Assembly (NCBI GenBank): GCA_016223105.1 | Contig: JACRPR010000122.1 | Coordinates: 1-43,045, forward strand | Direction: 5' to 3' | DNA from: Chloroflexota bacterium | GTDB lineage: Bacteria; Chloroflexota; Anaerolineae; UBA4142 | DNA length: 43,045 bases | In this document: piece by piece, positions 1 through 43,045 of the stretch | Numbering within the stretch: the stretch's first letter is position 1 | Layout of the letters: each line of letters starts with the position of its first letter | Made by a program: the position numbers and the translations under genes | The notes under the pieces: generated by a model | Database searches by the model: none | What the model was told of the DNA's origin: nothing | Seen by the model: only the letters and a program-made list of their open reading frames with translations

Positions 1-1
1 C

Positions 2-352
2 CGGCTGATCGTGCCCGTGCAGTGCGAGTACTACGCGCTGGAGGGCCTGTCGCGGCTGATGGAGACCGTCGCGGCGGTCCAGGCCGGCCTCAACCCGGGC
101 CTGCGGGTCACCGGCATGCTGATGACGATGCACGACGCGCGCACGCAACTTTCACTGCAAGTCGTCGAGCAAGTCGCGAAATTTTTTCCCGATCTGATTT
201 TTCACACCGTCATTCCGCGCAGTGTTCGCATCGCTGAAGCGCCGAGTCACGGCGAGCCGCTGATTTCGTTCGATCCCAAATCGCGCGGCGCGCAGGTTTA
301 CGATGCGCTGACTGCGGAATTGTTGGAAAGGGAAGTAAGTGGTAAGCGGTAA
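2..352 (+). CDS. parA: ParA/Soj chromosome-partitioning ATPase, C-terminal part (5' end outside window)
   Basis: The frame is open from the window edge, so the GTG at 11 is not the real start. The translation has typical ParA/Soj C-terminal features: LIVPVQCEYYALEGLSRL, the DARTQLS stretch, then the VIPRSVRIAEAPSHGEPL block that follows the deviant Walker fold. ParA is a cytoplasmic ATPase that positions replicated origins together with ParB, and parB follows after a palindromic gap, which supports the call. Odd: the first ~140 bases use G/C-ending codons (CTG, GGC, GTC, CGG) as in actinobacteria. From about base 142 the style changes to that of the rest of the window. The reading frame continues through the change. 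Confidence 0.93.
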   Translation, partial: RLIVPVQCEYYALEGLSRLMETVAAVQAGLNPGLRVTGMLMTMHDARTQLSLQVVEQVAKFFPDLIFHTVIPRSVRIAEAPSHGEPLISFDPKSRGAQVYDALTAELLEREVSGKR

Positions 353-385
353 TTGGTAATTACCATTTACTATTTACCAATTACC
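348..385. repeat. Palindrome in the parA-parB gap
   Basis: The arms GGTAATTGGTAAT and ATTTACCAATTACC are separated by a short loop. The structure starts at the parA stop and ends just before the parB Shine-Dalgarno (CACAGGAGAC). It is one of many stop-hairpin-SD-start arrangements in this window. There is no T-run, so it is not a convincing terminator. Confidence 0.8.
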
Positions 386-395
386 CACAGGAGAC

Positions 396-1322
396 ATGAT
401 GCCTCCAACCAAACACGGTCTCGGGCGCGGGCTGGGCGCGCTGATTCCACCCGGCACACCGCCGACCCAGGTTCCCGGCGTGCGCGAAACCCAGGTCGCG
501 AGCGTTTCGCCGAACCCGATGCAACCGCGCCATCATTTCGATCCGGACGCGTTGCGCGATCTCGCGGACTCGATCCGCGAACACGGTTTGATTCAACCGC
601 TCATCGTAACGCCCGCGCCCGATTCGACTGAACTCGCGCCGCGTTATCAACTCATCGCGGGCGAACGGCGTTGGCAAGCCGCGAAACTCGCCGGACTAGA
701 ATCGGTGCCGGTGGTTGTGCGCGGCGCGACGCCGCAAGAAATGCTCGAGCTCGCGCTCGTCGAAAACATTCAACGCGCGGATCTGAATCCGCTCGAAGAG
801 GCAAACGCGTATCGCCAATTGATGAGCGATTTTGGTTTGACCCAGGAAGAGGTCGCGGCGAAGGTCGGCAAAAATCGCACGACGGTTGCGAACGCGTTAC
901 GCTTGCTCAAATTGCCGGAAGATATTCGCGCGGCAATCGCGGACGAAGCGATCACCGAAGGACACGCGCGTGCGATTCTCACGGTCGCGGATGAGATCAA
1001 ACAAAAAGCGTTATTGCGCGCGGTGATCGAAGCCGGTTTATCGGTGCGGCAAACCGAAGAAGCCGCGCGCCGCGCGATTGAACTATCGAAACCAAATGCC
1101 GGTCGGCGCGCGCATCCTGAGCGGAGCGGAGCGGAGTCGAAGGGCAATCGCGAAGAACGCGAAATGCCGGTCGCGACACGCGCGCTCGAAAGCGATTTTC
1201 GATCCGCGCTCGGCACCAAAGTTCAAGTGTTTCGTTCGCGCAAGGGCGGCAAGGTCGTTCTGCATTTTTATTCGGAAGAAGAACTCGAAGTGATTTACGA
1301 AAAAATTGTGGGACGGAAATGA
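396..1322 (+). CDS. parB: ParB/Spo0J partition protein
   Basis: ParB is the CTP-dependent DNA-sliding clamp that loads at parS and works with ParA. The protein has the GLGRGLGALIP N-terminus, a ParB/Srx core with GERRWQAAKLAG and ENIQRADLNPLEEA, the HTH (TQEEVAAKVGKNRTTVANAL, around residues 150-175) and a C-terminal dimerisation segment ending YEKIVGRK. Length (308 aa) is normal. The start is ATG 396 or 399, after GGAGAC. Odd: the linker between HTH and C-terminal domain contains an in-frame copy of a dispersed repeat (encoding about HPERSGAESKG). The stop overlaps the next start (ATGA). No parS site was recognised. Confidence 0.95.
   Translation: MMPPTKHGLGRGLGALIPPGTPPTQVPGVRETQVASVSPNPMQPRHHFDPDALRDLADSIREHGLIQPLIVTPAPDSTELAPRYQLIAGERRWQAAKLAGLESVPVVVRGATPQEMLELALVENIQRADLNPLEEANAYRQLMSDFGLTQEEVAAKVGKNRTTVANALRLLKLPEDIRAAIADEAITEGHARAILTVADEIKQKALLRAVIEAGLSVRQTEEAARRAIELSKPNAGRRAHPERSGAESKGNREEREMPVATRALESDFRSALGTKVQVFRSRKGGKVVLHFYSEEELEVIYEKIVGRK
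1112..1143. repeat. Dispersed GCATCCTGAGCGGAGC-type repeat inside parB
   Basis: The sequence GCATCCTGAGCGGAGC...GGAGTCGAAGG matches copies at 3491-3526 and 41641-41685, and inverted at 41572-41600. Here it lies inside the parB linker without breaking the frame. This resembles the protein-coding palindromic repeats known from Rickettsia, although no relation in sequence is claimed. Confidence 0.8.
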
Positions 1323-1537
1323 CGCCCGAAGAAATTCAAACGCGTTTAGGCGCGGCGGATGAATTGCAAATCCGTTTGCTCTCGCGCTTGTCGCCCGCGC
1401 GACGATTGCAAACGATGCTGGAACTGCAAGCCGTGTGGCTTGATAATATCCGCGCGCGCTTGCGCCGCGCGCATCCCGAACTATCGGACGCGGAACTGAC
1501 GACCTTGATGTTCGAGAGGTTGAAGCAGAATGGTTGA
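1319..1537 (+). CDS. Small hypothetical protein, coupled to parB and the downstream NTase-like gene
   Basis: A 72-aa, mostly helical, charged protein (MTPEEIQTRLGAADELQIRLL...). I do not recognise a family. Its ATG overlaps the parB TGA and its 3' end overlaps the start of the next gene (1530), so the three are probably translated in a coupled way. It has no signal peptide or membrane segment. The tight overlap with a nucleotidyltransferase-like protein suggests a functional pair, possibly an antitoxin-like or accessory partner, but nothing in the sequence proves that. Confidence 0.75.
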   Translation: MTPEEIQTRLGAADELQIRLLSRLSPARRLQTMLELQAVWLDNIRARLRRAHPELSDAELTTLMFERLKQNG

Positions 1538-2141
1538 CGAATCGCCGTTCGATTTGTATCTGGATATTTTGCAAACGTTCGAACGGCTCGCGATTTCGTA
1601 CGTCGTCATCGGCGCGTTCGCCGGCATGTCGTACGGCGTAACGCGCTTGACCGCCGATGTAGATATTGTGATCGATCTAAACGAAACGCACATCCAGGCG
1701 TTGGCGCGTGCGTATCCGCTTCCGCGTTTTTACGCCGATCCGGAACAGATGCGAAATTCGATTCGACTGGGGATTCCGTTCAATATCATTGACACAAGCG
1801 CAGGACGCAAAGTGGATTTGATTCCGCTCACAATGAAACCAGGTTACGGTTTTGCTTTGCGCCAACGCGTGCGCCGCGCGGTCCCGTTGAAAGAAAAATC
1901 GTTTGATGCCTGGTTCGCGCGTCCCGAAGATGTGATTGTCGGCAAATTGATGGCGTGGAACGAGGGACGATCATTCAAGCACGAACAAGATATTCGCGAT
2001 ATTTTGATCACGGTTCGTTTAGGCGAGGCGACCGATCTGCCTGCGCCAATTGATTTTGATTACGTTGATCGCTGGGCAATTCAATTGGGAACGGATGTGA
2101 TTCAATTTTGGCGCGGGCTCCGCACTGTTGCCGGCGTTTGA
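1530..2141 (+). CDS. Nucleotidyltransferase-fold protein (AbiEii/DUF6036-like)
   Basis: A 203-aa cytoplasmic protein. Residues ~25-55 read VIGAFAGMSYGVTRLTADVDIV, the pattern of a minimal nucleotidyltransferase fold (small-residue turn, then RxTxDxDIxxD, where the Asp residues would bind metal). Later blocks (RKVDLIP, FARPEDVIVGKLMAWNEGR, KHEQDIRDIL) match the AbiEii/DUF6036-like group, where the Lys of ED(V/L)IxxKL is conserved. Members of this superfamily occur in type IV toxin-antitoxin systems and as stand-alone proteins. It overlaps the small upstream ORF by 8 bases. Substrate unknown. Confidence 0.75.
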   Translation: MVDESPFDLYLDILQTFERLAISYVVIGAFAGMSYGVTRLTADVDIVIDLNETHIQALARAYPLPRFYADPEQMRNSIRLGIPFNIIDTSAGRKVDLIPLTMKPGYGFALRQRVRRAVPLKEKSFDAWFARPEDVIVGKLMAWNEGRSFKHEQDIRDILITVRLGEATDLPAPIDFDYVDRWAIQLGTDVIQFWRGLRTVAGV

Positions 2142-2152
2142 GGGAAAACAGA

Positions 2153-3082
2153 ATGGCTCCAATTTTACATCGGCTAACTGAACACGTTACCGCGATTGAT
2201 TTGCAATTTCAAGGGCGCACCGAAGTCATCGCGGCGTATCTTTTTTACGACGGCGCGACCGCCGCGCTGATTGAAACCGGTCCGGCGATCACGCTCGACA
2301 ATTTGCTCGCCGGCATCCAAGCCGCGGGCGCGCCGCTCGAAGCACTGCGCCAGGTGATCGTTACGCACATTCACCTTGATCACTCCGGCGCGGCGGGAAT
2401 TATCGCGCGCCAATTTCCCTGGGTTACGGTGTACGTGCATCCGATTGGCGCGCCGCACTTGCTCGATCCGTCGAAACTGCTCGCGAGCGCGACGCGTTTG
2501 TACGGCGACCAGCTCAATTCGCTGTGGGGGATTCCCGCGCCGGTGCCGGAAAAAAATCTGGTCATCTTTAACGCTGGCGAATCGCTCGCGATCCCAGGTT
2601 CGAACTTGAGCGCGTATGACACACCAGGACACGCGCGCCATCATCACGCGTATCTCGACGAACGCAGTGGCTTGCTTTTCACCGGCGATGTCGGCGGCGT
2701 GCGAATGCCGGGAATTCGCTACGTGCGTCCGCCCACGCCGCCGCCGGAATTGGAAATTGACGCGTGGGTTGCGAGCATCGCGCGTTTGCGCGCGCTCAAC
2801 GCGTCCGGCTTGTGCCTCACCCATTTCGGATTGTTTCGCGGCAATCTCGATTGGCACTGGAACGATCTCGAACAACGCTTGGTCAAGTGGGGCGATTTGA
2901 TTCGCGAGGCGCTCGCGCAAGGCGTGGACGAAACCGAAATGTTGAAGCGCATCAAAAACCAGGTCGCGCTCGAAATGCAAACGCTCGGTGCGGATCTCGC
3001 CGCGTACGATGTCGCCGCGAGTTACGAGGCGATTGTGTCGGGGTATGTGCGGTACTGGAAAAAGAAATTGTCCGCCCAATAA
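2153..3082 (+). CDS. MBL-fold metallo-hydrolase
   Basis: A 309-aa cytoplasmic metallo-beta-lactamase-fold enzyme. The metal motif THIHLDHSG (around residue 75), a downstream H in PGHARHHH, TGD in LLFTGDVGG and a late LTHFG are all present, so the dinuclear metal site looks intact. The C-terminal ~90 residues are helical (LIREALAQGVDETEMLKRI), as in glyoxalase-II-like hydrolases. I choose ATG 2153 over the TTG at 2108 in the ORF track because homologous-looking sequence starts at MAPILHRLT, and 2108 lies inside the upstream gene. The spacing from GAGGGAAAACAG gives a weak SD. Substrate cannot be told from sequence. Confidence 0.88.
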   Translation: MAPILHRLTEHVTAIDLQFQGRTEVIAAYLFYDGATAALIETGPAITLDNLLAGIQAAGAPLEALRQVIVTHIHLDHSGAAGIIARQFPWVTVYVHPIGAPHLLDPSKLLASATRLYGDQLNSLWGIPAPVPEKNLVIFNAGESLAIPGSNLSAYDTPGHARHHHAYLDERSGLLFTGDVGGVRMPGIRYVRPPTPPPELEIDAWVASIARLRALNASGLCLTHFGLFRGNLDWHWNDLEQRLVKWGDLIREALAQGVDETEMLKRIKNQVALEMQTLGADLAAYDVAASYEAIVSGYVRYWKKKLSAQ

Positions 3083-3093
3083 CTTTTCCAAAA

Positions 3094-3160
3094 TTTTCCC
3101 ACGGATACAAAGGAACACGGATAAATAAAAATATCCGTGTTCCTTTGTATCGTGGGAAAA
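3094..3160. repeat. Near-perfect 30-bp inverted repeat
   Basis: The arm TTTTCCCACGGATACAAAGG... and its complement are separated by AATAAAAA, with one bulged base. It lies in the convergent gap after the MBL hydrolase. It is a long palindrome of the kind seen in several other gaps here and could also end transcription. Confidence 0.85.
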
Positions 3161-3210
3161 AATTCCGTTCGCGTCGAGATCGGCGAAAATATTGCCGCCG
3201 GTTCAAAATA

Positions 3211-3246
3211 AAAATCGGGACAGGTGATCCTGTCCCGATTTTTTTA
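3211..3246. terminator. Bidirectional intrinsic terminator
   Basis: The stem AAAATCGGGACAGG / CCTGTCCCGATTTT has a four-base loop and is followed by a T-run on plus and an A-run on the other side. It separates the plus-strand MBL gene from the minus-strand thioesterase. Confidence 0.9.
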
Positions 3247-3258
3247 TTGAATGTCGCG

Positions 3259-4076
3259 CTAACGAATCAATCGCCCGTCCGCATCGCGCCATACCGCGAT
3301 CACGCGATCGCGCACGAGCGTTTCATTCGCGCGCGCGATTTCGCTTTGCCACACGCGCGCGCATTGCCCAGCGCCCACGAATCGCGCGGTGATTTCGACT
3401 TGGTCGCCCGGCACCGCGCCGCGCAAGTACTCGATGTCGTGGCGGCGCGCGCAAAGATGCCGCGCGTCCTTCGATTGCGCTTCACTCCGCGCATCCTGAG
3501 CGGGGCGAAGCGGAGTCGAAGGATGCGCGGCTTCCGCAATCGCCTCTTCGATCCAATCGACATAAATCGGTCCGCTTCGTACCTCTGCACACGGCGCGTC
3601 ATTTGAAATTCGCGCGGCGCGCGCGGCGCGGGATACATGCGCGGTTCCAGCCGCGGCACTGCGCTGACGCCGTTCGGATTCAACCACGCGATCACATCCG
3701 TCGGCACGCGCGCCGGCATCATTGTTGTCGGATTCAGATGCAACCAGTTCGCGCGTCCGCGCGCGACGATGTCATTCGTCGCGACATTGCGCGCGACATA
3801 TTCGCGATGCGAAAAAACGCGGCGCGAATCGGAAACCCAGGTCGTGATCGCGATCTCATCGAGATAATGGATCGCGCGTAAATGTTCAATCGTCAATTGG
3901 TGAATGACCCAGGTGCTATTATTTTTCGAGTACCACTCGACGCCAAAGCCGGCGTCCGCCGAGCCGCGCATCGCGGTCTCTTGAAACAAGCGCGCGAGCG
4001 CGCTGTTCGGCAGTTCGTTGCGCGCGTTCAGTTCGTACTGGCGGATGTGATAGGTTGTTGTAAATGTGTGTGTCAT
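3259..4076 (-). pseudogene. Acyl-ACP thioesterase, frameshifted and internally deleted
   Basis: The N-terminal half (from MTHTFTTTYHIRQYELN, start 4076) is a good hotdog-fold acyl-ACP thioesterase: LPNSALARLFQETA, STWVIHQLTIEHLRAIHYLDEI. The C-terminal half continues in another frame (IYVDWIEEAI... VRDRVIAVWRDADGRLIR, stop at 3259-3261). At the join (about 3560-3595) the expected second-hotdog segment with a GHVNN-like motif after RYEAD is missing, about eight codons plus a frame change. A dispersed repeat (3491-3526) adds about 15-20 residues soon after. As written the gene cannot give a full enzyme. It is either a real pseudogene or an assembly error. Such enzymes release fatty acids from acyl-carrier protein in the cytoplasm. 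Confidence 0.82.
3491..3526. repeat. Dispersed GCATCCTGAGCGG-type repeat in the thioesterase gene
   Basis: It starts GCATCCTGAGCGGGGCGAAG and ends GTCGAAGGATGC, with complementary ends. Same family as the copy inside parB and the long palindrome at 41572-41685. Confidence 0.82.
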
Positions 4077-4122
4077 CGCGATTCATTTTACCCGCAACGC
4101 GCGCCAAGTCAATTTTGTGGAT

Positions 4123-4175
4123 GTAGCGCGGGCGGCTCGCCCGCATTGTCTCGGCGGGCGAGCCGCCAGCGCCAC
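4123..4175. repeat. GTAGCGCGGGCGGCTCGCC-type palindromic repeat
   Basis: GGGCGGCTCGCCCGC is followed by GGCGGGCGAGCCGCC in inverted orientation, with outer GTAGCGC / GCGCCAC. A second copy lies at 37466-37518 between lutB and lutC. It is intergenic here, upstream of the thioesterase start. Confidence 0.82.
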
Positions 4176-4192
4176 AGTCCGCCGATCCCCCC

Positions 4193-4221
4193 TTGTGTTT
4201 TGAACCCATTTGGGATATATT
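4193..4221 (+). promoter_or_regulatory. Sigma-70-like promoter of the low-GC island
   Basis: TTGTGT, a 17-nt spacer, then TATATT. Transcription would start near 4228, giving a leader of about 180 nt before the gene at 4412. Confidence 0.5.
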
Positions 4222-4289
4222 CTCCAATGAAAGTTTGCGACTGATGTGTGAGTATTGGTCGAGTTTTGATTCGAGGAGCATTAGAGCAT

Positions 4290-4393
4290 ATGGTGGCTCG
4301 TGTGCAATTCGCATTCAAAGCAAATTGCTCGATACAGCAAACAACTGCACCTGTTGTCTGACGTGTGCGCGCGTCAACAGCCGGTGTTTTTTT
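4290..4393 (+). promoter_or_regulatory. Possible leader-peptide attenuator
   Basis: A 23-codon ORF (ATG 4290, MVARVQFAFKANCSIQQ..., stop at 4359-4361) has a GAGGAG sequence 11 nt upstream. Its stop codon lies inside the left arm of a stem (CTGTTG...GACG / CGTC...AACAG, outer CACC/GGTG, 4349-4386). The stem is followed by seven T's, just 18 nt before the ATG of the next gene. A ribosome finishing the short ORF would cover the hairpin. The geometry is that of translational attenuation; the peptide shows no amino-acid run that points to an effector. Confidence 0.45.
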
Positions 4394-4411
4394 GTTCATT
4401 AGGAGGAGAAC

Positions 4412-5449
4412 ATGAGTACTGAAAACAATCGTACCCTTGAATCCCAGAACTCAGGGGCAAATTCTGATAAAAAATCAAATCCCACATTCAGCGATTATGT
4501 GAAATTAATCGGCGGAATTCTTGCTGTGCCACTTGCCCTATTCACTTTCATTGATAGATTTAGTCAGCAACCCATTTGGGCTGTGATAATAGGAGCAGGA
4601 ACAGCGGGATTGTTTACTTTCTGGGTGCTAAAGCAAAAGAAAAAAAGAAACCTAGGTGGTCCGGTTATCGTTGCTTTATCAATCCTTGTTCTGGCTTGGT
4701 TGGCGATAAATCTGTTTTGGCCCAGAACGGTGACAGTTGTCGGGACTATTCGCGACCAGGCAGATAGTCTTATCAAGAACGAGATCGTCTGGTTACTTGA
4801 CGTTAATGGTGTTAAACGTGAAATTCGCACGGATAATTCTGGACAGTATGAATTCAAAGACGTTCCAAATGGTCCATTTACGCTTGGGGTAAGGGATCAA
4901 AAATCAGGTGGAGTCGCGCGAGCATTTCCAGGACTCGATCCAGTAGTAGTACCAATTTATGTGCCGGTACCAACTCCGACTCCAACCCCCACACCAAATC
5001 CAACAGCAACTCCAACACGTACAGCGACAGCGACTCTCCTACCTACCGCGACGCCAACTGTTACCTCATCTCCTACGCCCACAAATACACCTTCACCAAC
5101 AGTACTTGCGTGTACATCGTTCAACACAGGTTGCTTATTGGATCCGAGTGTTAGCATTGATGGAATTAATGTCTCATCGGCATGGTCACCATTAACCTGT
5201 TCATACAGCAACCCCGAAAATTATTGGCGTAAAACCATTACGCTTGGTACATCGTGGGGTATTATCATTGAATATGCTGGCGACAGAATTAAAAGCGCAT
5301 ATATTATTGAACATAACACACCGTTTGTAATTCCATCATTTTCTTCAATTTTTGGCGGCTATCAAAGCCGCGAGGGAGCATTCTGTGCCTATCAAAAAAG
5401 TAATCCCCTTGCCCCGACGCCCGGACCAACACCTACACTCGTGAGGTGA
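4412..5449 (+). CDS. Membrane protein with carboxypeptidase-regulatory-like and Thr/Pro linker regions
   Basis: A 345-aa protein with three hydrophobic segments (about residues 30-50, 55-75, 85-103). They are followed by a beta-rich segment (VVGTIRDQADSLIKNEIVWLLDVNG...YEFKDVPNGPFTLGV) that fits a carboxypeptidase-regulatory-like/SdrD-B domain. A linker of TPTPTPNPTATPT type comes next, then a C-terminal domain with cysteines (LACTSFNTGCLLDP, SAWSPLTCSYSNPENYW) likely outside the cell. The SD AGGAGGAGAAC is strong. Base composition is clearly lower in GC than in parB or the ABC genes, as in the next gene, suggesting the two arrived together. One base separates the stop from the next ATG. Function unknown. 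Confidence 0.82.
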   Translation: MSTENNRTLESQNSGANSDKKSNPTFSDYVKLIGGILAVPLALFTFIDRFSQQPIWAVIIGAGTAGLFTFWVLKQKKKRNLGGPVIVALSILVLAWLAINLFWPRTVTVVGTIRDQADSLIKNEIVWLLDVNGVKREIRTDNSGQYEFKDVPNGPFTLGVRDQKSGGVARAFPGLDPVVVPIYVPVPTPTPTPTPNPTATPTRTATATLLPTATPTVTSSPTPTNTPSPTVLACTSFNTGCLLDPSVSIDGINVSSAWSPLTCSYSNPENYWRKTITLGTSWGIIIEYAGDRIKSAYIIEHNTPFVIPSFSSIFGGYQSREGAFCAYQKSNPLAPTPGPTPTLVR

Positions 5450-5450
5450 G

Positions 5451-6323
5451 ATGATGATAAAACAAATATCATCTTGGACCTTCGCGCCATTAATTCTCAT
5501 ACTCGTTATCGGAGTACTAGCGATTGCCACAAGTTCTCCCGGCTACGCGGCCCAGAGTGTGCGGCGTCATTCCGGTTTAGGACGCACCGCTCCATTCAGC
5601 CCAGGTGCATGTGATCAGGGTCCTTTCAATCTTCCCGGTACTAGACGATATGACTTGGATGAAGTTGCTGGCGACTGGGGCGCGTTTTGTGAAGGCACGC
5701 CTACTTGGATCATAACGAATGTCACAACACCGACATTAGACACCCAATCATTACGGTGTTCAATCACAGGTGGAAATCCCTATTCGAATGTACATTGCTA
5801 CCGCGTGTTTTTAGCGGATCCGTACGTTACGGTTTTTACGCTATCGCTTTCGTTTTATTTCACTCCGACCACAACCTTCAACACAATCACTTCAACAGTT
5901 CAAGCGCTTGAATTCACAATGAACAAATGGCATCAATCTCAGCGATACGAATTTGCTCTGCAGTGGCAAAATGTTGGAACAGGCGCACCACAGTGGCGGT
6001 ACTGGGATCCGAACCAACCAACTGAAAAATGGGTTAGTACCGGCATAACGGGTACATTAGCCGGCGAACAATGGCACACGTTCGTCATGGAAGGAGAGAT
6101 TATTGGCGGGCAAGTTTACTACCGAAAGTTTATCATAGATGCACAAGAGCATTTGCTTGGCATTACAGTCTCACCATTTCCCGCACCAAGTGAGCCGGAT
6201 CGTTTGGCAATTGCCGTGCAATTGGATGGGAATAGCGAAGAAAAGCCGTATGATGTATTCATTGACAAGGTGACATTTTGGCGATTACCCAATTTCGGTT
6301 TTTTCCCAACTATTTCCAAGTAA
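5451..6323 (+). CDS. Secreted protein of unknown function
   Basis: A 290-aa protein with a clear signal peptide (MMIKQISSWTFAPLILILVIGVLAIA...GYAAQ, cleavage likely near residue 35). The mature part is rich in aromatic residues and beta strands (VFTLSLSFYFTPTTTFNTI, WHQSQRYEFALQWQNVG, EQWHTFVMEGEIIGGQVYY), like a lectin/LamG-type jelly roll, but I cannot name a family. It starts one base after the upstream stop with no separate SD, so it is probably translated by coupling. It shares the lower GC of its neighbour. Confidence 0.8.
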   Translation: MMIKQISSWTFAPLILILVIGVLAIATSSPGYAAQSVRRHSGLGRTAPFSPGACDQGPFNLPGTRRYDLDEVAGDWGAFCEGTPTWIITNVTTPTLDTQSLRCSITGGNPYSNVHCYRVFLADPYVTVFTLSLSFYFTPTTTFNTITSTVQALEFTMNKWHQSQRYEFALQWQNVGTGAPQWRYWDPNQPTEKWVSTGITGTLAGEQWHTFVMEGEIIGGQVYYRKFIIDAQEHLLGITVSPFPAPSEPDRLAIAVQLDGNSEEKPYDVFIDKVTFWRLPNFGFFPTISK

Positions 6324-6337
6324 TGTCTCGTCTCGAT

Positions 6338-6365
6338 TTGACGCGCGTCGAAAACCGGGTATAAT
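6338..6365 (+). promoter_or_regulatory. Strong sigma-70-like promoter for the ABC/GNAT/MFS cluster
   Basis: TTGACG, a 16-nt spacer and a perfect TATAAT. Predicted start near 6372, about 240 nt before the ABC ATPase start. Confidence 0.75.
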
Positions 6366-6371
6366 GCGCGC

Positions 6372-6509
6372 ACGTTTAAGAAAGGAGATGGGCAGTGATG
6401 TACCGACAACTCATCATCGGACTGCGAAAGGAACTTCCCTTGGTGTAGTGCGCCCATCGCCGGAATGAGTTTGACCACCGTGGGTGTGCTATGCGCCCAC
6501 GGCGTTTTT
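6372..6509 (+). promoter_or_regulatory. Structured leader with short ORF and intrinsic terminator
   Basis: Downstream of the promoter lie AAAGGAG, a 16-codon ORF (ATG 6398, MYRQLIIGLRKELPLV) and a GATGGGC segment (6387-6393). That segment can pair with GCCCATC (6452-6458). A terminator-like hairpin follows (CCGTGGG / CCCACGG, 6478-6502, then T5). The terminator right arm resembles the GCCCATC segment, so alternative pairing is possible. It could be a leader-peptide attenuator for the exporter genes or simply a small RNA. I did not recognise a known riboswitch, SRP RNA or 6S RNA. Confidence 0.45.
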
Positions 6510-6580
6510 ATTTCTGCGCGCGATTTGCGCGCGTTCGAAATTTGCCGTGGGTTATCCAACTCACGGTTTTTTATTTGTAC

Positions 6581-6599
6581 GGCAAATTTCCAATTTGCC
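6581..6599. repeat. CAAATT palindrome before the ABC ATPase gene
   Basis: GGCAAATT / AATTTGCC with loop TCC, ending 14 nt before the ATG and just upstream of the SD (CTTGGAGGC). One of five such palindromes in the window (see 7423, 10564, 15181, 16677). Confidence 0.7.
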
Positions 6600-6613
6600 A
6601 CTTGGAGGCAATA

Positions 6614-7423
6614 ATGTCAGCAGTCCCCATCGCGCTCGAAATGCAAAACGTTTCAAAAAGTTTCGCGCCGTCCGGTTGGAATCCGCTCAAGCGCGCGGCG
6701 CGCAAGCCAGTCGTCGCGGTGAGCGATGTTTCGATCCAGGTTCGGCGCGGCGAAATTTTCGGCGTGCTCGGTCCGAACGGCTCGGGCAAATCCACGTTCA
6801 TTCGCTTGATTTCGACTCTGCTCGTGCCGGACACCGGGCATGTTACAATTTTCGGTCACGACATTTTGCGCGAGGAACGCGCGGTACAGAGATTGATCAA
6901 TCGCGTCTCGGTCGAAGCCGCGTTCTTTAAAAAACTTTCGCCGATTGAAAATTTGATGTACGGCGCGCGCTTGTACGGTTTGGGCGGCGCGGATGCGCGC
7001 GCGAAAATCGAAGCGATTCTCAAACGCCTCGATCTGCGCGCGAACGCGCTCAATCAACCGATGGAAGAAATGTCGCGCGGGATGCAACAAAAAGTCGCGA
7101 TTGCGCGCGCTCTGCTCACCGCGCCGATTTTGCTTCTGCTCGACGAGCCGACAACCGGACTCGATCCGCGCTCGAAACGCGAAGTGCAAACGCTCGTGCG
7201 CGAACTGCGCGACACGCACGACGCGACGATCGTGCTAACGACGCACGACATGGGCGAAGCCGATGCGCTGTGTGATCGCATCGCGATTGTCAACGATGGA
7301 AAAATTGTCGCGCTCGACACACCCGCCGGTTTGAAACAGCTTGTCGCGCGTAACGGCAAAGAACCAACGCTCGAAGATGTGTTTATGCAATTGACCGGCA
7401 AACAACTCGTTACGGAAGCGTAG
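6614..7423 (+). CDS. ABC transporter ATP-binding protein (DrrA/ABC-2 type export)
   Basis: A 269-aa cytoplasmic ATPase. Walker A is GPNGSGKST, signature MSRGMQQKVAIARAL, Walker B LLLLDEPTTGLDP, and H-loop LTTHDMGEAD. The N-terminal insert (SGWNPLKRAARKPVVAV) and C-terminal PTLEDVFMQLTG are typical of ATPases paired with ABC-2 permeases that export drugs, lipids or polysaccharide. The start is ATG 6614 (SD TTGGAGGC), not the 6491 start of the ORF track, which runs through the leader. The matching permease is at 8682, separated by two GNAT genes. Confidence 0.93.
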   Translation: MSAVPIALEMQNVSKSFAPSGWNPLKRAARKPVVAVSDVSIQVRRGEIFGVLGPNGSGKSTFIRLISTLLVPDTGHVTIFGHDILREERAVQRLINRVSVEAAFFKKLSPIENLMYGARLYGLGGADARAKIEAILKRLDLRANALNQPMEEMSRGMQQKVAIARALLTAPILLLLDEPTTGLDPRSKREVQTLVRELRDTHDATIVLTTHDMGEADALCDRIAIVNDGKIVALDTPAGLKQLVARNGKEPTLEDVFMQLTGKQLVTEA

Positions 7424-7444
7424 GACAATTTTATAAAATTGTCC
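7423..7444. repeat. CAATTTT palindrome between ABC ATPase and GNAT genes
   Basis: GGACAATTTT / AAAATTGTCC around TA. It begins on the last base of the upstream stop codon and ends 17 nt before the next ATG, with the SD (CACGGAGGC) in between. Confidence 0.75.
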
Positions 7445-7461
7445 GACATCACGGAGGCACA

Positions 7462-8016
7462 ATGAACACTCAACTATTTGAAGGCGAATTGATTCGGCTG
7501 GGCGCGATTGATGCGGAACACGATGCGGAGATCGAATCGAAATGGACGCACGATTCGGATTATCTGCGCGCGCTCAGCGCGGATCCGATGCGCGCACTCT
7601 CGCCGAATCAGATCAAGAAAAAGTACGAGGAAATGATCAAGAACGAACGGCAATATCATTTCGCGATTCGCGCGCGCGACGATGATCGCATGATCGGATT
7701 CATTCGCATCAGCGGCATCGAGTGGACGAACGGAATCGCGTGGCTGTCGTTCGGCATTGGCGACGCGGCAGAGCGCGGCAAGGGTTACGCGCGCGAAGCA
7801 CTGCGGCTCGCGCTCGCGTACGCGTTCGGCGAACTCAACCTCTATCGGCTCACTGCGATCGCGCCCGAGTACAACGCACGCGCGCGCCACCTGCTCGAAT
7901 GCGCGGGATTCGTGATCGAAGTGCGCCGCCGTCAAGCGATTGCGCGCGATGGCAAACGCTGGGATTTGCTCGCGTACGGAATGTTGCGCGAGGAGTGGGT
8001 AAAGGGTAATTCGTAA
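7462..8016 (+). CDS. GNAT N-acetyltransferase (RimJ/RimL-like), copy 1
   Basis: A 184-aa cytoplasmic acetyltransferase. The acetyl-CoA loop is GDAAERGKGYAREALRLALAYAF (around residues 105-125), followed by LNLYRLTAIAPEYNARARHLLECAGF, the hallmark of the RimJ/RimL-type GNAT_3 group. It starts at ATG 7462 with SD GGAGGC. It is a paralogue of the next gene (same EWTNG/SWTNG motif, same spacing). Its place between an ATPase and its permease suggests a resistance or modification role, but the substrate is unknown. Confidence 0.9.
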   Translation: MNTQLFEGELIRLGAIDAEHDAEIESKWTHDSDYLRALSADPMRALSPNQIKKKYEEMIKNERQYHFAIRARDDDRMIGFIRISGIEWTNGIAWLSFGIGDAAERGKGYAREALRLALAYAFGELNLYRLTAIAPEYNARARHLLECAGFVIEVRRRQAIARDGKRWDLLAYGMLREEWVKGNS

Positions 8017-8035
8017 TTCGTAATTCGTAATTACC
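8005..8035. repeat. Tandem TAATTCG palindrome between the two GNAT genes
   Basis: GGTAATT ... AATTACC with the unit TAATTCG repeated three times and a fourth partial copy. It overlaps the stop of the first GNAT gene. Confidence 0.75.
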
Positions 8036-8062
8036 AAATACCTCTAGTACCGGAGAAATGAA

Positions 8063-8617
8063 ATGGTAAATTTACTGCACGGACAACTTGTGCGTCTTGT
8101 CGCCGCGAACGCGGACAAGGACGCGGAAACAATGGCGCGCTGGTCGCGCGATTCGGAATTTGGTCGCTTACTCGACACCGATCCGATCATGCCTAGTTCG
8201 CCCGCGCAATCGAAAGAAGACATTCGGAAATGGATGGAGAATGAAGACCCCACGCGTTTCGGTTTTGTAATGCGCGCGCTCACCGATGATACCTTGCTCG
8301 GTTTTGTCGGCATTGGCAACATCAGTTGGACGAACGGCACGGGCTGGGCAAGTATCGGCATCGGCGCACGCGAATACTGGGGCAAGGGCTATGGCACTGA
8401 CGCGATGCGCGTGTTGTTGCGTTTCGCGTTCACCGAATTGAATTTGCTTCGCGTCGCGCTCAACGTGTTTGAGTACAATCCGCGCGCGATCAAATCATAC
8501 GAAAAAGCCGGGTTCAAAATCGAAGGATGTTCGCGCGGCGTCTTGAATCGCGATGGCAAACGTTATGATGCGTTTGAGATGGGAATTTTGCGCGATGAAT
8601 GGGAACGTGATGCGTGA
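8063..8617 (+). CDS. GNAT N-acetyltransferase (RimJ/RimL-like), copy 2
   Basis: A 184-aa paralogue of the preceding gene: MVNLLHGQLVRLVAANADKD, GAREYWGKGYGTDAMRVLLRFAF (acetyl-CoA loop) and LNLLRVALNVFEYNPRAIKSYEKAGF. The length is the same and most motifs are conserved, so a tandem duplication followed by divergence is likely. SD CCGGAGAAATGAA. The last bases overlap the start of the next palindrome. Confidence 0.9.
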   Translation: MVNLLHGQLVRLVAANADKDAETMARWSRDSEFGRLLDTDPIMPSSPAQSKEDIRKWMENEDPTRFGFVMRALTDDTLLGFVGIGNISWTNGTGWASIGIGAREYWGKGYGTDAMRVLLRFAFTELNLLRVALNVFEYNPRAIKSYEKAGFKIEGCSRGVLNRDGKRYDAFEMGILRDEWERDA

Positions 8618-8665
8618 TACGTGATGCGTGAAGAAAATTTTACGCATCACGCATCACGCATCACG
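8606..8665. repeat. Tandem GTGATGC / GCATCAC palindrome
   Basis: The left arm is made of repeated CGTGATGCGTGATA units and the right arm of repeated GCATCAC units, with an AAAATTTT centre. It sits between the second GNAT and the ABC permease start, directly followed by the SD (ACTTGGAGATC). Confidence 0.85.
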
Positions 8666-8681
8666 AAACTTGGAGATCAAA

Positions 8682-9272
8682 ATGTCTGCTGTAACATACG
8701 AACTCAAAGCCAGTTACGCGTTCATCGAACGCAACATCAATATCGTGAAACGGTACTGGGCGTGGGAATTCGTGTGGCTGATTTATTCGATCACGAATTC
8801 GCTCTCAGTCGCGTTTATCGGACCGGGCGTTGGCGCGATTGGCGCGACGAACGTGGACAGTCGCTACCTCGTGTTGTATCTGATCATCGGCACGATTGTG
8901 TGGCGGTACCTCTCGGTGATCTTTTACTGGCTCGCGGATGTGATCGGCATGGAACGCTGGGAAGGCACGATTGAGTACACGCTGATGGCGCCCATCACAC
9001 GGATGACACATCTCGTTGGACACACCGCGTTCGCGGTCGTTTACTCGCTGGCGCATACCGCCCTGCGTTTCTTCGCGACGTACTCGCCCGCGACATACGT
9101 GCTTGAGGGCACACGCGCCGCTCTGCTCGATGGCGTTCCAACGCTTGCGCTCGGTCAGTACATCGCGCCGTTGCTCGTGATGGGCGCGATCCTGGTGCCA
9201 CTCGGTTTGTGGTCGTTTCGCGCGGCGGAGACGTACGCGAAAAAAACCGGGAAACTGAAACGGAACGGATAA
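8682..9272 (+). CDS. ABC-2 type permease, apparently internally shortened
   Basis: A 196-aa membrane protein from ATG 8682 (SD TTGGAGATC; the 8628 start of the ORF track reads through the palindrome). The beginning (YELKASYAFIERNINIVKRYWAWE, membrane helices to about residue 85, ERWEGTIEYTLMAPI) and the end (FATYSPATYVLEGTRAALLDG, last helix) are typical ABC-2 permease. The two meet abruptly at YSLAHTAL-RFFATYSP, where about 70-80 residues with three helices are expected. The frame is kept. It should partner the ATPase at 6614; if the deletion is real, export is unlikely to work. Confidence 0.82.
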   Translation: MSAVTYELKASYAFIERNINIVKRYWAWEFVWLIYSITNSLSVAFIGPGVGAIGATNVDSRYLVLYLIIGTIVWRYLSVIFYWLADVIGMERWEGTIEYTLMAPITRMTHLVGHTAFAVVYSLAHTALRFFATYSPATYVLEGTRAALLDGVPTLALGQYIAPLLVMGAILVPLGLWSFRAAETYAKKTGKLKRNG

Positions 9273-9275
9273 AAA

Positions 9276-9350
9276 TTGGACGCGGACAAACGCAGACAAA
9301 CGCGGATAAAAAATAAAATCCGCGTTCCTCCGCGTTTGTCCGCGTCCCAA
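9276..9350. repeat. CGCGGACAAACGCGG-type palindrome
   Basis: TTGGACGCGGACAAACGC... pairs imperfectly with ...CCGCGTTTGTCCGCGTCCCAA around AAAATAAAAT. It is built of repeated CGCGGAYAAA units. It lies between the ABC permease and the MFS gene. Confidence 0.82.
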
Positions 9351-9361
9351 TAGGATTTGAT

Positions 9362-10573
9362 TTGAACAAACTCAACGCGTACGCCACATACCTGGTTATG
9401 CAAGGCGCGGATGGAATGATCTCGTCGGTCATCTTCACCGTAAACATGATTTACCAGGCGACGATTGTCGGACTCGATCCATTGCAACTCGTCCTGGTTG
9501 GCACAACGCTCGAACTCACCGCGTTTTTGTTTGAGGTGCCGACCGGCGTCGTCGCCGATGTGTACTCACGCCGATTGTCCGTCATCATCGGCTACGTTTT
9601 GATCGGCGTCGGTTTTCTCGTCGAAGGATTGTTCCCGTTTTTCGCGACCGTGTTGATCGCGCAAGTGATCTGGGGTATCGGTTGGACGTTCACGAGCGGC
9701 GCGACCGAAGCGTGGCTCGCGGACGAGATCGGCGAAGCGAACGCGGGACGCGCGTACTTGCGCGCCGCGCAAGTTTCGCAAATCGCAACGCTCGTTGGAA
9801 TTATCGCGAGTGTGATCCTGGGAAATGACCGCGTCAACATTCCGATCATCATCGGCGGCGCGGGGTTTATCGCGATTGGAATTTTTCTCGCGCTCGCGAT
9901 GCCGGAAACCGGGTTCAAACCGACACCGGTCGAAAATCGCGAATCGTTCCGCGCGCTGTGGCAAACGTTTCGCGGCGGATTGCGAATGGTGCGCGCGCGT
10001 CCCGCGCTGATGACGATCCTGGGTATCGGTTTGTGCTACGGATTGTACAGCGAAGGATTTGATCGGCTCTGGACGCCGTTCATTCTCTCATTTGAAATTC
10101 CGGTGTTTGATGGTTTGACACCGGTCGCATGGTTCGGCATCCTTCGCGTCAGCGCGATTTTGCTCGGCATCGCGGGCGTCGAAATCGCGCGACGACGTGT
10201 GAACATGGACGATGAAGCATCGGTGCGCCGCGCGATGTTTTTGCTCAGCGCGTTGATGGTCGCGAGTTTGTTCGCGTTCAGCGCGGCGTTTCACTTTTCG
10301 ATGGCAGTTGCGGCGTACTGGATTTTTTCGGCGATGCGCCAAACGAAAAATCCATTGTATACCGCGTGGGTCAATCAAAAACTCGATCCAAAAGTGCGCG
10401 CGACCGTCGTCTCGATGAGCAGTCAGGTGGACGCGTTCGGACAAATCGCCGGCGGTCCGCCGGTCGGATTGATCGGATCGCTCGTTTCACTGCGCGCCGC
10501 GCTCGCGACCAGCGCGCTCATTCTCACACCGGTGCTCGCGCTGTTCGCGCGCGCATCGCGTAAGGCAAATTAA
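9362..10573 (+). CDS. MFS efflux transporter (Tet-like)
   Basis: A 403-aa integral membrane protein with about 12 helices. The motif-A region is FEVPTGVVADVYSRRLSVIIG after helix 2, and IWGIGWTFTSGATEAWLADEIGEANAGRAYLRAAQ is typical of the Tet/bcr-type multidrug group. The start is TTG 9362 after ATAGGATT; MNKLNAYATYLVMQGADGMI has no earlier candidate. It exports drugs or metabolites with proton exchange; substrate unknown. The stop lies inside the next palindrome. Confidence 0.88.
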   Translation: MNKLNAYATYLVMQGADGMISSVIFTVNMIYQATIVGLDPLQLVLVGTTLELTAFLFEVPTGVVADVYSRRLSVIIGYVLIGVGFLVEGLFPFFATVLIAQVIWGIGWTFTSGATEAWLADEIGEANAGRAYLRAAQVSQIATLVGIIASVILGNDRVNIPIIIGGAGFIAIGIFLALAMPETGFKPTPVENRESFRALWQTFRGGLRMVRARPALMTILGIGLCYGLYSEGFDRLWTPFILSFEIPVFDGLTPVAWFGILRVSAILLGIAGVEIARRRVNMDDEASVRRAMFLLSALMVASLFAFSAAFHFSMAVAAYWIFSAMRQTKNPLYTAWVNQKLDPKVRATVVSMSSQVDAFGQIAGGPPVGLIGSLVSLRAALATSALILTPVLALFARASRKAN

Positions 10574-10583
10574 TAAATTTGCC
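10564..10583. repeat. CAAATT palindrome overlapping the MFS stop codon
   Basis: GGCAAATTAATAAATTTGCC, perfect except for the centre. It is followed by CAACAGGAGG and an ATG at 10599. Confidence 0.75.
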
Positions 10584-10598
10584 CAACAGGAGGAAAAT

Positions 10599-10718
10599 AT
10601 GCAAACGGTAAAATTTCTTCAGCTCAATGTATTAACCAAACTCAATTCGAATGCCAGGAGAAATTCCTCCGATGGATTTTCACACAACCGAATATCACCA
10701 AGAATGGGAAGACGATGA
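10599..10718 (+). CDS. Possible short ORF with a very strong SD ahead of the RIO kinase
   Basis: ATG 10599 follows AGGAGGAAAAT at ideal spacing, better than any SD near the RIO kinase starts. The 39-codon ORF (MQTVKFLQLNVLTKLNSN...) ends at 10718, inside the kinase gene in another frame. It could couple or restrain kinase translation, or be chance. No family recognised. Confidence 0.35.
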   Translation: MQTVKFLQLNVLTKLNSNARRNSSDGFSHNRISPRMGRR

Positions 10719-11643
10719 TTTGATCACGCGCCGCCGCGCGCACAAAACGGATCGCGCGTTGCACAAGAAACGCACGATCCACAACGTCGCGGATGAGATC
10801 GCCGCGAACGCGCCCGCCGAAGCGTTGGGCGCGGACGAAGAATTTCATCCGACGTTCACCGGCTCGCGCTATGAACGCGCGTGGTTGTACGATTATCTCG
10901 CGCCGTTTTATCACGACCACATCATTCACGATGTTCTGCGTCAAGTGAAAGGCGGCAAAGAGGCGACAGTGTACTGTTGTCTCGCGGATGCGCGGATGCC
11001 GATGCGCTACATCGCCGCCAAAGTGTATCGCCCGAAAATGTTTCGCGCGCTCAAGAACGACGCGGTGTATCGCCAGGGTCGCGTGATGCGCGACGAAGAA
11101 AACCAGGTCGTGCGCGGGCGGCGCGAAAAACTCGCGATGCAAAAGAAAACCGGCTTTGGGCAAGAACTCTTGCACAACGCTTGGCTCGCGAACGAGTTTG
11201 CGTTTTTGCAACGGCTTGCCGCCGCCGGTGTCGCGGTCGCGCAACCGATCGCGCACAGCAACAATGCGATCTTGATGGAGTACTTGGGCGACGCGCAACT
11301 GCCCGCGCCAACGTTGAACACCGTGCGCCTCGCGCGGGATGAAGCGCAAGCGCTGTTTGATCGCGTTGTGCACCACATCGCGCAAATGCTCGCGCACGAT
11401 TGCGTGCATGCCGATTTGAGCGCGTTCAACATTCTGTACTGGGACGGCGATTTTCGCATCATTGATTTTCCGCAAGCCGTCAGTCCGTACGTGAATCCGC
11501 AAGCGTTTCAAATGTTCGAGCGCGATGTAACGCGCATCTGCGAGTACTTTATGCGGTACGATCTGCGCGCGGACGCGCGGCAACTCGCGCGCGAGCTGTG
11601 GAAGCAGAACGTCGCGCGCGATGCGTCGGAAGTGTTTTTGTAA
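10651..11643 (+). CDS. RIO1-type atypical serine kinase
   Basis: A 330-aa cytoplasmic kinase of the RIO1 group. The flexible ATP loop is KGGKEATVYCC (~95-105), the lysine strand IAAKVYRPKMFR, the catalytic loop CVHADLSAFNILYWDG (Asp near 254) and the metal-binding IIDFPQAV (~271). These are the RIO signatures (GKExxVY, DLSxyNiL, IDxPQ). Bacterial RIO proteins are known but poorly understood. The start is uncertain: ATG 10651 or ATG 10672 (MDFHTTEYHQEW). The short AGGAG before 10672 can pair with CCTCC just upstream of that ATG. Confidence 0.9.
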   Translation: MPGEIPPMDFHTTEYHQEWEDDDLITRRRAHKTDRALHKKRTIHNVADEIAANAPAEALGADEEFHPTFTGSRYERAWLYDYLAPFYHDHIIHDVLRQVKGGKEATVYCCLADARMPMRYIAAKVYRPKMFRALKNDAVYRQGRVMRDEENQVVRGRREKLAMQKKTGFGQELLHNAWLANEFAFLQRLAAAGVAVAQPIAHSNNAILMEYLGDAQLPAPTLNTVRLARDEAQALFDRVVHHIAQMLAHDCVHADLSAFNILYWDGDFRIIDFPQAVSPYVNPQAFQMFERDVTRICEYFMRYDLRADARQLARELWKQNVARDASEVFL

Positions 11644-11652
11644 AAGAAAAAC

Positions 11653-11685
11653 AGACCCGAAGGGTTTCGGAAACCCTTCGGGTCT
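11653..11685. terminator. Hairpin after the RIO kinase gene
   Basis: AGACCCGAAGGGTTT / AAACCCTTCGGGTCT around CGG. The stem is very stable but has no T-run after it, and the SD of the next gene follows at once. It could reduce rather than stop transcription. A related AACCCTTAGGG hairpin lies at 15152-15175. Confidence 0.6.
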
Positions 11686-11704
11686 CCACGAAAGGAATTT
11701 TGCA

Positions 11705-13057
11705 ATGACCTCTCTCAAAGTTGGATTACCCGGAATGAAGGTCGCACTCGCGCTTACTCAACTGCCGCGCGATCTCGGCGGCGACCTGGTTTTGCGAACC
11801 GCGACGTTGGACGACACTGAACCGCTCGCGCAATTTTGCGGGCGCGTGTTTGGGCGCGATCAATTCGATTCCATCGCCGCCGAATTTTCGCGCGCGTACA
11901 TCACATTGCATCCGGCGGTTGGCGCGGCGAACGTGCTGATCGTCGAGGACACGCGGGCGCGCAAAATCGTTTCGACAATGTTGTTGATTCCGCAAACCTG
12001 GACGTATGCCGGAATTCCGTTCGGCGTCGGGCGCGTCGAAATGGTCGCGACCGATCCCGATCATCGGCGGCGCGGTTTGGTGCGCGCACAGTTCGATGCG
12101 TTGCACGCAATCAGCGCGGCGATGGGACATCAAGTTCAAGGTATCACCGGCATTTACTGGTTCTATCGCCAGTTCGAGTACGAGTACGCGCTCGATCTCG
12201 GCGGCGGCAAAATGATCACGTTCGACGCGATTCCCGCGCGCAAAGAAAACGAAACCGAGCCGTACCGATTGCGCGGGCTGACGTACGCCGACATCGCGTT
12301 CGCGCAATCGCTCTACGCGCGCGATTGCGCGCGATCATTGATCGCGTGCCCGCGTGCGGAAGCGGATTGGCGATACCTGCTCGACATTTCGCCGGATTCG
12401 TACGTTCAGTGTCCATACAACATCCTCGAGAACGCGGATGGACGCGCGGTCGGTTATATCGCGACTGCGCGCGAATTGGGAATGGGCGCGTGGTACGGCG
12501 CGTTTGAAATCGCGCTGATCGAAGGACAATCGTTGCGCGCGACGATGCCGCCGATTCTGCGCGCGCTCGCGGTGATGGCGCGCGAGGAAGCACAAAAGCA
12601 AAAGAAGGAAATCAAAGGCATTTACCTAAACCTGGGTCGCGCGCATCCAGCGTACGATGCGATTGCCGATTTGCCCGCGCGGATGCGCCCGCCGTACGCG
12701 TGGTACATTCGCGTCGCGGATTCGATCGCGTTCATCAATCACGTCGCTCCCGCGCTCGAAGCGAACCTGGCGCGTTCCGCGTTTGCCGGGCACAGCGGCG
12801 AAATCAAAATCAACGAGTATCGCGGCGGGATGCGTTTGATTCTCGAACAAGGTCGCGTGCGCGCGGAAACCTGGCAACCACTCGATCACGAGACGGACGC
12901 GGGCTTTCCGCCGCGCGTGTTTTGGCAAATGCTGTTTGGTCGCCACACGCTCGCGGAATTGCGCGAGGTTTTGCCGGATGTGTGGGCAAAAGATGATGCG
13001 TGGCTTTTGCTCGACGCGCTGTTGCCGAAACAAAATTCGTTTGTGGTTGCGGTGTAA
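11705..13057 (+). CDS. Eis-like GNAT acetyltransferase
   Basis: A 450-aa cytoplasmic protein. Residues ~30-160 form a GNAT domain with acetyl-CoA loop VEMVATDPDHRRRGLVRAQFDALHA. A second, degenerate GNAT-like region follows, and then a C-terminal part (EIKINEYRGGMRLILEQGRVRAETWQP) of the sterol-carrier type. That three-part order and the length match the Eis family, known for acetylating aminoglycosides or lysines. The start is ATG 11705 (SD AAAGGAATTT), not 11621, which reads through the hairpin. Substrate unknown. Confidence 0.85.
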   Translation: MTSLKVGLPGMKVALALTQLPRDLGGDLVLRTATLDDTEPLAQFCGRVFGRDQFDSIAAEFSRAYITLHPAVGAANVLIVEDTRARKIVSTMLLIPQTWTYAGIPFGVGRVEMVATDPDHRRRGLVRAQFDALHAISAAMGHQVQGITGIYWFYRQFEYEYALDLGGGKMITFDAIPARKENETEPYRLRGLTYADIAFAQSLYARDCARSLIACPRAEADWRYLLDISPDSYVQCPYNILENADGRAVGYIATARELGMGAWYGAFEIALIEGQSLRATMPPILRALAVMAREEAQKQKKEIKGIYLNLGRAHPAYDAIADLPARMRPPYAWYIRVADSIAFINHVAPALEANLARSAFAGHSGEIKINEYRGGMRLILEQGRVRAETWQPLDHETDAGFPPRVFWQMLFGRHTLAELREVLPDVWAKDDAWLLLDALLPKQNSFVVAV

Positions 13058-13088
13058 ACTGTTACCGATAAAAGATCGAGGAGGCACG

Positions 13089-14009
13089 ATGAACACGACG
13101 ATCATTTTCGCGCTGGCAAGCGCGCTCGCGATTGCGTTGGGCGCGGGCTTGCTTTTTATCGAACGCGGGCGATTTTTACGTGGCTCGACCTGGCGATTGT
13201 TGCGCGCGGGCGGTTGGCAAAAATTGCGCGACAAGACTTTTTTCCATTCCTATCTTTACGCGCGTTTTACTAAAGAGTACATCGGCTATGCGTTGAAAAA
13301 CGCGTTGCCAAAACTTTCGCCGCGCGCCCGGCACAGCGTGGCAGATCATTATCACGGCAAAGTTTTGCCGCTCGCGCTGGCGGAAGCCATCGTTACTCAC
13401 GATCACGACACCGCGCTCCACGATTTGGAGCAAGTGATCCCGTACCCGGTCGCGCGCAATTTGGTGTTGAACGGATCGCCGGAGGTCGCGGTGTTCGATT
13501 GTCCGTGCCGCACCGCGCGCGAGCATCACTGCGAACCGCTCCAGGTGTGTATGATCGTCGGTCAGCCGTTTGTAGATTTCATCGTCGAGCATCATCCGCA
13601 AACCGCGCGCCGCGTGACGACGAATCAAGCCATTGAAATTTTGCGCGCGGAACACGCACGCGGACATGTTCACACCGCGTATTTCAAAGACGCGATGCTG
13701 GATCGCTTTTACGCGATCTGTAATTGTTGCAAATGTTGTTGCGGCGGCATCGAAGCGATGATGAAGCATCACGTTCCGATGCTCGCGTCGTCGGGGTACG
13801 TCGCGCGCGTCAACGAAATTTTGTGCGCGGGTTGCGGAACGTGCGCGGACGCGTGCGCGTTCGATGCGATTCAACTCAACGGACATTCCAACGTCATCTG
13901 GGAAAAATGTATGGGTTGCGGCGTGTGCGAAGGACAATGTCCGAATGACGCGATTGAACTTGCGCGCGATGAGCACAAGGGCGTGCCGTTGGATGTGCGC
14001 GCGTTGTAA
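13089..14009 (+). CDS. Membrane-anchored 4Fe-4S ferredoxin-type protein
   Basis: A 306-aa protein with an N-terminal membrane segment (TTIIFALASALAIALGAGLLF), so probably a cytoplasmic or membrane-attached electron carrier. It has an unusual cysteine cluster (CNCCKCCCGG, ~215-224) and an earlier FDCPCRTAREHHC. Two classical 4Fe-4S motifs near the C-terminus (CAGCGTCADACAFDAI, CMGCGVCEGQCPNDAI) complete the set. The start is ATG 13089 with SD GAGGAGGC; the 12936 start of the ORF track overlaps the previous gene. It probably passes electrons to an unknown partner; nothing next door identifies it. Confidence 0.85.
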   Translation: MNTTIIFALASALAIALGAGLLFIERGRFLRGSTWRLLRAGGWQKLRDKTFFHSYLYARFTKEYIGYALKNALPKLSPRARHSVADHYHGKVLPLALAEAIVTHDHDTALHDLEQVIPYPVARNLVLNGSPEVAVFDCPCRTAREHHCEPLQVCMIVGQPFVDFIVEHHPQTARRVTTNQAIEILRAEHARGHVHTAYFKDAMLDRFYAICNCCKCCCGGIEAMMKHHVPMLASSGYVARVNEILCAGCGTCADACAFDAIQLNGHSNVIWEKCMGCGVCEGQCPNDAIELARDEHKGVPLDVRAL

Positions 14010-14025
14010 GCGCGATTTGATTTTT

Positions 14026-14053
14026 TTGGCAATTGCGCGGATGTGGATATAAT
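14026..14053 (+). promoter_or_regulatory. Promoter of the lipoprotein gene
   Basis: TTGGCA, a 16-nt spacer, then TATAAT. The predicted start is about 7-8 nt before the ATG at 14068, and no SD is visible, so the transcript may be nearly leaderless. Confidence 0.7.
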
Positions 14054-14067
14054 TCACCCGATAGCTA

Positions 14068-15063
14068 ATGATCCAATTTTTACCGGACAATTTATTGCGC
14101 CGCTTGCGGGCAATGTTCGCGTTCGTTTGCATCGCAAGCGGCGTCGCATTTTTGAATGTCGCGTGCGCGCCGCGCGATTCGCAGATCGATCCATCTCCCA
14201 CTGAAATCGCGCCTGTTCCCACGAAAATCGCGTTCGCGGTTCCGACGGACACGCCCACCCCGACGCGTACTCCCACCGCAACGCGCACGTCAACATTTAC
14301 CCCGACCGCGACGCGCACGCGTACGCGCACCGCCACACCGAAGCCAACCGCGACGGCGATGCCGACGCGCGCGAGCAACGCGCCAGTCGCCGCGCTCGCC
14401 GCGCCATCGCCAACCCTGGTTTCGATTCCCGGCGAAAGTTATCGCACACTGCGCGTTTTTTCCGCGCCGGTCAATCGTCCCGCGGCAACGCATCCCGATT
14501 TCAATCTCGCCGTGCGCGGCTTCGCGCCGACCCAGGGCACGCTCAAACTCGTTGACATTGATGGTCCCGCCGATCCCGCCGCGCCGCAACTCGCGACATT
14601 TTTCAGCGACAATCGGACTGCGACATTTAGCGCGCTGTATCAAATTTACGAATGGAACTGGGAATGTAATTGTCGCGGCGCGCTCATCACGGATCCAGAT
14701 GCGACAATGGCGGGACTCGTCGCGAATCCGGGCGAGACTCTGCACGTCCCGGTTTCCGGTTACAACATCGGCGAAGGCATGGAAGTGTTGGTGTTGTACG
14801 CGGACGCGGAACGTATCACGCTCAAGTACTCGCGCGAAGACAGCGTAACCGGCGGTTATACATTTTACATCGAAGGGATCGCGGTCGAAGCGAATTTGCT
14901 CGCGTTATATCAGCAAGCAAACAGCGCGGGGCGCGGCGAACTCCCGGCATTGCGCGAAGGTCAAGCGTTCGCGCGCGCGCGCGAAAACCAGGTCAAGGTT
15001 GTTACACGTGATGGCGCGTTCTTCGATCCGCGCTCGCGCAAAGATTGGTGGCGAAGACCCTAA
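14068..15063 (+). CDS. Lipoprotein with Thr/Pro linker, unknown function
   Basis: A 331-aa protein. The signal segment (RAMFAFVCIASGVAFLNVAC) ends in a lipobox-like NVAC, so it is probably lipid-anchored outside the cell. A long TPTPTRTPTATRT linker (~55-110) follows, then a C-terminal domain of about 190 residues (LAVRGFAPTQGTLKLVDIDGPADPAAP, YQIYEWNWECNCRGALI, GEGMEVLVLYADAERITLKYSRED). I do not recognise a named family for this last domain. It has its own promoter and no SD. Confidence 0.8.
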   Translation: MIQFLPDNLLRRLRAMFAFVCIASGVAFLNVACAPRDSQIDPSPTEIAPVPTKIAFAVPTDTPTPTRTPTATRTSTFTPTATRTRTRTATPKPTATAMPTRASNAPVAALAAPSPTLVSIPGESYRTLRVFSAPVNRPAATHPDFNLAVRGFAPTQGTLKLVDIDGPADPAAPQLATFFSDNRTATFSALYQIYEWNWECNCRGALITDPDATMAGLVANPGETLHVPVSGYNIGEGMEVLVLYADAERITLKYSREDSVTGGYTFYIEGIAVEANLLALYQQANSAGRGELPALREGQAFARARENQVKVVTRDGAFFDPRSRKDWWRRP

Positions 15064-15175
15064 GAAAGTGTTTTGAAATTGACTGTGGAGCGGCTTTTCC
15101 AAGCCGCATATGCGGGCTAGAAAGCCCGCGCCACGAATTTCAAAACACTCTCTAAGGGTTTTGGAAACCCTTAGG
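15064..15175. repeat. Nested inverted repeats with terminator-like hairpin
   Basis: An outer pair AGTGTTTTGAAATT / AATTTCAAAACACT encloses GGCTTTTCCAAGCC and GCGGGCTAGAAAGCCCGC hairpins. Next comes CTAAGGGTTTTGGAAACCCTTAG (15152-15175). It fills the gap after the lipoprotein gene and may end its transcript. Confidence 0.72.
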
Positions 15176-15180
15176 GTCTC

Positions 15181-15201
15181 GGACAAATTTGAAATTTGTC
15201 C
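15181..15201. repeat. CAAATTT palindrome overlapping a promoter
   Basis: GGACAAATTT / AAATTTGTCC around G. It overlaps the predicted -35 (TTGAAA, 15189-15194) of the next gene, so it could also act as an operator. Confidence 0.72.
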
Positions 15202-15216
15202 CACTTGTGATAGAAT
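15189..15216 (+). promoter_or_regulatory. Promoter of the GH99-like gene
   Basis: TTGAAA, a 16-nt spacer, then TAGAAT. The start would be near 15223, five bases before the ATG, with no SD: a second nearly leaderless candidate. Confidence 0.6.
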
Positions 15217-15227
15217 AGCCCCGCTCT

Positions 15228-16676
15228 ATGAAAAAATTAACTGCGTTTCTATTTAGCGTGATCGTCTTCGCCGGACTCGTTACCGCGCCGCCACCGCAAG
15301 CCAATGCGCGCCTCGCGCCGCTCGTGCTTGCGTTCTACTACAACTGGTACGACGAAAATACCTGGAAGCCCTCCGTCGTGCCGGATATGCCCGTGCTCAA
15401 ATATCTCTCGCGCGATCCGATCAACACCGCGCGCCAGATCGTCGAAGCGCGCAACGCCGGGATTGATGCGCTTGTCGTGTCGTGGTGGGGGCAGGGCAAT
15501 CCGACCGAAGACAATTTCAAAGCGATGCTCGAACAAGCGCGCGGCTTGTACTATAATGTCGCGATTGATTTTGAATTGACCTCGCCGTTTTATCACAATC
15601 GCGATGATGTGATTCGCTCGTTGCGCTATTTGATCGCGACGCACGCGCAACATCCGGCGTACCTCAAAGTGAACGGCAAGCCGGTGATTTTTTTCTGGCG
15701 CGAACAAAAGTGGAGCGTGGACGATTGGCGCGCGATTCGTAACGCGGTGGATCCGCAAAACAAAACGTTGTGGATCGAAGAAGGCATTGACGTTTCGTAC
15801 TTGCGCGTCTTTGACGGACATCATTTGTATTCGATTGCGTGGTCGCCCAACGTCGAAGCCGAACTCCGCAAGTGGCCCCCCCGCATCGCGCGATTTGGCG
15901 CGGATAAAATTTGGGTCGCGACCGTGATGCCGGGCAATGATGATCTAAAAACGAAACGTCCCGACTCGTACGTCCGCGATCGTCAGAATGGCGAATTTTA
16001 TCGGCAGAGTTGGCGCGCCGCGTTCGCGACGTACCCCGATTGGATCATCATCACGAGTTACAACGAATGGGTCGAAGGCACGATGATCGAACCGAGCGTG
16101 ACGTACGGCAATTTGTATCTCGACATTACGCGCGAGTACGCCGCGAAATTCAAAGCCGGCTTACCCTCGCCCACGCCCGCACCGACGCGCACCGCGACGC
16201 CAACCGCGACGACCGCGCCGACGCGCACGCCAACATCAACAACCACACCGACGAGCGAACCTGGGATCACGCCGACGACCGAGCCGGTTTCGCAAAGCAA
16301 ACCGGAACCCACCGCGACGCGCGCCGCGCCCGCGACGATCACGCGCACCGCGACGCCGGTTCGCACGCGCACACCCGAAGCGACCGGCACGCCGCCGCCG
16401 CCCGATGGTTTCCGCGCGACCGTGATCGATCTCGTGCGTGTGCGCGCCGCGCCCAGCACCGACGCCGCGATCCTGGGACGCTTGAAAGAAGGATCGATCA
16501 TCTACGTCGTCGGGCGCACCGAAGACGCCAAGTGGTATCAAATTTATTTTCCGAATTTTAGGAGCCGCGGCTGGATCGCCGGTGATTTGATCACGACCGA
16601 GCCGGACAATGATGCCGAGCCGGAACCCGAAGCAACGCGGATCGCGTTGCCGCCGGATGAACGCGGTATGCCGTAA
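15228..16676 (+). CDS. Secreted GH99-like glycoside hydrolase with Thr/Pro linker and SH3b domain
   Basis: A 482-aa protein. A signal peptide (MKKLTAFLFSVIVFAGLVTAPP...) is followed by a GH99-like barrel (~30-305) with FYYNWYD, DALVVSWWGQG, VAIDFELTSPF, KPVIFFWREQ and ITSYNEWVEGTMIEPS, the last matching the NEWxEGTxIEP signature. A TATPTATT-type linker (~310-400) leads to a bacterial SH3 domain (RATVIDLVRVRAAPSTDAAILGRLKEG...WIAGDLI). It probably cuts alpha-mannoside-type or related glycans outside the cell, with the SH3b part binding the wall or surface. No SD; see promoter. Confidence 0.88.
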   Translation: MKKLTAFLFSVIVFAGLVTAPPPQANARLAPLVLAFYYNWYDENTWKPSVVPDMPVLKYLSRDPINTARQIVEARNAGIDALVVSWWGQGNPTEDNFKAMLEQARGLYYNVAIDFELTSPFYHNRDDVIRSLRYLIATHAQHPAYLKVNGKPVIFFWREQKWSVDDWRAIRNAVDPQNKTLWIEEGIDVSYLRVFDGHHLYSIAWSPNVEAELRKWPPRIARFGADKIWVATVMPGNDDLKTKRPDSYVRDRQNGEFYRQSWRAAFATYPDWIIITSYNEWVEGTMIEPSVTYGNLYLDITREYAAKFKAGLPSPTPAPTRTATPTATTAPTRTPTSTTTPTSEPGITPTTEPVSQSKPEPTATRAAPATITRTATPVRTRTPEATGTPPPPDGFRATVIDLVRVRAAPSTDAAILGRLKEGSIIYVVGRTEDAKWYQIYFPNFRSRGWIAGDLITTEPDNDAEPEPEATRIALPPDERGMP

Positions 16677-16696
16677 CGCAAATTTGTAAATTTGCG
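16677..16696. repeat. CAAATTT palindrome before hpt
   Basis: CGCAAATTTGTAAATTTGCG, starting at the upstream stop and followed by CCACAAGGAGACC and the GTG start. Confidence 0.75.
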
Positions 16697-16711
16697 CCAC
16701 AAGGAGACCTG

Positions 16712-17290
16712 GTGGCTGATCTCGAAAAAGATATTGCGAAAATTCTCATCACGCGCGATCAACTCCGCGCGCGCATCGCCGAGTTGGGTAATGCGCTCAG
16801 TCGCGATTATGCCGGGCAGGATTTGCTCCTCGTTTGCATTTTGAAAGGCGGCGTGCTTTTTCTCAGTGATTTGATTCGCGCGATTCACATTCCGCACGCG
16901 ATTGAGTTTATGGCGATCTCGTCGTACGGCGGCACACGCATCGAATCGTCCGGCGTCGTGCGAATTATGATGGATTTGAATTCGAATATCGCTGGGCGCA
17001 ACGTGTTGATCGTCGAAGATATTGTGGACACCGGGCGCACGCTGGCGTACATCATCGAAAATTTACGCACGCGTAATCCCGCCTCACTAAAAATTTGCGC
17101 GCTCCTCGATAAACCAAGTCGCCGCGAAGTGAAAGTGAATTTGGATTATATCGGCTTTGCGGTGCCGAACGAATTTGTCGTCGGCTACGGACTCGATTAC
17201 AACGAAATCTATCGCAATCTCGATTTTATCGGCGTGCTCAAACCGGAAATGTACGCCAAGCCGGCTGAGGACAGCGAATCCGCAACCTAA
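16712..17290 (+). CDS. hpt: Hypoxanthine phosphoribosyltransferase
   Basis: A 192-aa cytoplasmic purine-salvage enzyme that makes IMP/GMP from hypoxanthine/guanine and PRPP. The PRPP loop is NVLIVEDIVDTGRTL (~110), with the usual early LLLVCILKGGVLFLSDL, SSYGGTRIESSG, and late VPNEFVVGYGLDYNEIYRNLDFIGVL. Length is normal. The start is GTG 16712, with SD AAGGAGACC. A double hairpin follows. Confidence 0.95.
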   Translation: MADLEKDIAKILITRDQLRARIAELGNALSRDYAGQDLLLVCILKGGVLFLSDLIRAIHIPHAIEFMAISSYGGTRIESSGVVRIMMDLNSNIAGRNVLIVEDIVDTGRTLAYIIENLRTRNPASLKICALLDKPSRREVKVNLDYIGFAVPNEFVVGYGLDYNEIYRNLDFIGVLKPEMYAKPAEDSESAT

Positions 17291-17292
17291 CA

Positions 17293-17374
17293 AAAAACTT
17301 CCGAAATCTTGGAGATTTCGGAAGTTTGAAAAAAGTAGAGACGTTCGCGAAGCATGCAACGTCTCTACTTTTTT
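17293..17374. terminator. Two hairpins between convergent hpt and the response regulator
   Basis: AACTTCCGAAATC / GATTTCGGAAGTT, then AAAAAGTAGAGACGTT ... AACGTCTCTACTTTTT. The second has A- and T-runs on both sides and should stop transcription in both directions. Confidence 0.88.
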
Positions 17375-18027
17375 TATTGGGTTTGCTTTTCATCGTGCGC
17401 CATCAGTGCCGCCTCAACGCGATTGTGCACCTGGAGTTTTTGCAAAATGTTCGTCATGTGATGCTTGATCGTTTTTTCGCTCAAATACAATAGCGCGGCG
17501 ATTTCCTTGTTACTATCCCCGGCGGCGACGCGTTCGAGAATTTGGCGTTCGCGTTCGGTCAATTTTTCGAGCGGGCTGGGAATCGCTTTGGGGTTCGGCG
17601 CGCCGCGCGTCGCTTCGGATAGTAGACTTGCCGCGAGCGAAGGCGTGACGTACGCTTCACCCGCCCACACGCTCCGTAAAATTCCCACGAGCTCGCGCGC
17701 GGAAACGCCTTTGAGAATATAGGCGCGCGCGCCGGCTTTGAGCGCGGCGACCACATCCTCTTCGGCTTCCGATCCGGTGAGCATAACAATCTTGGTGACC
17801 GGGCAAGCCGTCGCAATCGCTTTGACCGCGTTCAAGCCGCCGCCCGGCATTGTAATATCGAGCAAAATCAAGTCGGGTAAAAGATCGGTCGCGAGGTGAA
17901 TCGCTTCCGGCGCGGTCATCCCTTGCCCGACGATCTCGATATCCGGCTCCGCTTTTAAAATGCTCGCCACGCCCTCGCGAAACAGTGGATGATCGTCCAC
18001 AATGACGATATGAATTTTATCGTTCAT
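17374..18027 (-). CDS. NarL/LuxR-type response regulator
   Basis: A 217-aa cytoplasmic regulator. The receiver has the acid pair IVDDHP (residues 11-12), phospho-acceptor Asp57 in LILLDITMPGG, and the Thr/Lys of IVMLTGS...AYILKG. The C-terminal LuxR HTH is LTERERQILERVAAGDSNKEIAALLYLSEKTIKHHMTNILQKL. The start overlaps the kinase gene end by 11 bases, so they are one operon. I infer that it binds the TTCGAC-type box in front of this operon and at three other promoters in the locus. Confidence 0.93.
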   Translation of the reverse strand: MNDKIHIVIVDDHPLFREGVASILKAEPDIEIVGQGMTAPEAIHLATDLLPDLILLDITMPGGGLNAVKAIATACPVTKIVMLTGSEAEEDVVAALKAGARAYILKGVSARELVGILRSVWAGEAYVTPSLAASLLSEATRGAPNPKAIPSPLEKLTERERQILERVAAGDSNKEIAALLYLSEKTIKHHMTNILQKLQVHNRVEAALMAHDEKQTQ

Positions 18028-18844
18028 TCATTCCTTCCGGCTCACGCAACGACAAGCGCGCGATGACCCGCGTCCCCGTGTCCGGCGCGCTTTCGATGTT
18101 GAACTTGCCGCCCAAACTTTCTACGCGATCGCGCATCCCGACCAAGCCGAGATGATTGTCCCATTCCGTGAGATTGCCATTTCGAAAACCCGGTCCGGCA
18201 TCGGCAATCTGAACGATCAACTCGGTCGCGGCGCAATCTATTTGCACTTGTTGTCCCTGTCCGTGCGCGTGCCGATACGCGTTGCTCAACGCTTCTTGAA
18301 TCAACCGATATACCGTGATCTTGACCGACAAGGGCGCTTGCTCCGGCGCGCAATTGAATTGCGTGTTCACCTTTGTCCCGGTTCGCCGTTCGTGCACGTA
18401 GACGACTCGCGCGAGTGTTTCGGGAAAGGTCATTGCATCGAGTTGGGGCAAACCCAAGCCGCCGGAAATCGCGCGCACTTCTTGAATCGCATGCCGCACC
18501 GAACGTTGCACATCTTCGAGTCCGTCGTTGCACATTGCTTCGCGCGTGGCAACGACCTGGCATTGTTCGCTCTGCGCGATCACGCGATCCAATTGCAGTA
18601 ATGCCAACCCCAAATCTTGCACCGGTCCATCGTGCAATTCCGCGCTGATGCGCCGAAAGATCCGTTCGTTGAGATCGGCGGTGCGCGCGGCGGCATCGCG
18701 CAAACGTTCATTGAGTTCCTTGTTCTGCGCGAGTAATTCGGTTAGCCGCGCGACCTGGTTGCTCAGTTCCGCTTGTTGCCGCGTAATCGTGTCGCTTCCG
18801 CGCTTGACCACTTCGCAACGCGTCCAGCGTTTGATAAAACTCAA
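18017..18844 (-). CDS. Sensor histidine kinase, catalytic part (frameshifted from the N-terminal part)
   Basis: This holds a coiled-coil (QQAELSNQVARLTELLAQNKELNERL), the HisKA_3 dimer/phospho-acceptor (His in ISAELHDGPVQDLGLALLQLD), and the ATPase domain (EALSNAYRHAHG, DAGPGF, LGLVGMRDRVESLGGKF). It is a NarX/DegS-type kinase for the regulator at 17374. The true reading enters from the other frame near 18808-18825 (FYQTLDAL / CEVVKRGSDTI). The ATG at 18844 is therefore not a real start. The second membrane helix expected just before VKRGSDTI is missing. Confidence 0.88.
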   Translation of the reverse strand: MSFIKRWTRCEVVKRGSDTITRQQAELSNQVARLTELLAQNKELNERLRDAAARTADLNERIFRRISAELHDGPVQDLGLALLQLDRVIAQSEQCQVVATREAMCNDGLEDVQRSVRHAIQEVRAISGGLGLPQLDAMTFPETLARVVYVHERRTGTKVNTQFNCAPEQAPLSVKITVYRLIQEALSNAYRHAHGQGQQVQIDCAATELIVQIADAGPGFRNGNLTEWDNHLGLVGMRDRVESLGGKFNIESAPDTGTRVIARLSLREPEGMNER

Positions 18845-19382
18845 CGACCGCGATCACCTGGTCGGTCCCGCTTCGGTTGATCGGACTGTACGTCTCCAAC
18901 AATTGCGAATAGCGCACGCGCTCGAGCACGTTTTCTTCGTCGTCCAGATCGCTAATCGACGCGACGACTTCGCCGCGCAATGCGCGCGCGAGACTGCCCT
19001 GCACGGGATATTCTTTTCCAATCAATGCCGGGTTTGTGCTGTATAAAATCCGACCTTGCGTATCCCACACTTTGAATGCGACGATGTGTTTGCCCAGTTC
19101 GGTTTCTTCAACCAACCGACTCAGTTTCGCCTTGTGTTCGGATGTCGGCATCGCGCCCTGGATGGTCTCTTGCAATACCGGGTCAATGAAACTGTCTACG
19201 TAGAGCGCGGTTTGACCGGCGGTTCGATTGATCACACCAACCTCGATTTGCCGCGCGACCCACCAGCCGACCGCGAACATCAGACAAACCAGGATGATGA
19301 AACTGGTCAGCACAAATTGTTGAGCCAGACTCAGTCGCTCGAACAAACTTTGGACTTGCCGCATCGTGCCCTCGCTCTCCAT
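18708..19382 (-). CDS. Sensor histidine kinase, N-terminal sensor part
   Basis: One membrane helix (AQQFVLTSFIILVCLMFAVGWWV, ~20-42) is followed by an extracytoplasmic sensor of about 135 residues (ALYVDSFIDPVLQETI, HIVAFKVWDTQGRILYSTNPALIG, ETYSPI...VIAVVEFYQTL). From about 18810 the frame is wrong and the last ~30 residues are not kinase sequence. The likely start is ATG 19382 or the in-frame ATG 19364 (MRQVQSLFERL). A GTAACC-ended element lies directly upstream, between promoter and start. Confidence 0.85.
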   Translation of the reverse strand: MESEGTMRQVQSLFERLSLAQQFVLTSFIILVCLMFAVGWWVARQIEVGVINRTAGQTALYVDSFIDPVLQETIQGAMPTSEHKAKLSRLVEETELGKHIVAFKVWDTQGRILYSTNPALIGKEYPVQGSLARALRGEVVASISDLDDEENVLERVRYSQLLETYSPINRSGTDQVIAVVEFYQTLDALRSGQARKRHDYAATSGTEQPGRAANRITRAEQGTQ

Positions 19383-19383
19383 T

Positions 19384-19532
19384 AAAAAATCGTAACCGTT
19401 CAGGTGTCATTGCGAGGAGCGTTTTTTGCGACGAAGCAATCTCCGCGTTGCAAGTCCGGATCGACCAAGTCGGGGATTGCTTCGCAAAAACCGCTCGCAA
19501 TGACGGATGGGGCTGAACGCTTACAAAAAATC
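19384..19532. mobile_element. MITE-like element with 8-bp target duplication (copy 1)
   Basis: The inverted ends are GTAACCGTTCAG (19392-19403) and CTGAACGCTTAC (19513-19524). The inside is a palindromic TCATTGCGAGGAGCG ... CGCTCGCAATGA core with GAAGCAATC / GATTGCTTC. The direct repeats AAAAAATC at 19384-19391 and 19525-19532 are perfect. GTAA ends with an 8-bp duplication fit IS66-family transposition (established for that family); no transposase is encoded. It lies between the predicted minus promoter and the kinase start. Confidence 0.85.
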
Positions 19533-19539
19533 TTTCCCT

Positions 19540-19583
19540 ATTATAGCACGGTTGAGTTAGAAATACATCAGACCAAAGTCGCA
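19540..19583 (-). promoter_or_regulatory. Promoter P4 of the two-component operon with TGCGACTTTGG box
   Basis: On minus, TGCGACTTTGGTC begins at 19583 and TATAAT at 19545, exactly 38 nt later. This is the same spacing as in P1, P2 and P3. Start near 19533, just before the inserted element. Confidence 0.75.
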
Positions 19584-19618
19584 GTGAGCGCGTCCACAGG
19601 TCGCATACGCGCCCACAT

Positions 19619-19681
19619 CTAAATCTCCACATTAACTTTCGACTTTGGCACGTTCCCTTTTGGCGCGCGCGCGCGTAGAAT
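19619..19681 (+). promoter_or_regulatory. Promoter P1 with TTCGAC-N7-CGTTCC box
   Basis: TTCGACTTTGGCACGTTCC starts at 19638 and the -10 TAGAAT at 19676 (38 nt). A weak inverted half-site CTAAATCTC lies 19 nt upstream of the box (19619). No normal -35 at 17 nt, which suggests activator dependence. Confidence 0.75.
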
Positions 19682-19739
19682 ACTTGCGGGTATCAAAAAA
19701 GCACGATCGGTTTTGGAAATTCCTAAAAGGAGGAATTAA

Positions 19740-21863
19740 GTGAAAACCTTGGATATAGTTTTAGCCGGGCGCGCGACGCGGCTCATCATCCTCGCGGTGT
19801 TCATCGTGTTGTCATTGATTTTGACTTTGCGCGGGGCGCACGCCGCGGTGAATGGCATCGGGTTGGTTGCGGTCGGACCGGTCATGTCCGACAATGGATT
19901 CCCGGTGTGGTACAAAGATTCCGCCGGCACGCGGTTAGAGTTGTGCCTTGAGGCGACCAATCCACTCTGCGGCTTTGTCGCCGGCGACATTCCCAACCCA
20001 GCCGCGCCACTCGTCGTTCCCAACAACTTTCCCGATGAAGCATTCTGGATGCTCGGCTCGGCGGGCTTGACGACAAACGGCACGGGACGCGCCACACTCG
20101 TCCTGGGACTCGAAGCCGCCTTTAGCGTGGGACCCCCCGTAGATGGCGACCAGATTAGTTTCGGGCGTGTCCGCATTTGGGTTGACAACCTTGTGCCTGG
20201 GGCGACGTATATCGTCACCCACCCGTATGGTCGGGATGTCTTTCCCAATGTAGATGCTGGCACACGCGGCATCCGCTATGTCCAAGACATCGGCATTGGC
20301 GCACCCGGCGATTTTACCGGCGCGCTCAACAGCCGCATTGGACCGTTCCTCAAATGGACTGCCACAGCGCCGCTCGCGCCAGCCGGCTTTATCGGCGACC
20401 CGAATATTTTGCATGCGGTTACCGGCAGTCCGAATAGCACAAACTTTTTCCGCATCGAAGGTCCAGCCGGCAGTTTTACCGGCAGTCCCAACTTGTGCGC
20501 GAATCCCGCGCTCGGCGCGGATCCAGTCGCCACAACCGACTGCATCGAAACCACCCTGTTTTCACTGATGGGTAAATTCGCGACGAATGGCGGCGTGACC
20601 GCCGATCGCGCGACCTATTCCCGACCCGCCGGCAGTGGTGGCGGTACGATTGACGTTTACGCAACCTCCGAAGCCAGCCAGCCAATCGAGGTCGCTCGCG
20701 GCACCACATTCGGCACCACATTGTTGGATGGCGATTCGGGACGATACTATGGACGCATCGGATTTACCGGGGCAACGCCGGCAACGCTCAAAGTCCGCAA
20801 TTCTGGCGATGTTCCCATCACTGAAAAAACAATCACGGTGGTTGACCTGGTGACGATCACACGCGCCGAGTACAACTCCGACACCGACACGCTCACGGTC
20901 GCCGCCGATTCAAGCGATCAAGATCCGCGACCGGCATTGACGATCACTGGTTTCGGCGCGCTCTCGGCGACTGGCACTAGCACGTTCGCCAATGTTGCCG
21001 TGCCGCCGAACAACCTCACGGTTACTTCTGCCAAAGGCGGGACGGATACGCAACGCGTTACGATCATCGGATCAACGTTCGCGCCGCTGGCGGTCTTCGC
21101 CGCGGCGGGGACAGACCAGGTCGTGCAACAAGGACAAGTCGCCACGCTCGACGGTTCTGGTTCGACCGGCGATATTGACACTTATCAATGGGCGCAGGTT
21201 GGTGGTCCGGCGGTTACGCTGAGCAACGCGAATACCAAGACCGCGACCTTTACCGCGCCGACGCAGTCGGTTACGCTGACGTTTAGTCTGACTGTTTCGC
21301 GTTTGAATCCCCCGGGTCCCGGCAGTACGGACACGGATCAAGTTGCGCTCACGGTCGCGCTGTTGTCGCCGCCGATCGCAAACGCGGGACCGGATCGCAC
21401 GTTGATTCAAGGTACGACGGTAACTTTGGACGGAAGCGCATCGAGTAATGCCAGTGGGTATAGCTGGGCTCAAACGGCTGGACCCGCCGCGGCACTAAGC
21501 AATCCAACCGTCGCCAAACCAACTTTTGTCTTCCCAGTTCAGAACCAACTGGTCACATTCCAATTGACGGTTACAGGACCTGGCGGTGCGCCATCTTCAG
21601 ATTTGGTGACCATCAATCCGGTCTTGGATACGATCACTGCTCCTCGCACCGAGTACACGGTCAGTAAATTGGAGTGGCGTTCACAAGGTACGGCAACCGT
21701 TCTGGGACCGACTGCCGGTCCGGGAAACACGATTACCCTTACGCTGAACAAAGCCAGCGGGGCAATCGTCCTCGGCACGACAGAGGTTGACAACCTCGGG
21801 GCGTGGGCGTTCCGGCTCACGAACGCTCCAGCAGATAAACGAGGGCAATCACAAGTTTGGTAA
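19740..21863 (+). CDS. Secreted PKD-domain protein
   Basis: A 707-aa exported protein starting GTG 19740 after AAAGGAGGAATTA. The signal peptide is RLIILAVFIVLSLILTLRGAHAA. Residues ~37-370 are a beta-rich region I cannot name (GIGLVAVGPVMSDNGFPVWYKDSAGTRLELCL...). Two PKD-like repeats follow (AAGTDQVVQQGQVATLDGSGS..., ~455-540, and ANAGPDRTLIQGTTVTLDGSAS..., ~550-635). A C-terminal beta domain ends abruptly (AFRLTNAPADKRGQSQVW), so the tail may be cut. It is the first gene under P1 and divergent from the two-component genes, so probably part of the same regulon. Confidence 0.85.
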   Translation: MKTLDIVLAGRATRLIILAVFIVLSLILTLRGAHAAVNGIGLVAVGPVMSDNGFPVWYKDSAGTRLELCLEATNPLCGFVAGDIPNPAAPLVVPNNFPDEAFWMLGSAGLTTNGTGRATLVLGLEAAFSVGPPVDGDQISFGRVRIWVDNLVPGATYIVTHPYGRDVFPNVDAGTRGIRYVQDIGIGAPGDFTGALNSRIGPFLKWTATAPLAPAGFIGDPNILHAVTGSPNSTNFFRIEGPAGSFTGSPNLCANPALGADPVATTDCIETTLFSLMGKFATNGGVTADRATYSRPAGSGGGTIDVYATSEASQPIEVARGTTFGTTLLDGDSGRYYGRIGFTGATPATLKVRNSGDVPITEKTITVVDLVTITRAEYNSDTDTLTVAADSSDQDPRPALTITGFGALSATGTSTFANVAVPPNNLTVTSAKGGTDTQRVTIIGSTFAPLAVFAAAGTDQVVQQGQVATLDGSGSTGDIDTYQWAQVGGPAVTLSNANTKTATFTAPTQSVTLTFSLTVSRLNPPGPGSTDTDQVALTVALLSPPIANAGPDRTLIQGTTVTLDGSASSNASGYSWAQTAGPAAALSNPTVAKPTFVFPVQNQLVTFQLTVTGPGGAPSSDLVTINPVLDTITAPRTEYTVSKLEWRSQGTATVLGPTAGPGNTITLTLNKASGAIVLGTTEVDNLGAWAFRLTNAPADKRGQSQVW

Positions 21864-21884
21864 TTTGCAAATGGGGAGGTTGGG

Positions 21885-22145
21885 ATGTCAACACTTGGGC
21901 TAGTCGGATTGTCGTTCGGACTCGTCGCGTTTTTCATAGTCGAACTTGTGTTTGCAGTAATGACTGAAACCGGGTATGGCGAAAACATGATCCGGCTCAA
22001 GGCATCTGCCGGCGCGTTCGATTCGTCTAGTCCCGCCACCGAAATTCGCGAATATACGGGATATGAACCGGCGCATCCACCGGTGATCCGGGTCCGCGTC
22101 TGTTTAGATCCGATCGATCGAGTTGATCTCGAAAAGATCGTGTAG
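21885..22145 (+). CDS. Small single-helix membrane protein
   Basis: 86 aa, with one membrane helix near the N-terminus (LGLVGLSFGLVAFFIVELVFAV) and a polar tail (ASAGAFDSSSPATEIREYTGYEPAHPPVIRVRV...). SD GGGGAGGTTGGG. It lies 21 nt after the PKD gene and is probably co-transcribed. No family recognised. It fits with the tiny membrane peptides at 26688 and 26809 as possible accessory subunits. Confidence 0.75.
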   Translation: MSTLGLVGLSFGLVAFFIVELVFAVMTETGYGENMIRLKASAGAFDSSSPATEIREYTGYEPAHPPVIRVRVCLDPIDRVDLEKIV

Positions 22146-22199
22146 CGCAAAAACCGGCGCGTGATCGTTTGATTGGATCCGGATAGAGAGAAGGCAGAT

Positions 22200-22949
22200 A
22201 TGCAAACTCGAAAACGTTTGACTCAACTTTGCAGACCGATTGGACTCTTGATTATTTTTCTGATGGTTCTGTCGTGTCGGACGACTGATCTGATCCGACA
22301 ATTTGCAGATAATCATATTGGCGCGGAAAAAATTTCAGCGGACATTGAACCCGTTCAAGATCCCACGCCGCCCGAAACGGCAACACCCCGCCCGGTTGGA
22401 AGGTTGGAGCATGTGATCGCTTCGACGACGCAAGTGGCAGGCCCAATCCCAGCCGAACGAACGCCCCTGGCACCGACCGCAATCGCAACACCTACCTGGA
22501 TGCCCATTCTGCAAGACCTGCCGCCCGCCACGCGCGCCCCGGTGCGCGCGCCCGCCAAAACAGCGACACCCACAAAAATTTTAGCGACACTGACGCCCCG
22601 TTTTCAATACCAGGTCAGTTTCTCCTGGTGCGGTCCCAACTGGCTGACGTTTATCGAGGGAACGGTAACTCAGGGCGGACAAGCCAAAGACGGTCTGCTG
22701 ATTCGAATTGCGTTAGACCCCGACGGTTCCGCCCTGGTGAGCGATTACAAAACCGGGACAGACCCAACGAAACCCGGCGGCTATACCCAGATCATTGACG
22801 CGAACGCGCCGCATGGCGGCTTGTGGTATTTGTGGATCGTTGATCCGCAGACGCACAAGCGCATCTCGGCAATTGCCACCGTAAAAACGGATCCCAAGCG
22901 TATCGAGGAAACCTCCTGCCAGTCCGCGAATATAAATTTTTCGGATTGA
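22200..22949 (+). CDS. Lipoprotein with Pro/Thr linker and beta domain
   Basis: 249 aa from ATG 22200 (SD GAGAGAAGG). The signal segment ends LLIIFLMVLSC, a good lipobox, so it should be lipid-anchored outside. A linker rich in P, T and A (~50-130) leads to a small C-terminal beta domain with two cysteines (YQVSFSWCGPNWLTFIEGTVTQGGQAKDGLLIRI...LWYLWIVDPQTHKRISAIATV). It is the third gene of the P1 unit and ends at a terminator (23019-23058). No named function. Confidence 0.8.
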   Translation: MQTRKRLTQLCRPIGLLIIFLMVLSCRTTDLIRQFADNHIGAEKISADIEPVQDPTPPETATPRPVGRLEHVIASTTQVAGPIPAERTPLAPTAIATPTWMPILQDLPPATRAPVRAPAKTATPTKILATLTPRFQYQVSFSWCGPNWLTFIEGTVTQGGQAKDGLLIRIALDPDGSALVSDYKTGTDPTKPGGYTQIIDANAPHGGLWYLWIVDPQTHKRISAIATVKTDPKRIEETSCQSANINFSD

Positions 22950-23018
22950 GATTTGGCGCGCTGGAGAATTCCGATCAAGATCATCCCCCGCGACAATCAA
23001 TTTCATCCCGCGTTCGGG

Positions 23019-23058
23019 TTGCCGAGATTCCATACCCGGGAATCTCGGCAATTTTTAT
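23019..23058 (+). terminator. Intrinsic terminator of the P1 unit
   Basis: TTGCCGAGATTCC / GGAATCTCGGCAA with loop ATACCCG, followed by TTTTTATT. Confidence 0.9.
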
Positions 23059-23091
23059 TCGCGCGCGCGCGCGCGCGGTCAGACCAAAGTC

Positions 23092-23192
23092 GGATGACCG
23101 GGGTACTATCAGTCGCAGAAATATGCAATCCAAAGTCGAGTGAAATGTTTCGACTATCGCCCGTTACGTCGTGGATGCGAACACCGTATAAT
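23092..23192 (+). promoter_or_regulatory. Promoter P3 with TTCGAC box and two inverted half-sites
   Basis: TTCGACTATCGCCCGTTAC starts at 23149 and TATAAT at 23187 (38 nt). CCAAAGTCGA at 23130 is an inverted half-site 19 nt upstream of the box, and a further CCAAAGTCG lies at 23092. It drives the membrane protein at 23258; the leader is about 59 nt. Confidence 0.78.
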
Positions 23193-23257
23193 CTGTCTGC
23201 ATTGAATCGGCAAGGTGAATCATATTTCTGATTCATTGCGCGCTTGAAAGGAGCTGT

Positions 23258-23959
23258 ATGAAAAACACAGTGGATTCTATGCGGCACTGGTTCACCAGGT
23301 TGCTTGAGCGCACTGAAGCAAAATTTTCCGTGCTCGTCGCGCTCACGCTCACGCTCGCGCTGACATACGGCGGGGGTCTCTGGTTACATCTGTTGCACCA
23401 AGCGAATGGCGCGACCGAGTTGAATCAGCCGCCGCCAGTCATTCACTGGTTACGCGATTCGACGCTAATGTTGCCACTTGTTCTCGTCAGTGTCTTTACT
23501 GCGCTTGTCTTCGCGCAGTGGTTACTAGTGCGCTTTGGTCCGGCTACTCCGCTGATCCTTGAAAGCATAGTGGTTGTCGCAAGCGTCGCATTGATTACCA
23601 GCGTTGTGCTCGCCTGGGCAAGCCCCATCCACGACAGTCTTTTCCGAGCGCAACACCCAGCGCGCCACCATCAAGGCGATGCAAAAGTGTTGCTCGCGCT
23701 CCAGCAAGACGATGAAGCGGAAACATCGTTCGCGCTTCAACACGACGACGCGGAAACATCGTTCGCGCTTCAACACGACGATGAAGAAATGCTGACTGTT
23801 CCGCATATACTTTACGATGGCTCGCTGGCATTGGTTGGTAACCTGGTGCTTTCAAGTATTCTCTTTGCGCTGTTCCGTGGGCGATTGTGGGGAAGGCGCG
23901 CCGCGCGGCGAATCCGAGTGGTCAAACCGGCGCTCCCTGCCCGAATGTCGCGCGGATGA
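23258..23959 (+). CDS. His-containing four-helix membrane protein (same domain as giant MCO N-terminus)
   Basis: 233 aa, start ATG 23258 (SD GAAAGGAGC). About four membrane helices. Shared with the N-terminus of the giant MCO at 27175 are YGGGLWLHxxHxxxGAxE, PPxxxHWLRDxTLxLPL, ASPxHxxLFxAxH, and a last helix LALVGNLVLSSILFAL. Conserved His residues near the membrane edge could bind metal or haem. No known family recognised. Between helices 3 and 4 a 33-bp tandem repeat (SFALQHDD, QHDDAETSFALQHDD) adds an acidic, His-bearing loop. It may anchor or serve the Tat-exported MCO that follows. Confidence 0.8.
   Translation: MKNTVDSMRHWFTRLLERTEAKFSVLVALTLTLALTYGGGLWLHLLHQANGATELNQPPPVIHWLRDSTLMLPLVLVSVFTALVFAQWLLVRFGPATPLILESIVVVASVALITSVVLAWASPIHDSLFRAQHPARHHQGDAKVLLALQQDDEAETSFALQHDDAETSFALQHDDEEMLTVPHILYDGSLALVGNLVLSSILFALFRGRLWGRRAARRIRVVKPALPARMSRG
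23717..23782 (+). repeat. 33-bp in-frame tandem repeat
   Basis: Two units starting GCGGAAACATCGTTCGCGC differ by one base, with a half-unit before them (CAGCAAGACGATGAA). Each encodes AETSFALQHDD. Confidence 0.9.
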
Positions 23960-24088
23960 AAATCTTTAACGTTGCTACGGTTGAAATCAAGACTTGGCTC
24001 GCTCGTTGGGATCTGAAACGTCAAGTAAGACGATGACCCCTACGGCAAAGCCCGGCGACTTGCCGGGACGCAAACATTCTCAATAAAT

Positions 24089-24202
24089 GTAACTGCTCAG
24101 TTTGTCACGCTCCGCGTGAACGTAGTGAACGCAAAGCGTCTCGCTCGCCGGGCTGGAGATCCTTCGCTCCGCTCAGAGTGACAATCGGGGTGGAGCAGTT
24201 AC
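24089..24202. mobile_element. MITE-like element related to copies 1-3 (copy 4)
   Basis: Inverted ends GTAACTGCTCAG and TGGAGCAGTTAC. The inside has GTCACGCTCCGCGTGAACG and GATCCTTCGCTCCGCTCAGAGTGAC. Flanks CAATAAAT and CAAAAAAG agree at 6 of 8 bases, so a decayed duplication is possible. It lies between the membrane gene and the MCO, 18 nt before the MCO start. Confidence 0.6.
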
Positions 24203-24220
24203 CAAAAAAGGAAAAATCAA

Positions 24221-26407
24221 ATGTCTAACAAAACGACTGACCCAACCAAGATTACTCGGCGTGATTTTTTCAAACTGAGCGCCGCCGCAACAGCGGCGTT
24301 CGCTATGGCTGGCGTGGGATCGCTGATCGCGCCGGATCTTGCTCGCAAGGGCTTGCTCTCTCCCCTTGGAGTGTTCGATGCCGCCTCGGTCGCGCTGGCG
24401 GATGCCATCTACATTGAAGCCGCCCCGACTAGCCCGCTGATCCTCACCCCGTTCCGCGATGTTCTTCCTATTCCCAAAGCGCTGGCTCCGATTCCCAAGT
24501 CGGTCTACAGCATCTGGAAGAACCCGCCGGGTTCTGGTGCCGGTCAGCAGACTTCGGTCAGCAAAACTGAAAAACATCAAATCTGGACCAGCAAGATCGG
24601 CTACCCAGACCCGCTTGTCTACCAGATCAAACTTCAGGTGAACACCCATCGCTTCACCACGTCCCAGGTGTTACCAATCGGCGCGAACGGCGCGCCGACG
24701 ATCTCGTTCGACGCAACCGGCAAAACCTACCCGGCAGGTACGGTCAGAACTCTGCCGGCAAGCACCATCTACGGATTTAACGGCACATTTCCGGGACCTA
24801 TGATCAATGCCGAGTATGGCAAGCCCGCCCTTGTGCGCTTTGAGAATCACCTGGACGAGAACCCTGACAATCTTGATCGCCAAGACTTTGGGGCTCCGGA
24901 CTATTCGTTTATGACCCACTTGCACAACGGTCATACGGCGCCGGAGAGCGATGGCAACCCGAACTATTCGATGAACAAGTTGAAACTCCACGGCTATCCG
25001 ACCAAAGCGTGGGTTGATAACCTCTATCTCAATTGGCCCGCCGGCGGTGACAACAACGAAAAGCAGTCGTTCTTGTGGTTCCACGACCATCGGATGGACC
25101 ACACCGGGTCAAATGTTTACAAGGGAATGGTCGGTCTCTTCCCGATCTACGACCCTGCCCAAAGTAAGGATATGGGGGACGAGACCAAGGGGTGGCGATT
25201 GCCGGGTGTTCGGAAGAACAATGCGGATGGCTCCTTCGACGTTGACTATGATATTCCACTCGCTTTCTATGACTGCCGACTGGACGATGGAGTTACCACC
25301 CACCAAGATATGCACGATGGCATGGGCGAGTTCCCAGCCGCCGGGAATCCCAGAACCCACCCGGAGTGGTGGGGCAAGACCTTCTACAAGCACTTTGTTA
25401 GTCATGGCTTTGTCGGAGACATCTTCACGGTGAACGGGACAGCCAACCCGGTTCTCGAAGTCAAGCGGCGCAAGTACCGCTTCCGCTTCCTGGACGCCTC
25501 GATCGCCCGGATCTATGAGTTCAAACTGATGAGCTCGACCAAGGGTCCGAAGGCGGCGAAGGATCTCGGATACGGCGGAGACGAGCTACAAGGACAGTAC
25601 CGAATTCTCGACGGACAGCAGTGCATGAAGTTTATCCAAATCGCGACCGATGGCGGCTTGATCCCCGCCCCGATCACCCGCGATTCCTTCGAACTGTGGC
25701 CCGCAAATCGCCGGGAGATGATCGTTGACTTTACAAAGTATATGGACGGGACGCCGACCTCAAAAGGCGACGTGATCTACCTGACGAACGTGATGAAGAT
25801 GAAGGACGGGCGCATGTGGGACAACTCAACCCGCTCCGGGCTTGACCCGAACTATAAGGTGCCGGTCCTAAAGATCGTGATCGGCGACGACGCGCCGGAT
25901 AACAGTCTGATCCCCACGGCTCTGCGCCCAGTGCCAAACTATGCTTACGGGGATTGGAAGAAGGACTTGGACAACCGAATGATCTTCGAGGTTCAGCGTG
26001 GCGGTTCTGGAGGGGAGATCGAATGGTTAGTCAACGGGCAACCCTTCGACCCCGCTAAACCGGCGCGGTCGCTCAAGAACCCCGCGGGTAATCAGCCGCT
26101 CGCGATCCAAAAGCTGGGAAGCTACGGAGTGTGGGAAATCCGGAACGGCGGCGGCGGCTGGGTTCACCCATTCCACTTTCATATGGAAGAGCATCGCGTC
26201 ATTATGCGGAACGGGAAGCTGATTCCCCCGGCTGACCCAGGTCACCCGGATGGCATCTCGAAAGAGGATGTGTGCAATCTGGACCCGTCCGAGTCGGTGA
26301 TCGTCTGCCGGCATTTTCGAGACTTTGTTGGCAAGTACGTCGGGCATTGCCACAACCTGGCGCACGAAGACCACGCCATGATGTTCGGGTGGGAAGTCGT
26401 TCCGTAG
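24221..26407 (+). CDS. Tat-exported multicopper oxidase (CotA/bilirubin-oxidase-like)
   Basis: 728 aa, SD AAAAAAGGAAAAATC, start ATG 24221. The twin-arginine signal TRRDFFKLSAAATAAFAMAG sends the folded, copper-loaded enzyme out. All four copper motifs are present: THLHNGH (CBS1), WFHDHRMDH (CBS2), HPFHFHMEEH (CBS3) and GHCHNLAHEDHAMM (CBS4, with the type-1 Cys and a likely axial Met). Such enzymes oxidise phenols, bilirubin or metal ions (Cu, Mn) and reduce O2 to water. Codon style is less CG-rich than in the flanking genes, so it may be a later arrival. It ends before a hairpin (26515-26554). Confidence 0.93.
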   Translation: MSNKTTDPTKITRRDFFKLSAAATAAFAMAGVGSLIAPDLARKGLLSPLGVFDAASVALADAIYIEAAPTSPLILTPFRDVLPIPKALAPIPKSVYSIWKNPPGSGAGQQTSVSKTEKHQIWTSKIGYPDPLVYQIKLQVNTHRFTTSQVLPIGANGAPTISFDATGKTYPAGTVRTLPASTIYGFNGTFPGPMINAEYGKPALVRFENHLDENPDNLDRQDFGAPDYSFMTHLHNGHTAPESDGNPNYSMNKLKLHGYPTKAWVDNLYLNWPAGGDNNEKQSFLWFHDHRMDHTGSNVYKGMVGLFPIYDPAQSKDMGDETKGWRLPGVRKNNADGSFDVDYDIPLAFYDCRLDDGVTTHQDMHDGMGEFPAAGNPRTHPEWWGKTFYKHFVSHGFVGDIFTVNGTANPVLEVKRRKYRFRFLDASIARIYEFKLMSSTKGPKAAKDLGYGGDELQGQYRILDGQQCMKFIQIATDGGLIPAPITRDSFELWPANRREMIVDFTKYMDGTPTSKGDVIYLTNVMKMKDGRMWDNSTRSGLDPNYKVPVLKIVIGDDAPDNSLIPTALRPVPNYAYGDWKKDLDNRMIFEVQRGGSGGEIEWLVNGQPFDPAKPARSLKNPAGNQPLAIQKLGSYGVWEIRNGGGGWVHPFHFHMEEHRVIMRNGKLIPPADPGHPDGISKEDVCNLDPSESVIVCRHFRDFVGKYVGHCHNLAHEDHAMMFGWEVVP

Positions 26408-26514
26408 ATCGCTTGTGCCACGAGCCGCAATGGAATCGGGAATTCAGTTCGTTGGGAATGTGTTATGCGGGTGGCAACCGCGATACCGATTCGAAATGTT
26501 CCACGCGCAATCAA

Positions 26515-26554
26515 AATAGCCAAGCGTAGGGCGCTAGTCCAACGCTTGGCTATT
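26515..26554 (+). terminator. Terminator-like hairpin after the Tat MCO
   Basis: AATAGCCAAGCGT / ACGCTTGGCTATT with a 14-nt loop; no long T-run. Confidence 0.65.
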
Positions 26555-26565
26555 GACGATTAAGA

Positions 26566-26628
26566 CTATGGTCGTACTCAAACCTTCGACCTTTGACCGT
26601 TCCCCCGCAAGCAAAAAAGTAGGATAAT
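26566..26628 (+). promoter_or_regulatory. Promoter P2 with TTCGAC-N7-CGTTCC box
   Basis: TTCGACCTTTGACCGTTCC starts at 26585 and the -10 GATAAT at 26623 (38 nt). The upstream half-site CTATGGTCG lies 19 nt before the box (26566). Leader about 50 nt. Confidence 0.78.
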
Positions 26629-26687
26629 CTCAACAACGGATCGCCCATTCCCAAACATTCACACCACGAGGATCCGGGGAGGTTCCG

Positions 26688-26795
26688 ATGTTTATTCTCC
26701 TGGTTGTGTATCTGCTATTTGCCTTGCTGTGTCTGGGCATTACCGGTTTGGCAATTGCGTTTATTGCGGCGACCGCCAAAGAAAGAGCCCTGTAG
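26688..26795 (+). CDS. 35-aa membrane peptide
   Basis: Too short for the ORF track. ATG 26688 follows CGGGGAGGTTCCG. The product MFILLVVYLLFALLCLGITG... is one membrane helix with a short charged end (ATAKERAL). It is the first gene under P2 and is followed by a second small membrane gene and the giant MCO, so I infer a small accessory subunit. Confidence 0.65.
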   Translation: MFILLVVYLLFALLCLGITGLAIAFIAATAKERAL

Positions 26796-26808
26796 AAGGA
26801 AGGTGTCT

Positions 26809-26952
26809 GTGCTAACCCATATTCAGCCCGGTTTATTTTTCAAATGGATGCAAGAACATACACGCGATTGGACGATCCAGGGTGGCGGTATACCATTAAC
26901 TCTGCTGATCGTGATCTATGCGGCGTTCGTGTTCTTGCTGTGGAATGTGTAG
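26809..26952 (+). CDS. 47-aa membrane peptide
   Basis: GTG 26809 (or 26803) with SD GAAGGAAGG. The ORF track starts at 26704 inside the preceding gene, which I reject. The product has a polar N-terminus with several aromatic residues (HIQPGLFFKWMQEHTRDWTIQ) and a C-terminal helix (IPLTLLIVIYAAFVFLLWNV). It is 13 nt after the 35-aa peptide. The tiny paired membrane genes resemble in layout (not in sequence) the small MnxE/MnxF genes that precede the MCO mnxG in Bacillus. Confidence 0.65.
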   Translation: MLTHIQPGLFFKWMQEHTRDWTIQGGGIPLTLLIVIYAAFVFLLWNV

Positions 26953-26954
26953 CC

Positions 26955-26994
26955 AAACTTGCGAAATCCCGGAGATTTCGCCAGTTTGAAAAAA
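26955..26994. terminator. Hairpin after the small peptide genes
   Basis: AAACTTGCGAAATC / GATTTCGCCAGTTT then GAAAAAA. Related to the hairpin after hpt. The A-run is the insertion site of the next element. Confidence 0.6.
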
Positions 26995-27141
26995 CGTAAC
27001 CGTTCAGCCCAACCTGTCATTGCGAGCGGTTTTTGCGAAGCAATCCCCAACATTGTCGTTCCGGAATTGTCGCGCGGACGCTTCGCGGCTTCGTCGCAAA
27101 AAACGCTCCTCGCAATGACACCTGAACGGTTACGAAAAAAC
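26988..27141. mobile_element. MITE-like element with 8-bp target duplication (copy 2)
   Basis: Inverted ends GTAACCGTTCAG (26996-27007) and CTGAACGGTTAC (27122-27133) are perfect complements. Direct repeats GAAAAAAC at 26988-26995 and 27134-27141 are perfect. The core has TGTCATTGCGAGCGG ... GCTCCTCGCAATGACA. It separates the peptide genes under P2 from the giant MCO. Confidence 0.88.
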
Positions 27142-27174
27142 AATTAAACGATTGTGAACCCAGGAGATCGCCCA

Positions 27175-29058
27175 ATGCCTAGTTCAATTTTTAACAGCAT
27201 CATCCATCGGCATAAACCAGGGATCCAACTTTCAGTTGACCTCTGGCTTGCTCTCGCGCTCGCGTACGGCGGCGGCTTGTGGTTGCACTGGATTCACGAA
27301 CTCGAAGGCGCGATGGAACACGATGCGCCGCCCGTGTTACTCCACTGGTTGCGCGATGCAACCTTGCTTTTGCCATTGATGCTCGGCGCAGTTATTGCCG
27401 CGCGATTGATCGCGCGGCGATTGTATTTGACCGGCGCGCGGCGATCTATCGCGATCGCGTTCGTCGCGAGCGCGCTAATGGGCGGCGCGAGTCCTCTGCA
27501 TCAAATTCTTTTCGACGCGCATCATCACGCCGCGCTGGGCGCGTCCGTCCTGGTTCACAGCGCGCGCGACACCCTGCTCGCGTTGATCGCGAACCTGGTC
27601 ATCGTGAGCGCGGTCGCGCTGATCCGCCAACCCCGGCGTTGGGCGCGCCAACGCGTGATTTTGCGCGCGGTGTTGGCAATCACGCTGATCACAAATTTTC
27701 TCGCGCCCCTCGCGCCGACGGTTTCCGCCGCGCCCGCGGCGCAAACGGCTAACGTCTGCGCGACCGCGACGCGCACAATCACGTATGATGTCGCCGCGTT
27801 TCAAACGATCATCCCGCATAACGGCTGGGGCGATCACACGCCCGACGGATTGATGTTCGCGCTCTCGAACGCGGACGCGATTCCAAACAAAGACGCGCTG
27901 ATCGCGAACCCGAATCTCATCGAGCCACTCGTGATCCGCGCCGCCGTCGGCGATTGCATCCTGGTCAATTTTCGCAACGACATTACCGGTCGTCGCGTCG
28001 GAATGCACGTCAACGGCATCTCCAAAGATCCAAAAACCTCCGACGGCGCGCGCATCGGCAACAATCCTGACACTACCGTGCCGACCGGCGGAACGATCAC
28101 GCACACATTTTTCGCGCACCGCGAAGGACAGTTCGTGATCAACGATTACGGCAGTGGCTTGAACTATCCCAACGACACCACGAGTCGCGGTTTGTACGGC
28201 GCGCTGATCGTTCTGCCGCGCGGCGCGACCTGGCACGATCCGCGCACCGGGCGCGACTTGCTCGACGCGAGCAAGCGCGGCGTCGGCGCGATGCCGTTCG
28301 CGGACGCGCGCGTGCCGGGTGTCGGCAATGATTTTCGCGATTTCGTCGCGGTCTTTATGGACGAGCCGGAAGGCGTGTTGGATCGCGATGGCAAACCGCC
28401 GGTCTTTCCATTGACCGGCATCGAGGACGGCACATTCGGGATCAATTATCGCTCCGAGCCGTTACGCAATCGCGCGCGCGCGGTGTTGGAACATCGCGGC
28501 TTGGTGTACGATGCCGCGCAAAATAAAATCGTCGCGACCGCGCCAAAAGTGGTTACGCTTCCGAACGGCACGGTCATTCAACCGACCGATCATTTTTGCG
28601 ACGGCTATGTCCCGGAACTCGATCAAATCGTGAGCGATCCGGGCGCGCAATGCGTCGGCGAAGAATTTCATTTGCAATCGTGGCCCTTTGGCGATCCGGG
28701 AAAACTCACGCGCAAACTCGCGGACGGCACGATTGTCGCGGACACGGATAGCATCATTCCCAAAGCGTACGTCGGCGACCCGGTGCGTTTTCGCATCGTG
28801 CATCCCGGCGTTTACGAAACGCACACCTGGCATCAACACACGAATCGCTGGCGGCACGAGCCGAACGATCCCGATTCGACACGGCTCGATGTGCAATCTA
28901 CCGGACCCGGGCAAACGTTTGAATTGGATTTCGAAGGCGGCGCCGGGCAAATGATGGGCACGGTCGGCGACCAGGTTTTTCACTGCCATTTGTATCCGCA
29001 CTTTGCGGAAGGATTCTGTCGGTGTGCCCGAACGATTTTATTATCCCGCGTTCATTGA
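27175..29058 (+). CDS. Giant multicopper oxidase, part 1: membrane domain plus first cupredoxin unit
   Basis: ATG 27175 (SD CAGGAGATC) rather than GTG 27154. Residues ~10-180 form the four-helix membrane domain shared with 23258 (YGGGLWLHWIHELEGAMEHDAPP, HWLRDATLLLPL). A signal-like LAPLAPTVSAAPAA follows, then two cupredoxin folds (RTITYDVAAFQTIIPHNGWG ..., THTFFAHREGQFVINDYG). Copper motifs HTWHQHTNRW and VFHCHLYPHF are CBS3- and CBS4-like. From about 29015 the frame is lost (last residues CRCARTILLSRVH are spurious). The real protein continues in the next ORF, with some intervening sequence apparently missing. Confidence 0.85.
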   Translation: MPSSIFNSIIHRHKPGIQLSVDLWLALALAYGGGLWLHWIHELEGAMEHDAPPVLLHWLRDATLLLPLMLGAVIAARLIARRLYLTGARRSIAIAFVASALMGGASPLHQILFDAHHHAALGASVLVHSARDTLLALIANLVIVSAVALIRQPRRWARQRVILRAVLAITLITNFLAPLAPTVSAAPAAQTANVCATATRTITYDVAAFQTIIPHNGWGDHTPDGLMFALSNADAIPNKDALIANPNLIEPLVIRAAVGDCILVNFRNDITGRRVGMHVNGISKDPKTSDGARIGNNPDTTVPTGGTITHTFFAHREGQFVINDYGSGLNYPNDTTSRGLYGALIVLPRGATWHDPRTGRDLLDASKRGVGAMPFADARVPGVGNDFRDFVAVFMDEPEGVLDRDGKPPVFPLTGIEDGTFGINYRSEPLRNRARAVLEHRGLVYDAAQNKIVATAPKVVTLPNGTVIQPTDHFCDGYVPELDQIVSDPGAQCVGEEFHLQSWPFGDPGKLTRKLADGTIVADTDSIIPKAYVGDPVRFRIVHPGVYETHTWHQHTNRWRHEPNDPDSTRLDVQSTGPGQTFELDFEGGAGQMMGTVGDQVFHCHLYPHFAEGFCRCARTILLSRVH

Positions 29059-31732
29059 CGCGAAAATTGTGTACAACAAAGCCGGCTGGCACGATCCGTA
29101 CGGCAAACTCTACGCCCAAGCCGCGCCCGAACCTGGTTTGACCGCGCTCCAAAAAGCGGACCAAGTGCGCCAAGCGATCAACGCCGGCGCGATTCAACCG
29201 GAACCGTTCACGATTCGCGCGCGCTTGGGCGAGTGCGTCAACTTGCGGACGACGAACGCAACGCATCTCGACAACGATCCAAATGTGCCGCTCGATCTGC
29301 ACGCGCCGAACGGCGACATTTTCCACGAACCGACGCCAATGACCGAGATGAGCAGTCACGTTCACCTGGTGCGGTTCGACGAACTCGGCTCCGACGGCAC
29401 TTCGATTGGTTGGAATTATGTGCAAGCGCCGCTCGTCGGACAAACGTACGGCTATCGCTGGTTTGTGGATTTGCCTTTGCGAACCGTGTTCTTTCATGAT
29501 CATCAATTTCCGACGACGCATCAACAGCACGGTGTGTGGGCGGCGATGAACGTCGAACCCGCGGACGCGACCTGGCACGATCCAAAAACCGGGTTGGAAA
29601 CGAATGGCATCGGCACGGTGATGGACATTCGCTCGCCATCGGGTCAGGACTTTCGCGAATTCACCGTGCACTATTCCGATTTCGTGCCGTTGTTCGACGC
29701 CGCCGGCAAGCCGCTCAACCCACCGACGCGTCCCGATTTCTACGGGCAAGACCAGGGCGGCATGGCGATCAATTATCGCAACGAACCGTTCCCGACGCGA
29801 CTTAACTCGGCGAGCAGTGGCGCGCCCGGCGAGCCGGCGTACATTTTCAGTTCCGCCGTGCACGGCGATCCGGCGACGCCGATCTTTCGCGCGTACGCCG
29901 GCGACCCGGTTGTGTTCCGCTTTATGGATGGCGCGCACGAGGAAGAACACAACTTTAATCTCGCGGGGCATCGCTGGTTGCACGAACCGGACGACCCGGC
30001 ATCGAATCTGTACGACACGCAAGCCGCGAACATTGGCGAGTTTTTCAACTTTGAAGTTACTGCCGGGCGCGCGGTGCGACGCGGCAATGCCACCACTGCC
30101 ACGGCGCGCGAAAAAATGCGCGAGCACGCGCAGATGACCTTGGGCGCGACCATCGTTCTGCCTGCCGGCGCGAACGCGACCGGCGGCGATTATCTCTACA
30201 GTTCGCAACCGTTGAACGATTTGTGGAGTGGGATGTGGGGCATCTTTCGTGTGCTTGCCGGGCGCGTGTCCGATCTGCAACCGCTTCCCGATGTTACCGC
30301 GCCGCCGACTGTGCCAGCCGGTGGTGAATGGCTCGCGCTAAAACCAGGTCAATCCATCAGCGCGCCGCCGCCGGCTAAAATTTTGAATCCGTGTCCGCCG
30401 AGCGCGCAGATCAAAAAAATCGCCATCAGCATCGTGCAACAAAAAATCGTTTACAACGCCGCGGGCGATCACGATCCGAATGGCATCGCGTATGTGTTGA
30501 ATCAAGACCTCGATCTTGCCGGCAGACCGAAAGCCGGCGTCGCGCTCAAGCCGTTGTTCATTCGCGCGAACGAAGGCGAGTGCGTGCATCTGGCGTTGAC
30601 CAATCGTTTGCCCAGCGCGGGCATTCCAGTGCACGCCGGCGATCCGGTCAATCCAACCGAGAACACGAGTGTGACGAATCGTTTGGCAAACGGAAGTTTG
30701 CAGTTGGTCAACGCGACCTGGCGTCCCAGCAATCGCGCGTCGGTGCATATTGCCGGCTTGATCAAACACAAGGTCGTCAGCGCGGACGGCGCGGCGGTCG
30801 GTTACAATTACGATACGACGATCGCGCCCGGCAAAACGTTCACGTACTATTACTGGCTCGACAGCAAAGACATTGGCATTGCGAACATTCAAAATATGGC
30901 GAATATCCGTGGCACGCGCCATCACGGCGCGTGGGGCGGACTCGTCGTCGAACCGAAGGGCGCGGTGTATCTCGATCCCAAGACCGGCGCGTTTGTGCGG
31001 AGCGGTGAGAACGCGGTCATCAAATATCCGATCATAAATCCCAATGGCACGACGACGTACAACTTATTCCGCGAATTCATTGTCAACCTTCAAGACGGGT
31101 TGAATCTATTCGACAAAAATGGAATTCAAATCGCGGATGCCGCCGCGCACGCCGGCGAAGCCGCCGATTCCGAAGACCAGGGCGAAAAAGGCATCAACTA
31201 TCGGAGTGAGCCGTTCCGTAACCGGCTCGCGCGCGATCCGCAATCGGCGAACGTGTTCAGTTCGGTCGTGCATGGCGATCCGGCAACGCCGATCTTTCGT
31301 TCCTACGTCGGCGAGCCGGTGATGGTGCGCGTGTTGAACAGCCAGGATTTGCCGCGCGCGCACACCTTCGGCATCGCGGGGCACGAGTGGCGGCACGAAT
31401 GGAATGATCCGACCTCGAACATTATCAACGCGCAAGGCGGCTTGAACACGAGTCGCGCATTCAATCTAAATTTGATTGGCGGCGCGGGGGGACCGCAACA
31501 ACTCGCCGGCGATTATCTGTACAACGATCGCAATCTGTTCCACAATTTGAGCGGCGGATTGTGGGGACTGATTCGCGCGCACGACACCGCGCAGATCGAT
31601 CTCAAACCGCTGTTTGCGAGCGCGCGGATTCCCGTCGCGCCGATCACACAACCGGATCCGAGTTTGCCGCCGCCAGAGTTGGGCATTGACGTGGGCATGT
31701 TTGAATACTTTTCGCCGACCATTTTCAAGTGA
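29003..31732 (+). CDS. Giant multicopper oxidase, part 2: further cupredoxin units
   Basis: It continues part 1 in another frame. The first residues (MRKDSV) are not a real start; family sequence begins about VPERFYYPAFIDAKIVYN. It holds two more MCO-like units. The first has SSHVHLVRFDE (CBS1-like) and FFHDHQFPTTHQQHG (CBS2-like), then EEHNFNLAGHRWLHEPDDP. The second (from about 30400, KKIAISIVQQKIVYNAAGDHDPNG) keeps the fold but has lost most copper ligands. With part 1 this gives about six cupredoxin folds, as in ceruloplasmin or MnxG-type enzymes. The product is likely extracytoplasmic and tethered by the part-1 membrane domain. Confidence 0.85.
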   Translation: MRKDSVGVPERFYYPAFIDAKIVYNKAGWHDPYGKLYAQAAPEPGLTALQKADQVRQAINAGAIQPEPFTIRARLGECVNLRTTNATHLDNDPNVPLDLHAPNGDIFHEPTPMTEMSSHVHLVRFDELGSDGTSIGWNYVQAPLVGQTYGYRWFVDLPLRTVFFHDHQFPTTHQQHGVWAAMNVEPADATWHDPKTGLETNGIGTVMDIRSPSGQDFREFTVHYSDFVPLFDAAGKPLNPPTRPDFYGQDQGGMAINYRNEPFPTRLNSASSGAPGEPAYIFSSAVHGDPATPIFRAYAGDPVVFRFMDGAHEEEHNFNLAGHRWLHEPDDPASNLYDTQAANIGEFFNFEVTAGRAVRRGNATTATAREKMREHAQMTLGATIVLPAGANATGGDYLYSSQPLNDLWSGMWGIFRVLAGRVSDLQPLPDVTAPPTVPAGGEWLALKPGQSISAPPPAKILNPCPPSAQIKKIAISIVQQKIVYNAAGDHDPNGIAYVLNQDLDLAGRPKAGVALKPLFIRANEGECVHLALTNRLPSAGIPVHAGDPVNPTENTSVTNRLANGSLQLVNATWRPSNRASVHIAGLIKHKVVSADGAAVGYNYDTTIAPGKTFTYYYWLDSKDIGIANIQNMANIRGTRHHGAWGGLVVEPKGAVYLDPKTGAFVRSGENAVIKYPIINPNGTTTYNLFREFIVNLQDGLNLFDKNGIQIADAAAHAGEAADSEDQGEKGINYRSEPFRNRLARDPQSANVFSSVVHGDPATPIFRSYVGEPVMVRVLNSQDLPRAHTFGIAGHEWRHEWNDPTSNIINAQGGLNTSRAFNLNLIGGAGGPQQLAGDYLYNDRNLFHNLSGGLWGLIRAHDTAQIDLKPLFASARIPVAPITQPDPSLPPPELGIDVGMFEYFSPTIFK

Positions 31733-31748
31733 GTTTTGGAGAATCGCA

Positions 31749-32330
31749 ATGAGACCCGAAATGAACGAGCCCATTCGTGTGTTGGCGCTCGACGACGCGC
31801 CGATTTACTGCGCGGGGATTCGCCACGCGCTCGAAGCCGCGCCGGGATTCGCGCTCGCGTTGGCGACGGGCGATCCCGCGCATGCGTTCGCGCAGGTCCG
31901 CGTGATCAAACCGCACGTCATCCTCCTGGGTTTGAATCGCGCCACCCACGAGCCGATTCGCCTCGCGCGCGCGCTGTCCGATTATGCGCCGGTGCTCGCC
32001 CTCGCGGAACGCGCGGAGGACGAAGCGGAATTGAACGTCGCCGGTTTTTCGCGCAAGACGATTGACGCGCCGGGTTTGCGCGACGCGCTCCAGCGCGTCG
32101 CGCGCGGCGAACGCGCCGGCGCGAATGAAACGCGCGCGCTCTCGCCACGCCAAGCGCAAGTTCTAAAATGCGCCGCGTCCGGCGAAAGCAACAAATTGAT
32201 CGCGCGCACGCTGAGCATTCGCGAAAAAACGGTCAAGAATCATATGACTTTGATTTTGCGAAAACTGGGTATGACCAACCGCACCCAAGCCGTGATGTGC
32301 GCTTTGCAACGCGGCTGGGTCGCGCTGTAA
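31749..32330 (+). CDS. LuxR-type regulator with degenerate receiver
   Basis: 193 aa from ATG 31749 (SD TTTGGAGAATC), 16 nt after the MCO. The N-terminal receiver keeps LALDDAP, but the phospho-acceptor position reads HVILLGLNRA, Gly61 in place of Asp, so it should not be phosphorylated. The C-terminal HTH is intact (LSPRQAQVLKCAASGESNKLIARTLSIREKTVKNHMTLILRKL) and close to that of the regulator at 17374. It may bind the same box without phosphorylation or modulate that regulator. It is an orphan, with no kinase nearby on this strand. Confidence 0.88.
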   Translation: MRPEMNEPIRVLALDDAPIYCAGIRHALEAAPGFALALATGDPAHAFAQVRVIKPHVILLGLNRATHEPIRLARALSDYAPVLALAERAEDEAELNVAGFSRKTIDAPGLRDALQRVARGERAGANETRALSPRQAQVLKCAASGESNKLIARTLSIREKTVKNHMTLILRKLGMTNRTQAVMCALQRGWVAL

Positions 32331-32345
32331 CCGCGAGCCAGGCAA

Positions 32346-34259
32346 ATGAAAAATCAACATTCGAAAAATTCGCGCGCGCGCAATCGTGTGCCCACCCCGC
32401 TTTTCGCGCTGGGACTCTTTGGAATTATTTCGCTCGGGCTATTCGCGTCGGGCATCATTCCGCGCCCCGATGCCAGCCAAGCCAGTGACGCGCATCACGC
32501 GCCCACCGCCGCGCGGATCGTGTTCGGTCCGCGCGATGTTGCCGGGCGCGACGCGCACGCGCGGCTCGAGGTCGCGAGCGCGGATGAGCACGCGACTGCC
32601 GGCGCGATTCCGACCGGACAAAAAACGCTCGTAACCGTGCGCTTGAGCGATCCGCGCACTGGCGCAATGCTCGCCGGCTTGAATCCGACGATAGACCTGG
32701 CGTTGGTCGGCGCGGCATCCAATTCGAACGCGAGTGATCCGTTTGAATCGCGCGAGACGATGGTGTTTGCCGGGAGTTCGGTCGGCGTGATCGAAGAAGG
32801 CGGACACACCCACAATAAACCAGGTCGCGGTTTGGGTAAAGCGGTCGGCGCGAATTTTACCGCGATGATCAATCTGCCGAATCCCGCCGCGGACGCGGCG
32901 TTGGATCGCGAGCACCGTTACATTTTTATCACGCTTCCCCAAAGTGACCAGGTCGTGATCGTGGACGCGCTGACGCATCGCCTCGCGCACCAGGTGCGCG
33001 TCGGCGCGCGCCCGAACCATCTCGCGCTCGAACCGTCGGGCAAGCGGGTGTGGGTGGCGAATGATGGCGCAGGCACGCTCACCGCGATTGACACGGCGAC
33101 GCACGATACGCAAACCGTCGCGGTCGGCGCGGGGCATCACGACATTGTGTTCGCGGACGATCAACCGCTGATGTTCGTCACAAACAGTCAAGCCAACACG
33201 GTTTCGATCATTCACCTGGAGCGCGCGCAGAAAATTGCGGATGTGCCGGTGGGCAACGCGCCGCACGGCTTGGACTATGCCGCGCGCCGATTGTATGTGG
33301 CGAACGAAGGCGACGGCACGGTTACGGTTTTGAGCATTGAAGGCGAACGCGCCACGCCGCTCACGGTGATTCGCGCGGGCGCGGGCGCGCGCCAGGTCAA
33401 GCTGGATCCGACCGGCAAAATTGGCGCGGTCAGTAATTATCGCGCGAACACGCTCACGCTTTTCAACGCGCAGACGCACGCGCTCATCAAAACCATCGCG
33501 ACCGGCGGGGGACCGGACGGCATCGTATTTTTCGAGCGGTACGTGATCGTCCGCAACACCCTCACGCCGGATGCGACCTTCGCACATCTCGATAACCCGG
33601 ACATTGCGGACAATCTCGAACTGAGCAATGTGCCGTTGCTCGCGAGTCCCGCGCCCGATTTTCACGCGCGCTTGTTTGTCGCCGGCGAGATGGTGATCGC
33701 GCCGCACCCGGTAACGGGACAACTCCAGCGTTTGCATTTGATGCACGGTCGTCCGATGCCGATGGATCAGCTCAAAGCGACGAGCGGCGCAGAGTTTGTG
33801 TTATCGCTCGCGAACACGGTCAAGGAGATTCGTCCGGGTGTGTATCAACGCGTCGTGCAATTCGATCGCGCGGGCGCGTACGCGTTACGCGTCAACGTTG
33901 CCGGTCAAGCGCCGATCGAGTTCACGCTCGATGTCGCGAGCGCGCGCGCGGAGAAAGCGGCGCGCGCGCAACTGCTTACGCCGGCTGAGTCTTACCAGGT
34001 CGGCGCGCCAGCGGTGATCCGCTTTCGCGTGCACGCGCCCGACAACGCGCTCACCGACGGCACGATCACGGTATACAAGTTCACGCCGGGGCAAGGCATT
34101 TGGCAAAAAATTTTGCCGGCGGAATTTGCCGGCAATGCCGTGTATCAAATTACGCTCGAGTTTCCCGACGCGGGCGAGTATGCGGCGACATTCAGTTCCG
34201 TTAAATTGGGATTGTTGACGCAAGACAGTCCGCGTTTTACGGTGAATGTGGTCAAGTAA
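32346..34259 (+). CDS. Exported YVTN-type beta-propeller protein
   Basis: 637 aa. An N-terminal membrane anchor (PLFALGLFGIISLGLFASGII, ~18-38) precedes a seven-bladed YVTN/YncE-like propeller (~180-430: YIFITLPQSDQVVIVDALTHRLAH, KRVWVANDGAGTLTAIDTATHD, RRLYVANEGDGTVTVLS). Then comes a domain with LHLMHGRPMPMDQLKATSG and a beta-sandwich C-terminus (YQVGAPAVIRFRVHAPDNALTDG). The His/Met-rich stretch could bind copper or another metal. It lies 15 nt after the regulator and is probably the last gene of the P2/MCO unit. Weak SD (GCCAGGC). Confidence 0.85.
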   Translation: MKNQHSKNSRARNRVPTPLFALGLFGIISLGLFASGIIPRPDASQASDAHHAPTAARIVFGPRDVAGRDAHARLEVASADEHATAGAIPTGQKTLVTVRLSDPRTGAMLAGLNPTIDLALVGAASNSNASDPFESRETMVFAGSSVGVIEEGGHTHNKPGRGLGKAVGANFTAMINLPNPAADAALDREHRYIFITLPQSDQVVIVDALTHRLAHQVRVGARPNHLALEPSGKRVWVANDGAGTLTAIDTATHDTQTVAVGAGHHDIVFADDQPLMFVTNSQANTVSIIHLERAQKIADVPVGNAPHGLDYAARRLYVANEGDGTVTVLSIEGERATPLTVIRAGAGARQVKLDPTGKIGAVSNYRANTLTLFNAQTHALIKTIATGGGPDGIVFFERYVIVRNTLTPDATFAHLDNPDIADNLELSNVPLLASPAPDFHARLFVAGEMVIAPHPVTGQLQRLHLMHGRPMPMDQLKATSGAEFVLSLANTVKEIRPGVYQRVVQFDRAGAYALRVNVAGQAPIEFTLDVASARAEKAARAQLLTPAESYQVGAPAVIRFRVHAPDNALTDGTITVYKFTPGQGIWQKILPAEFAGNAVYQITLEFPDAGEYAATFSSVKLGLLTQDSPRFTVNVVK

Positions 34260-34284
34260 AAATCAACGCAAAAATCGGAATAAA

Positions 34285-34322
34285 TAAATCGCGCCGACCT
34301 CAAACGAGGTCGGCGCGATTCG
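34285..34322. terminator. Bidirectional terminator between propeller gene and terC-glcF fusion
   Basis: AATCGCGCCGACCTC / GAGGTCGGCGCGATT with loop AAAC. A very stable stem in a convergent gap. Confidence 0.85.
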
Positions 34323-34337
34323 TTTACGCGCGCGCGG

Positions 34338-36671
34338 TTAATTCATCGCGCGATACGATAAATCCAACACCTCGACGACGTGCATTACGCGCGCGTTCAG
34401 TTTCGCGCGGCGCACGCCCGCCCACAATTGCATATGGCAACCGGTGTTACTCGCGACGATCACCGCCGCGCCGGTCGCGGCAATGTCCGTCATTTTCGCG
34501 TCGAGGATCGCGTCCGCGGTTTCGCTCTGCGCGATGTTGTACACGCCCGCCGAACCGCAACATTGATCCGGCGTTTTGAGTTCGACCAGGTTGAGCCCAG
34601 GAATTTGTTTGAGCAAATCGCGCGGCTGGCGAATCACTTTTTGCGCGTTCCGCAAATGGCACGAATCAGAATAGGTCACGCGCAGGTTCACCTCACCGCG
34701 CGGCGGCGCGTGGAGATGCTCCGCCAAAAATTCGGAAATGTCCTTGACCTTGTGTGCGAGTTGTTTGGCTTTCGTTTCGTACTCCGGCTCGTCGTGAAAG
34801 AGATGCACGTACTCGTGCTTGAGCGTCGCGCCGCATCCGCCGGCATTGTTGATCACATAATCGTATTTTTCGGAGAGGAGCGCGTCCAAATTTTTGCGCG
34901 CGAGTTCGCGCGCGTGCGCGAGATCGCCGACGTGCAACTGCGCCGCGCCGCAACAGGTTTGCTCCGCCGGGAAATGTACTGCGTACCCGTTGCGTTGAAG
35001 CACGCGCACCGTCGCCGCGTTGACCGGCGCGAGAAACGCTTCCTGGATGCAACCGTGAAAAAACGCGACCGTGCCGCGTCTCTCGCCCAGCGCGGCCGCG
35101 GGTTCCGCGCGATCCAAAAAATTCAATTCGAGCGGCGGCAAAATCGCTTCCATCGCGCGGAGTGGCTGGGGCAACCAATTGAGCGCGCGCACCGCTTTTT
35201 GCAAACCCAGGAATTGGTACAGCCACACCGCGCGCGCCATCAATTTCAGTCGCGCGACGTTCGGCATCATTTCGCGCAAGCCGAGCCAACGCACAAAGCG
35301 TTCCGCGATCCCAGGTCGGCGGCGCGCCTCGACCGCGATGCGCGCGGTTTGAATCAACTGACCGTACTGCACGCCGGACGGACACGCGCTTTCGCACGCG
35401 AGGCAGGACAAGCACAAGTTCATGTGCTGAGCGAACACCGTGCCGAAATCGTCCGGCGCGATTTTATTTTCCGCGACCGCGCGCATCAATACGATGCGTC
35501 CGCGCGGCGAATCCATCTCGGTGCCAAACACCGCATAGGTCGGGCATGCTTGCAAGCACAAGCCGCAGTGGATACATTGATTGACGCGCGCGCGAAATTG
35601 CGGCGTCGTAAATTCGGGAAAGGTGGACTCGTTCAATGCCAATCCTTTTTGCGCGTTCCTGGGAATACGATTTTTCCCACTGCTCCAAAAGAACACGCCG
35701 GGATTCGGCGCGAGTGCGCTCTCGGCTTTCACTTCTTCGGCGTCTTTTTTCGGAAACACAATCGAAGCGACAATCGCGAGCGTGAGCAGAACGAACACGA
35801 CGCCAAGCGCGATTTCGGTGGGGATTTTGAAAATCTCGTGGAGCAACATTTTGACGCCGATGAATCCCAGGATAATCGCGAGCGCGTACTTGAGATAGTG
35901 GAACAGTTGCATCACGCCCGCCAGCGCAAAGTACAACGCGCGCAATCCCAGGATCGCGAAAATGTTCGAGGTGTAGACGATGAACAGATCGTTCGAAATG
36001 CCCAGCACTGCCGGGATCGAATCGAGCGCGAACAACAAATCGGTGCTTTCGATCACGACGAGCGTCGCGAGCAAGGGGGTCGCGTGCATCACCCCGTTGA
36101 GGCGCACTAGAAATTTTTCCGCGTGCAACGTCGGCGTTACCGGCAAATAGCGCGACACAAATTTGAGCGCGGCATTGTTGCCCGGGTTCACATCGTCCTC
36201 GACGCCGTTGAACAGCCGGAACGCGGTAACAACCAGGATGATGCCAAAGACGTACAGCATCCAACTAAAGTTGTGAACCAATTCGACGCCGACGACGATC
36301 AAAATCGCGCGCATCACAATCGCGCCGAGAATGCCCCAGCGCAGAATGCGCGGTTGATACAGCGGCGCGATGCCGAAATAACTGAACACGACGAGAAACA
36401 CGAACAGATTATCCACGCTCAACGATTTCTCGATGAGGTACGCCGCCAAATACATCAGCGCTTTTTCACTGCCGAGTTCATAGTACACGAACACGTTGAA
36501 CAACAACGCCGCGCCGATCCAAATCGCGCTCCACGTCAACGCGGATTTGATCGTGATGATGTGAGCTTTGCGATTGACCACGAAGAGATCGATGTAGAGC
36601 ATAATGCCGACGACAATTGTAAAGCCGCCGAACATTAACATCTCACGCGAAACCAATTCCGAACTGGTCAT
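34338..36671 (-). CDS. TerC-family membrane protein fused to a GlcF-like Fe-S/CCG protein
   Basis: 777 aa from ATG 36671 (SD GGAGGAAATATCA). The 36800 start of the ORF track would translate a palindrome. Residues ~1-325 are a complete TerC protein (EKSLSVDNLFVFLVVFSYF, ESTDLLFALDSIPAVLGIS, last helix ending IVASIVFPKKD); several TerC members export Mn2+. Residues ~370-777 are a glycolate-oxidase GlcF-like subunit with two 4Fe-4S motifs (CIHCGLCLQACPTY, CLSCLACESACPSG) and two CCG blocks (EQTCCGAAQLH, DQCCGSAGVYN). No glcD/glcE gene is in the window. The fusion is seamless in frame but unusual. It could be real or could come from loss of a stop/start region. Confidence 0.86.
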   Translation of the reverse strand: MTSSELVSREMLMFGGFTIVVGIMLYIDLFVVNRKAHIITIKSALTWSAIWIGAALLFNVFVYYELGSEKALMYLAAYLIEKSLSVDNLFVFLVVFSYFGIAPLYQPRILRWGILGAIVMRAILIVVGVELVHNFSWMLYVFGIILVVTAFRLFNGVEDDVNPGNNAALKFVSRYLPVTPTLHAEKFLVRLNGVMHATPLLATLVVIESTDLLFALDSIPAVLGISNDLFIVYTSNIFAILGLRALYFALAGVMQLFHYLKYALAIILGFIGVKMLLHEIFKIPTEIALGVVFVLLTLAIVASIVFPKKDAEEVKAESALAPNPGVFFWSSGKNRIPRNAQKGLALNESTFPEFTTPQFRARVNQCIHCGLCLQACPTYAVFGTEMDSPRGRIVLMRAVAENKIAPDDFGTVFAQHMNLCLSCLACESACPSGVQYGQLIQTARIAVEARRRPGIAERFVRWLGLREMMPNVARLKLMARAVWLYQFLGLQKAVRALNWLPQPLRAMEAILPPLELNFLDRAEPAAALGERRGTVAFFHGCIQEAFLAPVNAATVRVLQRNGYAVHFPAEQTCCGAAQLHVGDLAHARELARKNLDALLSEKYDYVINNAGGCGATLKHEYVHLFHDEPEYETKAKQLAHKVKDISEFLAEHLHAPPRGEVNLRVTYSDSCHLRNAQKVIRQPRDLLKQIPGLNLVELKTPDQCCGSAGVYNIAQSETADAILDAKMTDIAATGAAVIVASNTGCHMQLWAGVRRAKLNARVMHVVEVLDLSYRAMN

Positions 36672-36691
36672 TGATATTTCCTCCGAACAGA

Positions 36692-36800
36692 TTGGATGTT
36701 GGACGTTGGATGTTTGACGTTGGACGTTAGACGTTGGACGTTGGACGTTGGATCTTAGAAGTTGAATTCCAACTTCCAACTTCCAACTTCCAACTTCCAA
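36692..36800. repeat. Tandem TTGGACG / CCAACTT palindrome
   Basis: Repeated TTGGACGTTGGA-type units face repeated TTCCAACTTCCAAC units around GAAGTTGAATTC. It lies between lutC and the terC-glcF start on minus. Confidence 0.9.
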
Positions 36801-36803
36801 TTT

Positions 36804-37454
36804 CTAACTTCCACCATCCATCACCCACACGCGTAATGCTTTCGGACCGTGCACGCCAATCGTTACCGTCAATTCAATGTCCGCGGTGCGACTCGGTCCG
36901 GTCACAAAGACCCAGTATCCTTCGCCCTTTACTTCCGCGAACGCGGGCGCGAGATCGGCGCGCAAAATTTCCGGCGTAATGATCGCGAGATGCACGCGCG
37001 GCAAGAGCGACACCGCGCGCGGTTTTTCCGGCGACGAACGCAAGAGCAGAGTCCCGGTTTCCGGGAACGCCGCGTCCGCGCCGGTGATGCCGAGATCACA
37101 TTCCGCGAGCGCGCGCTTGTCCGCGTGCGGCGAAATGATTTCGATGCCGAGATCGCGCAACGCGTCCGCGATGTCCCACGCTTTCAATTCCTGGGTTTCC
37201 CACAGCGTCGCTTTTTTCACCGCATCATCGCGCGCGATTTGCGCGAGCGCGGCGCGCATCTCCGCGCGCGAAATTCGTCGCGTCGCGCCGCCGAGTTTTG
37301 TAATCTCGCCGAGCAACATTTCGATTTCCGCGTTCGCGTCGCCGGGCACGCGCGGCGCGATGCGCGCCGATCCTGGGATCGGCAACACCGGCGCATCGGT
37401 TGTGCGTTTGAGCGCGAGTCGGACATCGGCAAGAATTTGTTCGCGTGCGTTCAT
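36804..37454 (-). CDS. lutC: LutC/LldG-type lactate utilisation protein
   Basis: 216 aa, cytoplasmic, LUD domain. Typical blocks: MNAREQILADVRLAL at the start, DLGITGADAAFPETGTLLLRSSPEKPRAVSLLPRVHLAII (the core ETGT motif) and VTGPSRTADIELTVTIGVHGPKALRVWV at the end. LutABC together oxidise L-lactate. I choose ATG 37454 (AGGA 8 nt upstream) over 37460; the ORF-track start at 37496 lies in a palindrome. Same operon as lutB and lutA, in the order A-B-C on minus. Confidence 0.93.
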   Translation of the reverse strand: MNAREQILADVRLALKRTTDAPVLPIPGSARIAPRVPGDANAEIEMLLGEITKLGGATRRISRAEMRAALAQIARDDAVKKATLWETQELKAWDIADALRDLGIEIISPHADKRALAECDLGITGADAAFPETGTLLLRSSPEKPRAVSLLPRVHLAIITPEILRADLAPAFAEVKGEGYWVFVTGPSRTADIELTVTIGVHGPKALRVWVMDGGS

Positions 37455-37465
37455 TTTCATATCCT

Positions 37466-37518
37466 GTAGCGCGGGCGGCTCGCCCGCTTTTCCCACTGCA
37501 GGCGAGCCGCCCGCCCCA
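37466..37518. repeat. GTAGCGCGGGCGGCTCGCC-type palindrome between lutB and lutC
   Basis: Same family as 4123-4175, here with inner TTTTCCCACTGCA. It sits between the lutB stop and the lutC SD. Confidence 0.85.
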
Positions 37519-37520
37519 CA

Positions 37521-39032
37521 TTATTTTTTTCTGCGCGCCAACCACCACGCGCCGAGCGCGGCGATGCCGGCAAAGAGCAACCCAATTCCCAGTTTGCGTT
37601 TTTGAACGCGCGCGCGACCGGCGGGCGTACGTTTGCGAAACCACGCGCGAAAATTCGCGTTGAACGCGGGCAACGGTCGCGTCATCGTCCAACGATTCGC
37701 GGGCGGCGGCAAATGAGTGAGCCAGCCCGCGCGCTGAAACGGCGCTTGAAAAATTTTTACGATTTGCGATCCGAGTGCGTACAAAAATGACTGACTGAGC
37801 GCGAACGATCCGGCGCGCGCGCCCGCGCGCATTGGCGCGGAAGTGATCGCGTCCTGAACGTGATCGCCCTCGACAACGCGATGACGCAAGCGCAGTAAAA
37901 TTTTCGGAATCGGAATTTTCACCGGGCAATAATCCGCGCACGCGCCGCACAGCGACGACGCGAACGGCAAATCCCCGGCAATTTTCACGCCGAGCAATTG
38001 CGGCGCGAGAATCGCGCCGATCGGTCCCGAATAGACCGCGCCGTACGCGTGCCCGCCGACGTGATTATACACCGGACACACATTCAGACAAACGCCGCAC
38101 CGAATACACAATAACGTTTCGCGCGCGACTGGATCGCGCAAAACGCGTGTGCGTCCGTTGTCGAGTAAAACCAGGTGAAACTCTTGCGGTCCGCCTTCTT
38201 CGGTCGAGCGGCGCGGTCCGGTGATGAACGAGGTGTACGTCGAAATTTTTTGACCGGTCGCACTGCGCGGCAACAGTTTCAGCAAAACATTCACGCTCTC
38301 AAAATCGGGAACGACTTTGTCAATGCCGACGACCGCGATGTGAAGCGGCGGCAGGGTTGTGCACATGCGTCCGTTGCCTTCGTTCGTTACGATCACGAGC
38401 GTGCCGGTTTCCGCGACCAAAAAATTCGCGCCGGAAATTCCGAGATCGGCGGACATGAATTCTTCGCGCAATTTCGTGCGCGCAATCGCGCACAGTTCGA
38501 GCGGATCGGGCGGCGCGTTCACGCCGAGTTTTTGCGTGAACAGATCCGCGATGCCTTCTTTGGTGAGATGCACCGCCGGCACGATGATGTGCGACGGTCC
38601 TTCGCCGGCGAGTTGAACGATGTACTCGCCGAGATCAGTTTCGAGCGTTTGAATCCCGGCGTCGATCAACGCGTGATTCAAACCGATCTCTTCGGTCGCC
38701 ATACTTTTTACTTTGACCGCGCGCTTGACGTTATGCTCGCGCGCGATCGCGAGGACGATTTGCCGGGCTTGTTCCGCATCGCGCGCCCAATGCACGATGC
38801 CGCCCGCGCTCGCGACATTTTCTTCGAGCCGCGTCAAATAATAATCCAAGTGATTGATCGTATGCAAGCGGACATCGTGCCCGGCTTGGCGCAACTGTTG
38901 CCAGCGTTCATCGCCGAAAATGTTTACGACGTTCGCGCGCGTGCCGAGAAAACGCGTCGTCGCTTTGCGAACGGACGGCGGCATATTGGGTGGCACGCGT
39001 TGAACGTTCGCGCGAAAATCAATCCGCATCAT
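37521..39032 (-). CDS. lutB: LutB/LldF-type iron-sulfur protein
   Basis: 503 aa from the ATG at 39032 (overlapping the lutA stop as ATGATGA); the start at 39350 in the ORF track is a shadow of lutA. The N-terminal LUD part has VKVKSMATEEIGLNHALIDAG, GANFLVAETGTLVIVTNEGNG and SFITGPRRSTEEGGPQEFHLVLLDNGR. The ferredoxin part has CIRCGVCLNVCPVYN and CGACADYCPVKIPIPK. It carries electrons in lactate oxidation. Odd: the C-terminus ends in a membrane helix (GIGLLFAGIAALGAWWLARRKK) after a basic stretch, which would tether it to the membrane; ordinary LutB is soluble. Confidence 0.94.
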   Translation of the reverse strand: MMRIDFRANVQRVPPNMPPSVRKATTRFLGTRANVVNIFGDERWQQLRQAGHDVRLHTINHLDYYLTRLEENVASAGGIVHWARDAEQARQIVLAIAREHNVKRAVKVKSMATEEIGLNHALIDAGIQTLETDLGEYIVQLAGEGPSHIIVPAVHLTKEGIADLFTQKLGVNAPPDPLELCAIARTKLREEFMSADLGISGANFLVAETGTLVIVTNEGNGRMCTTLPPLHIAVVGIDKVVPDFESVNVLLKLLPRSATGQKISTYTSFITGPRRSTEEGGPQEFHLVLLDNGRTRVLRDPVARETLLCIRCGVCLNVCPVYNHVGGHAYGAVYSGPIGAILAPQLLGVKIAGDLPFASSLCGACADYCPVKIPIPKILLRLRHRVVEGDHVQDAITSAPMRAGARAGSFALSQSFLYALGSQIVKIFQAPFQRAGWLTHLPPPANRWTMTRPLPAFNANFRAWFRKRTPAGRARVQKRKLGIGLLFAGIAALGAWWLARRKK

Positions 39033-39763
39033 TGCGCGCCTCCGTTCGCGGCGAGAACCTGGATGGTGTGCAGGGCGCGAATCGGCGAACCGATTTTGTG
39101 GAGACCGCCCGCGATGTTCATCAAACAACCGGGATCGCCCATCACGACATAGTCCGCGCCGCTCGCTTGAATGTTCGCGATTTTCGCGTGCATCATACTC
39201 GCGGAAACTTCCGGGTAAATCACGCTGAACACGCCGCCGAATCCGCAACAGGTTTCTTCTTCGTTGAGCGGCACGAGTTCCAAACCTTTGACCGCGCGCA
39301 ATAATTCTTTCGATTCTTCGCGCAAACCCAGCCCGCGCAACGCGTGGCACGACGCGTGATACGTCACCTTGTGTGGAAACGTCGCGCCGACATCGCGGAC
39401 GTTGAGCACGCGCACGAGAAATTCGCTAAACTCGTACGTGCGCGCGGCGATCTCCTGAGCGATGGAATGTTCGCGCGGGTCTTGAAAAAGTTCCGGCAAA
39501 TGATGGCGCACGAAATCCACGCACGAGCCGGACGGCGCGACGATGTAGCCGTCGGTCGGCGCGAACACGCGCAAAAAATTTCGCGCCGGCGCGATGGCTT
39601 GACTCTGAAAACCGCTGTTGTAAAACGGTTGACCGCAACAGGTTTGACCTTCGGGCATCGCGACATCCACGCCGATGCGTTCGAGCACGCGCACCAGATC
39701 TTGAAGCGTGGACGAGAAAAAATTTTCGCCGAGACAGGTGAGAAAAAGTTGGACGCGCATCAT
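39029..39763 (-). CDS. lutA: LutA/LldE-type CCG-domain protein
   Basis: 244 aa, cytoplasmic. Two CCG (cysteine-rich) blocks: QTCCGQPFYNSGF with the early FLTCLGENF, and YHASCHALRGLG...EETCCGFGGVFSVIYPEVSASM. In LldE these bind an Fe-S or haterodisulfide-type cluster. The SD GGAGAAA precedes ATGATG (39763/39760). First gene of the lut operon on minus, overlapping lutB. Confidence 0.94.
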   Translation of the reverse strand: MMRVQLFLTCLGENFFSSTLQDLVRVLERIGVDVAMPEGQTCCGQPFYNSGFQSQAIAPARNFLRVFAPTDGYIVAPSGSCVDFVRHHLPELFQDPREHSIAQEIAARTYEFSEFLVRVLNVRDVGATFPHKVTYHASCHALRGLGLREESKELLRAVKGLELVPLNEEETCCGFGGVFSVIYPEVSASMMHAKIANIQASGADYVVMGDPGCLMNIAGGLHKIGSPIRALHTIQVLAANGGAQ

Positions 39764-39775
39764 TTTCTCCTACAG

Positions 39776-39845
39776 AGTGGATGGTGGAAGTTGGAGGTTA
39801 GACATTGGATAACTTCCAACATCCAACCTCTATCCTCCAACCTCA
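39776..39845. repeat. Tandem GTTGGAGG / CCTCCAAC palindrome
   Basis: GGATGGTGGAAGTTGGAGG pairs with CCAACCTCTATCCTCCAAC around GGATAACTTCC. It lies between the Nramp-like gene and lutA on minus. Confidence 0.82.
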
Positions 39846-41363
39846 CCTCAAAAACCGAAACACAAATCCTTTAGCCGGGTCGGGGATGAATCCGCCCATC
39901 AACCACAGCCAGACAAAAATTCCGTAAAACCCGGACAATGCGACGAGACCGAGCCGCCGCCACAACGGCGGACGCAATTCGACCGGCAACAAGGTCGTGT
40001 TGAGATACAGGACGTGCAAACCCGCGATCACGAAAACGATCCCGGAAATGTTCGCGCCGAGTTCGAGCAAAACGAGCGGCTGGGTCAAGCGGAGTGCGAT
40101 CATTCCCCACGCAATCACCACGGCGAGGACGGCATAGTACACGACGCGCACATCGCCGCCGCGCCACGCGCGCACGCGCGCGCTTCCCGTCCACAAAATA
40201 TCGGTCACCGCGCGCACCATGCCATCGAGAATGTCGAGTTGCGTTTTGAACAGAATCCACGCGCCGAGCAGAGCGACGAGATACGTCATCATCACACCGC
40301 CGCGCGTCGCCATCGCGTTCGCTAATTCAGCCGCGATGCCCAAGCCGCGAATATCTTTGCCCGGCTGAATGAACTCGATGTAGAGAACGGCGGTCAACAA
40401 CATACACACCAGCGCGCCGATGCCAAAGATACCCCACTGATCGAATTGCGCGATGCGCCACCACGCGCGCCAATTTTTGAGATTCGTCGCGTTGATTGGA
40501 AACACACTCCCAGGATGCGCGAGATGCACGCGTTGACTGCCGACCGCCGCCGGAATGTAGCCGACGACCGCGCCCATTCCGAATCCCTTATCGCGCGCCC
40601 AACCCGAGAGCATTAAATTGACGATGCCGCCCGCGCCCGAGTACGCCGCGAATGCGCCAATCAACGACCAATCCGCGCCGGTCGGCAAAAAGTTGAACGC
40701 GCGCGCATTGAGATCGAATCCGATCAAACCCGCCAACCCCGCGAGCCAACCCGCCGGCGCGACAAAGAGCGCACTCAAACCGATCAAGCCGGTGAAAATA
40801 AAAACGACGAGAATCCAATTCAAAATTTCGAGCGTGCGTTCGATGCGACCGCCGAACAACAAAATAAACACGCACATTAAAAATGTCGCGACGCCGATTT
40901 GATACACCGCGTCCGCGTCATTCGCGCCGGCAAGTCGTCCGATAAACAGATAAAAAATTGCGCCCGCCGCCGTGCCCGCCCACGCGGGCCACCCAACTTG
41001 GAGAAACGCCAAGAGCGAATAAAAAATTGCCCAAAATGCCGGCGCGGGTTTTGTCCGCATAAACCCGGCAAAGATCGGTTCGCCGGTGTACATTGTGTAG
41101 CGCACGAGTTCCGTGTTCAACACGGTTTGCAGAATCACCGCCGCAGTCGTAACCCACAACAAGGTCGGACCGTATTGAACGAATGCCGCCGGACCTAGCA
41201 ACCACTCGCCGCTCCCGATGGACAAGCCCAGCAGAATTGTGCCGGGACCGATCACGCCGATCAATCGCAAGCCGCGCGCATCCGGCGGCATGTTCAGTGG
41301 CGCAACCGTCCACGCTTCAAGTTGGGATTCGGATTCGTTCGAGTCCGCGCGCGTCTGTTCCAT
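39843..41363 (-). CDS. Nramp-like permease 1, without canonical metal-site motifs
   Basis: 506 aa, about 11-12 helices, start ATG 41363. The fold and order fit the Nramp/LeuT-type family, with helix 1 GPGTILLGLSIGSGEWLLGP. The canonical helix-1 motif DPGN is absent (GSGE in its place) and the helix-6 MPH motif is replaced by AYSGAGGIVNLMLSGWARDKGFGMG. Substrate may therefore not be Mn/Fe. The 3' end is next to the lut operon, so a lactate or organic-acid role is also possible. A paralogue lies upstream at 41895. Confidence 0.8.
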   Translation of the reverse strand: MEQTRADSNESESQLEAWTVAPLNMPPDARGLRLIGVIGPGTILLGLSIGSGEWLLGPAAFVQYGPTLLWVTTAAVILQTVLNTELVRYTMYTGEPIFAGFMRTKPAPAFWAIFYSLLAFLQVGWPAWAGTAAGAIFYLFIGRLAGANDADAVYQIGVATFLMCVFILLFGGRIERTLEILNWILVVFIFTGLIGLSALFVAPAGWLAGLAGLIGFDLNARAFNFLPTGADWSLIGAFAAYSGAGGIVNLMLSGWARDKGFGMGAVVGYIPAAVGSQRVHLAHPGSVFPINATNLKNWRAWWRIAQFDQWGIFGIGALVCMLLTAVLYIEFIQPGKDIRGLGIAAELANAMATRGGVMMTYLVALLGAWILFKTQLDILDGMVRAVTDILWTGSARVRAWRGGDVRVVYYAVLAVVIAWGMIALRLTQPLVLLELGANISGIVFVIAGLHVLYLNTTLLPVELRPPLWRRLGLVALSGFYGIFVWLWLMGGFIPDPAKGFVFRFLR

Positions 41364-41388
41364 CGTTTTTTAGTCTCAAACATCTGAG

Positions 41389-41527
41389 GTAACTACTCAG
41401 CCCATCTGTCATTGCGAGCGGTTTTTGCGAAGCAATCCCCACGTTGGAAATTTCGGGATCGCCGCGCGGGGATTGCTTCGTTGCAAAAAGCGCTCCTCGC
41501 AATGACAGCGGGTGTTGAGATAATTTA
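41389..41527. mobile_element. MITE-like element (copy 3), decayed right end
   Basis: It begins GTAACTACTCAGCCC and carries the same TGTCATTGCGAGCGG ... CTCCTCGCAATGACA core with GAAGCAATCCCC / GGGGATTGCTTC. The right end (TTGAGATAATTTA) matches only loosely and no target duplication is visible. It is 25 nt upstream of the Nramp-like 1 start on minus. Confidence 0.75.
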
Positions 41528-41571
41528 ACACTTTGCCGCGCTCTTGGCAAATCGCCAGTGGGCGCAGGTTA

Positions 41572-41685
41572 GCATCCTTCGACTCCGCTACGCTCCGCTC
41601 ACGCGAAGCGTGCTTGCGGAGCGGCACATTCCGCGAGCCGCATCCTGAGCGGAACGGAGCGAAGCGGAGTGGAGTCGAAGGATGC
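41572..41685. repeat. Long palindrome of the GCATCCTTCGACTCCGC family
   Basis: It starts GCATCCTTCGACTCCGCTAC and ends GGAGTGGAGTCGAAGGATGC. The full-length relative of the pieces inside parB and the thioesterase gene. Confidence 0.85.
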
Positions 41686-41726
41686 TTGCTCCGCTCGCGT
41701 TTGCCCTCAAACTGAACTATTAGTCT

Positions 41727-41880
41727 GCCACAGAAGTTTTGAGGGCCGTAGCATAGCGCCTTGTGCGCGTTCGACGCCCACGAGGGGCTATGCTACCCCA
41801 CATAACTTTTGTGGCGAACTACTACACCCGTTGGCGCGAATGGACTGCATCTCCACGCGTGCAGAGATGCAGTCCACAAT
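41727..41880. repeat. Hairpins in the gap between the two Nramp-like genes
   Basis: GCCACAGAAGTTTT / AACTTTTGTGGC encloses GTAGCATAGC / GCTATGCTAC. Then TGGACTGCATCTCC / AGATGCAGTCCA (41839-41878) lies just downstream of the minus-strand gene and may end its transcript. The 530-nt gap 41364-41894 contains only these repeats; no gene was seen in it. Confidence 0.7.
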
Positions 41881-41894
41881 GAACCGCGCCGAGG

Positions 41895-43045
41895 CTAGAA
41901 CTTGACGAGCGGTTGTCCGGTCAGTTGGAGCGCCAAAAAGTTGGCGAAGAAGAATCCAAAGAACAGGACATTCGCGATCAACACCACGTACGACCACCAA
42001 CTCGCGCGCGCCGGCTTGGGCAGTTTGCTGTTCAAATAGATCAGCACGAGCGGGTAAATGATGGATGCCAGGTTTGCCATATTCGCCGAGTACTGCAACA
42101 ACTGGGTCGGTAACGCTTGGTGAATGACCCAGCTGATAAACACGATCAGGATGACCGCGACCAAGTAATAAAACTTGCGCGGGTCATCGCCGATCCACGC
42201 GCGGAGCCGCGGACTGACGGCAATCGCGGTGTCGGTCGTGTTGCGAACCAACATTTCCAAGAGCGTCGTTTGCGTCTTCCACAGAATCAACGCGCCAAGA
42301 ACCAGGACAACTGGGAAGAGCCACGCGACGCGTTTGCCCAACTCCATCGAGGCATATACCGGCATATTTGCCGAGGTGGGTTCCGCCGCGCCGGGCGTAA
42401 TCGCAAGCGCCACAACCATCACGCTGGGAATGAACATCCCGATCATCGCGCCGATGAAGAAAACAATCCACTGGTCAACCATCAGAAAACGGAACCAGCG
42501 TTTCCAGGTCTTGGAATTTTTCTCGGACTCGCGGAACGTAATGCCCGAAGGCAACACGGTTTGCTTTTGACCGCCGATCAAGCCGGAGAAAAATCCGACT
42601 TTGTGCCCCATCCCGTACCCGTGATCGCGATAATAATTGATCAGCATAAAGTTCATGCCGGAGGCAAAGCCGGTGTAACCGATGATCGATCCCAGGGTGG
42701 TCGCATCAATGCCTTTGGGGAGCGCCGCCGGGGTAACGATGCTCGCCAGCATCGTTATCCACAAACTTGCCGGCGCGAACGCGATCGCAAGCATAATCAG
42801 TACGGCAAGAATGAGGAACACGGCGAACGTTTCCAAAATTTCGAGCGTGCGCGAAATTTTCTTGCCGAACAGGTAGACGCCGAGCGAGAGGAACAACAAA
42901 CCGATCGCGATAAACCGAACGGTTTGCAATTCCGCGGGATTCGCCGCGGCGAACGTGCGCCCGGCAAAAATGGCGAAAATGCTTTGTCCCGCCGCCGCCG
43001 CCCATCCGCCCCACACCCATGCCAGGTAGATCAGCAACAAGGTCA
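41895..43045 (-). CDS. Nramp-like permease 2, 5' end outside the window
   Basis: The frame is open to the window edge (TLLLIYLAWVWGG...), so the start and helix 1 are not visible. The visible part has about nine to ten helices and is a paralogue of the gene at 39843: TLGSIIGYTGFASGMNFMLINYYRDHGYGMG matches the helix-6 region of copy 1, and LILWKTQTTLLEMLVRNTTD matches its ILFKTQLDILDGMVRAVTD. It also lacks the MPH motif. Substrate unknown. Confidence 0.82.
   Translation of the reverse strand, partial: TLLLIYLAWVWGGWAAAAGQSIFAIFAGRTFAAANPAELQTVRFIAIGLLFLSLGVYLFGKKISRTLEILETFAVFLILAVLIMLAIAFAPASLWITMLASIVTPAALPKGIDATTLGSIIGYTGFASGMNFMLINYYRDHGYGMGHKVGFFSGLIGGQKQTVLPSGITFRESEKNSKTWKRWFRFLMVDQWIVFFIGAMIGMFIPSVMVVALAITPGAAEPTSANMPVYASMELGKRVAWLFPVVLVLGALILWKTQTTLLEMLVRNTTDTAIAVSPRLRAWIGDDPRKFYYLVAVILIVFISWVIHQALPTQLLQYSANMANLASIIYPLVLIYLNSKLPKPARASWWSYVVLIANVLFFGFFFANFLALQLTGQPLVKF

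Follow-up and report, generated by a model that had tools for sequence, protein, structure and literature searches.

MnxG-type multicopper oxidases produce manganese oxide minerals, and MnxG works together with MnxE3F3; to our knowledge, little is established about how such enzymes are attached to the cell surface and supplied with copper. The Bacillus sp. PL-12 enzyme MnxG (PDB 9bxa) consists of six cupredoxin domains and lacks a membrane domain. According to PMC3600357, bacterial six-domain multicopper oxidases have one type 1 (T1) copper site, in domain 2, and a trinuclear copper cluster located between this domain and domain 3. Ceruloplasmin and hephaestin also have a six-domain ring fold, like the oxidase described here, but differ from it in placing the trinuclear site between domains 1 and 6 and in having three T1 sites. 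The mnxG operon of Pseudomonas putida GB-1, which is under two-component control, includes genes for an SCO protein and for a beta-propeller protein of the lactonase family (PMC8218464).

Here we describe a related oxidase encoded in a 43,045-nucleotide stretch of Chloroflexota DNA, which was analyzed as a whole (the window). It is probably a membrane-anchored, MnxG-type six-domain multicopper oxidase situated on the external side of the cytoplasmic membrane. Like MnxG of Bacillus sp. PL-12, it has six cupredoxin domains, a T1 site in domain 2 and an identical order of trinuclear ligands across domains 2 and 3; unlike MnxG, it carries a membrane domain, and the window copy has lost a linker and its reading frame. 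Such a membrane domain is not described for the P. putida GB-1 operon in PMC8218464, and fusion to one is unmentioned in the available parts of PMC3600357, where the site layout is that of the window oxidase. While the enzyme family and the order of its copper motifs are already known, the membrane-domain fusion looks new as an architecture, and we found no paper on it with the search terms tried.

Oxidase identity and copper sites

The oxidase is encoded on the plus strand by two ORFs in different frames, which overlap at 29003–29058. ORF1 (27175–29058; 627 aa) starts with an ATG at 27175, has AGGAG 5' of this start codon, and comprises the membrane domain and cupredoxin domains 1 and 2. ORF2 (29003–31732; 909 aa when its length is taken from an in-frame TTG, which is unlikely to be the true start codon) comprises domains 3–6. 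Both halves align with MnxG (PDB 9bxa chain A), ORF1 over its residues 205–615 (E = 2.7e-89) and ORF2 with E = 1.5e-178, far above chance. The NCBIfam MnxG model NF041487 also matches both, although the scores of 106 bits (ORF1) and 202 bits (ORF2) lie far under its equivalog cut-off of 3100 bits, and we therefore do not assign the protein to MnxG proper. A Foldseek search with a low-confidence AlphaFold model of ORF2 (pLDDT 51.7, too weak for ligand geometry) returned 9bxa_A as the best match (2.1e-60), with ceruloplasmins next. These results bear out the first-pass annotation, made from the sequence alone, which had proposed about six cupredoxin folds in an enzyme of the MnxG or ceruloplasmin type; it was also right that the third domain pair is degenerate.

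Domain 1 (27751–28485, +; aligned with 9bxa_A residues 6–231) has lost its copper ligands, and domain 2 (28645–29019, +; residues 240–346) carries the T1 site and is missing its last strand, the boundaries of both being approximate. Domain 2 contains a CBS3-like motif, HTWHQH (28822–28839, +), and a CBS4-like motif, HCHLYPH (28981–29001, +), and domain 3 contains a CBS1-like SSHVHLV (29351–29371, +) and a CBS2-like FFHDHQFPTTHQQHG (29489–29533, +). Following standard multicopper oxidase motif logic, which we take to apply here, HTWHQH supplies one T1 His and two trinuclear His, HCHLYPH supplies two trinuclear His with the T1 Cys and the second T1 His, and each domain 3 motif supplies two trinuclear His. 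The T1 set (His, Cys, His) falls in domain 2 and the eight trinuclear His are common to domains 2 and 3, so that the complete ligand set is present in the window across both ORFs. A ceruloplasmin-type trinuclear site is absent, as domains 1 and 6 are without ligands.

The last His of HCHLYPH (residue 609) aligns with an Ala in 9bxa, the entry for the Mnx H340A mutant, which is consistent with a T1 ligand. At the usual axial T1 position, the residue after HFAEG, a Phe occurs in the window, its two nearest orthologues (L031 and L005) and the 2558-aa protein of L033, while the other sequences compared have Met; the window's Phe sits at the edge of the lesion discussed below. The predicted axial Phe, where MnxG has Met, suggests an altered redox potential. 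In the mechanism we propose as part of the membrane-anchored MnxG-type reading, a metal would be oxidized at the T1 copper of domain 2, electrons would reach the trinuclear cluster between domains 2 and 3 through a His-Cys-His link, and O2 would be reduced at this cluster to water. The membrane domain would anchor the oxidase and may aid its maturation or copper uptake.

The first-pass annotation had placed the trinuclear site correctly, between the first and second domain pairs (domains 2/3 in PMC3600357), and had located the four motifs, but took their order, CBS3–CBS4–CBS1–CBS2, to be a permutation. The same order, with HxxHxH/HCHxxxH preceding the HDH motif, occurs in the window and all 17 full-length relatives (18 sequences; in some divergent ones the scanning pattern did not pick up CBS3 or CBS1), as well as in every bacterial six-domain oxidase examined in PMC3600357. 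We therefore reject a novel permutation of the copper motifs, which brings no novelty because the order is the rule throughout the bacterial family.

The nearest orthologues are L031 (genome G177, same phylum) and L005 (Daviesbacteria), with 46–65% identity over domains 3–6; L031 is 61% identical to ORF1 and 65% identical to ORF2. Both genes are intact and begin with a plain N-terminal signal or anchor in place of the four-helix domain found in the window. L005 comes from a CPR genome of ~0.8 Mb that carries an intact 1516-aa oxidase of the same subclade, which suggests horizontal transfer.

An N-terminal membrane domain shared among oxidases

The membrane domain of ORF1 (27175–27744, +) contains His-rich outer loops and the motif W-x4-H ... 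HWLRD. By hydropathy, residues 1–190 form four transmembrane helices, arranged as two hairpins, and a fifth anchor or signal helix that ends in the AxA-like TVSAAPA; five helices also appear in a low-confidence AlphaFold model of the domain (pLDDT 59.7). The four helices first annotated are present, then, but are not the whole of the domain. Loops 78–92 and 147–160 contain 4 and 5 Lys/Arg, which fits an N-in orientation, and loops 38–58 and 108–128 contain zero Lys/Arg and 4 and 5 His. This positive-inside charge pattern would place the oxidase outside the membrane. No family matched an eight-sequence alignment of the domain among Pfam, NCBIfam and PDB profiles, and Foldseek returned nothing at E ≤ 0.001 for the model with pLDDT 59.7.

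Although the fused architecture looks new, as first proposed, the membrane domain is not confined to the window gene. Within the window's phylum, at least five genomes encode it as a fusion with other MnxG-type oxidases (L032, the 1900-aa protein of L033, L035 and L037, with contig-edge copies in L036 and L038), and weaker matches were found in the 2558-aa protein of L033, L082 and L085. Together with stand-alone forms, 14 of the 18 copies scanned contain the W-x4-H...WxRD-type motif. Beyond the phylum, 200 genomes around L006 yielded no match, and the genomes around L010 and L007, samples that largely overlap, yielded a single weak match of 36 residues. The N-terminal start of the L083 protein looks similar, yet gave no match to the membrane-domain profile. 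This L083 protein (G644, contig C4) is a MnxG-type oxidase whose open frame extends over 4529 aa, with 3362 aa falling within the stretch examined, and a PKD protein is encoded upstream. At L081, 8584–9897 (−) encodes a membrane domain with the fifth helix and no oxidase behind it, resembling a decayed or truncated fusion.

Proteins carrying the fusion did not group as one clade in a tree built from the oxidase portion, which required three changes (AU p = 6.8e-34 for a single clade), indicating that the membrane domain was gained or lost repeatedly; the nearest oxidases, L031 and L005, are without it. A single ancestral fusion with neither loss nor reshuffling is accordingly rejected (AU p < 1e-30).

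The window also encodes a stand-alone paralogue of the domain (23258–23959, +; 233 aa, about 40–44% identical), partnered with a TAT-exported, CueO/PhsA-like three-domain multicopper oxidase (24221–26407, +). The same pairing of stand-alone membrane domain and three-domain oxidase occurs at five loci in all (the window, L059, L060, L062 and L063); the last three of these loci also have nearby a gene assigned as SCO-like from reading the sequence. The occurrence of the domain in both forms, joined to six-domain enzymes and encoded separately next to three-domain ones, points to a partner dedicated to oxidases. The fusion merits following in intact relatives. In addition, L064 (4980–6626, −) carries the membrane domain fused to a small multicopper oxidase of 549 aa, and the second outer loop of the window's stand-alone protein contains a near-perfect acidic/His repeat, LQQDDEAETSFALQHDDAETSFALQHDDEE, that is possibly metal-binding.

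A more specific role for the domain can be envisaged, as a hitherto undescribed module, active in redox or copper chemistry, that partners multicopper oxidases and couples extracellular metal oxidation to the respiratory membrane, with the His-rich outer loops and the W-x4-H/WLRD motif transferring copper or exchanging electrons with the quinone pool. We consider this joint proposal very unlikely. A redox role for the membrane His is weakened by the finding that only one, H41 of the window, is invariant in the eight-sequence alignment.

A lesion at the domain 2–domain 3 junction

The initial reading of the gene treated it as about 1,500 residues continued across a frame change. While the two overlapping long ORFs are as described, this is not a simple frameshift: at the junction (29003–29024, +), ~120 residues are lost relative to L031 and L005, in addition to a frame change at ~29010–29020. 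Alignment with these orthologues identifies the missing segment as the final strand of domain 2 together with the linker between domains 2 and 3, the window passing from CHLYPHFAEG-F straight to VGVPERFYYP. The frame change and the loss of ~120 residues together leave the oxidase gene broken as assembled, and this copy is probably non-functional in that form. The one continuous chain that the window copy lacks is present in all relatives, with both halves forming one ORF in 17/17 full-length sequences. The concern that the halves might be separate full-length enzymes in relatives is thereby answered, and an interpretation of the two ORFs as two separate enzymes is rejected.

A related idea is that ORF1 and ORF2 are separately translated subunits of a split oxidase, with the trinuclear site built across the subunit interface. 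The ORFs do overlap, an AAGGA-like stretch lies 8 bases 5' of a GTG in the ORF2 frame, and both halves are otherwise open, with no further stop codons in either. However, besides the single ORF that spans the junction in the relatives, ORF1 is missing the final strand of domain 2, the conserved linker is wholly absent, and ORF2 has no export signal, whereas ORF1 places its oxidase half outside; we therefore regard a split enzyme as highly improbable.

Two further explanations carry most of the weight. An assembly or consensus error in the MAG contig, with an intact gene of ~1650 residues in the organism itself, has close to an even chance of being correct: the assembly is in 250 contigs, the frame-linked GC pattern shifts at the junction (28950–29040), and the openness of both halves fits here as well. 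A recent genuine deletion would look identical, and a true pseudogene, in which such a deletion inactivated the oxidase and left the adjacent three-domain oxidase and propeller intact, has a probability likewise only just below one half. When the L031 linker was used as a query against all 250 contigs, nothing matched except the end of it that the window keeps and a distant internal repeat, so that the linker is absent from the whole assembly. Decay also occurs in the window's lineage, as the same-order genome with L081 keeps the membrane portion with no oxidase following. From the contig alone, true mutation and assembly error are indistinguishable.

Substrate and genomic context

Mn(II) is the most likely metal substrate of the MnxG-type oxidase, at a probability appreciably short of one half, and would otherwise give way to Fe(II), Cu(I) or phenolics. 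Whether the enzyme is a ferroxidase, cuprous oxidase or phenol oxidase rather than a manganese oxidase is, in our estimate, evenly poised. The fold is common to six-domain ferroxidases (ceruloplasmin and algal Fox1), the T1 site has an axial Phe in place of Met, and the adjoining three-domain oxidase is CueO/PhsA-like; on the other hand, manganese oxidases are its nearest relatives among solved and curated proteins, and the gene order is like that of the mnxG operon.

Both the window and the P. putida GB-1 operon encode a large multicopper oxidase and a lactonase-type propeller, and two-component regulators belong to both systems; SCO and SurA genes are additionally present in the P. putida operon (PMC8218464). 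In the window, a LuxR-type (GerE) regulator gene (31749–32330, +) begins 16 bases 3' of the oxidase and is followed by a gene for a YVTN/lactonase-type beta-propeller protein (32346–34259, +). This propeller is a conserved downstream neighbor of MnxG-type oxidases, with homologues downstream of the genes at L031, L007, L008, L010, L084 and L087. Further upstream, a PKD-domain surface protein (19740–21863, +) has homologues near MnxG-type oxidases in L060, L083 and L087, and a LuxR-type response regulator with a histidine kinase (17374–18844, −) has homologues beside the oxidase in L084. Beyond the propeller, an 820-aa ORF (34338–36800, −) joins a TerC-type membrane protein (residues 119–321) to an iron-sulfur/CCG protein; given the LUD-domain genes that come after it at 36804–39350, this ORF may represent a LutA-like protein fused to TerC.
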